From NCBI GenBank assembly GCA_025617745.1, contig CM046863.1, forward strand, positions 12,344,273 to 12,408,272: a stretch of DNA of 64,000 bases, given 5' to 3'. The number at the start of each line of letters is the position of its first letter. Position 1 is the stretch's first letter. The position numbers were made by a program, and so were the translations under genes. The notes beneath the pieces were generated by a model. That model worked only from the letters and a program-made list of their open reading frames with translations, did not search any database and had not been told where the DNA came from. Positions 1-64,000 of the stretch are shown here, in pieces. The stretch is from Heliocidaris erythrogramma. Taxonomy: Eukaryota; Echinodermata; Echinoidea; Camarodonta; Echinometridae.

Positions 1-891
1 AATGCTGGTGTCAATTACCTTCAAAATCCGTCAATGACTCGCCATATGAAATGACTTTCACATGACAAACATTTGAAATAAATATATCCGCAGCATTATT
101 TTTGAAAATTATATTTTCAACTGCAGGTCGACATTGCAGGATTTCCCCCATGCCTTTTGCACACACTGTCATCTATACGCCGTTTTCGGAGTATAAACCT
201 GTGCTCGGTTTTCCGAAGTTGGGTCTGACCGCAAGGGTGTAAATGCAAAGTGAACGTTGCAAAGATGGTACAATTAACTTCTGATTATCGACCCTTAACT
301 GCTAGGGTATTAGTGAAACCGGTAGAAATCTGACTTTTTAAACGTCCCGTTGGGAGATCTAAACGTACCCTATTGGAACCGAATGGTCCCTGTATTAAGT
401 CTATGGGACTGAGAGAATGCAGTATTCAACGGGTTATGCCTAGGGCAACTAACATCCCGCCAGTCATATTCCCCATATAACTACCTAATAAACCGCTTCT
501 GTAATGTATACAAATTTATGCACATATATTCTCTGATGAGCACCTAGTGACGAGCTATTCCATGAACATGCTTTTTATAAATGAGCCTCAATGCTTGAAA
601 TCCAGTTTGCATACATTATTTGTTGCTATGCCTGGCAAGCTTTCAGGTTGTCAAGAACAACCTTTGTTTGAAAGGTATGCATAAAATTTGCAAACATTAC
701 CGAAGCGGTCTATTGGCTATTCCCATTACTTATATCCCCTGGACGACCAGTCTTAGGAGGAATTCCCATAACCTCGAAAACAATACGAAAGCACTGAACC
801 GAGTTAAAATTAAATTGCTCGCAACATGGCATGAGGATGAGTTGTCTTCTGTTGACCTTGTTTTGTTTTCATGTTTTACAATGTTAAACAG
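1..891. other. Non-coding flank or intron, with a shared repeat at 525-645
   Basis: No exon is convincing here. Bases 525-645 resemble the interior of the inverted-repeat element near 62.13-62.25 kb (shared stretch AATCCAGTTTGCATACATTA). This marks a decayed or partial copy of that repeat. Confidence 0.4.
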
Positions 892-1127
892 GAGGCGGGA
901 CTATTGACTATCAAAGATTCTAAACTCTCCGATGAAGTGACATCCGGAATATGGTCCTGCCTCCAACATTTCACATCGCTCAAAAGTATTTTCTTGTCAA
1001 GCACCACTCTCGATTTACAATCTCCGCTTCCAAAGCTGCCATCTGTCACTCAACTGATAGGCAAAACACTAACGTCGAACCACTACGACGAATTGATTTC
1101 ATCAGTGCCATCAGTAATATATTTAAG
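892..1127 (+). CDS. LRR module exon A
   Basis: The acceptor TTAAACAG precedes GAG at 892, and the exon ends in AG before GTAAAT (phase 0 in, phase 2 out). It encodes about 78 residues with the motif LxxLKSIFLSSTTL, and it is a clear paralogue of the exon at 4078-4310. The 61-nt partner exon expected just upstream was not found in bases 1-890. Confidence 0.7.
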
Positions 1128-4100
1128 GTAAATACATCTGGGCCCTGATTGCAGGGGTAGACGGTCAATGGGGAGTTTGTGGAGTCTTCCCCATAGGTCG
1201 CACGATATTCCGGAATGAGGGACGGTCCCTTTGAGGACAGATGTCTGGTTGGTATACATTTAGAATGTTCAGTGGGCCGGTAACGTCAGAATTCCCCAAT
1301 GATATTGCTAAAAAAACAAAATTGGTGATGTAAAAAAAAATAACAAACGTTCCATTACTTATATTAGCTCAAAAAATCAAAATAGCCAGAAGTAAAATAC
1401 CTGTATGAAATGAATAGGCCTCTTCTTCTGTAAGAAGTGCATCCGTCATAGTTGAAGATCAACACACTGCAGATTGGCGTGCATGCAGTCGTCATGACAC
1501 AAACAGACTTCAGGTGCAAATTGTATTTACATGTGAATAGGGTGTCGTGCAGCAATATATATGTGAAGTGCTCCTAAAAAGTTTGTTGAAATGACTGCAT
1601 GCTAGATGAGGGCTCCCCTCAATGCCCTATTGAAGACATCAAGTGACGGGAAGACTGCAGGATCCTTCTTTTTTCCATTCTCTGCAGGTGCAAGAGAAGA
1701 AGGATGAGGAGAATACTTGAGAGCTGGACTGTGGGATCCAGAACCGGCTAGCATAGCCTCTTGTGGTTGATGCCAATGGTATCAGGTGGTCCTTCCAATC
1801 GATATCAATTAGGTTGAACCGTATCCTGTAGTCTGGGAGATCATTTATGGAAGTTCAACCTGAACTTGCTGTGTGCGATTTCTGAGGAAGTCTTCTACCC
1901 ACTGCAAAGTAGACCCCCTAACTCCATAGTGTTCAAGCTTGGAGTAGACTGTGGGACACCTTATCGAATGCCTTGGCAAAGTCCTCTATTCCTCGAGCCA
2001 GATCGTTGGTCAAAATCAGCTGAGTATCACATGATCTTCTTTTCCGGAATCCATGTTGGGCATCATATAGGATATCGTGATCTGTGAGATGGTTGATAGT
2101 GGCGCGGTGGATGACATGGTCACACAGTTTGGATAGGATGGCAGTTAGGGAGATCGTTCGGTAGTTGGCTGGAGATGATCTGTTTCCCTTCTTGAATATG
2201 GGAACAATCAATGCTTTCTTCCATGTTGATGGTACAATCCCTTGGTCAAGAGAGGCCTGATAGAGAAGTGTAATTGCTGGTGCAATATCTTCTGCAATTT
2301 CCTTAAGTAGTCTGGCAGGAATTCTATCCGGTCCTGTTGCCTTGTGAGGATTTGGGTTCTTGAGTAGTTTGACAATCCCCTGGATGTTAATGGTGATACC
2401 ATCCATTGGAGGGTACGGGTAAGGTCGATGTGTTGTACCAGGGCTGGTTGAATCTGGTTGAGCTGAGCTTGGAAGGAACATCTTCACTAAGGGCCTTCTT
2501 TAGGAACTGCTCAATTTCGTTGGCCAGAATTTCCACGGGCTAGCTGTAGAAGAAGGACGGGAAACAAAGTTGTCGGTCCACAACTTAGCGTCCCTATGTA
2601 TCACTTCAAAATCAGCTATTTTTCATAAGAATATTTTGTGGCCTGTCAGTTTTCTTTCTTCCAGCCCTAATATTCCAGTCAGCGTACATGGCATCATGGT
2701 CAATCAGGCCTGGTAATCCTTTGCAACGATCGGTTGGTAAGGATGACATCCAGTATGTTATCATTTCAAGTAGGAAAGTCCATCATCTGCTCCATATCGG
2801 TTCGAGCTAGCATTTGGAGAAAGGATTCACTTATGTCTTTAGGATACTTGTGACCAACAACTTGATCATAGTAGACCAACTGACATCAAGGAAGGTTGAC
2901 ATCTCCAGCAATCCATACTGGTATGCCTGAGTGAGTGGCACAGATGTCCTCTATATGATTGGTCTGGGGCGTCATGTAGGGCTGCTTGCTTCTTGGTGGG
3001 TAGTTAAGGGCACCGATGATGATGTGTTGGTTGCCACAGAGAACTTTCGCAGCAACAAGCTCATATTCAGAATCAATCATTATTTGCTGGCTTCTAAGGT
3101 TTGAATTGATGCCAAAGAGAACACCCCGTAGCCATCCTTACGATCCTTTATGTACACTGTGTAGTCTGGTGGAAAGATCTCTCCGAGGTGGAGGTCGGGT
3201 TAAGAATATGCTTTGATTTCTATTTATAAAAAAAATGAGACCATATATGATCAAATCTTATTTGTTTGATTTTCTTAAGTTTAATTGATAGACGTGCAAC
3301 ACTTGCTCCGGCGACATTTGTTCCGTAGTGAATATCCTACACAACCATTCCAACCCTAACTCTACATTTGTGATGAAATAGGGCCCTAAACAATTTATTC
3401 TCGCCGTAGCTAATTTCGAATCACCGAATCGATATGTTCTCTTCGTTCAGGATAACGGGCCAGACATCACAAGAGAGAAAACAACTTGATCTAACACTTC
3501 ATACTGTCGATGTAAGTATATCTCTGTTACTATTTTAATCAATGTGTTATCAATGTCATGATATCCCATTTCCTACATAAACCCAGTGGTCCCTGCATCA
3601 AGACTATGCGAGTGGGAGAATTTACTACTGCAAAAGGAATTGCATTCCTTTTTCACTAGGGGTGCTGTTGGAAGTAAACTCATGCTGAAGTTCTGAGATG
3701 TGTGCGTGTGTGTGTTTGTATACACATACCCACACATACGTGTCCTCGGTATGCCTTCATTTTGGGGTCAAAAATTGTACCTGTCTTTGAGGGACGTCGA
3801 TGTATGTTCATTCTAACAAATTTGCGTTTAATGTGAATGGACTATAGGGTGGACAAATGGAAGGGAATGCAAGTGACTTCTGTCCAATGCTTCATGTTGT
3901 CGTGGTAATTCTACAGAAAATCATAGAGGGAGAAGTTATCAAAGGGTTAACGAAACCAAGCGCCCATGAGAATGATAGCTCATGAGACAAACTCGTTGGT
4001 CTCGTCGGCTTTCTAACAACCTTATTTACGAGCGTTGATCTAACCCCCCCCCCCCCCTGTTCTATTTTATAACAAAGGATGGACAATTATCTATCAAAGC

Positions 4101-7100
4101 TTCTGAACTATCTTTTGATGTAACATGCGGAATATGGTCTTGCCTCGAAGACTTCACATCAGTGAGAAGCATCTCCTTGTCAGACACCACTCTCAAGTTG
4201 CCATTTGACCTTCCTAAGCTTACAACTGTCACTGAACTGATGGGTGATAAACTGACGTTAGACAACTACGGAAGATTGATATCATCACTACCCTCAGTAA
4301 AGCATGTGAGGTAATTCACGATTCAAGATTTTAACTTTATTTCACATCGCTTGAAAAAACAACAACATTACAAGATATACATTAAACGAAATAAATATAA
4401 AAAATGATCATGATAACAACATATGATATAGACTTAGGTATGCAGCGGATGTAAATTCATCTACCTTTTTTTCATATATCTATTCTTGTTTTAATCTCCT
4501 TCTTTTTATTAGTTGTAATATGTGACCCGCCGCCTCAAAACCTACAATAAGTCGCACGGACCACAACGTAGCAAACAGCCCAAAATAGTAAATTTGCTTG
4601 GATCAGTCGATTTTCTGTTTTTGATATAATTGGGTAGTTTCATTATCATTCTATCATGTCTCAAGTTTGTGAGTCATAATTCGACTTAGAAATATGTTTT
4701 TGGGGCATTTTAAAATGACTCCTTTTTTCACCTGTCGAGCTAAAAAATCGAAATCGCCGAAATTTGTAATACTTTCATTCATTGCCAAATTACTACTTTA
4801 CCTCTAAAGGTATTAAATTGATTTTTGGAGTGAGTAATGAATAGGTCCTCCTGGACCAGCATGCCAAAATTCAGCCTAATCTGATAATCCCTTCACACCG
4901 GGTGCTATGGCCATTTGAATACCCAGTTTTACTTGGGCACACACAGAGAGCGCAGGTTTAGCACTCCTTTGTTCCGAACTTAAATGGCCATTTTCTCTGA
5001 ATAGGAGTTATTGATTGCTGGTTACATACTGATCCTAAATGTGATATTTAAAGGTGTTATCATTGAATAAACTAAGCAAGTGATATACCATTGGAAAGCT
5101 GAGAATCTCTACTTTCAGAAAATGTATAAAAGGAAAACAATAATTTTGGCGACTTATTGTAGGTTTTGAGGCGTCGGGTCACATATTACTATTTCTAGTT
5201 TTATTATTACAGTGATCATAATTATCGTTATGATTGTTGCTAGCTGTATACTTGAATACATTGGTGCACAACAAATATAACGATGTCATAAGACAAAGTA
5301 TTCCCACATCAAAGTAAAGTCAGGGAAGCTTTAAAGGAGAATTAAGCCCTGATTACAAATTTACTTATATTGGAAGGTGTAATATATTCCTACTTATTGG
5401 CCTAAATCATTTTCTAATAAGATATCAGAAAAGGGTATAAATAAAGATATTCCAACACCCGGTATCGTCTCCTACTCATTTCCATGGGGGCTGCCATTTT
5501 CTTGCTGATTTGGAGTTGTACATGAACCATTGAGAAATGTTCCAGTCAGGAAGATATTTTGAATCCAAATCCTAAATTGATTCTCCTGTGTATTTACAAT
5601 CAAACGGTTTTAGCTATCAGAATCAGTTTCACTTTCCCTTTATAATGGTGTGAAATAAGGTCATGTTTAAATACACTAAACTCTTTATAATTTGATAAAT
5701 AATTGCATTGCAATTACGTTCATTCGTTATAGGACGTCGTCTGCTTAAGCAGGATCGATCCCGAGTGTGACGACATCAAAACATCGCTATATTTCTGGCG
5801 AATCCTCGGATATTCCAGATGCTGAGAAGAGCTTTTATTTGTGTTGTTTTTATAATCATCAGATACGCAGTTGACATAAAACTTATACGATTGCCATCTG
5901 TAAGCTTCCCAGTTTCTAGTGATACATTAATTGCCATATTTGTGATTTTCTTTGAATACCTACTTTAAGCGAATATCGATTTTCAACAGAAATATATTAG
6001 GAAATCTTCAGTTTAAAAATAAATTGACATATCTATTCTATATTTTTAATCTCAAATGGGTTTTTAATTTTGAAAAAGGCAATTGAGCATTTGGATTAAG
6101 AAAATCTTCTTGTACACATAAACAAAATGGCATCCCCCATGTGCTGCTAGCAGACGATACATATTGGTAGCGGATGGTAAATTTTGTTCAGAAAAATTTG
6201 ATTCGTGTCGATCTCGTATATTTTGACGCGAAGCCATATAGTCTAACAAGTAGGAATAAATAACACCTGTGAACACTATTGTCTCTATTTTTGAGCGTAA
6301 TTCTCCTTTAAAGACTGCTTTCGCCTCAACCATACACGTACTGAAAAGAAAATATTATATTTTGACCCAAATATCAATCGGCAATGTCTCCACACTGAAT
6401 GAATGAATGAATGAATGAATGAATTTATTACCATTTCTAAAACAATATATGAAACATATTTACAAGGCATATTTACACTAGGTGCATTGTCTCGTACTAC
6501 ATGATATGCCTACATACTATGTACATTCTTTTTGTGTTCTGTCTTTTACTTTTGGCCTTTTTCTCTGTAGTTCTATAAGAACTTTTTTCTTTTTATCCTT
6601 TTGTCTGCATCAATCAGGATAAACGGCCACACAACTAAAGCGGAGGAGAAGCTCAATCTAGAACTTGATCTTCACAATGTAAGTCTGTAAATAAAGGATA
6701 TGCGATTATTAAAAAGTAATTTGTCTATATAAAACTCAAGTATGACTTCTTTAATTGAACATCTAGTAGCACGTATTGTATGTAGCCTCCGCTTGTAGTG
6801 TCACGGAAACGCCACCCTTTACACATTTCTACCGGGGGCTCCATCCTATTGAACTGCTCCCTAGATGAATTTACATTTCCGACACCCTCTCCTAAGCAAT
6901 TATCCCTTTTAAATCAACAAAGGATCCTAATGACAACATTGAAATCGGTCAACGGGGTAATATAAAACAGGGGAAATTATGATGATTATTATTATTATTA
7001 TTATTATTATCATCACTATTAATTGATGAAAATGCACAGCTGGCAATTGTAACATTGACATGTGTAAGTTAATTGATTTTTATTCCCTTCTCTCTGACCT

Positions 7101-10053
7101 AATAATAATACTATGATTTTCAACAAAGAGCATTTTTTGTATTCCACTTTTCGTGCCACTACGTTTTATGAAACAAAAAAATCATGCTAATATTTGTTGC
7201 TAATCCTATGTTCTACACACTCTTCGGTCCTTATACCCAACAGTGACATTTAGCTACTTAAGAATTTCAGGTCGTCTACAGAGGATTTGATTGTGGCCTG
7301 CAAAATCATATTCAGAATCAAACTTAGATGTTTTTGATTAAAACGAAACGATGAAAAAACAAAACACTAAAAAATCATCCCTGTTCTAGTTCCTCGGGTG
7401 GTTTGTATGTTAACTGATAAAACACTCAAAAATCACAAATTAACTCTTCTCCCTCTCTTTCTATTTCCCAATATCACACACGCACACACACACACACACA
7501 CGCACTCACACGCATTGACGCATACTATCATACTCTCTATCTGACGGTAGAATGCCAAAGTGAAGATAGAGAAATCTGCAGTAACGTGTGAACAGCTACA
7601 GAGAACCGGATTATGGTCCTACCTTGGAAAAATTCCCAACCTACGAGTTCATATCAGCCACTCCACTCTTCACTTGCCTTCGTCTCCTCTAAAGCTTTCA
7701 TCTGTCACAAGCTTAACGGCAGATAGAGTGGCATTTTCACCCAGCTACGTAGCCCTGTTTGACTCTCTGCCTAATGTGAAAGAGATCGATATAACAGTTG
7801 GTGATGCAGATAGAGACATAGGCCTCATTACTGGTGGTCTCCGTGGAACAGGGGGGAAGCAGCTCGCATCTATCAGCCTTCATGCACGGCCATCATTCCC
7901 ATTAGAAAAGAGGGAAGTGTCGAGAGATACGATGGGAAAATTCTTACGTCAGATCGGAGAACATACAACGAACCTCCAGAGGCTTCGTTTGCATGATATA
8001 GCATTTAGAGACGAGAAGGCACTGGTTGAGTTCGTAAAGTCCTGCCAACGCGTGAAAACAATAGAGCAAATCGAGTGAGTTATGTTCCTTTGTTTGGAGC
8101 CAAAAGGACGTTAACACTGTGTTAAAGTATAGAGGTAACGTCATTCTAGCTCCAGACAGACTGACAGACGGTTTGTTCCTAATTCCCTGAACCATAATAC
8201 TTACTCTGAAAATGTACTTATACTTGCATGGGCGCACTCAACTATCACTGGTAGCCACATTGGTCGTGGTATAAATGAACCTCTGAAACAAGATATGTAC
8301 CATAATCATAATACTGGCACCAATATGGCTCCATGATTTCATGCCCCACAGCCAATAGTGCGTATACCACGGGGTATTTCGACACGTAACAAATTCTGGA
8401 CTCCTTTTAAATGAATTCTTGTTACTTCTCTTGATTTTTCATGGGACTTCAATTGTTCGATTGGCTACTGCATGGTGCCATCGACATAATAGCGCATTTA
8501 TTTCCGCGCGCAAATTATATTTCAATAACCATATGTATTATTCTGGCGCCTACCTTTAAATACCCCTTCAGTTATATTTTCGATGAATAATGAAGCCCCT
8601 AAAATCGATGCGATGGGGATGCAAAACTTTCTTACTTTCATAATTTCACCATGGGCATCTCCGCTCATAAGTTCCATAGTATTTCTCTTGTGCTACAATG
8701 AAAACCTTGTGAAAAAATATGTAAGTATAAGGTTCCCAACATGATGATGTTCAGAAAAAGAAAAGCGGGTAAATGAACGAAATTACAAACTCCCAATAAC
8801 TCAGGTCTTCAGTAATAGTCGTCCTCGATTATTATCAAAATGTGCTATTTGTCGGAGGCAAGGGTTTCTAATTGTCTATATTTTATAATTTCTTAGCGTT
8901 AACAAGTAAGTATAAAAAAAGGGGGGAAAAAACCCCTCCAAAACAACAAACTACAAAAAAAAAACCAACAACAACGGGTGCTTAGTGTAATCATTGAGTT
9001 ACTATAAGTGAGGTGTACTTATGTAGATATACTTACGTCAAATCAGGAGTGCCATGATATATCTTCTATGCATATTTTACCAGGGGGCGGTAGGGCGATA
9101 TTCCGATCCGTTATGACAAAGTCACATGCGATGTTAGGTGTTTTAAATGATAAGTTTTGCCGTGCGCACCTCTAGATTACTCCATTTCTTCTTCTCCATT
9201 TCTATCTCTCTCTCTCGTCTCTTATGTAGGTTATGGCGGTGCGGATCCAAAAAGGCAGGTGCTTTGGATTCTTATCTCAAGGCTTTTAACACCATGCCAG
9301 GGATTATCCAAGTGGATGTTTCGCACGTAAGTATCTACTTGTCAATGGAATTGTCCATTCCCTAATGAAAAGTAGTTTCCTAAGCCTGTAGTTCTTAATG
9401 TTTTTTTTTTTTTTTTTTATATGTTGCTATTTGGTTCAGTGTATTTATTTATAAATTCTTCTGCATTACCTCACTGCCAGGATATCATCATCTTCTTATT
9501 GTAAGTTGGTTTTGTCGAAAACGAAAACCTTCACGTGCAATGTTTGTCTTTATTACATGAAATGTTTTTCAAAGTTCGCACTTGTTTATCCTCTACAATG
9601 CAGTGGACCTCGCACTTCCACAAATTATGATGATCGTGCTTTTTCTACAATTGCCCCTTCTCTCTGGAATTCTCTACCTGCCTATATACATCTAACCACT
9701 TTCGTTAATCAGTTTGAGTCCCTGCTCAAAACTTACCTTTTTAGTAGATTGTCCTCTGGAAATGGCCCAGTTGTGGGTCAGTCGATGGAGGTGCACACCG
9801 ACTTTGATTTTCACTATTCATTTACTGTATTTATACAGTGTATCCATTGTTTGAATTACATAAGGTTTCTAATAATTTGTTGTATTTTTGTATTGTTTTG
9901 GATTTAATCTTAATTCACGGTATTAAAACCGTGCGCTTAGAGACATCCGTATTAAGCGCCTAATAAATGTATTGTATTATTATTATTATTTACTTTTATT
10001 TACTGCTCTTACAGAATATCTCACAGAGATTGAGCTACACGAAGGATTCATGA
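892..10053 (+). CDS. LRR-type, NLR-like gene, 3' part (seven exons)
   Basis: Seven exons (892-1127, 3451-3511, 4078-4310, 6618-6678, 7551-8074, 9230-9326, 10015-10053) all have AG/GT borders and join in one open frame of 417 codons ending in TGA. Phases match at every junction, and the pattern repeats: a 61-nt exon (phase 2 to 0) followed by a larger exon (phase 0 to 2). The larger exons encode related leucine-rich segments, for example GIWSCLQHFTSLKSIFLSS and GIWSCLEDFTSVRSISLSD, then a block ending SSVPSV or SSLPSV. Such tandem LRR exon modules fit the C-terminal ligand-sensing part of sea-urchin NLR-like receptors; this family assignment is inferred, since no NACHT or death-fold domain lies in the window. 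The 5' end is missing because exon 892 begins in phase 0 after an AG acceptor, so earlier exons lie upstream. It could also be another LRR protein. Confidence 0.7.
1128..1640. other. Intron sequence, nothing recognised
   Basis: AT-rich intron between the exon at 892-1127 and the LINE remnant. No repeat, ORF or RNA gene was recognised. Confidence 0.4.
1640..3220 (-). mobile_element. Decayed CR1-group LINE fragment (endonuclease and RT)
   Basis: Minus-strand pieces match a LINE. An endonuclease part near 2886-3080 reads IIIGALNYPPRS and IPVWIAGDVNLP, and an RT part at 1933-2487 reads NPHKATGPDRIPARLLKEIA, IVPIFKKGNRSSPANYR and DAQHGFRKRRSCDTQLIL. The RT part is close to the intact plus-strand LINE ORF at 28364-31918 (ATGPDRLPAQLLK, DAQHGFRKRRSC). 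The copy is broken by several stops and frame changes and lacks most of the catalytic RT core, so it is an old fossil. It lies antisense in the first intron of the LRR gene. Confidence 0.85.
3451..3511 (+). CDS. 61-nt linker exon 1 of LRR gene
   Basis: TTCGTTCAG precedes the exon and GTAAGT follows it. It reads ITGQTSQERKQLDLTLHTVD after one nucleotide that completes the previous codon. Its length and phase are identical to the exon at 6618-6678, and the pattern of charged residues then alternating leucines is the same. Confidence 0.65.
4078..4310 (+). CDS. LRR module exon B
   Basis: A C-rich tract (poly-C at 4044-4057) and ACAAAG precede GAT at 4078; GTAATT follows 4310. It encodes about 77 residues starting DGQLSIKASELSFDVTCGIW. 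It aligns by eye along its whole length with exon A, so the two are a duplicated module. In at phase 0, out at phase 2. Confidence 0.7.
4518..5187. mobile_element. TA-flanked inverted-repeat element (about 670 bp)
   Basis: The left end starts TATGTGACCCG and continues CCTCAAAACCTACAATAAG; the right end at 5148-5187 is its reverse complement over nearly 40 bases with few mismatches. Flanking TA and the absence of an ORF indicate a non-autonomous DNA transposon, probably Tc1/mariner-like by target site. It sits in the intron after LRR exon B. Confidence 0.75.
5335..6307. mobile_element. TTAA-flanked inverted-repeat element, copy 1
   Basis: TTAA at 5331-5334 and 6308-6311 flank terminal repeats AGGAGAATTA / TAATTCTCCT. 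The 973-bp body has no long ORF, so it is a non-autonomous element; the TTAA site points to piggyBac- or Kolobok-type mobilisation. Its outer parts match the copy at 33963-34860 in opposite orientation, while its core (about 5573-5965) matches 63135-63518 instead. Confidence 0.8.
6397..6424. repeat. (GAAT)7 microsatellite
   Basis: Seven perfect GAAT units in the intron upstream of the second 61-nt exon. Confidence 0.95.
6618..6678 (+). CDS. 61-nt linker exon 2 of LRR gene
   Basis: The acceptor CAATCAG and donor GTAAGT bound a 61-nt exon reading INGHTTKAEEKLNLELDLHN. It is homologous in position, length and phase to the exon at 3451-3511. Confidence 0.65.
6679..7550. repeat. Intron with (ATT)n and (CA)n microsatellites
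   Basis: The intron between the second 61-nt exon and the long LRR exon carries (ATT)n at about 6984-7010 and a CA-rich repeat at about 7476-7516. Nothing else was recognised. Confidence 0.7.
7551..8074 (+). CDS. Long LRR exon C
   Basis: The 524-nt exon starts AAT GCC AAA after GACGGTAG and ends before GTGAGT. Its first part (GLWSYLGKIPNLRVHISHST) repeats the pattern of exons A and B. It then continues with two more leucine-rich segments (NVKEIDITV and TTNLQRLRLHDIAF). The exon is open throughout and joins in frame to 9230. This is the strongest single coding exon of the gene. Confidence 0.75.
8075..9229. other. Intron, nothing recognised
   Basis: An 1155-base AT-rich intron with short A-rich runs near 8910-8970. 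No repeat family or coding potential was recognised. Confidence 0.4.
9230..9326 (+). CDS. LRR gene penultimate exon
   Basis: A pyrimidine-rich tract ending TTATGTAG precedes G TTA TGG, and CAC is followed by GTAAGT. Joined to exon C it reads ELWRCGSKKAGALDSYLKAF and then NTMPGIIQVDVSH, another LRR-like helix and strand unit. In at phase 2, out at phase 0. Confidence 0.65.
9500..9990 (+). mobile_element. 5'-truncated LINE 3' tail
   Basis: Plus-strand coding residue GPRTSTNYDDRAFSTIAPSL and then WNSLPAYIHLTTFVNQFESL is the typical C-terminus after the RT of CR1-type LINEs. It is followed by an untranslated end with TTAAGCGCCTAATAAATGTA and a tail of TTATTATTATT. Only the last part of the element was copied, which is usual for LINE insertion. 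It lies in the last intron of the LRR gene, in sense orientation. Confidence 0.75.
10015..10053 (+). CDS. LRR gene terminal exon
   Basis: CTCTTACAG precedes AAT. The exon encodes NISQRLSYTKDS and then TGA at 10051-10053. It is short, but it has the right acceptor and continues the frame of the previous exon. No canonical AATAAA was seen within about 500 bases downstream, so the 3' end of the transcript is unplaced. Confidence 0.5.
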   Translation, partial: NISQRLSYTKDS

Positions 10054-10779
10054 GTTTGCCTGACAGAGCTTTAATTGCACCGTAGCAAAAACACGTCACT
10101 TTGTGTGTTCCGCTTTGTTATGAAAGAATTTATAATAATTTCTACTTTACCTATTTAATCATATTACGTCATAATATCAGTTTGTAAAGATGGTGCTTAC
10201 TGGATAATTTCTGTGGAAAGTTGTATTTTGACATGGCTCGCCCTTCATTGGCAGGCAAAATTTTGTGGAATTTGCCATGCTAGGCTTCCAGTTGAAGTTG
10301 CAAGATTGAGATTCCATTCCTTTTGTCCAATACAATTAGAGAATGTCAGTCCTGTTTTTTTACTACAGATAATGTGTGTACTAGAGTTTCTAAGATTCTT
10401 TATTTCTATGAATGCAATTCAGGTTCAGGTGTGTCCAGGTCTTATGAATGAAAGTGTAGCACTACAATGTTCTTGCAGAAGAAAAGATAGTTCTGCCTAG
10501 TAAGGAGCAGATGATCTCCTTTTCTCTTTCACTGTTTAATTGCCACAGTGTATGTAAATTAGTTCAAAAAGAAGAATGAAATAGGCAGTTGTAGAAAGAA
10601 TGTGAAGTTGGAAGAATGAAGGGATCAATGATGCAAGCGCATTAATATTTAAGTGATAGGCTGATGTGATGTACGGTACTGCATTATAAGAGCCGGGGTG
10701 TTGGATTCATTCCTCCTCGTACTTGTTCTTAGAGAAGCTCTTGTTGCCGAGGCGTACATGTACTAGTAGTCCTTAGTAC
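10054..10779. other. 3' flank of LRR gene; right part may be a split LTR
   Basis: There is no coding signal. A TATA-like GCATTATAAGAGCCGG at about 10682-10697 lies shortly before the Gypsy insertion point. The sequence on the other side of that insertion (36051 onward) ends in an LTR-like segment with a primer site, so this stretch may be the left part of the same mag-like LTR. This is inferred. Confidence 0.3.
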
Positions 10780-11506
10780 TGTAGTAACTTTTCCGTACCA
10801 TATTGATTGGTATTGTTTATTTTCTACCATGTTTACAAACCTATTCATTGTTGTCACGAACGCTCGCGTGCCAGCCGCATTTCCTTATGGGTTACTCATT
10901 GTAAATAACATTCCGTATTTGATGCCGTCCGGCAGGTTGCGTCGATTAGTAAATTTCACGCATTCCAGTATGTCTAGCGATCAGTGTGTCGCCAATTAGC
11001 CAATCAAGTGTTTTGGCGAGTCAGATGGCCGATTTGTTATCCAATCAAATCATTAGTTCTCTTATCGTCTTCGGGAAGAAGACGCATCGATATTTTCTTC
11101 TTTACTTCACCATGTGATTTTGTTCTGGCAAGATCCTACGTATTTTTCGTTATCGGACTTATGACTTTGGATTTATTTACTTCACGCGAATAGCGGACTT
11201 TAATTTTTGGATATCATTATCGCGGAAACTCACGCATGTTTTTTTCTTCGTTTACATTTCGGGATTTGTGCAATAACTTTGGACAACCTTCGCGGTTACT
11301 TTTTTCTACGTCGTGTGTATTATTACAAGTTGCGATATCGCCGCGGACACCAGCGACCGCTCAGCAGTTACTCCCCCGTGACTTCCGCGGTTCATCATAG
11401 CACAGTCTGTACTTCCGCATTCTCATCGTGAACAGTATCTACACGTCGTAGCATAGCATCGGTAAGTAGTAGTAACTACATTAACGGAGTTTTCAGTTAC
11501 TCTACA
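10780..11506 (+). repeat. 5' LTR of CsRn1-type element
   Basis: 727-bp copy starting TGTAGTAAC and ending TCTACA, next to the tRNA-Trp-type primer site. It matches 35301-36050. Confidence 0.9.
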
Positions 11507-11507
11507 T

Positions 11508-11524
11508 TGGTGACCCCGACGTGA
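11508..11524 (+). promoter_or_regulatory. tRNA-Trp primer binding site
   Basis: TGGTGACCCCGACGTGA is the exact complement of the usual eukaryotic tRNA-Trp 3' end including CCA. It begins one base after the LTR. tRNA-Trp priming is a known trait of the CsRn1 clade. Confidence 0.85.
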
Positions 11525-11543
11525 TAATTTTTCACCCTTCATC

Positions 11544-12335
11544 ATGAGTGAGGAAGATGGAGACAATACTCAAACTCTGTCTCAGGACAAATCGGAGGAG
11601 ATTGCCACCAACCAAGCCATCACTGGACTGGCAATTAAGATACCACCATTTTGGGCAAGCGACCCAGCCATTTGGTTCGCCCAGGTTGAGGCACAGTTTC
11701 GGACGAAATCCATAACGACAGAGGGAACGAAGTTCACCCACGTCATCGCTTCGTTACAGCCCGAGATTGCCACGGAAGTTCGAGATCTCATAATCACTCC
11801 TCCTACGCAACTCCCGTACACCACACTTAAAGAAGCGCTCATCAAAAGAACTTCTGCCTCCGAGCAAAAACGACTCAACAAACTGCTTGTTGGAGAGGAG
11901 CTTGGTGACCGTACACCGTCCCGATTTCTTCGAAGGATGCAACAACTGCTTGGTGACAAGAAGTTGGAGAGCAGCATTCTGAAACAACTCTTCTTACAAA
12001 GACTGCCCATGAATGTGCAACTTATCCTTTCTTCAACTAGTGATACTGCTACCATTGAGGAATTAGCGGCACTTGCGGATAAGATTATCGAGGTTGCGAC
12101 CCCACTTTCAATCTCCGGGATGCAAGCCAAGTCACCAGTCCCGCCTCCTTCTAAGGCCGAACCATCACCACCGCCTAGCCCGAACTTAGCCGGCGATATG
12201 CAGAGACTCACCGCCCAAGTCGCCCAACTCACTGCACAGTTGCAGTCGCTTACAACCGCTCTACGTCGAGAGAGCTCAAGGTCCCGATCGAGAGATCGTA
12301 CCCATGGAAAGCGACACATCAAGCCCCAGCCCTAA
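11544..12335 (+). CDS. gag: gag region of CsRn1-type element (fossil)
   Basis: A 263-codon reading frame with CsRn1-like capsid sequence: IPPFWASDPAIWFAQVEAQF, then EVRDLIITPP and RTSASEQKRLNKLLVGEELG. It ends in a proline-rich and Arg/Ser-rich tail. In the family, Gag forms the capsid around the RNA intermediate. It starts about 20 bases after the primer site, as expected for the first ORF. Confidence 0.85.
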   Translation: MSEEDGDNTQTLSQDKSEEIATNQAITGLAIKIPPFWASDPAIWFAQVEAQFRTKSITTEGTKFTHVIASLQPEIATEVRDLIITPPTQLPYTTLKEALIKRTSASEQKRLNKLLVGEELGDRTPSRFLRRMQQLLGDKKLESSILKQLFLQRLPMNVQLILSSTSDTATIEELAALADKIIEVATPLSISGMQAKSPVPPPSKAEPSPPPSPNLAGDMQRLTAQVAQLTAQLQSLTTALRRESSRSRSRDRTHGKRHIKPQP

Positions 12336-12350
12336 GCGTACCACTGGTGT

Positions 12351-15037
12351 ATGCTGGTATCACCATCGATTCGGAGATCGTGCCCACAGGTGTACACAGC
12401 CGTGTACTTACACACCATCCCAGGATTCTCGGCAAACCACGGGAAACCACGAAGCCGGCAACTAACGGCGACGGGTATAGCCGGCACACACTCACCGAGT
12501 CGCCTATTTTATATCATGGACAAACATACTGGGCAACGATTTTTTGTGGATACAGGTGCCGAAGTTAGCGTCATTCCTCCAACATATGCAGATAAATGTC
12601 GTGGAACTAACACAGATGTATTTTTACAGGCCGTTAACCGTTCTCGTATTCATACCTTTGGAGAACGTTCTGTTACCATGGACATTGGACTTAGACGAAC
12701 TTTTAGATGGGTATTCATCATTGCCGATCTACACACACCGATCATTGGAGCAGACTTTTTACGTCATTTTGGATTACTAGTGGACATTAAACACAACAAG
12801 CTACATGACACTATCACCAATCTGTCTGTTAATACACTCTCTGTTCCATCTGAGACACCCTGTATCGGCCTGATGTTCGCACGACCTTCAACGAACAGAT
12901 ACGATCGTGTCGTGAACCAGTTTTCGGACATTACACGCCCTATCTACACTGATCAATCTGTCAAACACACAGTGACTCATCATATCACCACTCGTGGTCC
13001 GCCCGTGCATTCCCAACCCCGCCGACTATCGCAAGACAAATTGAAGATAGCCAAGGCCGAATTCGACCACATGCTTGATCTCGGGATTATACGGCAATCG
13101 GACAGTAATTGTTCATCTCCATTACACATGGTACCAAAGAAAACACCTGGGGACTGGAGACCATGTGGTGATTATCGAGCACTAAACGATCGAACAGTAC
13201 CTGATCGATACCCAATTCCTCATCTTCAAGATTTCTCGTCATCGCTTTATGGAAAGAAAGTTTTCTCGAAGGTGGATCTCATTCGTGCATATCATCAGAT
13301 TCCAGTAGAACCAGTTGACATTCCAAAGACCGCAATCACCACTCCGTTTGGATTATTCGAGTTTGTTCGCATGCCATTCGGACCACGCAATGCTGCACAG
13401 ACTTTTCAGAGATTGATGGACGATGTTGTAAAAGGACTTCCTTTTGTGTTCGTATACATTGATGACGTGCTCATCGCCAGTGATAACGAGGACGAACATG
13501 AAATACACCTCCGTCTACTCTTTGAGAAATTTCGCAAGTACGGAATCGTCATCAATCCTACCAAGTGTGTTTTTGGAGCCACTTCACTCACTTTCCTGGG
13601 TCACATCGTGGATGAGCATGGAATTCAACCCCTGGACGAGAAAGTGAAGTACATTCGTGAACTCCCCACTCCGATTTCGTTGCGCAAATTGAGGGAATTC
13701 CTCGGCCTCGTGAACTTTTATAGGCGCTTCATTCCTCACTGCCCTGATGTTCTCCAGCCACTAACAGACATGCTGAAAGACAAAAATAAGAAGAATCAGA
13801 CTCTTTCTCTGGATCAAACGGAAATTTCTGCTTTCAATCGTGCTAAGGAAGAACTGGCTCATGCAACTATTTTGGCACACCAACAACCAGACGCTCCTTT
13901 GTGTCTATTTGTCGACGCTTCTGATGTCGGTGTCGGCGGAGTAGTCCAGCAACTCGTTAATGACTCATGGCAACCACTCGCATTCTTCTCTAAGCGACTT
14001 CAGCCTGCTGAAATGAAATACAATACTTTTGGAAGAGAACTGTTAGCTGCCTACCTCGGTGTTAAACATTTTCGTCATCTTCTCGAAGGTCGACAGTTTA
14101 CCATTTTCACCGATCACAAGCCCTTAACGTACGCCTTGAAGTCTAAACAAGACCGCCATTCACCGCGAGAGATACGACATTTAGATTTCGTTTCACAATT
14201 TACGTCTGACATCCGTCATGTGAGCGGAAAGGACAATATTCCTGCAGACACTCTCTCTCGTGTATACATAGACAGTCTGGAACACAACGCTTCCATCGAT
14301 TTCGACGCCATTGCTCGTTCTCAAGAGGACGATGACGAGATCGCAAACTTCACCGATGACAATTCACTCGACATACAACGAATACCAATTCCATTTTCAG
14401 ACGGAACAATTTTGTGTGATATGTCAACGGGTACTCCACGTCCATACGTTCCTGTGTCATTTCGCAAATCGATTTTCAATGCACTTCACAATCTTTCACA
14501 CCCTGGAATTCGAGCTACGCAAAAACTGTGCATTGAGCGTTTTGTTTGGAAAGGCATAAATCGAGATGTGCGATCATGGACACGAACATGTTTGCAATGC
14601 CAACGTTGTAAAGTTCATCGTCACAACAAAGCACCTCTTGGAACTTTTTCTACACCCGATGCGAGGTTTGATCATGTGCATATTGATATCGTCGGTCCAC
14701 TCCCCTCATCAGAAGGATATACTTATCTTCTCACATGCATAGATCGTTTTACACGGTGGCCTGAAGCAATCCCCATGAGCGATATATCAGCCGATACAGT
14801 GGCACGTACTTTTATCAATCATTGGATCGCTCGATTCGGAACCCCGTCAACGATCACGACCGACAGAGGACGTCAGTTTGAATCTCATCTTTTTCGTTCT
14901 CTCACCGATTTACTCGGAACGACACGGATTCGGACGACATCGTATCATCCCACATCGAACGGACTCGTAGAACGTCTGCATAGACAATTGAAAGCCGCAA
15001 TCAAGACGCACAAGGATTCACGTTGGACTGAAGTCTT
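12351..15037 (+). CDS. pol: pol region of CsRn1-type element (fossil)
   Basis: The order is aspartic protease ([13 protein letters not shown]), reverse transcriptase ([21 protein letters not shown]), RNase H ([23 protein letters not shown]), then integrase with an HHCC zinc-binding part (CLQCQRCK) and catalytic core ([21 protein letters not shown]). The order RT, RNase H, integrase is that of Ty3/Gypsy. The integrase is cut by the minus-strand LINE inserted at about 15037; the remaining part lies beyond 33630. Confidence 0.9.
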
Positions 15038-15340
15038 TTTTCAATTCAATTCTCATTTATTTCATTTTCAATTAAAAAGTACATTCAAAACAAATACAAA
15101 ATATGTCATAATCGAAATTAGAAAATGAAATGGGGAACTACATAAATAAAGCCCTTGGGCCTTGTACAAGCATAGTTCCCTACAAATATTGCGAAATTTA
15201 TACAGACAATAGAAATAAAAAACAAAAACTAAAAATATAAATACTAAAAATATACATATAAATAAAATAAATATAAATACAAATATAAAATATAACACAA
15301 ATATGGCACAAATATAGATAACAGAGAAAAATAAAAATAA

Positions 15341-16765
15341 CTATACATATTTAAGGGTAAGAAAATGCTTCAACTTTTTTTTGAAAGAAGTGATTGTATT
15401 GCAATTAGAAATATATTTGGGGATTGAGTTCCAAATTACAGGGAAATTATGTCGTACTGATTTCATGGCACTATTTGTTTTAACTGGCCATAAGTGAAAA
15501 GAATCCTTAAAACGGGTATTATGATTATGTATCTGGTAATTAAAAGTGAACATTTGAGAAATGTTTGAGGGTAATTTATTTTGAAAGTAAAAGAAACCAA
15601 GGAGAGCAAGGGAGTAATAGTACAAATCAAAAATATTAAGAGATTTCAATTTTTTGAACAATGGGGCAGAAGGGGAACGATAAGGACATCCCAGGCATAT
15701 GCGAAGGGCCTTTTTCTGTAATTTAAATAATTTATCTAATTTAGTTCGACTACAATTGCCCCAAACAACAACACAGTAATTTAGGTATGAGAGCATAAAT
15801 GAATTATATAATAGTATTAAAGCAGAAGACGGAAGCGAGTCTTTTAATCTATACAAAATACCAATACATTTAGATACCTTTTGAGTGACCTTATTGACAT
15901 GAGTATCCAAATGCATATTATAATCAATGTATACCCCAAGGAAATTAACACTATTAACCTTATTTAATATATCATTGTTGATTTTAAGAAGTAAATTATC
16001 AAATGAATCAGTTAAATTAGACTGCCTATGAAAGAACGTAATGTAATTTGTTTTACTAGGATTTATCAACAATCTATTTAATTTGAACCATTTTGTTACT
16101 TTCTCTATTTCAGTATTAATATTGTTTTGTAAATTATGCCTGTTAGGTTGGGTGTAAATTAAAGTGGTATCATCAGCGTACATTATGTAATCAAATTTGT
16201 CAGATGAATGTGTAAGATCATTTATATAAATCAAAAACAATAATGGACCTAGGATTGAACCTTGTGGTACCCCATGTGTAAGAGAAGAGAAATTGGAATA
16301 GTTATTATTATAAACTACATATTGAGATCTGTTACAAAGATAACTTTCGAACCAACTTAGTGGTAAGCCCCTAATCCCATAGTATTCCAATTTTGACAAG
16401 AGTATTCTATGATCAACTATATCAAAAGCTTTGGAGAGGTCCATGAAAATGCCAATACAAAATTTATTAGTATGAATTGCCGACAAAACTTTATCTTGTA
16501 AATCTATCAAAGCATGTGTAGTTGAATGATTTTTCCTAAACCCATATTGTGAGTCAGTAAGAATATTATTATTTAAACAAAATGAATATAATCGATTATA
16601 AATGCATTTTTCTAACAATTTTGATATGGATGGCAGAATAGAAATGGGCCTATAATTATCGAATTTATGAGGGTCATTCTTTTTAAATACAGGGGTTATC
16701 TTAGCAATTTTTAGTTTATCCGGGACTATGCCTGTAGAAAGAGAGAGGTTGAATATAAAAATCAA
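15341..16765 (-). CDS. LINE-A ORF2, reverse transcriptase part
   Basis: 474 codons with RT motifs in order: LKIAKITPVFKKNDPHKFDN, YRPISILPSISKLLEK, FMDLSKAFDIVDH, HGVPQGSILGPLLFLIYIND, and the catalytic YADD in IMYADDTTLIYT. The C-terminal region has SYLNYCVVVWGNC and a terminal FPVIWNSIPKYI. It overlaps the endonuclease part (16716-18077) in another frame: one frameshift in a T-run near 16790 separates the two, so this ORF2 copy is not functional as it stands. Confidence 0.9.
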   Translation of the reverse strand: MIFIFNLSLSTGIVPDKLKIAKITPVFKKNDPHKFDNYRPISILPSISKLLEKCIYNRLYSFCLNNNILTDSQYGFRKNHSTTHALIDLQDKVLSAIHTNKFCIGIFMDLSKAFDIVDHRILLSKLEYYGIRGLPLSWFESYLCNRSQYVVYNNNYSNFSSLTHGVPQGSILGPLLFLIYINDLTHSSDKFDYIMYADDTTLIYTQPNRHNLQNNINTEIEKVTKWFKLNRLLINPSKTNYITFFHRQSNLTDSFDNLLLKINNDILNKVNSVNFLGVYIDYNMHLDTHVNKVTQKVSKCIGILYRLKDSLPSSALILLYNSFMLSYLNYCVVVWGNCSRTKLDKLFKLQKKALRICLGCPYRSPSAPLFKKLKSLNIFDLYYYSLALLGFFYFQNKLPSNISQMFTFNYQIHNHNTRFKDSFHLWPVKTNSAMKSVRHNFPVIWNSIPKYISNCNTITSFKKKLKHFLTLKYV

Positions 16766-18055
16766 TGGATGTACAATATAAATTATGATTTTTTTTCATT
16801 AAGTTAGTACTAAGATTATCAAATCCAGCAGAGTTACTGTTGTGTAATGAATTACTAATGTTAATAACTTCATGTTCTGTTATGGGATTAAAGTAAATAG
16901 AATTGTTGATAAAACCAGTCAGATAGTCTTTAAAAGAAGTATTATTAGGAGAACTGGTCACTGAATTAGTTATCTGTCTACAACAGTTTATGAAATGTTG
17001 ATTAAATTCAGTTACTATATGTTGTGGATCGCAAACATTTCCAGTCTCATTAATAAAATATTCAGGTAAAGATGTTTTAGGTTTATTTAGTATTGAATTG
17101 ATAACTGACCACGTCTGTTTTGTATTACATTTAAAGGACTTTATTCTGTTAGAAAAATATGATTTTTTTGCATGCTTTAACAGATTATTTAATTTATTTC
17201 TATATTTTTGGTATTTTCTTTCATTATCCAAGGTATTGTTTTGGAGAAATTGTTTATAACAACGATTCTTTTTCTTTATGCATCTCAATAAATACTTTGT
17301 TATCCATGGTTTTTTAATGCCTCTTTTAGTGTGTTTACTTCTTAACAAAGGAAAATGTTTGTCAAACAACTGAGTAAAACGATTAATAAAAAAGGAATAA
17401 GCATCATTAGCATGTGTAATATTATAAAGATTGGTCCACTCTTCATGATAAAGATCATATTGAAAATTGCGTATATTGTTATCTGAGTATTTACGAAAAA
17501 AACGAATTGAACTTTGTTGATAAGTATTATTATTAGAACTTTTATAGACTAGAAAAATGGGTAAATGATCACTAACATCAGAACAGAGACTACCTGAGTC
17601 GAATTCTGTATCAAGTACATTAGTGAATACATTATCGATAAGGGTAGCAGTGCTTGATGTAATACGAGTTGGGGTTTGTATAATCGGGAATATACCAAGT
17701 GCAGAATTAATACTAAGAAACTCATTAACAGTATCGTCATCTTTCAACAAATCAATATTAAAATCTCCAGTGATATAAATATTCCTATGTCCATTACTTA
17801 ATGTATTAACAGCATTGTTGTAAAATTCAAAAAATATTTCATGATTTGATCCTGGTTTTCTATATATGACACCAAGAGTAGACCTCTTGTGGTTTACATC
17901 TAAGAAATCAATAAACAAATATTCACATGTTAAATTGGACTCTTGATTATAAACGATATCTGTTCTTACAGTATAAAGTATATCTTTTTTCACAAATAGC
18001 GCAACACCACCCCCTCGTCCATATATCCTGTTAACATTCAAAAAATTATAATCAT
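16716..18055 (-). CDS. LINE-A ORF2, endonuclease C-terminal part and linker
   Basis: This part reads YGRGGGVALFVKKDI, NIYITGDFNIDLL, TPTRITSSTATLIDNVFTN and CSDVSDHLPIFLVY, which are the later motifs of an apurinic-type LINE endonuclease, including the catalytic SDH. A basic linker (KRGIKKPWITKYLLRCIKKK) follows. Its N-terminal part lies across the BEL insertion at 26668-26934. Confidence 0.9.
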
Positions 18056-19123
18056 TGTGACGAATAAAATTCAGCATCTAAAATTCAGAGTAATGCTGTT
18101 CATGGACATGACGTTAAGTTCTAGGACGAACGAAACAATAGCCTGTTATGACACGGGTTTGACGTATTTCCAGTAAGCAGACTGGTCCTGACAACTGATG
18201 TTGCCTAACCGTTCGATCTGCAGATTTAATAATAAACAAAGAAATCAAAAGTATTTCATGACAACAGTAAATGAAATAGCATGCAAATAATGATTGCTAT
18301 TCTTCATCATATTCATAAAACTCTCATTATTTTACCTGCTTTCTATCTTGAATGTTTTACTATATCCTTTAATCTTTGTCTATATCAGTATCACTATAAT
18401 CTATAAATTGTATTTCCAACAAATATCTCAAATTGTCCTCTGGTATCCTTAAACATGTACTTTATATCAAAATGCAACCTGCCTCAGAGCTTCAATAAAC
18501 AATAAATCTCTTTACTGTACTTACACATTGTGTCAATGTGTCTTATTCATTGTCATGATTCACTATTTACTTCATAGCAATTTATCCTGTAAATATTCAA
18601 CCTTATTAGTAAAATAAGTTCTTCAAATATGACTTCATTCTTATTTAATATGCCTTCTTAGCATTCAACTTATAAAGAATCATTTAACTCATGAGAAATC
18701 GCTGTATTTCAGCTTATAGACTACAGCGTCATACACGTTATCCTTTGTCTGTGCATACAAATTCACTACAGCACGCAATTCTAATGCATGCACCTTTATC
18801 ACAACACACTGAACACGCCCATCAGGGCCATTTTTCCTGCCTCAAATTACACATAATTTCATCATTGTTTCGGCACTACATTAGCTCTAAACATTGCATT
18901 AATCATTTAACTATGGAAATAACATCAAAATGAACACTTACAACATTGGCTTGTCCAAAAGGAATCTAAATAACAGCATAAACCCCGAAATGACGTTTGA
19001 ATTTGCCTGCGCAAATATGGCTTCCAAATAAATTCATATCGCCCTCACTTGACCAAATAGTGACAGGCACAAAAAATCTCGCTTATGACGTAAGCACTAA
19101 ACTTCGGAAGACTGTATCTTTCA
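18056..19123 (-). repeat. 3' LTR of BEL/Pao element
   Basis: 1068 bp, nearly identical to 25599-26667. In element orientation it begins TGAAAGATACAG and ends ATTCGTCACA. Confidence 0.92.
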
Positions 19124-20415
19124 TCCCGGCCCCTTAAATATGAAGCTCTTCCTGAATATTTACAAATCAAATCCAGATACCTTCTGAAGTTATCATCCTT
19201 TAAATGAAATTCAATATAGTTGCTATGACAACCGTCACATAAATATACACATGAATTGTACTCTTTAACTCTTCATGATTAATTACACCAAACATGCTGT
19301 TAATGTTCAAACCAATGCTATACTGTAATTCTTCTTAATTGTTTCGATTTCAAATAAGCAATACCCTCTTTATAAATGTGCTAATTTGTGAACATAAGCC
19401 AATTCAAAAGGTAACTTACACTTCCGGCCCCTATGAACCTCATGGGGCTTAAATTGATACTAATTTCTCTCCATGATATGATATCAGCTTGAAATTGTAC
19501 ATTGACAGTAACCATGACAACCAAATCGCACATACTATAGATCTTGTGCCCTTTTTACACATTTGAAAACCTAATATTGCACATCCTGAGTACTTATCTA
19601 CAGGTATGCAAACAAATATAATCAAATAATATATGAAGCTCACTCCTCTAATCTTATGGAATGATGCTGCATTACTTCTGCTGAATTATATGTATGTACA
19701 TTTTGGCAAGAATCTGGCCGACACAAATTAAACCGAGAATTTTTTTTTTTTTTTTTTAAATTAAAAAATAGCAATGAGACTTCTGTTTACTTCTGTGAAA
19801 TTGTCCCATTTAGCCAAATTCAGACAATTAAAAAATACAAAAATTTATGCCAAATTAATGCCTTTTGTTTTTTGTTTTTTTTCAATTTTTATCCCTGTCA
19901 AAATCCTTCATGAAACCAAAGTCAAGGCACCAATGCCTTGAAAGCTCATACCTTAGCAAGTCGATCAGATTCTCTCCGAATATGCATATGACAAATACAG
20001 GTACAAAGACATGCAATATCGTGAAAATATATGTTTCACTTGTGATCAAATAATCACAATTCATGTATAGAAAATATTGTAACCGAGTCCACTGAGTCCA
20101 TGAGTCCATTTCTAGTCTTCACACTAAATAATTCATTTCTAAATTCAATTTGCAAATTTATCATTTAGAGCCTTTCTCTAGTTTTCAAAATCCAGTTTTT
20201 GTGAATCAGTTCTTTCTCTAAATGTTCCAAATGCTTCTTCATTCCAACAGTAACAATTAATTAATATAATGCTTTTTTTCACCATTTCTTCACTGAATTC
20301 AAGCGAGTTCCAATTTCATTTAAATAGCATTTCTCTTCAATCACTGATTCACATTGAAATTATGCCTGATCCATCCAAATTAATTTTTCCAAATTAACAC
20401 AGCACATCCAGCAAT

Positions 20416-22413
20416 TCATGACTTAATGCTTCCAACTTCCTCCAAAAGGCACACTTTCTGCACTGGTCTCATAAGCGTGCCTGTACTGTGTTTCACCTTC
20501 ACGGATCTCACGAGCAGGTCCTTCCCTGGAAAGGTTTCTGTTATCCTTCCCATGAGCCACTTGTTCCTGGGTAGATCTTCGACGATCAACACGATGTCTC
20601 CTACTTTCAAGTTCCTTTTCTCTTTCAGCCACTTCTGTCTGTACTGCAAAGTAGGTAGATATTCACGTATCCACCTGTGCCAAAATACATCAGCGAGATA
20701 TTGAACTTGACGCCAACGTCGACGGCTGTACAGATCGTGATTCTCAAACATATCAGGTGGGAGTATGTTGCTCTGCCTCATCAGAAGTAGATGATTGGGA
20801 GTCAATGGCTCTGGATCCCTGGTGTCGTCAGAAATTACTGTTAGTGGACGCCCGTTGATAATCGACTCCACTAAGCACAGTAGTGTCGATAGTCCTTCGT
20901 CAGTCAGAACTTGCTGCTTCATAACTGCATTCAGAACTTTCTTTGTGGTTCTGATTAGCCTTTCCCATGCCCCGCCCATGTGCGGTGCCAAAGGCGGATT
21001 GAATTTCCAGTCAATTCCCTTCTGAAGTAGATTGTCATGGATTTTGTTCTGATTCCAATTTTGCAATCCTTCCTTTAGCTCTCTCTCAGCACCTACAAAG
21101 TTGGTGCCATTATCACATCTGATAACATCTGGTTTTCCTCGTCTTGAAATAAATCTCTGCAAGGCATTCAGGAAAGAGTCTGTCTCCATAGAATGTAAAA
21201 TCTCTATGTGCACTGCTCTAATTACAAGACAAGTGAAGATACAGCCGTATCTTTTCACCTGGCTTCTCCCTTGCTTCACGAAGTAGGGTCCAAAGCAGTC
21301 AATTCCAACATGACAGAATGGTGGTTTTTCTGGTGTCACCCTGTCTGCAGGTAAGTCCGCCATCTTCTGGTCTACTGGATTAGCACGCAGTCGTTTGCAA
21401 ATAAAGCAATCTCGTAAGACTCGACGAACTGCAGTTCTTCCCTTCACAATCCAGTACCTTTCTCGAAGTAGAGATAGTACATATTCCTTTCCAGAGTGAC
21501 CTGAAATGAAGTGATGTTGTCTCACCAAAAGGTCTACGACATGATGCATAGGTGGAAGAATCGTCGGATGTTTAATTTCTTCCTTCAAAGGTGCATTCTT
21601 GAGTCTTCCTCCTACACACATCAGACCTTTATCTGTGAATTTAATGTCGAGCTTTGAGAGTGGGCTAGATTTTGGAACTCGAGTCGATGACTTTCCGTCT
21701 TCAAGTCTTGCATTTTCTTGAAACACCTTGTACTCGTCAGGATAGCTCTGATGTTGAACGTATCTGACGATAGCCTCTTCTGCAGTATTCATGTCTGTGG
21801 TGTTTAAAGGCCCCTTAACATCATAGGTGTTGCCTTGAAGTTTGCTTCGCAAGTACTGTTTCCATCTCAAAATCCATGCCACTGCTTTCTGAAGTCTGAA
21901 CCAGGAGGAGAAATGACTCAAGAGTTTATCTACAGCATTATGTTGCTCTGTGTCAATGGTGAATGCTTGAGTATCCCTTGTAGTCTTAACTTCAGGATCA
22001 TCGTCTTTAATGGGGCAGCTTGAAGTTGGGTCTTGAGGCCAAAATCTTTCATCTAAGCAGATGAATTCTGGTCCAGTTAACCATCTTGTATTCGACTTCA
22101 ATTTCTCTGCTCCCATGCTTCTTGTAGTGTCGTCTGCTGGGTTAGAAGTAGAATTCACATAATGCCACTGTGCTGGTTCTGAGTTTTCTCTGATGGTTGC
22201 AATTCTATTGGCGACGAATGTTTTGAACCTCTTGTCTTCATTGCGGACATATTGCAACACAATCGTACTATCAGTCCAAAATACTGATCGGCTGATGGGA
22301 AACTCCAATTCTCTCCTTAGCATAGCATCTAACTTCACAGAAAGTGTTGCCGCTGTTAATTCCAGACGTGGAATTGTCATCTTCTTCAATGGAGCAATTT
22401 TTATCCCTGTCAA
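20416..22413 (-). CDS. pol: BEL/Pao pol, RNase H and integrase part (fossil)
   Basis: Motifs typical of BEL/Pao: APLKKMTIPRLELTAATLSV and VFWTDSTIVLQYVRN (RNase H), then ISGHSGKEYVLSLLRERYWI and CFICKRLRANP (integrase zinc-binding part), HVGIDCFGPYFVKQG, VIRCDNGTNFVGAERELKEG and PHMGGAWERLIRTTK (integrase core). A C-terminal NLKVGDIVLIVEDLPRNKW closes it. Confidence 0.9.
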   Translation of the reverse strand: MTGIKIAPLKKMTIPRLELTAATLSVKLDAMLRRELEFPISRSVFWTDSTIVLQYVRNEDKRFKTFVANRIATIRENSEPAQWHYVNSTSNPADDTTRSMGAEKLKSNTRWLTGPEFICLDERFWPQDPTSSCPIKDDDPEVKTTRDTQAFTIDTEQHNAVDKLLSHFSSWFRLQKAVAWILRWKQYLRSKLQGNTYDVKGPLNTTDMNTAEEAIVRYVQHQSYPDEYKVFQENARLEDGKSSTRVPKSSPLSKLDIKFTDKGLMCVGGRLKNAPLKEEIKHPTILPPMHHVVDLLVRQHHFISGHSGKEYVLSLLRERYWIVKGRTAVRRVLRDCFICKRLRANPVDQKMADLPADRVTPEKPPFCHVGIDCFGPYFVKQGRSQVKRYGCIFTCLVIRAVHIEILHSMETDSFLNALQRFISRRGKPDVIRCDNGTNFVGAERELKEGLQNWNQNKIHDNLLQKGIDWKFNPPLAPHMGGAWERLIRTTKKVLNAVMKQQVLTDEGLSTLLCLVESIINGRPLTVISDDTRDPEPLTPNHLLLMRQSNILPPDMFENHDLYSRRRWRQVQYLADVFWHRWIREYLPTLQYRQKWLKEKRNLKVGDIVLIVEDLPRNKWLMGRITETFPGKDLLVRSVKVKHSTGTLMRPVQKVCLLEEVGSIKS

Positions 22414-22708
22414 AATCCTTCATGAAACCAAAGTCAAGGCACCAATGCCTTGAAAGCTCATACCTTAGCAAGTCGATCAGATTCTCTCCGAATATGCATA
22501 TGACAAATACAGGTACAAAGACATGCAATATCGTGAAAATATATGTTTCACTTGTGATCAAATAATCACAATTCATGTATAGAAAATATTGTAACCGAGT
22601 CCACTGAGTCCATGAGTTTGCAAATAGTGAGTTGCAAATTGAAAAATTGCAAATTGAGAGTTTTTGAGTTCATTTCTAGTCTTCACACTAAATAATTCAT
22701 TTCTAAAT

Positions 22709-23803
22709 TCAATTTGCAAATTTATCATTTAGAATAGCCTTTCTTGCTTCAGGTTTGCTGTCATCTTCATGTGCGTCTAATGCTGTTTGACGAAGTGCAT
22801 AGCTGCATACACTCGGGCTCCAGGTGCCTCCAAATAAATGCACGCACATCCTGTAGATCTTAGGAGTTGCCTGTAGATTTCCATCTGGCCACCATAAGAA
22901 TCTTAGACTGTCTCGCTCTGCTGGGGGAACTCTAACTTGATGGAACATAGCTTCGATGTCACCCATTAGAGCAACTGGTGCCTGACGAAATCTAAGCAAA
23001 ACTCCAATCAACTTGTTGGTGAGATCAGGACCCTGCATAACGGCATCATTCAGTGAAATACCCTTGTGTTTGGCAGCACAATCAAAGACAATGCGCATCT
23101 TTCCTTTCGTTGGATGTAATACTGAATGGTGTGGGATATACCAAGTAGATCCCTCAGGCTCCGGTGCATCATCTGTTACTTCTTCGGCATAACCCTTTTC
23201 TAGGAGATCTTTAATGCCTTCCTTATATTTGTCATGCAAGTCTTTGTCCTTCTCTAACCTCCTTCCAAGGCTCTGAAGTCGTCGTTCAGCCATGTACTTG
23301 TTGTTCTCAAGATCGGGAGGGCATTCCTTGAATGGAATGGCCAATTGATAATGACCTTGATCCTTGGTGATGGTCTCTTCCCAGATGTGAACGGCCTTCT
23401 TGTCATTTATGGACATTCCTCTATCCTCCATTATGTCATTCCCTTCCATTTTCCAAAACTTGTGAACTTGTTCATCTAGGCATACATCACTGTTGATGAA
23501 GTTAGCTGTTGCCATGTGTTGACTTGATTCTTTGCGCCCGACAGGTCCATTAAGTGTCCAACCAAGCTTCGTCCTTATTGCAAAAGGACCATCCTGTCCG
23601 CGTCTAACTTCTATAGGCGCTAGGGCTTCAGGTACATCTTGGCCTATCAACAACTCAACCTTCTGGAGTCTAGCTGAATCCAAAATATCCAAGTCCTTCA
23701 AATGCGGCCATCTTGTGATATCTTCCTTCAAGATGTTGTCACAATTAATGTTGATAGTCTGTTTAGTGTACACTCTAGGGAGACTAATCATTTCATTTAA
23801 CAT
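22709..23803 (-). CDS. pol: BEL/Pao pol, reverse transcriptase part (fossil)
   Basis: It reads RTKLGWTLNGPVG, STWYIPHHSVLHPTKGKMRI then VFDCAAKHKGISLNDAVMQG, and PVALMGDIEAMFHQVRVPP, which are BEL/Pao RT hallmarks. The part is incomplete. Confidence 0.85.
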   Translation of the reverse strand: MLNEMISLPRVYTKQTININCDNILKEDITRWPHLKDLDILDSARLQKVELLIGQDVPEALAPIEVRRGQDGPFAIRTKLGWTLNGPVGRKESSQHMATANFINSDVCLDEQVHKFWKMEGNDIMEDRGMSINDKKAVHIWEETITKDQGHYQLAIPFKECPPDLENNKYMAERRLQSLGRRLEKDKDLHDKYKEGIKDLLEKGYAEEVTDDAPEPEGSTWYIPHHSVLHPTKGKMRIVFDCAAKHKGISLNDAVMQGPDLTNKLIGVLLRFRQAPVALMGDIEAMFHQVRVPPAERDSLRFLWWPDGNLQATPKIYRMCVHLFGGTWSPSVCSYALRQTALDAHEDDSKPEARKAILNDKFAN

Positions 23804-23846
23804 CCGGCCTTCTACTCTCAGGCTGACTTCAGTGCATTGTAGCTGA

Positions 23847-25547
23847 CTATTGGCTATTGGCTTGATCTAATGTTGACAGTGATAGTGTCTGTTTCCTTCC
23901 ATTTACACCGAGTCTTCTGATTAAATCTTCTGTGCAGAAGGAATTGGTCGATCCTGGATCCAAAAGAGCAAAGGTATCAACTGCACGGTTGTCTTCAGAT
24001 GCATATACCCGGACTGGAACAATTGGTAGAGCGATCTTGAATTTTCCGGCCCCCGTGACATGACTTTGAGCATCAAGATGAACTTCAGGCTGGGATTGTG
24101 ATGAAGGCTGAGCACTTCCTGTCTGTTGAGGACTTCCTTTTTGTTGCTGTGGTGTACGTACGATGTGCAAGAACTTGGTATGTTTCATCTTGCAGCCATC
24201 AACTGAACACATCCTGTTGAGATTACAATCTTTGGTCATATGTCCTTTGTTAAGACAATTAAAGCAGAGACCTGCTTTCTTAGCAAAGTCCAGTCTCTCC
24301 ATGGGTTTCATTTGCTTGAATTTCTGGCATCCGAAAAGGGTGTGACCTTCATGACACAAATAACATCTGCGAAAGTCAGTCCTTGAAGTGACCTTGTCTA
24401 TATTAGCTGAGTGACTACTTGATCTCTGTGGCCATGGCTTCCTCCCTTGAGGTTGACGATGTTGAGGTTGACGATCTTTCTTTGTCTTCCAAGCAGCAAG
24501 CCCATAAACTGGATCATTCTCCTCATCTGCTGCATCATCCACAAATGACACCATATCAGACATGCTTGGTTGTCGGTTTTCATTCCTCCAGATGTCCTTG
24601 GTCTTCCTGATCCAGCGATATCGGAGATGCGTTGGAAGTCTCTCTACAATCTGGACTAGGAAAGTCTGAAAACTCATTTCAGCTTCGTGACCCATAGCGA
24701 CTAAGGTTTGATAACACACCTGCAACTCATCGGCCATAGATAGCAAGGCGGGACCATTGTGAGGTGGTATCATGTTGCCATGGGTTACCTTACGAATCCA
24801 AGCATCTGCTATCTTGTGTCGATTTCCAAAGCGCTGCTCCAGCAACAGTTTAGCTCTCACATAACCTTCATCGGGTGGCATAGCTGAGCAGGCCTGAATG
24901 ACCTTCCTGGCATCACTGCGACAATAATGCAGCAGTCTTGTTAACTTGGCTGCATTGCTGATGGAAGTATCATCTACGTTCACTTGAAAGGCATGCCAAA
25001 ACTCCCAAAACTGAAGGGGGTCACCATCAAATGTCATTAATTCTGCTTTAGGCAGTTGCATCATGTCCACCATAACCTGAAGAGATGCAGGTAAATCGTT
25101 ATTAGATGGTGACTGGTCTGGTTGTCGAGTATCTTGATCGGACGACTGAGTAAATCGCACCGATCCATCATGCTGTTGAATAGATGACTTCTGTTTTTCT
25201 ACTACAGGAGTCTCCACTGGATAAGGAATTGTATCGTCACATTTGATCTTCCGTTTAAACTCTGCATAAACCTTCTCCTCAGCTTCAACACTCGCTATCT
25301 GAGACTTCAATTTTAGTTGTGACATTTGCTGTGACAATTTAAACTGCTGAAACTCTAGTTCCTGTTGTTCCCTTAAGATGTTAGCTTCTGCTAATAAAGC
25401 GGCCTTCTTAGCGGCTGTATTCCTTCTAGCACGACTGCTACCAGTACTACTGGTCACGCTGACTCCACATTGACTCGCAGAGTCCCCAGGGTTGACATCC
25501 GAGTTTGCAGTCATCTTGACTTCCGATTTCACATCAGTAACGCTCAT
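23847..25547 (-). CDS. gag: BEL/Pao gag and protease region (fossil)
   Basis: It starts MSVTDVKSEVKM. A coiled-coil-like charged stretch follows (residues about 45-100). Next comes the capsid region with LPKAELMTFDGDPLQFWEFW, then two zinc knuckles (CYLCHEGHTLFGC, CFNCLNKGHMTKDC), and a retropepsin-like TFALLDPGSTNSFC. This layout is diagnostic of BEL/Pao Gag-Pol. Confidence 0.9.
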   Translation of the reverse strand: MSVTDVKSEVKMTANSDVNPGDSASQCGVSVTSSTGSSRARRNTAAKKAALLAEANILREQQELEFQQFKLSQQMSQLKLKSQIASVEAEEKVYAEFKRKIKCDDTIPYPVETPVVEKQKSSIQQHDGSVRFTQSSDQDTRQPDQSPSNNDLPASLQVMVDMMQLPKAELMTFDGDPLQFWEFWHAFQVNVDDTSISNAAKLTRLLHYCRSDARKVIQACSAMPPDEGYVRAKLLLEQRFGNRHKIADAWIRKVTHGNMIPPHNGPALLSMADELQVCYQTLVAMGHEAEMSFQTFLVQIVERLPTHLRYRWIRKTKDIWRNENRQPSMSDMVSFVDDAADEENDPVYGLAAWKTKKDRQPQHRQPQGRKPWPQRSSSHSANIDKVTSRTDFRRCYLCHEGHTLFGCQKFKQMKPMERLDFAKKAGLCFNCLNKGHMTKDCNLNRMCSVDGCKMKHTKFLHIVRTPQQQKGSPQQTGSAQPSSQSQPEVHLDAQSHVTGAGKFKIALPIVPVRVYASEDNRAVDTFALLDPGSTNSFCTEDLIRRLGVNGRKQTLSLSTLDQANSQ

Positions 25548-25598
25548 CTTGACACAGTCCTGTGTAGCGCTGAAGTCGATGTGTTATCGAACTAAATA

Positions 25599-26667
25599 TG
25601 TGACGAATAAAATTCAGCATCTAAAATTTCAGAGTAATGCTGTTCATGGACATGACGTTAAGTTCTAGGACGAACGAAACAATAGCCTGTTATGACACGG
25701 GTTTGACGTATTTCCAGTAAGCAGACTGGTCCTGACAACTGATGTTGCCTAACCGTTCGATCTGCAGATTTAATAATAAACAAAGAAATCAAAAGTATTT
25801 CATGACAACAGTAAATGAAATAGCATGCAAATAATGATTGTTATTCTTCATCATATTCATAAAACTCTCATTATTTTACCTGCTTTCTATCTTGAATGTT
25901 TTACTATATCCTTTAATCTTTGTCTATATCAGTATCACTATAATCTATAAATTGTATTTCCAACAAATATCTCAAATTGTCCTCTGGTATCCTTAAACAT
26001 GTACTTTATATCAAAATGCAACCTGCCTCAGAGCTTCAATAAACAATAAATCTCTTTACTGTACTTACACATTGTGTCAATGTGTCTTATTCATTGTCAT
26101 GATTCACTATTTACTTCATAGCAATTTATTCTGTAAATATTCAACCTTATTAGTAAAATAAGTTCTTCAAATATGACTTCATTCTTATTTAATATGCCTT
26201 CTTAGCATTCAACTTATAAAGAGTCATTGAACTCATGAGAAATCGCTGTAATTCAGCTTATAGACTACAGCGTCATACACGTTATCCTTTGTCTGTGCAT
26301 ACAAATTCACTACAGCACGCAATTCTAATGCATGCACCTTTATCACAACACACTGAACACGCCCATCAGGGCCATTTTTCCTGCCTCAAATTACACATAA
26401 TTTCATCATTGTTTCGGCACTACATTAGCTCTAAACATTGCATTAATCATTTAACTGTGGAAATAACATCAAAATGAACACTTACAACATTGGCTTGTCC
26501 AAAAGGAATCTAAATAACAGCATAAACCCCGAAATGACGTTTGAATTTGCCTGCGCAAATATGGCTTCCAAATAAATTCATATCGCCCTCACTTGACCAA
26601 ATAGTGACAGGCACAAAAAATCTCGCTTATGACGTAAGCACTAAACTTCGGAAGACTGTATCTTTCA
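25599..26667 (-). repeat. 5' LTR of BEL/Pao element
   Basis: 1069 bp, the partner of 18056-19123. It is flanked on the outside by the duplication ATCAT. Confidence 0.92.
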
Positions 26668-26934
26668 ATCATCTAGATTGAAATTAACTGAGGTTGTATC
26701 ACATATCCAAGTTTCAGAAATTGCTATAAAAGAGAAAGAATGATTTATCATTGACAAGAATTGAGAAATATTTTCAAAGTTTTTCTGTAAACTTCGGGCA
26801 TTAAAATGGATAAGACTTAGAGATGAATTATATGAGAACTTTACATTAAACTCTGAAGGTAGATAGTATGAAGATTGGGGAGAATTAAATACATGCAAGT
26901 CTGGATCAACATCTTCTAGGGGATTATTCATCAA
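26668..26934 (-). CDS. LINE-A ORF2 N-terminus
   Basis: It starts MMNNPLEDVDPDLHVFN and contains SLIHFNARSLQKNFENISQF and FIAISETWICDTTSVNFNLDD. These are the first two endonuclease motifs (N in FNARS, E in SETW) that precede the part at 16716-18055 in an unbroken LINE. The BEL element was inserted just after them. Confidence 0.85.
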
Positions 26935-27921
26935 GTACAGTTTGGGGGAAGTGTTGAAGTCATTATTATATATACATTTATAATAAGGTATGAAGCAATA
27001 TTATAGCAGAGGATAGTATAGTTATAATATATCTCAGAAGTATTGTAATTGTTATTTTGTGCATAGATCATCATAATTTACTACAAATAAATAAACGTAA
27101 CGTAACGGTATAAACAAAGTAAAGAGAGAGAAAAAAAAATATAATACACCCTGTGTGTGCACCTATATGTAATATGAGGGAAGATTGGGATGATTAACGG
27201 GAGTCAAGTATATCAGAATTTCTAACAAAGTTATACATGTAAATATTTTTTTTCTTCAGAATATTGAACAGTTGAGGAAAATCATAACTATGCCAGTAGA
27301 AGTCATGATGGATATATGTGGAATAAGTGAGGAAATCCACGTGCTTATAAAAATATGTTGGTCTAATTATGAGTTCATAAATATTTCAGGAATACCGATA
27401 TACATAAGGAAAAAAAAAAGTAGTTGCATGTCGTAAAATTTATGACATCTGTGAACAACAAAAGATAGTAATATGCCATAAAAAAATTCATGACATTTAA
27501 AATATAACAGTAATACATGACATATGCATAACTGAAAAGCATACATGTGTAAAATATATTGTGTTTAATATAATTTACACTTCACAACATAACCGTATAT
27601 AGAAGAATATGCAAAACAGAAGGCAGAAATATATCAAAATTACCTGTTACTGCATAGAACGGTATGCATATAACTAAAATCTGAAAAAAACATGAACAAT
27701 ATAGGTCTATGTTCTTCATTAACACTTTAGTTCATAAAGTATATATGAGTAAAATTAAAAGAGCAAAAAAGGTAGAAGTATATTTATTCACCGGATCTAT
27801 GACATTTGCCAATTGATGATTACAAAAAGGCAGAAAATATATGCCTATTCTTCACCATTAATACTTTAGTACATAACAGTACATATATACGTATTATTAA
27901 GGAGCAAAAAAGGTAGAAGTA
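26935..27921 (-). repeat. LINE-A inter-ORF spacer with diverged tandem repeats
   Basis: There is no ORF. Diverged units of roughly 140-160 bases recur, each with a CTATGACATTTGC-like start, ATTACAAAAAGCAGAAATAT, TTCTTCATTAACA and an A-rich GAGCAAAAAAGGTAGAAGTA. Units are seen near 27430, 27640 and 27796, and continue after the inserted LINE at 32084 and 32239. The spacer totals about 1.4 kb when both sides are counted. Confidence 0.6.
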
Positions 27922-28363
27922 ACAGTTAGACTAGGTGTAATGTCAGCGCTGAGTGTACAGTGGATAGTATTGTTGCTTTAAATCTCATTTTCCTAACACT
28001 TTACTGGAATATTTTGTGATTTTACTCACTTTTGTTGCTGTTTAACACCTGAAGCCTCATTAGGATAGGGTTTCATGGATTATTTGTGCAGGATTGCATA
28101 GATTTTTACTGATTGCATTCTCACCTGGATATGGACCTTTTTGGGAACTTTGAGCAAGCCAGTCCCATACCTGCACCCTTGCGTCATGTTGTGTGTCTTC
28201 AGATATCTTGACATTTCTCCATCTTGCCTCATGGACTTTTGAAGATGGTCTAGCTCCACAATTGACCCTGATGTTTTTATGCAAGGTGGGCAATACAGGT
28301 CTTGATTTACTTTAGTGCTTCTTATAATGTTCTTGATGTAATTTTTGAGTCTGTAAAAGATGC

Positions 28364-31300
28364 TTGCATGCTACCAGCTGCCTGATATCAATTGTCAGTA
28401 TGTCAAGTCCCTTAGACTATTTCTTTTGGCTCATGTTGGCATTTGCAATCATCAGCATCCATCACAGCCGATCGATGCGTAAGCCTTTCAGAGCAGAGCA
28501 GGATTTTATCGCTCAAGACCTGTCACAACTGCAGCACCCTCGAAATCCTTCAACATCTACACACAGCTCATGGATTGAAGAAAGTCTCTACTGGTCAGCC
28601 TGTACATCTAGCCGAAGAACCAGAGGATGTACCGTTTCTTCACCACAGTATGGAAAGAAGCACGCCCTGCTGTATTTGACTTTTCTTCTACTCTCCGTCG
28701 CTTCTGATATCGAGTCAAACCCAGGACCAAGAACTCCGAAATATCCATGTCAGATATGTTCTCGAGCAGTGACCTGGAAGCAACGTGGTGTAGCTTGCGA
28801 TGATTGCGATGGGTGGTACCATGTTGAGTGCATGGGTATGTCGACGCAGGTGTATGACGCCCTTCATGAACCCAATGTCTCGTGGCAATGTGTGAAATGC
28901 GGTATGCCACAGTTCTCTAGCAGTCTTTTTGATCAGACTCAACTCGAAACATCAAACACCTTTGAAACATTGGACTCACTTAGTGACAACATCACACCTA
29001 GCAACACCAGCCTTGACACCAGCAACAGCTCTTCATTTGGCTCACCGCAGCACACATCCTCCCCTCTAAGTCTCAGGAAAAGGAGGGCAGAGAAGGAACG
29101 ACAAAAGTTGCGGAGTTTGAAGGTACTCAATGTTAACTTCCAGAGTGTAAGAAACAAGAAAGAAGAGTTGGCGGTGCTCATTGACTCAACAGATCCTAGC
29201 ATCATCATAGGGACAGAAACCTGGCTAAGCAGTTCAATTTCCACCTCTGAGATTTTCCCACCAAGCTTCAGCGTTGTGCGAAAAGATCGAGAAGATGGCT
29301 ATGGAGGAGTACTACTCGCTGTACGTTGTGACCTGGTGTATGACATCATTCAGGTGCAAACCTTAGGAGAGCATGTCTTCATCAGGCTCCAATTTGGTAA
29401 AGGCTTGAGCCTCATCGTTGGAGCCCTTTATCGCCCTCCCAACACTGATGCACAGTACATGGACAATATCTGCTCAACGGTCGAGGAGATATCCGCCCAG
29501 AATAGGAAGTCCGTCTTGTGGATAGGTGGTGACCTCAACCTACCAGACATCAACTGGGAAGACTTGAGCGTGAATGGACATAACAACCCAGCTCCTGTTA
29601 ACAACCGGTTCCTAGATATGGTCCAGAACTGCAACCTACAGCAGATGGTTTCCTTCCCTACACGAGGAGACAACTTACTTGATCTCTTCTTAACCAACAG
29701 GCCAACACTGATCAACAAATGCACCCTTCTCCCAGGCCTCGGGGATCATGACATCGTAGGGGTTGAGTCAGATGTTACTGCAAAGCGTTGCAAGCCAGTG
29801 AAGAGGAAAGTGTATCTGTGGAAGAAGGCTAGCCTTAAGGAGATGAAACAAGATTGTCGCCTGTTTCAACAACAGTTCCTGAACACATACAGTGAACAGA
29901 GCTCAGTGCATGAGATGTGGAACTGTTTCAAGACCAGTCTACTGAACATCATGGACACCCATGTTCCAGCAAAAACTACATCTTGTCGCTTCAGCCAACC
30001 GTGGGTCACAAGGTCTGTGAAACGGCTCTCGAGAAGGAAAAAGCGGGCCTTCAATCGCGCTCGAGCATCTGGCAGACCTCAGGATTTCAGCAAATACCAT
30101 CAGCTTAAGAGGTCATCACAGGCAACCTGCAAGCAGGCGTACAACGAGTACATCAGCAATATCATCAGCCCTGACTCCACTACAAACCCAAAACGATTCT
30201 GGAGCTTTATCAACAGTAAGAGGAATGATAACACTGGAGTATCTCCACTGAAAGACATCAATGGGAAGACACACTCAGACAGCAAAGAGAAGGCCGATAT
30301 CCTGAATCAGCAGTTTACATCAGTATTCAACAGGGATGAAGACATGTCAACATTGAAGGATAAGCGACCCAGTCCATTTCCTGGTATGGATGACATCGTG
30401 ATCTCCCCAGCTGGGGTACACAAGCTACTGTCTGCTCTTGAGATCCACAAGGCTACCGGACCAGACAGACTTCCTGCACAACTTCTCAAGGCGCTGTCAT
30501 TGGAGATAACACCAGTGTTGACTATGCTCTTCCAGGCCTCACTACATCAGGGCGTGGTTCCCATGGACTGGAAGAATGCAGATGTTGTCCCTATCTTCAA
30601 GAAGGGTGAGAGATGCAAGGCGGTCAACTACAGGCCTGTGTCGCTGACATCAATCGTCTGCAAGACTCTGGAGCATATTGTCTGCACAAGCATCCATGAG
30701 CATCTTGATGATCACCACATTCTGTCAGATGCTCAGCATGGTTTCCGCAAGAGAAGATCCTGCACATCTCAACTCCTTCTCACCATCCAAGATCTCACTA
30801 GCAGTGTCGACTCAAAGGACCAGATTGATGTTATTCTGTTAGACCTATCAAAGGCTTTTGATAAGGTCCCGCATGGAAAACTCTTGCATAAAATCCACTA
30901 CTATGGAGTCCGTGGTAAAGCCCATAACTGGATTAAGGATTTCCTCACTGGTCGCTCTCAAAGGGTTCTACTCAATGGTTGCACTTCTCACACCTCTCCT
31001 GTCCTCTCGGGCGTTCCGCAAGGCAGCGTCGTCGGACCTCTTCTCTTCCTTCTCTTCATCAACGATCTTCCTGACTGCATATCACCCAAGTCCACGGCAA
31101 GATTGTTCGCAGACGACTGCATCCTGTACAGGACGGTGAAGAGTGAGGAAGATGCCCAGAGCCTTCAAAAAGACCTAGACAACCTCCAGGAATGGGAAAA
31201 AGACTGGCTGATGCACTTCCACCCGCAGAAATGCCACATCATGCATGTCTCTAACAAAAGGAAAATGTCTCAGACATCCTTTCCTTACTTCATCCACGGA

Positions 31301-31918
31301 GAGCAGCTACAAGAAACAGATTCTGTAAAATACTTGGGTGTCAACATACAGAGTAACCTGAAATGGAATCACCATGTACATGTGACAACCAAGAAAGCCA
31401 ACTCAGTTCGAGGCTTCCTGCAGAGAAACGTGAGAGCCTGCCCTCCGAAGACAAAGGCATTACTCTACAAGACCTTGGTACGCCCTGTGATGGAGTATTC
31501 TGCAACGGTATGGGACCCATCTACCCAAGAGAACATTAGAAAGGTGGAAATGGTTCAACGTCGATATGCCCGCTTTGTCCTGGGTGACTATCGGCGCACA
31601 AGCAGCGTAGCCACCATGCTGAAACATCTTCACTGGATAAGTCTACAAGAGAGGAGGGCGCAACAGAAAGTGTACATGGTCTACAGCATTCTTCATGGTT
31701 TGGTTGATCTCCCTGTCACCAACTTCATCCCAGTTGCTGGCCCACAGACCCGCGGGAACCCACATAAGTTCAGGGTTCCCTTTGCTAGAACTCACCTGTA
31801 CCAAACAACGTTCTACCCAGACGCTATCAGACTGTGGAATTCCCTGCCACCTGCTGTTGTCAACTGCACCTCCTTGGAGCTCTTCAAGCAGAAGGTGCAA
31901 CATGTGAAGCTCCGTTGA
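28364..31918 (+). CDS. LINE-B polyprotein: 2A, PHD finger, endonuclease, RT
   Basis: 1184 uninterrupted codons. Residues 17-32 and 101-111 are hydrophobic; the second runs straight into a 2A motif DIESNPGP at 115-122 (28706-28729), where ribosomes are known to skip the Gly-Pro bond. A C4HC3 PHD finger follows: C129, C132, C145, C148, H153, C156, C176, C179. The endonuclease spans about 252-470, with NFQS at 258, TETW at 284-287, GGDLN at 388-392 and GDHD at 460-463. The RT spans about 680-960, with LDLSKAFDKV, SGVPQGSVVGP and catalytic FADD at 915-918. The protein copies LINE RNA into nicked DNA. The 2A probably frees a short N-terminal leader, and the hydrophobic tract suggests it may also act as a signal; that part is inferred. 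The first Met of the open frame was chosen. Confidence 0.93.
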   Translation: MHATSCLISIVSMSSPLDYFFWLMLAFAIISIHHSRSMRKPFRAEQDFIAQDLSQLQHPRNPSTSTHSSWIEESLYWSACTSSRRTRGCTVSSPQYGKKHALLYLTFLLLSVASDIESNPGPRTPKYPCQICSRAVTWKQRGVACDDCDGWYHVECMGMSTQVYDALHEPNVSWQCVKCGMPQFSSSLFDQTQLETSNTFETLDSLSDNITPSNTSLDTSNSSSFGSPQHTSSPLSLRKRRAEKERQKLRSLKVLNVNFQSVRNKKEELAVLIDSTDPSIIIGTETWLSSSISTSEIFPPSFSVVRKDREDGYGGVLLAVRCDLVYDIIQVQTLGEHVFIRLQFGKGLSLIVGALYRPPNTDAQYMDNICSTVEEISAQNRKSVLWIGGDLNLPDINWEDLSVNGHNNPAPVNNRFLDMVQNCNLQQMVSFPTRGDNLLDLFLTNRPTLINKCTLLPGLGDHDIVGVESDVTAKRCKPVKRKVYLWKKASLKEMKQDCRLFQQQFLNTYSEQSSVHEMWNCFKTSLLNIMDTHVPAKTTSCRFSQPWVTRSVKRLSRRKKRAFNRARASGRPQDFSKYHQLKRSSQATCKQAYNEYISNIISPDSTTNPKRFWSFINSKRNDNTGVSPLKDINGKTHSDSKEKADILNQQFTSVFNRDEDMSTLKDKRPSPFPGMDDIVISPAGVHKLLSALEIHKATGPDRLPAQLLKALSLEITPVLTMLFQASLHQGVVPMDWKNADVVPIFKKGERCKAVNYRPVSLTSIVCKTLEHIVCTSIHEHLDDHHILSDAQHGFRKRRSCTSQLLLTIQDLTSSVDSKDQIDVILLDLSKAFDKVPHGKLLHKIHYYGVRGKAHNWIKDFLTGRSQRVLLNGCTSHTSPVLSGVPQGSVVGPLLFLLFINDLPDCISPKSTARLFADDCILYRTVKSEEDAQSLQKDLDNLQEWEKDWLMHFHPQKCHIMHVSNKRKMSQTSFPYFIHGEQLQETDSVKYLGVNIQSNLKWNHHVHVTTKKANSVRGFLQRNVRACPPKTKALLYKTLVRPVMEYSATVWDPSTQENIRKVEMVQRRYARFVLGDYRRTSSVATMLKHLHWISLQERRAQQKVYMVYSILHGLVDLPVTNFIPVAGPQTRGNPHKFRVPFARTHLYQTTFYPDAIRLWNSLPPAVVNCTSLELFKQKVQHVKLR

Positions 31919-32042
31919 GCTTCAGGACTGTTTTTTAGCTGCACATAGTTTGATTGTAGAGCAATTTTTACTTGCACTGTACACTCGGCACTCGACAAGC
32001 ACAAGGTACGATAATACGCCAGCGGCGGTCTGTACCAGACTG

Positions 32043-32065
32043 GAAGAAGAAGAAGAAGAAGAAGT
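32043..32065 (+). repeat. (GAA)n 3' tail of LINE-B
   Basis: GAA repeated about six times right after the LINE-B 3' untranslated end, a microsatellite-type tail as used by several CR1/L2-type LINEs. Confidence 0.8.
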
Positions 32066-32468
32066 ACATGTATATCAATTAACCAGATCTATGACATTTG
32101 CAAACTGTACATTACAAAAAAGCAAACAAATATATGTCTATTGTTCTTCATTAACAAAGTACATAGCTGTACATATAAGTATAATTAAAAGAGAGAGAGA
32201 GAGAAAAAAAGCAGACGTATATTTATCTATTCACCAGTCTATGACATTTGCAAATTGTAAATTACAAAAAGCAGAAATATGTCATCAAATTTATGACATT
32301 GAAAATATTAAATAATGCATATGCATAACTGAAAAAACATGAAAATATATATCTATATCATAGATGCGCTTACATAACTGCACATTGCAGATATTCAAAA
32401 CAACAAATATAGTGACTGTTCACAAAATGGGATTAGTTATGTATAATTAATAAAAACATGTATCAGAA

Positions 32469-33182
32469 TCAAAGAAAGTCAAGATCTTCCTTACATATTA
32501 TGATCTTCTTCTGGTTCTTCGTTGAGCTTGAGCGTGGAATAACAAATATGCGTCCGTCAGAAGACCAAGCCGACTCTACCTTCACATGACGCCTAGCTTC
32601 ACCCAGCAATTTACTATTGAAATCAGTCAAGTCTTCCTGAATTCCCATGCCGGTATGTTTGAGGGATCTTCTGTTGGTGATGAGTAGCTGCCTGTATTTA
32701 TAGCTGGTTAATTTAACTATTATTGGTCTTGGCGGTACAGGCTTAGGTCCAGCTGATTTTGCAGGTTCCCTTTGCTTTCCAACTCGATGACTTCGGTCGA
32801 TGTGCTTTGGTTCGAGATCAATGGAGAGTTTTTCCTTCGCGATTCGACAAATGAGAGCATCAGTATTCTCCTTTGTAGATTCCTTCACTCCATATACTCT
32901 CACACAATTTCTCCGGGAGTATTGCTCCTGTTTATTTTGTTCATAACTAATTTTCTTTATCTTTTCCAACGCAGATTCGAGCTCCTTTGTGGTACGAATG
33001 ATGTCATTTCGTGCTCCCTCCAAATTACTCCGAAGATCAAGAATGATACCATCTTGTATATCAAGTTGAGATTGAATTTGGAGCAAATCTACAGCCTTTG
33101 ATATTAAGGCATTGAGAGTATCCAATAGTTCATCATCCTCCAGTAGGTCCTTTAACAATTGCTTCTTTTGCCTGGTACCCAT
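32469..33182 (-). CDS. LINE-A ORF1 protein (coiled coil plus RRM-like)
   Basis: 237 codons starting MGTRQKKQLLKDLLEDDELL. Residues about 25-85 are heptad-rich and likely a coiled coil (LDLRSNLEGARNDII, KELESALEKIKKI). After that come SRRNCVRVYGVKES, DRSHRVGK and PRPIIVKLTSYKYRQLL, the RRM-like signature of L1-type ORF1 nucleic-acid-binding proteins that also occur in CR1-group LINEs. It would bind LINE RNA as a multimer. The frame is intact and upstream of ORF2 in element orientation. Confidence 0.85.
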   Translation of the reverse strand: MGTRQKKQLLKDLLEDDELLDTLNALISKAVDLLQIQSQLDIQDGIILDLRSNLEGARNDIIRTTKELESALEKIKKISYEQNKQEQYSRRNCVRVYGVKESTKENTDALICRIAKEKLSIDLEPKHIDRSHRVGKQREPAKSAGPKPVPPRPIIVKLTSYKYRQLLITNRRSLKHTGMGIQEDLTDFNSKLLGEARRHVKVESAWSSDGRIFVIPRSSSTKNQKKIIICKEDLDFL

Positions 33183-33629
33183 TGTAGTTAGGGTTCAGAC
33201 TTAAAGGATTAAGACTCAAAAAAAGTACTTCAGAGCCTTGTGAATGGGAGGTAACAACAGACCACAACGATGAAAGGATCAGTTAACAGTCCAGTGGTTT
33301 TTGGAGTTAATGGTCCGTTTCGAAGCTTTCACAGGGTAATTTCACAGTCCCAGAACTGAACAACATCAAAGTGTATATATGGGACTTGCCTGGTATATGG
33401 TTCCAATGTTCAAATCTCTGAATGGGAAAAGTGTCTCCAGAACTGTCAAGAATCCATCAAATAAATGTGAAAGTTGACTCCAAAATCATCCCTTGGTAGA
33501 CTACTCCATATCAGGTCAAGATAAAACAAGCGTGAATTGATTTAAGAGTACAAAAAAAGGCAAATTTTACAAGCTTTTCCAGGAGCACATTGTTACACGT
33601 GCATCTATATTGACACTTGTCAAAGATAA
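33183..33629 (-). other. LINE-A 5' untranslated region
   Basis: This is the stretch from ORF1 to the point where Gypsy sequence resumes. No ORF was recognised; it presumably contains the LINE promoter. Confidence 0.5.
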
Positions 33630-35300
33630 AAGTCTTACTATACCTCTTGTATTGTTAGGAATACGCAATGCAATTAAGACGGACATTGGATGTACGGCAG
33701 CTGAGTTGGTTTATGGAACAAGCATGAAATTACCTGCACAATTTGTTTTACCAGCGAAGCCTGAAACCGACATCGATCCAGCCAACTACGTGCAAAGACT
33801 TAAGCGGTTAATGTCGCAAGTCCACCCCACCCCCACTCGCAAACAACAATCTACCTCCCATGTGAACTCTGATTTGTATACAACGAGTCACGTGTTTATT
33901 CGGCAAGACGCTGTTAGGAAACCACTACAGCCACCGTACAAAGGACCTTTTCCAGTACTTAAAGGAGAACTAACCTCAAACAATAAAGACGATAGTGTTC
34001 AAAGGTGTTATTTATTCCTACTTGTTAGACTATATGGCTTCGCGTCAAAATATACGAGATCGATACGAATCAAGATTTTCTGAGCAAAATTTATCATCTG
34101 CTAGCAATATGTATCGTCTGCTAGCAGCACATGGGGGCTGCCATTTTTTTATGTGTACAAGAAAATTTTCTTAATCCAAATGCCGAATTGCCTTTTTCAA
34201 AATTAAAAATCCAAATGAGATTAAAAATATAGAATAGATATGTCAATTTATTTTTAAACTGAAGATTTCCTTATATATTTCTGTTGAAAATCGATATTCG
34301 CATAATAGAAAATCTATTTTCTCGATACTGGACGTATGGGACGGAGCAAATTAATTCAAATTTTATGGATGCTTCTTCCGATCTATAGCGGAAAAATATG
34401 CATTCACCTGCTTTCGGATAATGGACTTGAAAAGTCAGAATGCATGCTGCATATATTATGTTCTGCTCTCTTTGGCAAACCCAAGAAAATAGACTTTTGT
34501 TAAGCAAAACCAGACAATTTAAAAGTATCATTATAAAGATTTAATTTTTATAATACATGTAAACACCCACTTTATATTTTTCGTCACATATGGGATTTTA
34601 GGTAATGAAGAAAATCAATTTAGGTTTTGGATTCAAAATATCTTCCTGACTGGAACATTTCTCAATGGTTCATGTACAACTCCAAATCAGCAAGAAAATG
34701 GCAGCCCCCATGTAAATGGGTAGGAGACGATACCGGGTGTTGGAATATCTTTATTTATACCCTTTTCTGATATCTTATTAGAAAATGATTTAGGCCAATA
34801 AGTAGGAATATATTACACCTTCCAATATAAGTAAATTTGTAATCAGGGGTTAATTCTCCTTTAAGCGCACTGATAAGTTCTTTTCCATTGATGTTGATGG
34901 TAAACATGAAAATATTAGTGTGGATCGTCTTAAACCAGCTTTTATGGAAAGTGATGGTGTAATCCCTACAGCTGTGACGGATCAAACGCCAGTTCGTGTA
35001 GTTTCATCTCCACCTCCACCACGGGGCTTTCTTCATCACAACCAACGCCTACTCCCGTGGTTACCGACCCAGAACCTCGCAAGACTCGCTCCGGGCGTCA
35101 TGTTAGGTGGCCTGCACGATACGTGGACGTTTATGAATATGGATGAAGAAACTTATACATATTTTTGGATCCAGCTTTTCAAGTGCATAGGACGCTTTAA
35201 TAATGTGATTATACATTTCGTGTGAACAATATTCAACTTTGTTAACGTTCTTCATCGATCGCAGCTAACTCATTTTCCCAGCGATCTGGAGGGGGACTAA
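33630..35300 (+). pseudogene. pol: CsRn1-type pol 3' end and polypurine tract (fossil)
   Basis: Gypsy sequence resumes with PLVLLGIRNAIKTDIGCTAA then ELVYGTSMKLPAQFV and PPYKGPFPVL (integrase C-terminal part), interrupted by a TTAA element at 33963-34860. It then reads VDRLKPAFME before the purine-rich GGAGGGGGACTAA next to the 3' LTR at 35301. Part of a broken element. Confidence 0.8.
33963..34860. mobile_element. TTAA-flanked inverted-repeat element, copy 2
   Basis: TTAA at 33959-33962 and 34861-34864 flank AGGAGAAC / GTTAATTCTCCT-type ends. It is inserted in the 3' part of the Gypsy pol region, so it is younger than that element. Its outer segments match copy 1 (5335-6307) in reverse orientation; the central segment is different. 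There is no long ORF. Confidence 0.85.
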
Positions 35301-36050
35301 TGTAGTGACATAAACTTTTCCGTACCATATTGATTGGTATTGTTTATTTTCTACCAAACTTATTCATTGTTGTCACGAACGCTCGCGTGCCAGCCGCATT
35401 TCCTTATGGGTTACTCATTGTAAATAACATTCCGTATTTGATGCCGTCCGGCAGGTTGCGTCGATTAGTAAATTTCACGCATTCCAGTATGTCTAGCGAT
35501 CAGTGTGTCGCCAATTAGCCAATCAAGTGTTTTGGCGAGTCAGATGGCCGATTTGTTATCCAATCAAATCATTAGTTCTCTTATCGTCTTCGGGAAGAAG
35601 ACGCATCGATATTTTCTTCTTTACTTCACCATGTGATTTTGTTCTGGCAAGATCCTACGTATTTGGAGAAGTCGGCAGCAAGCAACCTTTTTCGTTATCG
35701 GACTTATGACTTTGGATTTATTTACTTCACGCGAATAGCGGACTTTAATTTTTGGAAATCATTATCGCGGAAACTCACGCATGTTTTTTCTTCGTTTACA
35801 TTTCGGGATTTGTGCAATAACTTTGGACAACCTTCGCGGTTACTTTTTTCTACGTCGTGTGTATTATTACAAGTTGCGATATCGCCGCGGACACCAGCGA
35901 CCGCTCAGCAGTTACTCCCCCGTGACTTCCGCGGTTCATCATAGCACAGTCTGCACTTCCGCATTCTCATCGTGAACAGTATCTACACGTCGTAGCATAG
36001 CATCGGTAAGTAGTAGTAACTACATTAACGGAGTTTTCAGTTACTCTACA
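35301..36050 (+). repeat. 3' LTR of CsRn1-type element
   Basis: 750-bp partner of 10780-11506; most of the length difference is one small indel near 35.67 kb. It is followed by the duplicated GTAC. Confidence 0.9.
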
Positions 36051-36755
36051 GTACCAACCTTTTTGTAGGGCTTTCGGGCCTTCTACGTACTTCAGTTCTT
36101 CAGTTCTTCATTTAGCATGGTCCGTACATTTAATTCTTAATCTCCAGTAGCACTGATAGTATATTCTGTAAACTTTAAGTGCTAAAATGTTTTCAGTTTA
36201 TAAGTTGTAGTCGTTACTGTTAGGGTAACGCAGATTTGTATGTGTGGAACATGTGTATACGCATCTGGTAGATTGTGTAGGACCAGTATTACCGACCGTA
36301 CAACGGTAGTGTGAGGTAAATTAATTTTATGTGATAGAGAATAATTGAGATAATAGCCCTCAATTGTTGTGTGACATTATAGAAGGGTCTACATGTATTT
36401 GAATATAAAAATTCTTTGTCAATTATGATATGCATGTATAGATTGGAATAAGGAGTGTAGTATTAATGTATAAATTAAGTTGTCTGCTGACCGCTGAGGA
36501 CGCACACACAAGCAACACGCTTGATTGCACTCACACCGATCCACACAACCGAACCGAACCTGCATACAACTCGACTCACACATTCATTCGACAGGACATC
36601 GTGCATGCAACATACTATAGTACTAGTAGTCTGACTCTGGCTGGTCTCGCGTTCTGGGCGTATTATTGTGATAACGGATACAGGTTAGTGGCTTAGTGAA
36701 TATTGTATGCTGTGTTGGTGAAGTGGTGTGTTTATATGCGTGCGAATACAATAAA
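36051..36755 (+). mobile_element. Probable LTR of a mag/SURL-like relic
   Basis: The stretch runs up to GAATACAATAAA and is followed at once by TGGCGACGAGGA (36756-36767), the complement of the tRNA-Ser 3' end that mag-lineage Ty3/Gypsy elements use as primer. The matching second LTR is not in the window, so identification rests on the primer site and the leader after it. Its left part may lie at about 10.5-10.8 kb, before the CsRn1 insertion. Fossil; age not datable without the second LTR. Confidence 0.5.
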
Positions 36756-36773
36756 TGGCGACGAGGAAAACTG
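36756..36773 (+). promoter_or_regulatory. tRNA-Ser-type primer binding site
   Basis: TGGCGACGAGGA matches the complement of a common tRNA-Ser 3' end over the first 12 bases and then diverges. Confidence 0.55.
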
Positions 36774-38351
36774 GTTTTTGAGTGATATTGTGTAAGTTGT
36801 TTGAGTTTTATTTCGTCGAGTGCGTGCGTGTTTGAATTGGCGCCGGAAAAAAAAAACCACGCCCAAATCGGCGACGCCATTTTGAGATTTATGTATGATC
36901 GTTTTGTGGAGTGTTTTATTTAGTGTTTCGGATTGAATTTATATGAAAAAAGAGGGTTAGTAATTATTTTTCGAATATAAAGAATTTATTTTGATAAGTT
37001 CAACAGTGTTTTTGGACGAAAATCTTTGAATATTTTTTGGATTGTGCCGTGTTTTTTGCCGACTTACGTCCGGCAAGCACTGGCATCGTTTACTCATTTA
37101 CATATTTTCGCGTGGTGACTTTAAAGTAGAGTAGGTCTTTGTAGCCTGGATTTATTTGGTTAATTGTCGGAAAGTGATTTTTGGTCGTGATTTGTTGAAT
37201 ATTTTTTTTGCCGTGGGTACGTGATCTGTGGTGCATATCACTCATAGGTACACGCCATTGCCGACTGTGTAGTAACGCAGCCAACACACATCCCATACCT
37301 AAACTGCATCACTGTGCATTTTTGGCTATATTTAATTGAATATAATATATTACAGTTTACTTATATCCAAAGAATTATATTGAATAAGAGATGATTAAAA
37401 CTTACCAGGTTGTTTTGTGACCTTTGAAGAGGGTTTCCTGAAATTTTGGGTCCTTTTTGTCGATAACTGCTATCGAGACTGTCCCGTCAGCATCCAGTTT
37501 GTATTTTTCACGATTATGATGAAGGGAGCCCTCAGCGCTCGTAGTAGTACCGGCGCGATGGGTTCGTCGATCTCCTACGAAGACCTGAAAGGGCCAAACT
37601 GACGACGTAAAAAAAGAAAAAATATTACGTACGTACGTAATAATTACTACGTACGTACGTAATATTTTTTATTTTTTTTACGTCGTCAGTTTGGCCCTTC
37701 CAGGTCTTCGTAGAATAGCTTGTGTGCGTAACATTCTGCGTACGTATCAACGGTGCGTAACCATGTAGAGCGGCCTCACTAGTGCGCAACATATTGAGAG
37801 CAATCGTGATCCGTATGCAGGTGTGGGTAACAAGTTCCAAAAAGAGAGCTGTAAATGTAAGTTTTTATAACTTTCTACATTTTGTATCTTAACGAACTGA
37901 TAACTTAAACTCTAAAGAATGATACTTAAGTATTAGTTTGCCCACAAAAACATCCATTTGAAACAAAATTACATCTGTATCCCCAATACCCAGTATACAC
38001 ACATGTATATGATTCTAATGGTCAATATGACCATTGCTTGCTGATGTGGTGCATATGGTTGTATTTTTTGAGCGTTGTTTCTGAGAACGAGTAATTCTCT
38101 CTCTCGAAGAAATAAAGAAAAAGAGAGAATGTGGTAAGATTGTGTGTAGTGTTATTTTTGCAATCATATAGCGTGACCGAGGATTGTTGCTGCTGCTGCT
38201 GAATTTTGAAATTTGTAGAGATAATTTTTGCTGCTGCTGCTGTTGAATTTTGCAATTTTGGAAATATTTTTGGTTGGAATTTTGACATGACATTGTAAGG
38301 ATAATACTTTGTGTTTTTTGGCTGCTGCTGCTGCCGTTGATGTGATATTAT
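36774..38351. other. Leader-like non-coding stretch with CTG clusters and a palindrome
   Basis: There is no supported ORF. It holds a near-perfect 140-bp palindrome (37575-37714) and three short (CTG)n clusters at about 38187-38201, 38228-38243 and 38320-38335. It is probably the untranslated leader of the mag-like relic plus inserted small repeats. Confidence 0.4.
37575..37714. repeat. Near-perfect 140-bp palindrome
   Basis: The left arm starts CTACGAAGACCTGAAAGGGC and the right arm ends GCCCTTCCAGGTCTTCGTAG. The arms include GACGACGTAAAA / TTTTACGTCGTC and ACGT repeats around a short AT centre. It could form a hairpin of about 65 bp; it is probably a short inverted-repeat transposon or its collapsed remnant. 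Confidence 0.8.
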
Positions 38352-40249
38352 CCCGGTAGAGCCACTCAATGTGACTTGGGGACCGCATGACCGTTACCAA
38401 AATCGCGGATATAGGGGTAAATTTCAAGGAACGTCCGCGGACAGAATATTCCTCGAAATATAGAAAATAGGGGTGCGCAGGTGTCCTCGAAATTGATAAA
38501 ATAGGGGTCAGGAAAAGGGAAGAAAACCCGAGGCATGAAGAAAAATTCCGGAGCCGAGTCGCTAGCTGCGGGCCTGCCGGGGAGGGCGCGTTCATCGTTG
38601 AGAAAAAAATCCCCGTACTGCCGTCACTCAGCAAGATGGCGGACGTGAAGGTAATAACACTGTTATTGGGCTCGATCGCTCGCTGCACGCTGATTAGCCA
38701 TAGCATAGGCAACATATGACGCCACTGACAGCTCGCCAGCGCCATCTTGTTTCCCTCAAAACAATTCCGGAATGTCGCCGCTGTAAACATTTGACAAAGT
38801 TTGAAGGACTATTTTACTCATATAATCATCATATGCCCTTCAAAGATGAAGTGGGAAGATGCACGAATCGTGATGTTCGTGAAAGTCGTGTGAAAGGACT
38901 TATGTTTCACAGTGATCACACTTCACAGGTATGAATAGTTCAACTTACACTAACACTAACAGTAACACTACAGTCCCATTCATACGCTTTCATGTTAGTT
39001 GATGGGTGTATGGGTATGAGGCACTCATAGGCCCTTGCCTAGATGTGGGACTGTGTCCAGCATTCACTGTTGCAGCAGTCAAAAGCAGACAACAAAATTG
39101 CTCTAAACAAGATTTAAATTTGCTAGATTACCTGATTCAGGGACTCTTCAACTCTTACTTTGGAACAAATGTAAGGTCAAGATTCAGACTTGAAAGTGAA
39201 ATTTTAAATAATTATTTTCCTCTCCTGTATGAATGATCTAGCCTGGAAAAGGGCCTGCTGATACACACAAAAGCTATTGAAGCCTATTCACCCGTAAAAG
39301 CTAGTCTGGAGTACAAGGTTATCTTCAGATAAGCTTGTACATGTAGTGCTTATACATACAAGCTTATCTGAAGATAACCTTGTTCTCCAGACTAGCTTTT
39401 ATAGGTGAATAGGCTTCAATAGCTTTTGTGTGTACTATCAGCGGGCCTTTTTTCCAGTATCATACATCATGAGTCAGGAGAAGAAAATAATTATTTACAA
39501 TTTTATTTTCAATTCTGAATCCCCAAATTTGTGGCACAGTAAGACTAGTTGAAGAGTCCATGAATCAGGTAATCTAGCAAATTAAAGATGATCAAATCTT
39601 GCTTAGAGCAATTTTGTTGTCTGTTTGTGACCGCTGCAACAGTGAATGTTGGATACAGTCCCACATAGGCAAGGGCCCACCCATAGGCCATCTCGTGTAT
39701 GAATGATCTAGACTGGAAATAGGCACGCTGATACACACGAAAGCTGTTGAAGCCTATTCACCCATAAAAGCTAGTCTGGAGTACAAGGTTATCTTCAGAT
39801 AAGCTTGTAGTACATGTATAAGTCGGTATGAGGTTATTTAACCTCTCCTATTTGTGAGTGGTCAGACATAGCGGTTATTTCAAATAACCATAATTATGGT
39901 CCATAGAGTTCAGTGGTTTTCCCCACGAGTTTATATGAACTATTGCCGAAATATTCTTAAATGAATGACACATTAAAAAATGCATTTTCCTTATATTAAT
40001 TGTGTGTGAACTTGTAATTTGAGGAATCTGGTCTTGGACACCTATCATGTTAATGAAAGAAGGGCATAAATGTCTTGTCCTTGAAATATGGTGAAATAGG
40101 GGAAAGTTTCCGAAAGGGTCCTTAGAATCTTAAAAATAGGGGTATTTCAAAGTACCATTTTGTCCTTGTTTTGACTGCAAAAGGGGGTTATTTGCATTTT
40201 TGGTAACGGTCATACGCGTCCCCCTCTGCGGGGGAGTGGCTCCACCGGG
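38352..40249. mobile_element. DNA transposon with 8-bp target duplication (1.9 kb)
   Basis: The terminal repeats begin CCCGGTAGAGCCACTC (left) and CCCGGTGGAGCCACTC (right, reverse complement). After a variable middle both continue ATGACCGTTACCAAAA, about 50-55 bases in all. An exact 8-bp duplication GATATTAT flanks the element (38344-38351, 40250-40257). Subterminal motifs AATAGGGG recur at both ends. The 8-bp site fits hAT- or P-type transposases, but no transposase ORF is visible, so it is non-autonomous or degraded. It interrupts the mag-like leader. Confidence 0.85.
39017..39695. repeat. Long inverted repeat (arms about 325-340 bp)
   Basis: The left arm (39017-39339) and right arm (39357-39695) are reverse complements with scattered mismatches; the inner 40 bases, around GTTATCTTCAGATAAGCTTG, are nearly perfect. 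The loop is only 17 bases. A third, direct copy of the inner 110 bases follows at about 39700-39812. The structure lies inside the 1.9-kb DNA transposon. Confidence 0.8.
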
Positions 40250-40599
40250 GATATTATTACTGTAGTTTGTAATTAACGGTTGCAGATATTGTATAAAGCT
40301 GCTGCTGCTGATATTTTGATATAGATTATTGTTAGTGTAATTTAGATTTTAACTGCTAATAAAATATTAGTGGCATTTCGTTTATTTTTACTGACTACAA
40401 ATAAGTCTTTGAGTCAGATATAATAATATTTGGGATTAAATCTATTCATTTTCTGTTTCAGTTTTTGGAGTCAAGGGCGGATTCCAAAAAATAGAAATTA
40501 ATTTTGATTTTTGTCGGAAAGTCACCGAAGCATATTTTCAATTGAAAATATTGTGCTGCTTTAGTTTTTGATATTGATATTGCGCATTTCACGCCCAAT

Positions 40600-40770
40600 A
40601 TGGCTTCAGGGTTGACGAGAATTAAAATTAATTCTTGCACTCACGAGGAGCTAACGAAGCTTCCAGGCATTGGTAAAGTGACGGCCGATCGTATCATCGA
40701 AGTAAGAGAGGCCGTCGATATCACTCCCGATATCTTCATGTCGATTCCTAACATTAAAGGCATTGAGTAA
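40600..40770 (+). CDS. 56-residue helix-hairpin-helix ORF
   Basis: ATG at 40600 to TAA. It reads INSCTHEELTKLPGIGKVTA then DRIIEVREAV, the classic helix-hairpin-helix DNA-binding pattern with LPGIGKVTA as the hairpin, followed by a partial second unit (FMSIPNIKGIE). HhH pairs like this occur in DNA-repair and competence proteins and, as far as I know, at the N-terminus of Gag-like proteins of some marine-invertebrate LTR elements. Its place downstream of the mag-type primer site favours the latter. It could also be a host micro-ORF. No further in-frame coding follows. Confidence 0.55.
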   Translation: MASGLTRIKINSCTHEELTKLPGIGKVTADRIIEVREAVDITPDIFMSIPNIKGIE

Positions 40771-41131
40771 CTTTGTTGGAGATCAGAAAAAAAAAATCTG
40801 AATTAGCTCATGCTGCAATAATAATTAGAAACCTTTAGGTCAGTCGGGAATCGTATGACTTTTACAGGTCAATTGCTGATTTCATTATCAAGATATTTAT
40901 GATTTAAAATCGAAATTTTATAAGCGTATGGCATGACGCTTATAACTTGTGACGGTCGGCCTACCTCCCTCTTTCGGCAAATGCACAGCGTAACGTCTAT
41001 TTACATTGGCCTGCCGCTGTGGGGTGTAATGCTGACAGGGCTTGCAATACCAAGGATTGATAACTCGGCAATACTATCGCGCGCGAGAGAAAGCTTGAGC
41101 GCTGGAGCTCATCCCGTGGGCCGGCAAGGGC

Positions 41132-41328
41132 CTAGCCTAGCCTGTCGATCGCCTGGCCTGGCCGGCGGTCGCTGGGGTAGTCGCGACATCGTGTGTGAGG
41201 AGAATTACCAAATTTTGATTATTGCATCTAGCCTAGCCTGTCGATCGCCTGGCCTGGCCTGGCCGGCGGTCGCTGGGGTAGTCGCGACATTGTGTGTGAG
41301 GAGAATTACCAAATTTTGATTATTGCAT
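41132..41328. repeat. Tandem duplication of a 96-101 bp unit
   Basis: Copy 1 is 41132-41227 and copy 2 is 41228-41328. Both start CTAGCCTAGCCTGTCGATCG and end TTTTGATTATTGCAT. They differ by one extra CCTGG and about one base, so the duplication is very recent. Confidence 0.9.
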
Positions 41329-41444
41329 GGTAATCCTACATACATGAATAACAAATGTTTTTGCCCGACAAGAAAGAAAGAGAAAGAGGAAACAAATGAA
41401 AAGGGGAAGGGGAGGTCGCACATTTTGAAACATGGACGAAACCC

Positions 41445-41622
41445 GGGGGGGGGGGGGGGGGGTACTCACGTATATTGGGTATACGGGGACGTGCCGCTGG
41501 GAAGGGTGACTTTTTGAAGAAAGATCCTTAGACATGGGTCCCCTTTTCATTAAAAATCCTTAGACATGGGTCCCATTTCCCCAAAAAAATCCTTAGACAT
41601 GGGTCCCATTTTCCCCCAAAAA
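41445..41622. repeat. Poly-G run and 33-bp triplicate
   Basis: Eighteen G at 41445-41462, then three tandem copies beginning ATCCTTAGACATGGGTCCC at about 41524, 41556 and 41589. Confidence 0.85.
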
Positions 41623-43383
41623 ATGTTGTCCCTACCTGGTAAATTTTCTCAAAATGAAATAAACTGAAATCGAAAGTCCATACCAGTAATATATTCAACG
41701 CCAGCAGTCCGGGCCGAACGTTGACCCAGCCCCCTACCCTCATAGGCCTACACCTGATTTGCCAAGTCATCTGGCTAAGGAGTGTAAGCTTCTTGCTCTG
41801 ACTGGGGAGGTGGAAGAGAGATCTCTCTTCTACCTCCCTGCTCTGACCAAGGAGTTATGACAGAACTCCTTGCTCTTTACATATAGCCCACACTTGTGAA
41901 ATTTGTATTGCTGCTCTCCGTGGTTCACTTCGGCTTCATAAATATTCTTTTCACCAGGTAGCTGCAGAATGCTCTTTTTCAAAGACAGTTTAGACTGGGC
42001 ATGGACATCAATTTCTGTCAGCAAACGCCTCGCCCTCCCCTCTTTCTCTCTCCGTCTCTCTCTCTACATACACATCCTTACTCTAACACGTTCACAAGCT
42101 TCCATCTAATCACGATATTGGTTTCAGGCAAGGAGTTATCAAGTGTTTTTAGTTATAAATTTGGTTTAGTAAATAAATACACATAGATGCAGAATACATG
42201 AAATGAAGAATAAAATTAATGCAAGAAGGTAGGCCTACCCATGCACTTATCTAGGGGAGGGGGGTGTCCAAACACCCCCTTTGACAAAAGGGGCATTTTT
42301 AGGTGGTCGAACACCCCCTTTTTGTGTTATTGTAAGTCGGCACACGCCTTTTTGATGTTAAAAACGCCGCCTTAGAATTCCTGTTAACATTTTTTTTTAA
42401 ACACATATTGGATAATTTGAAAGTAACCCCCACATAATGTTACTTTTTTTCTTTTTGTTTGGCTTGTCAGAGATTTTTTGGAGTAAAAAGACCCCCAAAA
42501 TACTGATATATACACCCACCCCCCCCCCCCTTTAACAAATCCTGGGTACGGCACTTGGCCTACTAATATTTCAAAATTCACTTTGGGATTGTGTTCACTC
42601 TTCACTATTCTCCCTCTCTCTCATTATCTCCATCGCTGCATTCTCCCTCATCCTCTTCTCATGATTTGTTTCTTCATCCTTTCCTTCCTTTCTCTCAATG
42701 GCTTGTTTTTACCGTTTTTTTTGCACCTCTCCATTTTCTCCTCTCTTATTCCCTCTCCTTTCTGACCCTTCACAAGAAAAGGAAGTTCAAATTAAAGGAA
42801 AAAGTTCATTTTTTGTTTCAATAAGGGTATATTCAAATTACAATACAACAGAAATTACAGACTAACTGGTTCGGACCATTATGTGGCTCTGTATTATTGG
42901 TAAGGGTAGGGATTTTTCAAGAAGGATATTATCAGTGGCAAAGGATCAACATTTTAAACAATATATCTGGACTTAATATTTCTTGGCAGCAACAAGTGCT
43001 GAAGACAACATGCAAGTTGTCTTTAACACTTTTCCTAAAGATTCAGGAAAGGGGGGGGGGCACAAGTTACACCCACTCATCCTATTACCACCATCACACC
43101 ACCAAACCGACCAGTTCTTTGCCATTCAGGGTAATTTTGTTCTGGGTTTTGTGTCGGTCTTATTAGTGTGATTGAGGTATTAGGAAGATGGACAAGGAAA
43201 AAAGCCATCAATTGATAAATGTTTAAAAAAAAATTAAAAAAAAGAGGCAAATTTCATTTTCTCTACATGTACAGGAATTCATTGCTACTGAATTGCCATT
43301 CACAATAATAAAATTCCATTTCTACTCTATAAAAAAGAGTCACAGCAAAATTGAATTAAGTTTAAATCACATTTTGATGGAGA
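41623..43383. other. Gene-poor stretch
   Basis: C-rich and poly-pyrimidine tracts (for example 42260-42330, 42518-42530, 42590-42770) and AT-rich DNA. No exon with consistent splice sites, no LINE protein and no RNA gene was recognised. Confidence 0.35.
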
Positions 43384-44333
43384 ACAAGAGCCCCAGGGGG
43401 GATGAAGCTCACCTGACGTGGATCAATTCACATCTGGTGCAGGGGCCCCTATAAGGCCACCCAGAAAAATTTCATGAACAACTTTCATTCTTCATGTATA
43501 GAGGTATCTCTATACACAATACCAAGTCTGAGCTTCCTACCAAGTTCGGTTAAATTCCAATCATTGGTTTTGGAGAAGAAGCTGAAAATGTAAAAAGTTT
43601 ATGGATGGCGGACAACTTGCCCCAGCTCCCCCCCCCCTCCAGTATGTTACCCCCACAGACCCCCTATAGGGCCACCCAGAAAAAAAATCATGAACAACTT
43701 TTCATTTTCGTCTATAGAGGTATCTCCATACACAATACCAAGTCTGAGCTATTCCTGATTCTGGAGAAGAAGATGTTTGAAATTTACATAGCTTTTACAC
43801 TTGGGGGCCCTCCCCCTGGGCCCCCCTGGGGGCCACATGTACCAATTTAGCAATTTTGGATCCCCTACCCCTAAGGATGATTCCTACCAAGTTTGGTTGA
43901 ATTCCGATCGTGTGTTTTGGAGAAGAAGATCAGAATGTACATTTTGCCTGGCAGCGCCCCCCCCCCCCCTCTCCAGTATGTTACCCCACAGGGCCCCTAT
44001 AGGGCCACTCAGAGAAAATTCATGAACAACATTCATTCTTCATCTATAGAGGTATCTCCATACACAATACCAAGTCTGAGCTATGCCTGGTTCTGGAGAA
44101 GATGATGTTTGAAATTTACATAGCTTTTACAATCAGGGGCTCTCCCCCAGGGTAGCAACTTTGGGTCCCCTAACCCTAAGGATGATTCCTACCAAGTTTG
44201 GTTGAATTCCGATCATGTGTTTTGGAGAAGAACATGAAAATGTAAAAAGTTAACGGACGACGCACGACGGACGACGGATAAATTTCCATCGCAATAGCTC
44301 ACTAAAGCCTTAGGCTCAGGTGAGCTAACAAGA
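43384..44333. repeat. Inverted-end element with three internal tandem units
   Basis: The ends carry AGCTCACCTGA (43408-43418) and TCAGGTGAGCT (about 44319-44329). Between them three diverged units of about 220-310 bases repeat the phrases TAGAGGTATCTCCATACACA, CCAAGTCTGAGCT and CCAAGTTTGGTTGAATTCC. A GACGGACGACGGA-like run stands near the right end. Similar repeats are widespread in marine-invertebrate genomes; this is a non-autonomous repeat with no ORF. Confidence 0.65.
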
Positions 44334-44459
44334 AAAGTCCAGGCCGGTCCACTCTTTGATATCGTCTTCCCATCTTTTCTTCTGTCTTCCTCTTTTTCTT
44401 CCACCTTTCACTGTGCCTTGCAGGATGGTTTTTGCAAGACCCGAAGAATGTGAAACATG

Positions 44460-44770
44460 ACATATCATTTCAGTTTGCGCTTTTTCACGGTCATGAGGAG
44501 TTCTTCGTATGGCCCAATTGCTTGGTGGATGATGGTGCGGACCGTCTCGTTGGTTATGTGGTCTTTATATGAGATTTTACAGAAGCATCTCATTTCCATT
44601 GCTTGAATTCGCCTCTGGAGGTCTGCTGTGAGGGTCCAGGATTCCCAGGCAAACAGGTAGATGGATAGGACGAGTGATCTCATCAATCGTATCTTGGAAC
44701 TGAGCAAGACCAGGAAGTCTAACACCATAACTAAGCTGACAGTGGCAGGGAATCCAATCAGCACATACAA
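44460..44770 (-). mobile_element. LINE reverse-transcriptase tail fragment
   Basis: A minus-strand 101-codon frame reads SSKIRLMRSLVLSIYLFAWE, SWTLTADLQRRIQAMEMRCF, ISYKDHITNETVRTIIHQAI, VKKRKLK. This is the post-RT region of widespread invertebrate LINEs (RTE- or jockey-related; the clade is unsure). Both ends are truncated. Confidence 0.75.
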
Positions 44771-45409
44771 CAGTTTGGTGGTGCTGTAATAAAAGAAAAG
44801 ATAGTTTAAAAAAAATGAATTAGAATTTCAATGAAATATAATTTTTTTTCTTTTGTGAAAAGGCCATGGCCTGAATTCATGAATACTTCTGTAAGGGTAT
44901 TACAAGCAACGTACATGGCCTCATGCCCAATCATAAATGGCAATACAGGCTACGCTTATTTTAAACCATAGTTTAGACCATGGGTTTACCCTCCTTTGTG
45001 AATTGTGGCCAATGTGTTTCTTAACAAGGTGTCAAGCTTTTCATAACACTTTTTTGGTCATGAACTGAAATGGAAACTGTCCTAAAGTGAAATATGCCAG
45101 TGTTGCGAACACAACATGCACTGGTCTACATGATGGTAGAGGTACCTTTTAAAAATATTCTAGTAATTTACACAGCAACACCTTGTGTAAAACTAACGTG
45201 CAAACAAATCAGACATGAACTAACAACTGCCTACAAAAAAATTACTTATACTAACAAAAATCTCTATATCTGTAATACAGAATCCCATAAATTATTCATC
45301 ATAAGAATATAAAATGTAAAGTAAATCCATCCTTCATCCACAAATATTTCTTTCATCATTCATCAAGACAAATTTACAAAATCTATAGGAATGCAGATAT
45401 AAATATCAT

Positions 45410-45680
45410 AAATTTGTCAACCGGGGCGTCGCTAGCGGCAAATGCGCCACCTCTGTTGGCAACAAAAAAAGAGGGGGGGGGGGGAAGAGTGAGGGAAGAG
45501 GAAATATAGGGTAAAAAAGGAAAGGAAGGGAAAGGAAAATAAATACTAAATAGAAGAAAAGGAAAGGGAAGAGAAGAGAAAGAAGGAAAATCTGGTCAAA
45601 TTTTTTTGCTCGCTCGCTCAAGTCGCTCGCAAAAACATGTTAATCTTTGGGCAAATGGCTGCCCCCCTGGGATTGTCAAA
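45410..45680. repeat. Diverged repeat related to 46690-46990
   Basis: GGGGCGTCGCTAGCGGC, a TTTTGCTCGCTCGCTC stretch and GGGCAAATGGCTGCCCCCC recall, in the same order, TTTGTTTGACTCGCTTCGCT and GGGCAAAAGGCG at 46720-46800. Two old copies of one repeat appear to flank the TA-type element between them. Confidence 0.35.
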
Positions 45681-45727
45681 GTTCAGATGGTCACATTCGG
45701 GCAGCGAAGTGCTAGTATACATGTATA

Positions 45728-46630
45728 TGGGTCTGTTCACAAAGTTGGGGCACCAAAACTTGACATTTTATCGTAAAAACATTGTAGTTTTAACACTATG
45801 ACTTACACCATTAAGTTGTTTTATATGAATGTACTTGGTGCCTCCTGGGGAGCGTTTCATGAAAGGACTTGTCAGAAATTTTATCCGACAAATTTGCTTT
45901 CAGCCAATCAGATGCAAGGATTTCAGTAGCTTATAACAGTTGTCGGATAAAATATCCGACAACTTCCTTTCATGAAACGCTCCCCAGGAAGCTTTTGAAG
46001 AACACAAGACAAATTGTTTTGAGGGGTATTTTCAAAATATTGACAAAAATATACTGGTGTTCCATGTTACATCCACAACCACCTTTTTTTTAGATTACCA
46101 GCATATCTACATGCATGATACCTTTATTACAAAGCTAAATCCTATTAGTAATGGGTACATTGTGTTATGGTGCTGACTTAATGAAGCAAAACTTTTAACA
46201 AAAGAATAAATATCTTCCCTGAGTTTATCATGAATGTTGTGGGTGTAACGGTTTCCAATCAAATGTCACAAGTTGTGGATGAACGGGACACCAAAGAATA
46301 TCTGCAACTTTCATCAATAACTCTTGAAGTCAGTATATACTCTCATTGCAGTTGTTGTTGCATTGAATTAAATAGAGAACCTAAAGTAACCAGGCAAATA
46401 TTTATCATCAAGAGCATTATGGATGTGCTGTTATGTCTCAAAATAAGACTTTTCATAATTATTTCCAAAATACATTGTGGAACAACATGTTTATGTTTCT
46501 CAGATGCTTTTTATTTTCACCAGAGATAGAATGGCCAAGTAAGAAAATTCTAACTAGACTTTTTCATCAAATTACAGGGGATTAAAGAAAAAAATGTCTC
46601 AAAAGGTGCCCAACTTTGTGAACAGACCCA
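45728..46630. mobile_element. TA-flanked inverted-repeat element (about 0.9 kb)
   Basis: The left end TGGGTCTGTTCACAAAGTTG and the right end are reverse complements over about 26 bases, with TA on both sides (45726-45727, 46631-46632). There is no transposase ORF. The target site and end structure suggest a Tc1/mariner-type non-autonomous element. A smaller element is nested in it at 45843-45989. Confidence 0.75.
45843..45989. mobile_element. 147-bp nested inverted-repeat element
   Basis: The ends are TCCTGGGGAGCGTTTCATGA and its exact complement at the right. A second inner inverted repeat (TTATCCGACAA / TTGTCGGATAA) follows. This gives a nearly fully palindromic short element. Confidence 0.8.
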
Positions 46631-48092
46631 TATCCACATATTGAAGAAGAAAGGTTCCAGGATAATTACATAACTTATGTAAGTTAACTTCAGTAATTTT
46701 CACCTAAAAAAAAGTTCAAAAAAATTTTGTTTGACTCGCTTCGCTCTCTGGCAAAATATTTAGAAATTGAAAAGCTGATATTTGGGCAAAAGGCGTCAGT
46801 CCCCTCCTTACGAAATGGGCCTGTCTGATCAAGATCTCTATGTCTGCGATTTTCTTTTATTAATTTTTGTCGGGGGAAAGGGATTAGGGTGCAGCAAAGT
46901 TTTGTCGGCAAAAAATGGGTATCGCATCCATTTGTTGGCAAATTTGGTTGTCACAATCCCATTCACAATCCCCAGAAACGCCCCTGTTAGTCAAGCTCTT
47001 GCATGACAAAAACTTTAATGGAATAGACCCGAGTGGCAATAAACCAGCTTAATTTTATTTTTATTATACTTCATTTCTTTATTTTTTACATGTAGACCCT
47101 ACTACTCCAAAGACAAAATTGTTCTTTGTTTCATTCCTGTTCTATAATTGCACATCTCTCAAGTAAACATGGAAGGTGACGAAAGAGGATATTTACCTGT
47201 AGGTGAGTGTAGATCTATTTGCATGTTTCTGGCATGACTGTGTCTGCTCCATCATCAAATAAGAGATGTCATGCATCTGTAAGCAAAATAGAATGACTAG
47301 TCAAATGTATCCATAACAGACTATCAAACCGTTTTCTTAGACGAGTATATGGATCTGAATGAAGACTGAAAATAAGAGTTTGTCGATATCTACTGAATCA
47401 TATGTACATGTACCTGTGAACAGCCCACACCTCCCTGTCCTATTGCATATCCACTTATCCAGGAAAGTATTAAAAAACATTTTAAAAATAAAATTCAGTA
47501 GTATGAAGGGGTGGGTCCATATAACTGAAGTTTGCCATTGGATTTCTCCAAAAATAATATGCATGGAATAGCACTAACCAAGATAAAATATTTATTCATG
47601 CTTATGCCCAACATACATTGCGATTTCCCGAATATTGAATGCAAAATTTTTAAAATTTCAGTATATACATGTACATGCAGTGTGTGGTGGGTATGTGCCG
47701 CCCAGAAGACCCCCATTTTTACACTAAAGTTTTCGTTCCAAAGCATACCATTTTTTTCTTGAGAAAAAGAGAAAAAACATTCCAAAGCAACGGGTTTTTT
47801 TTTCATTTTGTCGTTCTAGTCGTTCTGGCACGTCTCGGCCTTGCCCGTTTCGCTTCAAAGACAACATAGAATAGACGTGCCATGGCACACTGCGTATTAA
47901 GCGAATGCATGGGAGCTTGTGTGTGGGTACCAGGTAGCTGTACGAGCTCCTTGGCTTATCAATCTGGTACTTGCCTATGGAGCTGTACATGGGATCCATA
48001 TACCTTGTGTGTTGGAAGGCATCACCCCAAAAAACTACATCTAAATATCACCATTTCTCACATAATTTGACCCATGCAACCCACCCTCGGAA
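46631..48092. other. Gene-poor stretch
   Basis: AT-rich, no LINE or LTR protein. It contains one copy of a 27-base motif starting GAGCTCCTTGGCTTATC at 47944-47970. An ATG with a following GTGAGT at 47169-47203 was not supported further. Confidence 0.3.
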
Positions 48093-48380
48093 TTTGCTAT
48101 AGGGGTTACCTTCCAGGATCAACTAAGATTGTAAAAATTGAATGACTAAAAAAGGGGGAAAAAAGACTAAAATCGACAGATTTTTTTACCTTGCATTTGT
48201 AACGTATATATATATGGGACACACAAACCTTACCTTGCATGGGTAGTCCCATATAACTTACATCATGTGCAAGTAAAAAAAAAACCTGATCACACCTGCC
48301 AGTTTTGTGTTGTTTTTTTTTGTCAATCAATTTTTACAACCTTAGTTGATCCTGGAGTTGAAGGTAACCCCTTTAGCAAA
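48093..48380. mobile_element. 288-bp inverted-repeat element
   Basis: Left TTTGCTATAGGGGTTACC and CCAGGATCAACTAAG are matched in reverse complement at 48318-48380 with few mismatches; arms about 55 bases. The interior has no ORF. The superfamily is not clear. Confidence 0.75.
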
Positions 48381-48958
48381 CTCTGACTCTGAGGCCTGGC
48401 TGAGGATGGTTTGCATGACAGTGACTCACAGTATGTGAGAAATGGCAATATTTATTTTAGATCTATTTTTTTTTTGGTTGGGGGGGCGGGGGGGGGGGGG
48501 TTGATATCTCATTATCTGCCTCCACACACGGTATGGATCCTACCTATGCTATATTATGAGCTCCTTGGCTTATCAATCTGGTACTAGTACTAGTAGTACT
48601 GGCCTACGGAGCCGTTCATGCCATGGTATCCAACTGTGAGTGGAGTCGGAGGCACATATCAACAAAAACAAGATCTAACAATACATGTAACATGTCATGC
48701 ATGTCTAAATGAATTATAATCATTTCTCACATACTTGCGAGCCATGCAAACCAGACATTTTATTCACAAGCCTCAAAATGTTTTTTTTTCACGTCAAAAA
48801 CTCCCGAACTGCGTGTAAATGAATATTTGAATAAGTGCGCAGACATGGGATTGGGAACCATGCAAGATTGTTTATAAAAAAAATATAATTATATTCAATG
48901 TTGAATTAGGGCCTAGGCCCTACTTGAAATGACAAGACCACCGTTTCTTGTGAAAATG

Positions 48959-49113
48959 CAAGGCCGTACGCAGCGGGGGCAGTTGCCCCCCCCCCCAGAA
49001 ATTTCAAAATCATACTTTTTTTTAAATAGGGTTTTAGACTTTTAAATGATCCAATATTTAAAAAAAAGTGATCATCTTGCCCCCCCAGGAAAAAAATTCT
49101 GCGTACGGCCTTG
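48959..49113. mobile_element. hAT-type MITE with exact 8-bp duplication
   Basis: The terminal repeats are CAAGGCCGTACGCAG and its complement. The exact target duplication TGAAAATG is at 48951-48958 and 49114-49121. An 8-bp duplication and ends beginning CAAGG are typical of hAT elements. It is 155 bp long with G- and C-runs inside. Confidence 0.85.
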
Positions 49114-49172
49114 TGAAAATGGCATTGTCCTTGCTCTAATTTTGATGCAATTTTTTTTCAAACTTACTCTTT

Positions 49173-49311
49173 AGGGCAATCCTAGGTTTTAGCGGTCTAA
49201 ATTATTTTAGGTTGCTAACTAGGGTTAGGGTTAGGGTTAGGGTTAGGGCATAGACGAGCTGAAGTTAGCAACCTAAAATAAGTTTAGACCCCTAAAACCC
49301 AGGATCGCCCT
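49173..49311. mobile_element. 139-bp inverted-repeat element with telomeric TTAGGG loop
   Basis: Arms of about 48 bases (AGGGCAATCCTAGGTTTTAG on the left, its near complement on the right) enclose AGGG(TTAGGG)4 at 49221-49248. TTAGGG is the metazoan telomere repeat. This is an interstitial telomeric repeat held within a foldback element. Confidence 0.85.
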
Positions 49312-50362
49312 CTTTAGAATATCAGGAATAAAATAAAATAAATCTTTAGTTTAGAGGAATAGTAAAGAAATTCTTGTTCATTTTTCCCGTCAAAACCTTA
49401 GGTGCGCAGACCTAGCGCTCCCCATACAGCTGCGGAGGCCAGTACCACTGCCACTATACCAGATTGATCAGCCAAGGAGCTCGGCGTACAGTAAAGTACG
49501 CAGTACAATCATGTACATGTAGGTCATCCCATTATACCCGGGATACCAGTCGATAGAGTCAATAAAATCTTACAAATCTTACAGTGAGTTGTGGATATCA
49601 CACTGTGCCCCTGTCCCGGCGCTGGCATTATGTTTGGTCAATCTGACTAGACAGCTGCCGCTGCTTGTCTGAAGGAGAAAAAAATCTCAAGTCTCAAGAT
49701 GATAAAACAAACGTCGAGAACTAGCTTTCAATATGCATATGCTAGCTGCACTGAGCCGGCCGAGTTAGTTAGCTACATGCGATCGATATGCGTATACGCT
49801 GGCGCTGGCATGGCTCGCCGACGGGTTGCACTGTACAAGTAACTATCCCGACAGCTCAGCTAGCTAAAAGCTGGTATATCACTGGCGCCTAGCGCCTGTA
49901 AGTTGATGTTGGGTATAAACTGGCTTACCAGAGATACATACTATGTATCTCTAACATGTACGAAACACACATAGCGTATTGCCAATGTCTCACAACGAAC
50001 GCATGAGGACGCTAGACCAAATACTGTTTGAAACGTAGATCTGCCGTTATTTCAGCCAGAATTTTGATTTCAAAACCATATTTATTTTCTTTTTTAAAAA
50101 TAGTAAATGAGCTCCAATTTCTATCTTACTTTCACATGTCACTAATTATAGTTCTAACAGTAGGATTATATATCATTGGACCACTTTCACGCTGAATTTG
50201 TCAAATTTTGCAAAGCTACACAATACCTTTAAGGGGGCCGAGTTGTTGGTTTATGCCTTCGACTATGAACCCACAAATGGTAGATCACTTGAAGATGAGG
50301 ACTCGCGTTCTACTGCTGAAGAACTAAATACAAGTAAACTCGCTCAACCTCCCACTTCGCAG
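49312..50362. other. No gene recognised
   Basis: Non-coding, with an inverted copy of the GAGCTCCTTGG motif at 49458-49482. Nothing else is supported. Confidence 0.3.
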
Positions 50363-50490
50363 CCGGTGTAGCGGCACATACGGTTCTCCGGCAGATACCG
50401 TTCTAAAAACGGCCAAGAACACTATCTGCCGGCGGATCGTGTTCCAACCCCGGCAGATACCGTACCTATTTCTCTTCGGCAGATATCGTT
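50363..50490. mobile_element. Partial copy of CCGGTGTAGCGGC element
   Basis: It starts CCGGTGTAGCGGCACATACG, identical to the left end of the full element at 61968-62348, and contains several CGGCAGATA units. The right terminal repeat is missing, so it is a deletion derivative. Confidence 0.75.
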
Positions 50491-50521
50491 CTTGCTATCG
50501 TTTCTCTGTATACTACATACC

Positions 50522-50545
50522 ACGTACGTACGTACGTACGTACGT
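50522..50545. repeat. (ACGT)6 microsatellite
   Basis: Six perfect ACGT units, self-complementary. Confidence 0.95.
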
Positions 50546-50757
50546 GCGCACACTTGCCGCGAATTATGGAGTGTGGTGCTACTACTAACTCTGTTAGTTC
50601 GAAAAAGAGGTGTAGCTTTAATTGAGAGCTACCTCAAAAATTCAACGACAACCTCAACGAACAATAACATGACGAAGGCTATTCGTAGAAAGGCCAAGAA
50701 GTTTATTCTCAAGACTCAAATATGATGATGATGAGGCCCTATCTGCCTATGTCTTCA

Positions 50758-50987
50758 CTATGTTGGCATGGTTGGGGCATGCGGAGCTGGTGGAGACGCC
50801 AGCTCGCGCTCGGCTCCTACTCCTAGCTCCCCGGAAGGTGGTGGCCAACCCTGCGGAGCAGCAGCGGCTGCTGAAACGATGGCACGACGAGAACGGTAAT
50901 TATAATTTATATCATCTACCACGGTATTGAATACTGAATAAAAATCTTTTCGAGCCTTCTTGTCTTGTCTTTCTGTTAATGTCCACC
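50758..50987 (-). CDS. Possible terminal exon of an unknown minus-strand gene
   Basis: On the minus strand an open frame continues to the stop at 50758-50760 and reads WTLTERQDKKARKDFYSVFN, TVVDDINYNYRSRRAIV, then an Ala/Pro-rich tail. CATTTACAG precedes it as a possible acceptor, and AATAAA (minus strand) lies about 50-60 bases after the stop, supporting a 3' end. The frame is also open further upstream to near 51.07 kb, so the exon start is unsure. No family was recognised. Confidence 0.35.
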
Positions 50988-51111
50988 TGTAAATGCCGCC
51001 CACAATCAAATTAATGTTGATTATTTTGGCAATTGAAGATTGACTTGACTTTACAATATTTAGACAGGATTGGCTTCGTGAGTGTAAAAAAAAAAAAATG
51101 GCTATAGGGGC

Positions 51112-51303
51112 CTAGGCTACGCCTTTTAGTTTTACATCACGAAGCCAGGCGTTCATCCCCAGCAGGCAGCAATCTAATTGAGCACGGGTTAGCATAGACC
51201 GAAAATTCTGTCTCTCGTTCGTTAGCTCTTCACTTAGTGAAGAGCCGACCCTATCCAAATAAGAGGCTAACGAACGAGAGACTGAATTGCTCTGAAATGA
51301 CAC
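51112..51303 (-). CDS. Possible small exon or ORF, unknown
   Basis: A 63-codon minus-strand frame starting MSFQSNSVSRSLASYLDRVG with LTNERQNFRSMLTRAQLD. It could be a 5' exon of the gene ending at 50758, but no donor with a matching phase was found. It overlaps a hairpin (51204-51288), which lowers confidence. Confidence 0.2.
   Translation of the reverse strand: MSFQSNSVSRSLASYLDRVGSSLSEELTNERQNFRSMLTRAQLDCCLLGMNAWLRDVKLKGVA
51204..51288. repeat. 85-bp nested hairpin
   Basis: AATTCTGTCTCTCGTTCGTT at the left is matched by AACGAACGAGAGACTGAATT at the right. The inner GCTCTTCACTTAGTGAAGAGC is itself a 21-base palindrome. Confidence 0.75.
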
Positions 51304-51747
51304 TTTCCGCGACTCCCGCGGACCGACAGGTCCTTCACCACAGCGTTTCCTCCTAGGGAAACTTTTGGAATTAGTAGGCTATGTCTTTTTGATCGTACGT
51401 ATTTTTACAAAAATTTTTTTTAAAAGAGCATAAGAAATTTCCGAGAACTAACCAGTGTTTGTGTATCCATGCCTCCTCTTGTCATGCAGATATAAAATGG
51501 CGGCTGCGTGCGACGGGGCGCGATACAACCATAATTGAATCTATCCGTCGCCAACAGCGCAAAGCAATTTAGGAAAAGCAGTATTTTGTACACAAATGTA
51601 TGCCAAATGTTGTTGTACGTCAATTAGGGTAAAGCTGCTATGAGTACAGGCTGTATTAAAAAGGTTACCTGACATCATACTGATGTCAAGATATGAATTA
51701 TAGGTGACTGTTGACTATAAAATAACATTGCTTATTTTATCTTTCAG

Positions 51748-51918
51748 ATGGTGTCATGTTGTCGGCAAAAACATAACTTGTACTGAATGTGGCCAGACGC
51801 ACCAAGGAGGTGCAATGCAATATTTGGTTGTGCCTGTGCAGGGCAAGGGCAAAACTATGCAGGATTCCTGGGAGATGTTTGTCGGCACTACCGACTTCAG
51901 TTGTGTATGTGACAAGTG
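51748..51918 (+). CDS. USP-like exon with first zinc pair
   Basis: Acceptor ATCTTTCAG, donor GTGAGT. It encodes WCHVVGKNITCTECGQTHQG then QYLVVPVQGKGKTMQDSWEM and ends CVCDK with a split TG|T codon for Cys. It enters in phase 2, so an upstream exon must exist. Confidence 0.7.
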
Positions 51919-54900
51919 GTGAGTGAATTAAATGGAAGTCCAACCTTGAGTACAATATTTCAATGAGAACTATTCCAGAAAGAAGTATGCAGATAATGTT
52001 GGCAAAGTTTATCATCTCCCAGTAGTACCTGGGGGCTGCCATTTTGACATATTATAAGGAATTGTATATATTCCAATAGGAAATGTAAGGAAGATATTTT
52101 AATCATTGAGTGAATAGGTCCTGTTCAATAACACAAATTTCCATGGTGGCTCAGTCACTGTGGTAGAGCGCCCGCCTCATGAACGGGAGTTCGTGGGTTC
52201 AATCCCCGACCGAGTCATACCACAGATTAAAGGAGAATGAAACTCAACATACATTAGCTGATAATCATGTGGAAAATTGTCAGCCTGTTCAAAATATCTT
52301 GAAAATACTCTGATTTGATTACTCAGTAAGGAGAACAGTCTCTCTAAAGTTTGCAGATTTCTTGCTAGATATTATCCCATGGGGGCTGCCATTTTGAAAA
52401 ACTGTGATGTCATTGCGGTACATGTCCATTTACCTGTACACAATGGATAAGATGTTGCACAATGAATAGCTATTGTAGAACTAAAGCCACCCATGCAAAA
52501 TGGCAGCCATCTTGGTACCCCCATTGTCTCGCACAGGTGATATCTAAGAGCAGTTGTAGGTCTTTGTCACTTCTTTGAAGAACTGACAAACCTTTGTCAG
52601 ACCAAGCAACTTACAAGTGCATGCCAAATCCTGATTAACAAAAGAAACAGCTGAACCAAATATTTTGACACAAATAAGTTATATGACAGGATTTTCATTT
52701 GAATGTACATGACTACAAAAATGGTTTATTATGAGAAAATCCAGTGTCATGCATTCCACAGCTGATCATGAGTGTCACGGTAGCTAGTGTATAGGTCAGT
52801 GGGTATCTCACAAATAGAACTGCTCTGACAACACTTTGTAAAGAAAATGGCAGCCCCCATGGGATAATGTCAAGCAAGGAAACTGTAACTTTTGGAGACA
52901 CTGTTCTCCTTCTTAAATAATCAAATAGGAGTAATTTCAAGATATTTGTAATAGACTGACAATTATCTACATGGTTATAGGCTAATGTTTGTTGCCTTTT
53001 ATTCCCCTTTAAAAAAAAAATGGAACCTTCTGCCTTCTAGTCAGGTGCTCAACGTTTTAGAATGAAGGAGGGTAATAATAACTTTATGTTATGCAGGGCC
53101 CGCTGTGAGAACAGTTCATAAGAGCTGAAGTGGCTACCCTGGGTAAATAAGAATTATTATAGTTATTATTTGTGATGAAACTTATGTATTAGGATGAATA
53201 TAAATATATGTCAACAAAAATGTCTCAATTTCTTTTAGAAAACGGCAATTAATTTGAGTAGAAATTCATATTTCTGGCCCTGTCTAAATAACATAATGTA
53301 TGCAGACTGCATTCTCACCATTGTTGGCTCAAAACAGATTCACTCATATTTTGCCACTGTTGGCGCCTTTTAATCTGGTCTAGAGTTAGGCGAGTGTGAG
53401 TACATCACCAGTCTGTTGTTTATGTAACTTGTTGGAGATTTGTAAATATGTTTTTTTTTTAAATTTATAAGAATCTTGTACATTTATTGTAAATAAAAGG
53501 ATCCTTCGTTCCTATTACATTTTGAATTGAAAAGATAAAGCATTGAAAAAAGATAAGACTTTTATCTCTTTCTTTTAAATACAGTGGACATTTCCAGTCA
53601 CAGAAATTGGCATCACCACATATTCTAAATGCACCAGATATGCTCTGGATTGCAATTAATCGATGGCAGGAGGAGCAGGTTGTTGGGAAGATGTGGCATG
53701 AGGAAGACCTACCAAAGAATGCCAACCACCTTGAGGTGCACCACATTCTTGATGTCATGGCATCGAATGGCGTTCTGGTTATATAGATTAAACAGTTTGG
53801 TTGTAAGTTACAATGTACCCAATTGTACAGAAATTTGAAACCAATTGATCATAACAACAAAATATGCACAGTCCTTCGGTTGTTGGCTGTCTTAAACTCA
53901 ATGTAAGAGATCAGGTGGGGCATCTGTTTATAGTTCTGAAGATTACTTTGAAGACGGGACATGCTACACATTATTTTAGACAAGATATATCTTTCTTACA
54001 TTATTGAAAGCAAAGTTGTTCATGTTACCTTGGTTGTAATGCTGTTAATGTTAGATTAATTAGCTAATTTTTCGGTGAAGACTCAAACTCAACTGACAGA
54101 TGTTGAGCAAATTCTTCATTCACTGATGCATAACTTTGAAGACTACATGTACATAAATATATTGGGAAAATGCAAATTATTGAAGTCAAGCCATAACTCC
54201 AACCAAGATACAGTCTATCAGGAGGCTGATGTAATTACAACAGTGTTTGATAAGATAGTTACCACACGTAGTATTGTTATTTGAAGGTGTCCATGTTAAG
54301 ATGAAACATTACGGGTCAATCAACTTTGAATTTGGACAAATTTTGCATTTTTCATGTATTTCATCTGGTTTTGGTACTGTTATCTTTATTATGTCTAGTA
54401 GGATATGGTGTAGAACTTGGTTTCTGGGGTCAGAAATGATGTACACATCTGTTTAATGATACTTTTTTGCCCTTAATCATATTTCACGCTTAACAGCTGC
54501 ATAGATGTCGAGTGGCCATTATACTTGCCTAGTTATGAACCAAGAAGGTTGGTACCACATCGATGACGGCAAGGTCCGTGTGACAGACCCAGTCCTGTCA
54601 GACCCAGCCATACATTTTTGGTTGGGTACACCAAAGGTAAGAAACATGTACATTTTATTTGTTATAATTTTCTTGACTGAAATGGGGTGTGTAATCTTAT
54701 TCAACATTTAAAGCAGAAGTTCACCCTGGAATTAAATTTGATATGAGTGAAGGTTTGATGAAAATCATCTGAAAAAAAATGAAGTTATGAAAGTTTTGAT
54801 ACTTTGAATGCTTTATGCGAACTTTTCTCACATGTTGTGTAGATTAAATTTCCTAAATTGTCAATATTTCAGAGGAATATTAATTATTTTCTCGATGCTG

Positions 54901-55258
54901 TTGATATATCATCAAAACTATCATATTTATGCCTCTATGAAATACATGTAGATCTATTCCTCTATTAAGAACCATGAAAAAGGATAAATTGATGGAATTT
55001 ATAAACAACTCATGGGAGAGCAGCTCACAAGTAATGTCACAAAATCAAAATGTTAAGAATTCCAAACTTTGTTATTCTTTGGTAGATTTTCTTAAAACCT
55101 TCACTCATATTTTTCATATATTTTTCTGCATTTTTAAGAACTAATTAAATTCCAGAGTGAACTTGTGGATGCAAGTTGCTTAGAGTTTATCTTGAACTTC
55201 CTTACCTATTCCCTATTGGTTTTGTCCTTTTCAATTTGTAGGAGATTCCTTTCCCATA
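51748..55258 (+). CDS. USP-like (peptidase C19) gene, 3' part
   Basis: Exons 51748-51918, 53585-53777, 54505-54636 and 55241-55258 join in frame (170 residues and a stop). The first gives ITCTECGQTHQ and FSCVCDK and the second CGHFQSQKLASPHILNAP, the paired CxxC of the USP fingers and the region before LPxxLxIxLxRF (here DMLWIAINRW). The third gives SGHYTCLVMNQEGWYHIDDG, the His box with the catalytic His and the Asp-containing end. USPs cleave ubiquitin from proteins. The Cys box (GNTCYxNS type) is not seen in the window, so the gene is 5'-incomplete or the enzyme lacks it. The donor at 53778 (GTTATA) is weak. Other junctions are good. Confidence 0.7.
52139..52222 (+). repeat. tRNA-derived sequence (SINE head or tRNA pseudogene)
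   Basis: TGGCTCAGT...GGTAGAGCG resembles a pol III A box and GGTTCAATCCC a B box. An anticodon-like arm CCCGCCTCATGAACGGG has CAT in the loop. The acceptor stem does not pair well, so this is not a sound tRNA gene. It ends next to the TTAA element at 52227. Confidence 0.6.
52231..53008. mobile_element. TTAA-flanked element with long inverted arms
   Basis: TTAA at 52227-52230 and 53009-53012. Left AGGAGAATGAAACTCAACAT is matched in reverse at the right, and the similarity continues inward about 190 bases (for example ATCCCATGGGGGCTGCCATT against its complement near 52850). It has no ORF and lies in the USP-like gene intron. Its ends resemble those of the 5.3-kb and 34-kb elements. Confidence 0.8.
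53585..53777 (+). CDS. USP-like exon before the His box
   Basis: AAATACAG precedes TGGACATTT, completing CGHFQSQ. The frame runs NAPDMLWIAINRWQEEQVVG to LEVHHILDVMASNGVL. The donor is GTTATA, a weak match, but without it the frame meets TAG within three codons and loses the link to the His box. Confidence 0.6.
54505..54636 (+). CDS. USP-like His-box exon
   Basis: Acceptor CTGCATAG, donor GTAAGA. It encodes 44 residues, MSSGHYTCLVMNQEGWYHID and DGKVRVTDPVLSDPAIHFWL. SGHYTCLV is the USP His box. It is followed at 55241 by GAG ATT CCT TTC CCA TAG, ending the protein. Confidence 0.75.
54712..55172. mobile_element. TTAA-type inverted-repeat element, diverged
   Basis: TTAA at 54708-54711, then AGCAGAAGTTCACCCTGGAA; AATTCCAGAGTGAACTTGTG near 55150-55172 is the inverted counterpart, and inner arms (GAGTGAAGGTTTGATGAAAA) also match. 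The right TTAA is lost. It lies in an intron of the USP-like gene. Confidence 0.65.
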
Positions 55259-55947
55259 GAACATGTAACATCTCCAAAGCTCGACGAAAGTTGGAAAGAG
55301 CAGGTAAATATAATATTAGTCGTCTCCTTTTAAGAATTTGACATCTTCATTATGCAAGGGATTTTTTTTCAATAACATGTGTTAATCTTTGGAGTTATTC
55401 GCTATAACTATTCCATAACATATTAGTTATCAGCAGATATACCCTTGATGCCAAATCTTGCTAGTTACTAAATTGCAACATTGCTACAACTAGATGTACG
55501 TAGGCTGAAAATTTCAATTTGCCTTATAATAATGTTCTCACATGTATAACTTTTCTGAAAAACAAAAATTTTTTGAAAAACAAAAAAAAGGTATAAATGA
55601 CTTAGCACTGCTCATTTGGTTATCACTAAGCATATGTTACCAGGCCTTTCGTTGTTTTTGTGAAAGGTGCGCATGCTCAGGCAGTTATCATACATGTATA
55701 GCAACCACATCTGTCTGAGAATGCGCTCTCTGCATCTTCAAATTTGATACCACATTGTAAACTTCTGACAAAGACAGAGGATTGCCGTCAAACATTTGCG
55801 TAAACAACAATAAATTCATTGGCCACTCTTTAATAATCTATTGCTGTTTTTTATTTTGGACAAATACAAACAACCTTTGCAACTCTCTTTTTAAAATAAT
55901 ATGCAGTGAAAGAAATTGGATGAGAGAATAATGATTTAATTGACTCA

Positions 55948-57240
55948 ATGACCCTCTACTACCAAAAATTTCTGGATATAGTTGAAAGCTTCAATCTTAC
56001 GCAAGTAGTCAAGGAACCAACAAGAGAGGGTAATATTCTTGATTTGTTACTAACAACGTACCCAGACTACATTAGTAATGTGGCAACCATCCCAGGAATG
56101 AGTGACCACTTGGCAGTAACTGTAGAGTTCACCGTTGGTCTTAAATTTAATAAGAAGAAGCCAAGAAAAATTTATTTGTATAAGAAGGGGAACATGGACT
56201 TAGTTAAGGATAGAATAAGAGCCTTAGGAGATGATCACTTCAGCTGTGAAACATCCGTTGAGGAAAAATGGGGAAAACTCCGGGATACTATCCTAGATGC
56301 AATCGATCAGCATATTCCCTCTAAAACAGTCAGAGACGGGAAGCATGTACCATGGATAACTCCACAAATTAAAAGGGGAATCAAAAAACGTAAGCGTCTT
56401 TTTAACAAAGCTAAAAAGACTGGTAAAGAAACTGACTGGTTAGCATTCCGGAAGCTACGTAATTCAATCAGAAGGGACTTAGACCGAGCACAAAATGAAT
56501 ACATCAGAGGTATACTCAACATGGACAACCTGCGGGCATCGCCAAAGAAATTTTGGTCATTCATCTCTCACAAGAGGAAAGATAGAATAGGAGTCCCACC
56601 CCTTGAATCAGAGAATGGTCTGGTCAGTGACACCCGCCTCAAAGCTGAAATCCTCAACAACCACTATGGCTCCATATTCACAAAGGATGATACAAGTAAC
56701 GTCCAAGTCATGATGTCTAGCTCTTTTCCAACTATGCTAGACTATGAGATCAGTGCATCTGGAGTCTTAAGGCTGTTAAAGGAACTCAACCCCTACAAGG
56801 CTAGTGGACCAGACAAAATCCCAACCTACATCCTGAAGGAATGTGCAGAAGAAATAGCCCCAGTTCTTACTAGAATTTTTAATCAATCTATCGACGAGGG
56901 CATAGTGCCCCATGACTGGCTATCTGCAAATGTCTGCCCAGTCCACAAAAAGGGAAATAGATCAGCCCCCATCAACTATAGGCCAATATCACTAACCTCG
57001 GTGGCATGCAAAACACTGGAGCATATCGTTGCACACAACATTATGAGGCACATAGATATGTATAAGATCCTGAAACCTTATCAGCATGGGTTCCTTAAAC
57101 ATCATTCGTGTGAATCCCAACTAATAAACACCTCGGAAGAGATCATGCATCACCTTGACCAAGTCATGGGGGCCAAATTGATGTCCTTGTTCTGGATTTT
57201 TCCAAGGCTTTTGACCTGGTATCGCACAAGAAACTTCTGA
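55948..57240 (+). CDS. LINE-C endonuclease end and RT first half
   Basis: 430 codons with SDHLAVTV (endonuclease SDH), a basic linker, then NPYKASGPDKIPTYILKECA, NVCPVHKKGNRSAPINYRPI and PYQHGFLKHHSCESQLI. A single frameshift near 57170, by a run of G, moves the RT catalytic region to the next frame, so the last 20 or so residues here are out of frame. Confidence 0.85.
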   Translation: MTLYYQKFLDIVESFNLTQVVKEPTREGNILDLLLTTYPDYISNVATIPGMSDHLAVTVEFTVGLKFNKKKPRKIYLYKKGNMDLVKDRIRALGDDHFSCETSVEEKWGKLRDTILDAIDQHIPSKTVRDGKHVPWITPQIKRGIKKRKRLFNKAKKTGKETDWLAFRKLRNSIRRDLDRAQNEYIRGILNMDNLRASPKKFWSFISHKRKDRIGVPPLESENGLVSDTRLKAEILNNHYGSIFTKDDTSNVQVMMSSSFPTMLDYEISASGVLRLLKELNPYKASGPDKIPTYILKECAEEIAPVLTRIFNQSIDEGIVPHDWLSANVCPVHKKGNRSAPINYRPISLTSVACKTLEHIVAHNIMRHIDMYKILKPYQHGFLKHHSCESQLINTSEEIMHHLDQVMGAKLMSLFWIFPRLLTWYRTRNF

Positions 57241-58256
57241 TGAAACTTAACCATTATGGGGTTAGAGGGAAAACACTCAACTGGTTAAACGCCTGGCTAA
57301 CGAATCGAACTCAAAAAGTAGTTATAGATGGGGAACTGTCCCGTTCTATTCCAGTCACCTCTGGAGTCCCGCAAGGAACCGTTCTCGGGCCCCTAATGTT
57401 CCTTCTATTCATAAATGATATCGGAGAGCTTATTGAGAACCAAACAAGCATACAACTTTTTGCGGATGACTGCCTGCTGTTTCGCCCAATCCAAGGTGAT
57501 GAAGACCAAATTCAATTACAGACTGATCTCAACAAGCTCAAAACATGGGCAGACATGTGGCAGATGAATTTTAACCCTACTAAATGTGAATGCTTACACA
57601 TAACCAGGAGGAAAACGCCCAAGGTCTTCACTTACAATCTCATGGGAACAGATTTGAAAACGGTTAATCAATGCCGTTACCTTGGTATCAACATTACAAA
57701 TAATCTAACATGGAAAAGTCATATAGATAAAATATCAAATGATGCCAACCGGATACTCGGAGTTGTCAAACGCAACCTCGCTAGATGTGATCAATCTGTG
57801 AAGAGAATAGCCTATCTTGCCCTCGTCAGACCAAAGCTAGAATATGCATCTACTGTATGGGACCCCCATCAGTCAACCTCCATTCACAAATTGGAAATGG
57901 TTCAGCGCAGAGCTGCCAGATTTATCAAGAGAGACTACTATCGCACTTCCAGTGTCACAGCCATGCTTGAAGAATTGCAACTGACCCCACTTGAGCTGAG
58001 AAGACGTCACTGCCGACTAACCACACTCTATAAAACACTACATAACGAAAGTGCAGTAGACATCCCTCCCTACGTCAAAAAAGCCACCCGTCCAAGAGGA
58101 GATGACGACGACAGATTCACGCCCTTGCAGTGTAGAACCCAAGCATATTTACGTAGTTTATGGCCACAAACCATTAAAAACTGGAATGCCCTGCCAATGC
58201 TAGTCAAAAGTATGTCATCCACCAAGAAATTCCAATCTTCCATTGAATGTATTTAG
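57240..58256 (+). CDS. LINE-C RT second half
   Basis: 338 codons continuing after the frameshift: LNHYGVRGKTLNWLNAWLTN, SGVPQGTVLGPLMFLLFIND, catalytic FADD in QLFADDCLLFRP, then RYLGINITNNLTWKSHIDKI and the terminal LWPQTIKNWNALPMLVKS. Similar in layout to LINE-B but clearly a different family. Confidence 0.88.
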   Translation: MKLNHYGVRGKTLNWLNAWLTNRTQKVVIDGELSRSIPVTSGVPQGTVLGPLMFLLFINDIGELIENQTSIQLFADDCLLFRPIQGDEDQIQLQTDLNKLKTWADMWQMNFNPTKCECLHITRRKTPKVFTYNLMGTDLKTVNQCRYLGINITNNLTWKSHIDKISNDANRILGVVKRNLARCDQSVKRIAYLALVRPKLEYASTVWDPHQSTSIHKLEMVQRRAARFIKRDYYRTSSVTAMLEELQLTPLELRRRHCRLTTLYKTLHNESAVDIPPYVKKATRPRGDDDDRFTPLQCRTQAYLRSLWPQTIKNWNALPMLVKSMSSTKKFQSSIECI

Positions 58257-58350
58257 TTCGAGTCCACAACACACACACTTAGTCATATCTGGACGTGATG
58301 CTGATGACAGCGATGTCCGGTTAACATTCTGAAGATTCTGAAGATACGCC

Positions 58351-59452
58351 TTGCTGCTAACCCGCCTCTTTGGTCTAGTACTTAAGGCATTGGAGTTTAA
58401 TCCATGTCTAATCCAACACGGACTACTTTTTATGACATTAAATTCCACAAATTTAGAGTAAGGCAGATACAAAGTAATAGAGCTGACAGGTTCATGTAGT
58501 AAAAGTGTAAGTCAATAGCACAAATCAAAATCAGATCAAAAGTTAGCCTACTAGAAACAACTAAAATGTCAGATCAGAATGTATGATAAAATGAAGAAAA
58601 ATATAAATGAAATAAGCCAGAGTTTTTAACTGGGGCCTGACCTGTACATTCATCTCCATGTTAATGGGCATTACAAATTGAAAATGGGAAATTTGTTTGC
58701 CTTCAAAAAAATTATATTACATTTTGCAATTATTCTGAATAAAGAATACCATAATTACCCACCATAGGTGTAGATATTTTCATTACCTGATCTATGGATC
58801 TTTTTTCTTTTACTGTTTACACAACGTGAATTATTGTATACAGTATGAAATTGTGTTAGAGTCTTAGAGAGGAAATATTAATATTATTTTTAACGTAAAT
58901 CAATTGGAATGTTTTTTTTCATCTAACTTAATCAAATTTCTTGAAATGTTTCCATTTGATACAGCTTCCTGCTATCTTCTCACACCTTGGCAAGGTGATC
59001 GCAGGCGATGTGCATTAAGTGGTTCTTAACTGGTCTGATAGTATAATGTTCTTGTGAACTAAAGACCATTCAAGGGACCAGCTTTAAACTTGGCTGTGTA
59101 TATGCATATGGGAGTGACAATGATCTGATATGATGTGGGAGTCAAAGGTCAACGGTCACAGGTCATTATTTTAAAAGTTTACATGTTAGGTGTGTAATAT
59201 ATTACTTAAGTGATAATGGCAGAGGCATAACTTTTTGACTGCACGTAGTCGAGACTTCATTTAGTTTGGAATAGTCATACCCCTCTTATGCATTGGTGGC
59301 ACAAGGTATTACCAAACTTAGACTGTGTAACTTTCCATTTTTATATTTAGAACATTGCGACTACAAAAAAAACATTGATAACTGGGAAATATGGATAGCA
59401 TTATTTAATATGATAGCCTTTCTAACAAATTATTTCATATTTCATATTACAG
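58351..59452. other. Non-coding, with one possible unused exon
   Basis: TTTGATACAG at about 58957-58966 is followed by CTTCCTGCTATCTTCTCACA and an in-frame TAA at about 59020. It fits no frame from the annotated USP-like exons, so it is left open. Nothing else was recognised. Confidence 0.3.
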
Positions 59453-62400
59453 GTCTGTCTGGCTGCATGATATGCTACATGGTGTGAAATGGCGTTCAAT
59501 CATGGGGCATAGCAATGTGCCGGACGAGGTAAGACGCATCACGAAACGTCACACACCTGATCTTGTACAAAATCAAGATTTGCATGTACATTCCAGTTCA
59601 TATATTTACTTTTATATTCCTACAAACATGTACATGTATCAGTTGAACCTATTCTGACTGTTCTGAAGAAAATCTGTTGCTGCTGCAAATCGTGTTCATT
59701 ACTAATTTACGAAACATGTAGTCGCATGTTGTCACACAAAAAAATTTACAGAAATGGGCGTCTTGCATACATTGGAATAAATTTTTTTTTTTTTTCTAAA
59801 TTGCTCCCTAATACTTCCATTTGTGTATTTAAGACCTTTGATTTCTTTTTCACATGATCGAGGTTCAAAGAACTTTGACCATGTTGTGGTATCAACATTG
59901 AAATCTTAAAGGAGTACTCCGGCCTGAAATTAATATGAATTGAATAAATAGAGTAAAATTAAACAAACAAATCACTGAAAATTTCATCGAAATCGGATGA
60001 AAAATAATGAAGTTATGGAATTTTTAATTTTGCATTACTTTGGTAAAACAGGGATATGCACGTCATGAATATGCAGTGAGTGCGCTGATGATGTCATATC
60101 CCCACTTTTTCTTTTGTATTTTATTATATGAAATTGCAATTATTCAAATTTTCTGCTCCAAGCCTATAACTAAAAGGACTGACTCCTTATTTAATGTGTA
60201 AGTTTATCATTGCTGTAACTTATTTTGTTACAAGGGAGATATTTTTTATAGACATGTATGAAAAAATGAAATAATGAAGATTTCATGCAATATAGTTAAA
60301 AAAGGAAAGTGGGGACGTGACATCATCAGCTCACTCATTACATATTCATGATGACATGCATAGAACTGTTTCCCAAAATAATGCAAACCTTAAAAATTCA
60401 ATAACTTCGTTATTTTTTATCGGATTTCGATGAAATTTTCTGTGTTTTGCTTGTTTAATTTTACTCTATTAATTCAATTCATATTATTTTTAGGCTGGAG
60501 TACCCCTTTAACCAAGGTTAACTTTTTGAAATGTGATCATAAATTTGAAAGTTAGTATGGATCTACTTCATGAAACTTGGACATATGGGTAATCAATTCA
60601 GAGGTCATTTGAGGTCAATGAACTTGTATTTTATTATCAAATGAATTTTTTATTGGAAAATTATTCATCTTAGTTGTTTTCAAAGTCAGCACTGCTGCTA
60701 AATTAAATCATGTAATGCAGGCGAGACTGCCAGAGGTATTCCACTTGTTTTTTTATCTTATCTTTCATGCTATTTATCTTGTGTCTCCAGCACATTTGTA
60801 CAAAATACCCTGGTGAATTTGTTAAAAATTTAAATCAAGGAGTTTCACCACTTCAGAATTTGATATCAACAACCTTATTGTTCATTTTCATATCAAAAGG
60901 TCGAGCATGAACTAGTGAAAAGAATACAACAGAAGTATCTTCTTCATGAAGAACCCAAGTTGGGGTAAGCTGTACTTTGCAACTTGTCAGGGGTTAAATG
61001 TGATTTAGAGGATACTCTAAAATAAAGTCCTATAGAAGTTAAAGGGAAAATCACCCTGGAATTTAATTGGTTTTAGAAAAAGCAAAAAACAATAAAATAA
61101 AAATATCAGTGAAGGTTTGAGAAATATATCAAAGACCAACAAAGCTATGAATATTCAAATTTCTGATTTTGTGATGTCACTTGCGAGCAGCTCACCCCAT
61201 ATGTTGCGTATGTAAACATTCAATAAAATTGGAACCTTTACAAATGTCTTATATAATAATTTTAATAAATAATTAACCGTGTTCACCTGTATGAAACCAT
61301 TTTTTCTGTCCTTTTTCTTATCTCATTGTACAAAATTTTTGTGCAAGTTATATGTTTTCCATGGCCTGGGTTAAAAAACTGGTATTAAATTGATGTAATT
61401 TGAGGCTCATAATTAAAAAGAAAATTTCCATATCTCGCTTTCTTTCTAACCCTATAATGTATGGCAGAGGTAAATATTTCCCTTTTGAACTACACCAAGT
61501 GTACCTTTTTAAATTAGACTTATAAAGCTTTGCTGAAAGACCAAATCAATTCCATTTCAGTGTACATACATGTGCATATTCTAATTCTCTTATTATCGTA
61601 CTCATTATCTAACACTTGTCATTATGTAAACAGTATTCATTTCTTTGTACGAATTATCACATCTCTCATATGGCTCCCCCCCCCCCAAAAAAAAGACTCA
61701 ATGTTCCAGAGAAGTTACTGCAACAACTGTCTGCATGGCAAATACCACAGTAAGTATTAGAATCCACAATCCATGTTTTTAGGAGGATATTTATGCCCCT
61801 TGGTATTACAAGGTCAGGAATATAATGGTTTTCTTATTTGTTTTCGTAGAGGTGTGAATTATTTTGTACACATCTCCAAAGAAATAAATGCTATCCTCTT
61901 TCTAATATGCAAGTATTTCTCTCTTATGATCATATTTTTTAGGCTTAGTACAGAATGCTGGTATCTGCCGGTGTAGCGGCACATACGGTTCTCCGGCAGA
62001 TACCGTATCCGCCGGCAGATATCGTTCTACCTCGGAACCATATCTGCCGGATAAGGTGTATTGTATATTGGCAGATTTGTACGAGACACTCTCGTGCCTA
62101 AATAATAGACATGTCTAAGTGATTCAAATTTATGGATGTTTCTTTCCTGGGGACCTAGTAACGAGGTATTCCATTAACCTGTTATTAATGAATGAACTAC
62201 AGTACTTGGAATCCAGTTTGCATACATTACTTGTTGCTATGTCTAGGTACGGTATCTGCCGGGGATGGAACATGATCCACCGGCAGATAGTGTTCTTGGC
62301 CGTTTTTAGAACAGTATCTGCCGATCCCCGTATCTGCCGCTACACCGGCTTAAAAGAATTTTCGGCATTTATCTCTTGTGCAATCTTGTTAAAAAATAAA

Positions 62401-62988
62401 ATGTACCATAACATGCAGTGAAGGTAACTGATATGTCTTCAGAATTCAAGTACTCATAAGATCTCAACGTAATGAACAAGCACACTTATTAAAACAATAA
62501 AATATATAAACGAAGAAGCTTAAAATATATACAGCCAGAGGCAGAGGCACATTTCTAAGCATTCCTCTATGTTCATGCTAAAACATCTCCCAACTTTTAC
62601 CTGTATATCAATCCATGCAGTTCGAGATACATAAGTGAGGTTCTTGTTCCAGAAGCAGTTCAGTCCCTCGTCTCATTGGTATGTGTAACCAGGGATACCC
62701 GTAGAGCAAGTTAAATTACGTACTTTCTTCCCATGCTGCTAATTATGTGCTATATGTTCTGTTCAGGTGTTTCAACAAATTCAAACATTATTGTTTGGCA
62801 ACTTTTGCTCGGCAACTTTTGCTCTGAGAAGACACAAGAAATGTAGATGCACAAATACATGTGAACAAAACAAGAATGGTGTACAGTATAACTCATTTGC
62901 AAACGATAGTTCATCTTTTGTGCTCTTTAAAAACAAATTTGAAGAGTTTAATGGTTATAGGGATTTAGTAAGAATACATAGGCACTAA
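59453..62988 (+). CDS. Unrecognised gene, five 3' exons
   Basis: Exons 59453-59528, 60900-60964, 61696-61749, 62621-62678 and 62767-62988 have standard AG/GT borders (donors GTAAGA, GTAAGC, GTAAGT, GTATGT) and join in one frame of 157 residues to TAA. Text: SVWLHDMLHGVKWRSIMGHS, VEHELVKRIQQKYLLHEEPK, NVPEKLLQQLSAW, SRYISEVLVPEAVQSLVSL, then a tail with a Cys cluster (KKCRCTNTC). I do not recognise a domain. The first exon enters in phase 2, so a 5' part is missing. It follows the USP-like gene on the same strand and may be its alternative 3' end, but no phase-compatible junction was found. Confidence 0.6.
59910..60507. mobile_element. TTAA-flanked element with about 200-base inverted arms
   Basis: TTAA at 59906-59909 and 60508-60511. 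Left AGGAGTACTCCGGCCTGAAA and right GGCTGGAGTACCCC are the outer ends. Inner parts match in reverse for about 200 bases (GAAATCGGATGAAAAATAAT against its complement near 60415). It lies in an intron of the unrecognised gene. Confidence 0.85.
61043..61560. mobile_element. TTAA-type element, partial
   Basis: TTAA at 61039-61042 followed by AGGGAAAATCACCCTGGAAT and TCAGTGAAGGTTTGAGAAAT, as in the element at 54712. GATGTCACTTGCGAGCAGCTC near 61172-61192 also has a counterpart near 55020. The right end is not clear. Confidence 0.5.
61968..62348. mobile_element. CCGGTGTAGCGGC inverted-repeat element, full copy
   Basis: The ends CCGGTGTAGCGGC and GCCGCTACACCGG are exact complements. Both flanks carry repeated CGGCAGATA(C/T)CG units in opposite orientation, surrounding a unique core whose 62133-62250 part is also found near 525-645. 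It has no ORF and no clear target duplication, so the superfamily is unknown. Confidence 0.8.
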
Positions 62989-63134
62989 CTAATGATTAAA
63001 AGGTTCTCATAAACTGTGAACCACAATTTAAGGTATAGAAATTATGTGTTAAACAAGTTCTCAGACAAGGTATTCTTGTCTGACAATGGCAACATACAGA
63101 CAGACACTCTCATTATATTAGGGAGCTTGGGATT

Positions 63135-63518
63135 AAAGTAGCTATTCAAAGAAAGTCACAAATATGGCAATTAATGTATCACTAGAAACTGGGAAGCTTA
63201 CAGATGGCAATCGTATAAGTTTTATGTCAACTGCGTATCTGATGATTATAAAAATAACACAAATAAAAGCTCTTCTCAGCATCTGGAATATCCGAGGATT
63301 CGCCAGAAATATAGCGATGTTTTGATGTCGTCACACTCGGGATCGATCCTGCTTAAGCAGACGACGTCCTATAATGAATGGACGTAATTGCAATGCAATT
63401 ATTTATCAAATTATAAAGAGTTTGGTGTATTTAAACATGACCTTATTTCACACCATTATAAAGGAAAGTGAAACTGATTCTGATAGCTAAAACCGTTTGA
63501 TTGTAAATACACAGGAGA
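63135..63518. repeat. Core segment shared with the 5.3-kb TTAA element
   Basis: It is nearly identical, in reverse, to about 5573-5965 (for example AACTGGGAAGCTTACAGATG). It lacks the TTAA element's terminal repeats. A shorter related piece (CATCGTCTGCTTAGACAGGA) recurs at about 63840. Confidence 0.8.
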
Positions 63519-64000
63519 AGGGCCAATGATCAATGAAATAAACCCCACTTTCAAATTGAAAAGCACTCCGAATAATAGCAGGATGGTATTCGTTCCCTCT
63601 TGAAACGTCGAACATGCCCCGGTGCAAGCAGCTGAAAATACAATGGCGTCTTATTTTGTTTACAAGTGACTGATTCCTTTATTTTTTTAACGCTGCATTT
63701 TTCATCAAAATAATACCATACACGAAGTTAAGAGTGAGGCAACAGACTAACATGAAGACTGACGCTAGTGAAGGAAGAGAAATAAGTGAAGAGGAGATGA
63801 CAAAATAGGCTCTGAAAAATGTGTAAGATGTTATGGGACATCGTCTGCTTAGACAGGACTGGTCCATGGTGTGTCGTCACATATCTCAGCAGCGTTCGAG
63901 GAGCTCTTCAGCTGCTATATCGGGGGCTGTATTTTACCGTTTTATAATTGATAATAATCATTACTTCAAATGTTTCCAAGCGTTGAATTTGGATAACCTT
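63519..64000. other. Window end, non-coding
   Basis: Apart from the short related repeat near 63840, nothing was recognised. Confidence 0.3.

What the first reader, a model, noticed from the sequence alone, without database searches (positions are those of the whole stretch)
27922..32065. Uninterrupted LINE ORF with N-terminal 2A, PHD finger, endonuclease and RT
The 1184-codon frame is intact and its ends look complete, with a GAA tail and a short target duplication. DIESNPGP fits the 2A consensus DxExNPGP and directly follows a hydrophobic run, so translation could release a short leader and a separate PHD-EN-RT enzyme. A PHD finger could target insertion to marked chromatin. 2A-like motifs are known in sea-urchin LINEs and NLR proteins; the combination with a PHD finger in a likely active copy deserves a look.
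Basis: partly seen in the sequence, partly recalled or inferred. Interest (0 to 1): 0.75.

Follow-up and report, generated by a model that had tools for sequence, protein, structure and literature searches.

The report
Recently active LINE with 2A leader
A jumping gene with several near-identical intact copies in its genome probably makes its copying enzyme by a ribosome-skipping trick that cuts off a short leader resembling a secretion signal, an arrangement shared by many related elements.

Summary
The LINE is real and intact. Its genome holds nine more copies with the whole ORF intact, 99.3-99.9% identical to it, so the family was active recently. From the first in-frame ATG (28400) the ORF has 1172 codons: a 109-residue leader ending DIESNPG, then P, a Pygopus-like PHD finger, endonuclease and RT. 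Two details fail: the family's 5' end is about 27933, and a target duplication is not shown.

The 2A is not chance. Of 73 proteins (window included) with PHD and at least 15 residues before it, 72 carry NPGP 2-12 residues ahead of the PHD. Its codons diverge mostly synonymously between families.

Further finding: leaders resemble secretory signals. An N-terminal hydrophobic segment occurs in 91 of 111 non-redundant 2A leaders, against 7 of 30 without 2A (7 of 20 without truncated models), in PHD and PHD-less clades. Likely mechanism: StopGo frees PHD-EN-RT from an ER-directed leader. StopGo activity, ER targeting and histone binding are inferred.

2A LINEs and single-ORF PHD LINEs are known. 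My paper searches found no signal-like LINE leader, but the key 2013 paper was not readable.

The parts
27922..27932 (+). 11 extra bases at the 5' junction, absent from twelve copies with a complete 5' end
   Evidence: 5' ends of L017, L018, L022, L024-L027, L030-L032, L034, L037
27933..28399 (+). 5' untranslated region with 12 upstream ATGs
   Evidence: shared 5' end at 27932-27935; upstream ATGs listed; matches of 451 nt or more to this UTR in 15 of 30 genome loci, the window's own included
28400..31918 (+). single ORF, 1172 codons plus TGA
   Evidence: intact in 10 of the 17 fetched copies that span it end to end
28400..28726 (+). leader, 109 aa, ending in NPG
28415..28468 (+). N-terminal hydrophobic helix (residues 6-23), signal- or anchor-like
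28655..28702 (+). hydrophobic helix directly before the octapeptide (residues 86-101)
28706..28729 (+). 2A/StopGo octapeptide DIESNPG|P
   Evidence: conservation
28748..28900 (+). PHD finger, C117 to C167 (Pygopus-like)
29117..29809 (+). APE-type endonuclease domain (approximate limits)
   Evidence: Pfam PF14529; model matches L1 endonuclease chains, TM 0.72-0.75 normalised by the target
30599..31348 (+). reverse transcriptase domain, FADD at the active site
   Evidence: Pfam RVT_1; L1 ORF2p is the best structural match
31919..32042 (+). 3' untranslated region
   Evidence: sequence, shared by copies
32043..32064 (+). (GAA)n tail, length varies between copies

Best explanation
This is a recently active, autonomous, single-ORF LINE, most likely of the Jockey superfamily (L2/CR1 lineages). 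Its mRNA is translated from ATG 28400. The first 109 residues form a leader with an N-terminal hydrophobic signal- or anchor-like segment, a poorly constrained middle and a hydrophobic helix that sits in the ribosome exit tunnel when NPG reaches the peptidyl-transferase centre. StopGo releases the leader there. The ribosome resumes at Pro and makes a separate, leader-free PHD-EN-RT protein. Freed from the ER-directed leader, this enzyme can reach the nucleus, where its PHD finger probably reads an H3 tail and EN-RT performs target-primed reverse transcription. Shown here: anatomy, recent activity, selection on the octapeptide and enzyme, family-wide leader pattern. Inferred: StopGo activity, ER targeting, histone reading.
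For: Ten intact ORFs; within-family omega 0.33 in residues 111-1172, 1.18 in leader residues 1-102 (only 10 changes), no change in the octapeptide. Octapeptide information 3.44 bits per column against 2.89 for the RT core and 0.57 for the leader. Against the 59% relative in the same genome (L046): of 8 octapeptide codons 2 identical, 5 synonymous, 1 I/V; against L001, from a mussel symbiont assembly: 0 identical, 6 synonymous, 2 replacements. NPGP next to the PHD in 72 of 73 proteins and 30 of 33 of a second set. N-terminal hydrophobic segment in 48 of 61 PHD-clade leaders (shuffles mean 10.2, max 19) and 46 of 54 PHD-less leaders (shuffles mean 16.5, max 27). Net charge higher on the N side than the C side of that segment in 51, lower in 24, tied in 16 of 91 leaders (p 0.002); 67, 10 and 14 if the free N-terminus is counted as +1. 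Of 107 non-redundant leaders kept, 87 have 80-130 residues up to NPG, long enough for the signal to leave the ribosome before NPG is read: 65-70 residues lie in the ribosome-translocon complex (PMC2978324, discussion read).
Against: No translation or localisation data. In the window's own leader the charges are -1 (N side) and +2 (C side), the reverse of the usual signal; within the PHD clade alone the charge bias without the N-terminus is only 25 against 16. 20 of 111 leaders with 2A lack the hydrophobic segment, and 7 of 20 leaders without 2A have it. 25 of the 72 PHD-clade proteins with NPGP have leaders shorter than 80 residues: truncated models or another layout. Start codons of database proteins are predictions. 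N-terminal signals can inhibit the 2A reaction in some constructs (PMC2978324).
Confidence: 0.6

Rival explanations
1. The 2A mainly lowers the output of enzyme: some ribosomes release the leader and do not resume, replacing the dampening that an upstream ORF1 gives in two-ORF LINEs. The leader's targeting is incidental.
For: Proposed for single-ORF 2A LINEs by Luke et al. 2014 (content recalled; the paper was not held; its title is in the reference list of PMC4981915). The leader is poorly conserved in sequence and relaxed within the family.
Against: Does not explain why 91 of 111 leaders keep an N-terminal hydrophobic segment far from the 2A.
Confidence: 0.21
2. Dual targeting as in sea-urchin NLR signal-2A sequences: incomplete StopGo is the point, and a fused ER/secreted form has its own role beside the cytosolic enzyme.
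For: Shown with reporters for SpNLR2A6 (PMC4981915, abstract, passages and discussion read). Short leaders in which hydrophobic segment and 2A coincide occur here too, e.g. P0038 and P0057.
Against: A secreted RT has no evident use. In most of the leaders kept, the two hydrophobic segments are separated by a long middle, unlike the NLR case.
Confidence: 0.12
3. The leader is itself a working small membrane peptide with two hydrophobic segments, co-made with the enzyme.
For: Bipartite hydrophobic pattern: first 40 residues 48 of 61, last 25 residues 27 of 61, middle 1 of 59. Positive charge just before the second segment (means +3.0 and +2.5 per 16 residues).
Against: Little sequence conservation of the leader and omega about 1.2 within the family (few sites).
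Confidence: 0.1
4. The octapeptide is not active and a single fused protein is made.
For: No assay. Upstream context matters for activity (PMC12846837, one section read).
Against: N, P, G and P are kept in 72, 73, 73 and 73 of 73. Mostly synonymous divergence at its codons. Canonical octapeptide with an L-rich upstream context, one of the motif types of PMC12846837.
Confidence: 0.06

Closest known systems
2A-bearing APE-type LINEs (Odon et al. 2013; clades Rex1, Crack, L2, L2A, CR1, Ingi as recalled)
   Same: Single-ORF LINE with a 2A octapeptide near the N-terminus of the EN-RT protein.
   Different: Paper not held: known from recall and from citations in PMC4981915 and PMC12846837 (passages). 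I cannot tell whether it notes the PHD or a signal-like leader. PMC4981915 describes 2As of viruses and LINEs as internal sites.
Single-ORF LINEs with N-terminal PHD, ORF1 type IIIA: L2 subgroup 4 and CR1 subgroup 6 (Metcalfe and Casane 2014, PMC4120745, passages read)
   Same: One ORF with a PHD finger before EN-RT. A PHD of 51 aa with Pygopus as top structural hit fits their L2 subgroup 4 row (2vpb_A) better than the CR1 subgroup 6 row (48 aa, 1wep_A); several two-ORF subgroups also have 2vpb_A.
   Different: That paper does not hold the term 2A-like (0 occurrences) and calls the region 5' of the PHD highly repetitive.
SpNLR 2A signal sequences of sea urchin (Roulston et al. 2016, PMC4981915, abstract, passages and discussion read)
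   Same: N-terminal sequence that combines a secretory signal with StopGo.
   Different: There one short element does both jobs before an innate immune receptor. Here the signal-like segment and the 2A lie about 80 residues apart, before a retrotransposon enzyme.
L1Tc 2A elements of trypanosomes (Heras et al. 2006, seen only as a citation)
   Same: 2A in frame with LINE proteins.
   Different: Distant LINE clade; no PHD reported as far as I recall.
Pygopus PHD finger (PDB 2vpd, 2vpb, 2dx8)
   Same: Best solved match, E 5.7e-7, with Tyr two before the first Cys and Trp two before the His at the same places.
   Different: Cellular Wnt co-activator. The use of these residues as a methyl-lysine cage is recalled, not tested here.

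Membership tests
APE-type LINE (Jockey superfamily) | APE-like endonuclease plus RT with FADD in one ORF, 3' simple-repeat tail, 5' truncated copies | tested here: met
   Superfamily placement itself rests on resemblance, not on a tree
L2 lineage, subgroup 4 (type IIIA) | Placement in the RT/APE tree of reference elements | not testable with these tools
   No reference set held. Only indirect agreement: PHD 51 aa, best solved match Pygopus
Single-ORF PHD LINE (type IIIA) | Only a PHD, no RRM/CCHC/esterase, before EN in a single ORF | tested here: met
   Pfam scan; in-frame stop at 28346-28348 upstream of the ORF and only short upstream reading frames
2A/StopGo sequence | D(V/I)ExNPGP with a suitable upstream context | tested here: met
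   DIESNPGP after a leucine-rich helix
2A/StopGo sequence | Separation of products in translation | not testable with these tools
   Needs a two-reporter assay
Signal-2A leader (SpNLR-like) | N-terminal hydrophobic segment with positive N side | tested here: inconclusive
   Hydrophobic segment met (12-aa mean 2.54). Charge rule: 51 against 24 leaders (16 ties) follow it, the window's leader does not (-1 against +2)
Recently active element | Several near-identical intact copies at different loci | tested here: met
   10 intact of 17 copies spanning the ORF, among 30 loci fetched of 41 matches
Histone-reading PHD finger | Zinc ligands and aromatic positions shared with Pygopus | tested here: met
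   Seven of eight Cys/His ligands invariant, the eighth at least 90%, in 67 aligned proteins; aromatic two before the first Cys in 70 of 75, Trp in 74 of 75
Histone-reading PHD finger | Binding of a histone tail | not testable with these tools
   Needs a binding assay

The most novel reading that the evidence does not exclude
Single-ORF LINEs in two distantly related clades (with and without PHD) share a translation strategy not described for retrotransposons: a secretory-type leader brings the translating ribosome, with its own mRNA, to the ER membrane, and StopGo then cuts the leader off so that the enzyme is born at the membrane but stays cytosolic and binds that mRNA in cis. The leader would stand in for the missing ORF1.
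Probability: 0.27. Interest if true: 0.75.

Novelty: new member of a known kind. Interest (0 to 1): 0.52.

Why it matters
2A translation is called rare in cellular genes (PMC12846837), yet here it is the rule among the listed relatives of one LINE, tied to a PHD finger in one clade and to a signal-like leader in two. This makes an open question directly testable: how LINEs without ORF1 control where and how much enzyme is made. The family described is young with several intact ORFs, so it is a good subject for translation, localisation and retrotransposition assays.

Tried and rejected
Rejected: AGAAGTA as a proven target duplication; 27922 as the family's 5' end; the leader as a conserved protein domain (0.57 bits per column; no Pfam match up to E 1 within it). 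Not settled: CR1 or L2 lineage, since no reference elements are held. The host species was not sought: the genome is given without a name. No Rfam family in the window at gathering scores. A scan of viral contigs confirmed no relative. Odon 2013, Luke 2014 and Rao 2025 could not be read, so the novelty of the leader rests on paper searches in a partial library.

Weak points of my controls. The 30 non-redundant leaders without 2A include 10 gene models of the PHD clade that start inside or after the PHD; without them the contrast is 91 of 111 against 7 of 20, p 4.5e-5. Four leaders with a degenerate motif (P0067, P0081, P0291, P0341) were set aside; three of them have the hydrophobic segment. 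One search used only proteins that begin with Met, have a recognised endonuclease motif at least 90 residues in and, if with 2A, at least 65 residues before the octapeptide; 26 proteins with 2A fell to a like length filter. Of the 63 PHD-less proteins counted with NPGP, three have the odd octapeptide VFKLNPGP (P0266, P0277, P0315). Only the best 120 of 256, 129 and 322 hits were listed and used. Two PHD proteins with fewer than 15 upstream residues were dropped in each. Wider counts of other 2A-PHD families in the same genome failed because the tool did not complete.
Full report
What is there. The window holds a 4.1-kb LINE on the + strand. The frame is open from 28349 to 31918, with the first in-frame ATG at 28400 (A at -3) and twelve upstream ATGs. 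Pfam finds, in order, a PHD finger, an APE-type endonuclease and an RT. An AlphaFold model from 67 aligned proteins (mean pLDDT 85) matches human L1 ORF2p best (E 1.2e-39). It shows two helices in an otherwise low-confidence leader: residues 6-23 and 86-101, the latter ending just before DIESNPGP.

Copies in the genome. The search of the window's own assembly (1.06 Gb, 26 contigs) gave 41 matches, the window's copy included, as a lower bound; 30 loci were fetched. Seventeen of the 30 span the ORF end to end and ten are intact, the window's included; the nine others are 99.3-99.9% identical to it over the ORF. Three of the ten are cut short in the 5' UTR (L020, L021, L023). Among the ten, 64 ORF sites vary (27 synonymous and 37 replacement changes; ratio per site 0.39). 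The ratio is 0.33 in residues 111-1172 and 1.18 in residues 1-102 (2 synonymous, 8 replacement), and the octapeptide does not vary. So the family moved recently and the enzyme has been under selection. One relative at 59% identity sits in the same genome with an open frame (L046).

Ends. Twelve copies start at window 27932-27935 (query start 11-14). The window copy has 11 further bases (27922-27932). L019 has about nine, which resemble the window's in part, so these are probably junction extras rather than element. Joined flanks align contiguously to neighbouring repeat units, which supports an insertion there. Target duplications are not a clear family feature: of 27 copies scanned, L033 has one of 29 nt and L042 a 9-nt match within a microsatellite. 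Matches of 7 nt or more occur in 5 of 27 against 5% expected, so short ones may exist.

The 2A is selected. In the first homologue search (120 of 256 hits listed), 75 proteins including the window show the PHD pattern and 73 have at least 15 residues before it. Of these 72 carry NPGP 2-12 residues before the first PHD cysteine, 45 of them exactly 6 before; the exception, P0081, has KPGP. Mean pairwise identity in this set is 43%. Per column the octapeptide holds 3.44 bits, the RT core 2.89, PHD 2.40, EN 2.31 and the leader up to residue 82 0.57. A second search from a distant member (P0116; 104 new proteins among 120 listed of 129) gave 30 of 33. The exceptions are P0150 (NVHPHPGP; a His at that Asn position was highly active in PMC12846837), P0153 and P0162. 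Ten of the 69 PHD-less proteins of that set have NPGP in the first 320 residues. At codon level, window against L046: of eight octapeptide codons two are identical, five changed synonymously, one is I/V. Against L001, from a Bathymodiolus symbiont assembly and probably mussel DNA: none identical, six synonymous, two replacements.

The leader. In 61 non-redundant PHD-clade leaders of 70-150 residues, a 12-residue window of mean Kyte-Doolittle 2.0 or more occurs in the first 40 residues in 48 (shuffles: mean 10.2, max 19), in the last 25 in 27 (mean 5.1, max 13) and in the middle in 1 of 59. A third search from P0200, a PHD-less element at 25% identity to P0116, shows the same in another clade: of 120 listed (of 322), 85 have at least 90 residues before the endonuclease motif; 63 of these have NPGP and none the PHD pattern; 46 of 54 non-redundant leaders have the N-terminal segment (shuffles mean 16.5, max 27). 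Over the three searches 91 of 111 non-redundant leaders with 2A have it (46 of 59 with PHD, 45 of 52 without), against 7 of 30 without 2A; without ten truncated PHD-clade models it is 7 of 20, Fisher p 4.5e-5. Net charge is higher on the N side of the segment than on the C side in 51, lower in 24 and tied in 16 of 91 leaders (p 0.002). Counting the free N-terminus as +1 makes this 67, 10 and 14. Positive charge precedes the pre-2A helix. These are features of secretory signals or signal anchors, though the charge evidence is modest. The window's own leader has the hydrophobic segment but the reverse charge pattern. 25 of the 72 PHD-clade proteins with NPGP have leaders under 80 residues.

The PHD. 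The closest solved structures are Pygopus PHD fingers (E 5.7e-7). The tyrosine two before the first cysteine and the tryptophan two before the histidine match Pygopus residues; the first is aromatic in 70 of 75 proteins and the second Trp in 74 of 75. That they form a methyl-lysine cage in Pygopus is recalled.

How it probably works. See the best explanation. Shown: anatomy, recent activity, selection on octapeptide and enzyme, leader pattern. Inferred: StopGo, ER targeting, histone reading. A signal in front of 2A can hinder the 2A reaction in some constructs, attributed to the translocon (PMC2978324, abstract and discussion read); that the pre-2A context is kept for this reason is a guess.

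What is known. 2A in single-ORF LINEs (Odon 2013, not readable here) and PHD in single-ORF LINEs (PMC4120745, passages) are each in print, and signal-2A sequences are known in sea-urchin NLRs (PMC4981915, passages and discussion). The near-constant pairing of 2A with PHD and the signal-like leader in two LINE clades were not found in searches of a partial library; that is weak evidence of novelty. I therefore file the element as a new member of a known kind and put the leader hypothesis in the novel case.

Noticed in passing
window 55948-58256 (+): A second LINE, about 42% identical in EN-RT, split by a frame change; no PHD or 2A seen in the 1.6 kb upstream, so probably 5' truncated.
   Followed up: partly
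window 1863-3184 (-): Fragments of another relative (52% identity over 173 residues).
   Followed up: no
window 15341-18077 (-): A LINE with endonuclease and RT in two overlapping ORFs, about 30% identical in RT.
   Followed up: no
window 11544-15128 (+): LTR-type retrotransposon with long open frames: DUF7041 protein, then protease-RT-RNaseH-integrase.
   Followed up: no
window 20416-25547 (-): BEL/Pao-like element: DUF1759, Peptidase_A17, integrase, DUF5641 in separate open frames.
   Followed up: no
window 32469-33182 (-): 237-aa open frame beside the LINE, resembling an L1-type ORF1 by eye; only weak Pfam matches below cut-off.
   Followed up: partly
L046 (59% relative in the same genome): Second 2A-PHD family with its own signal-like leader and an open frame of 1170 codons.
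   Followed up: yes
L001, L002 and other symbiont or MAG contigs: LINEs in bacterial and archaeal assemblies, e.g. of Bathymodiolus gill symbionts: probable animal contamination in reference genomes.
   Followed up: no
P0171, P0174, P0175, P0211, P0217: Distant LINE proteins share an N-terminal motif like YRxRIGxF, three with and two without NPGP.
   Followed up: no
L033: One copy has a 29-nt target duplication although most copies scanned show none.
   Followed up: no
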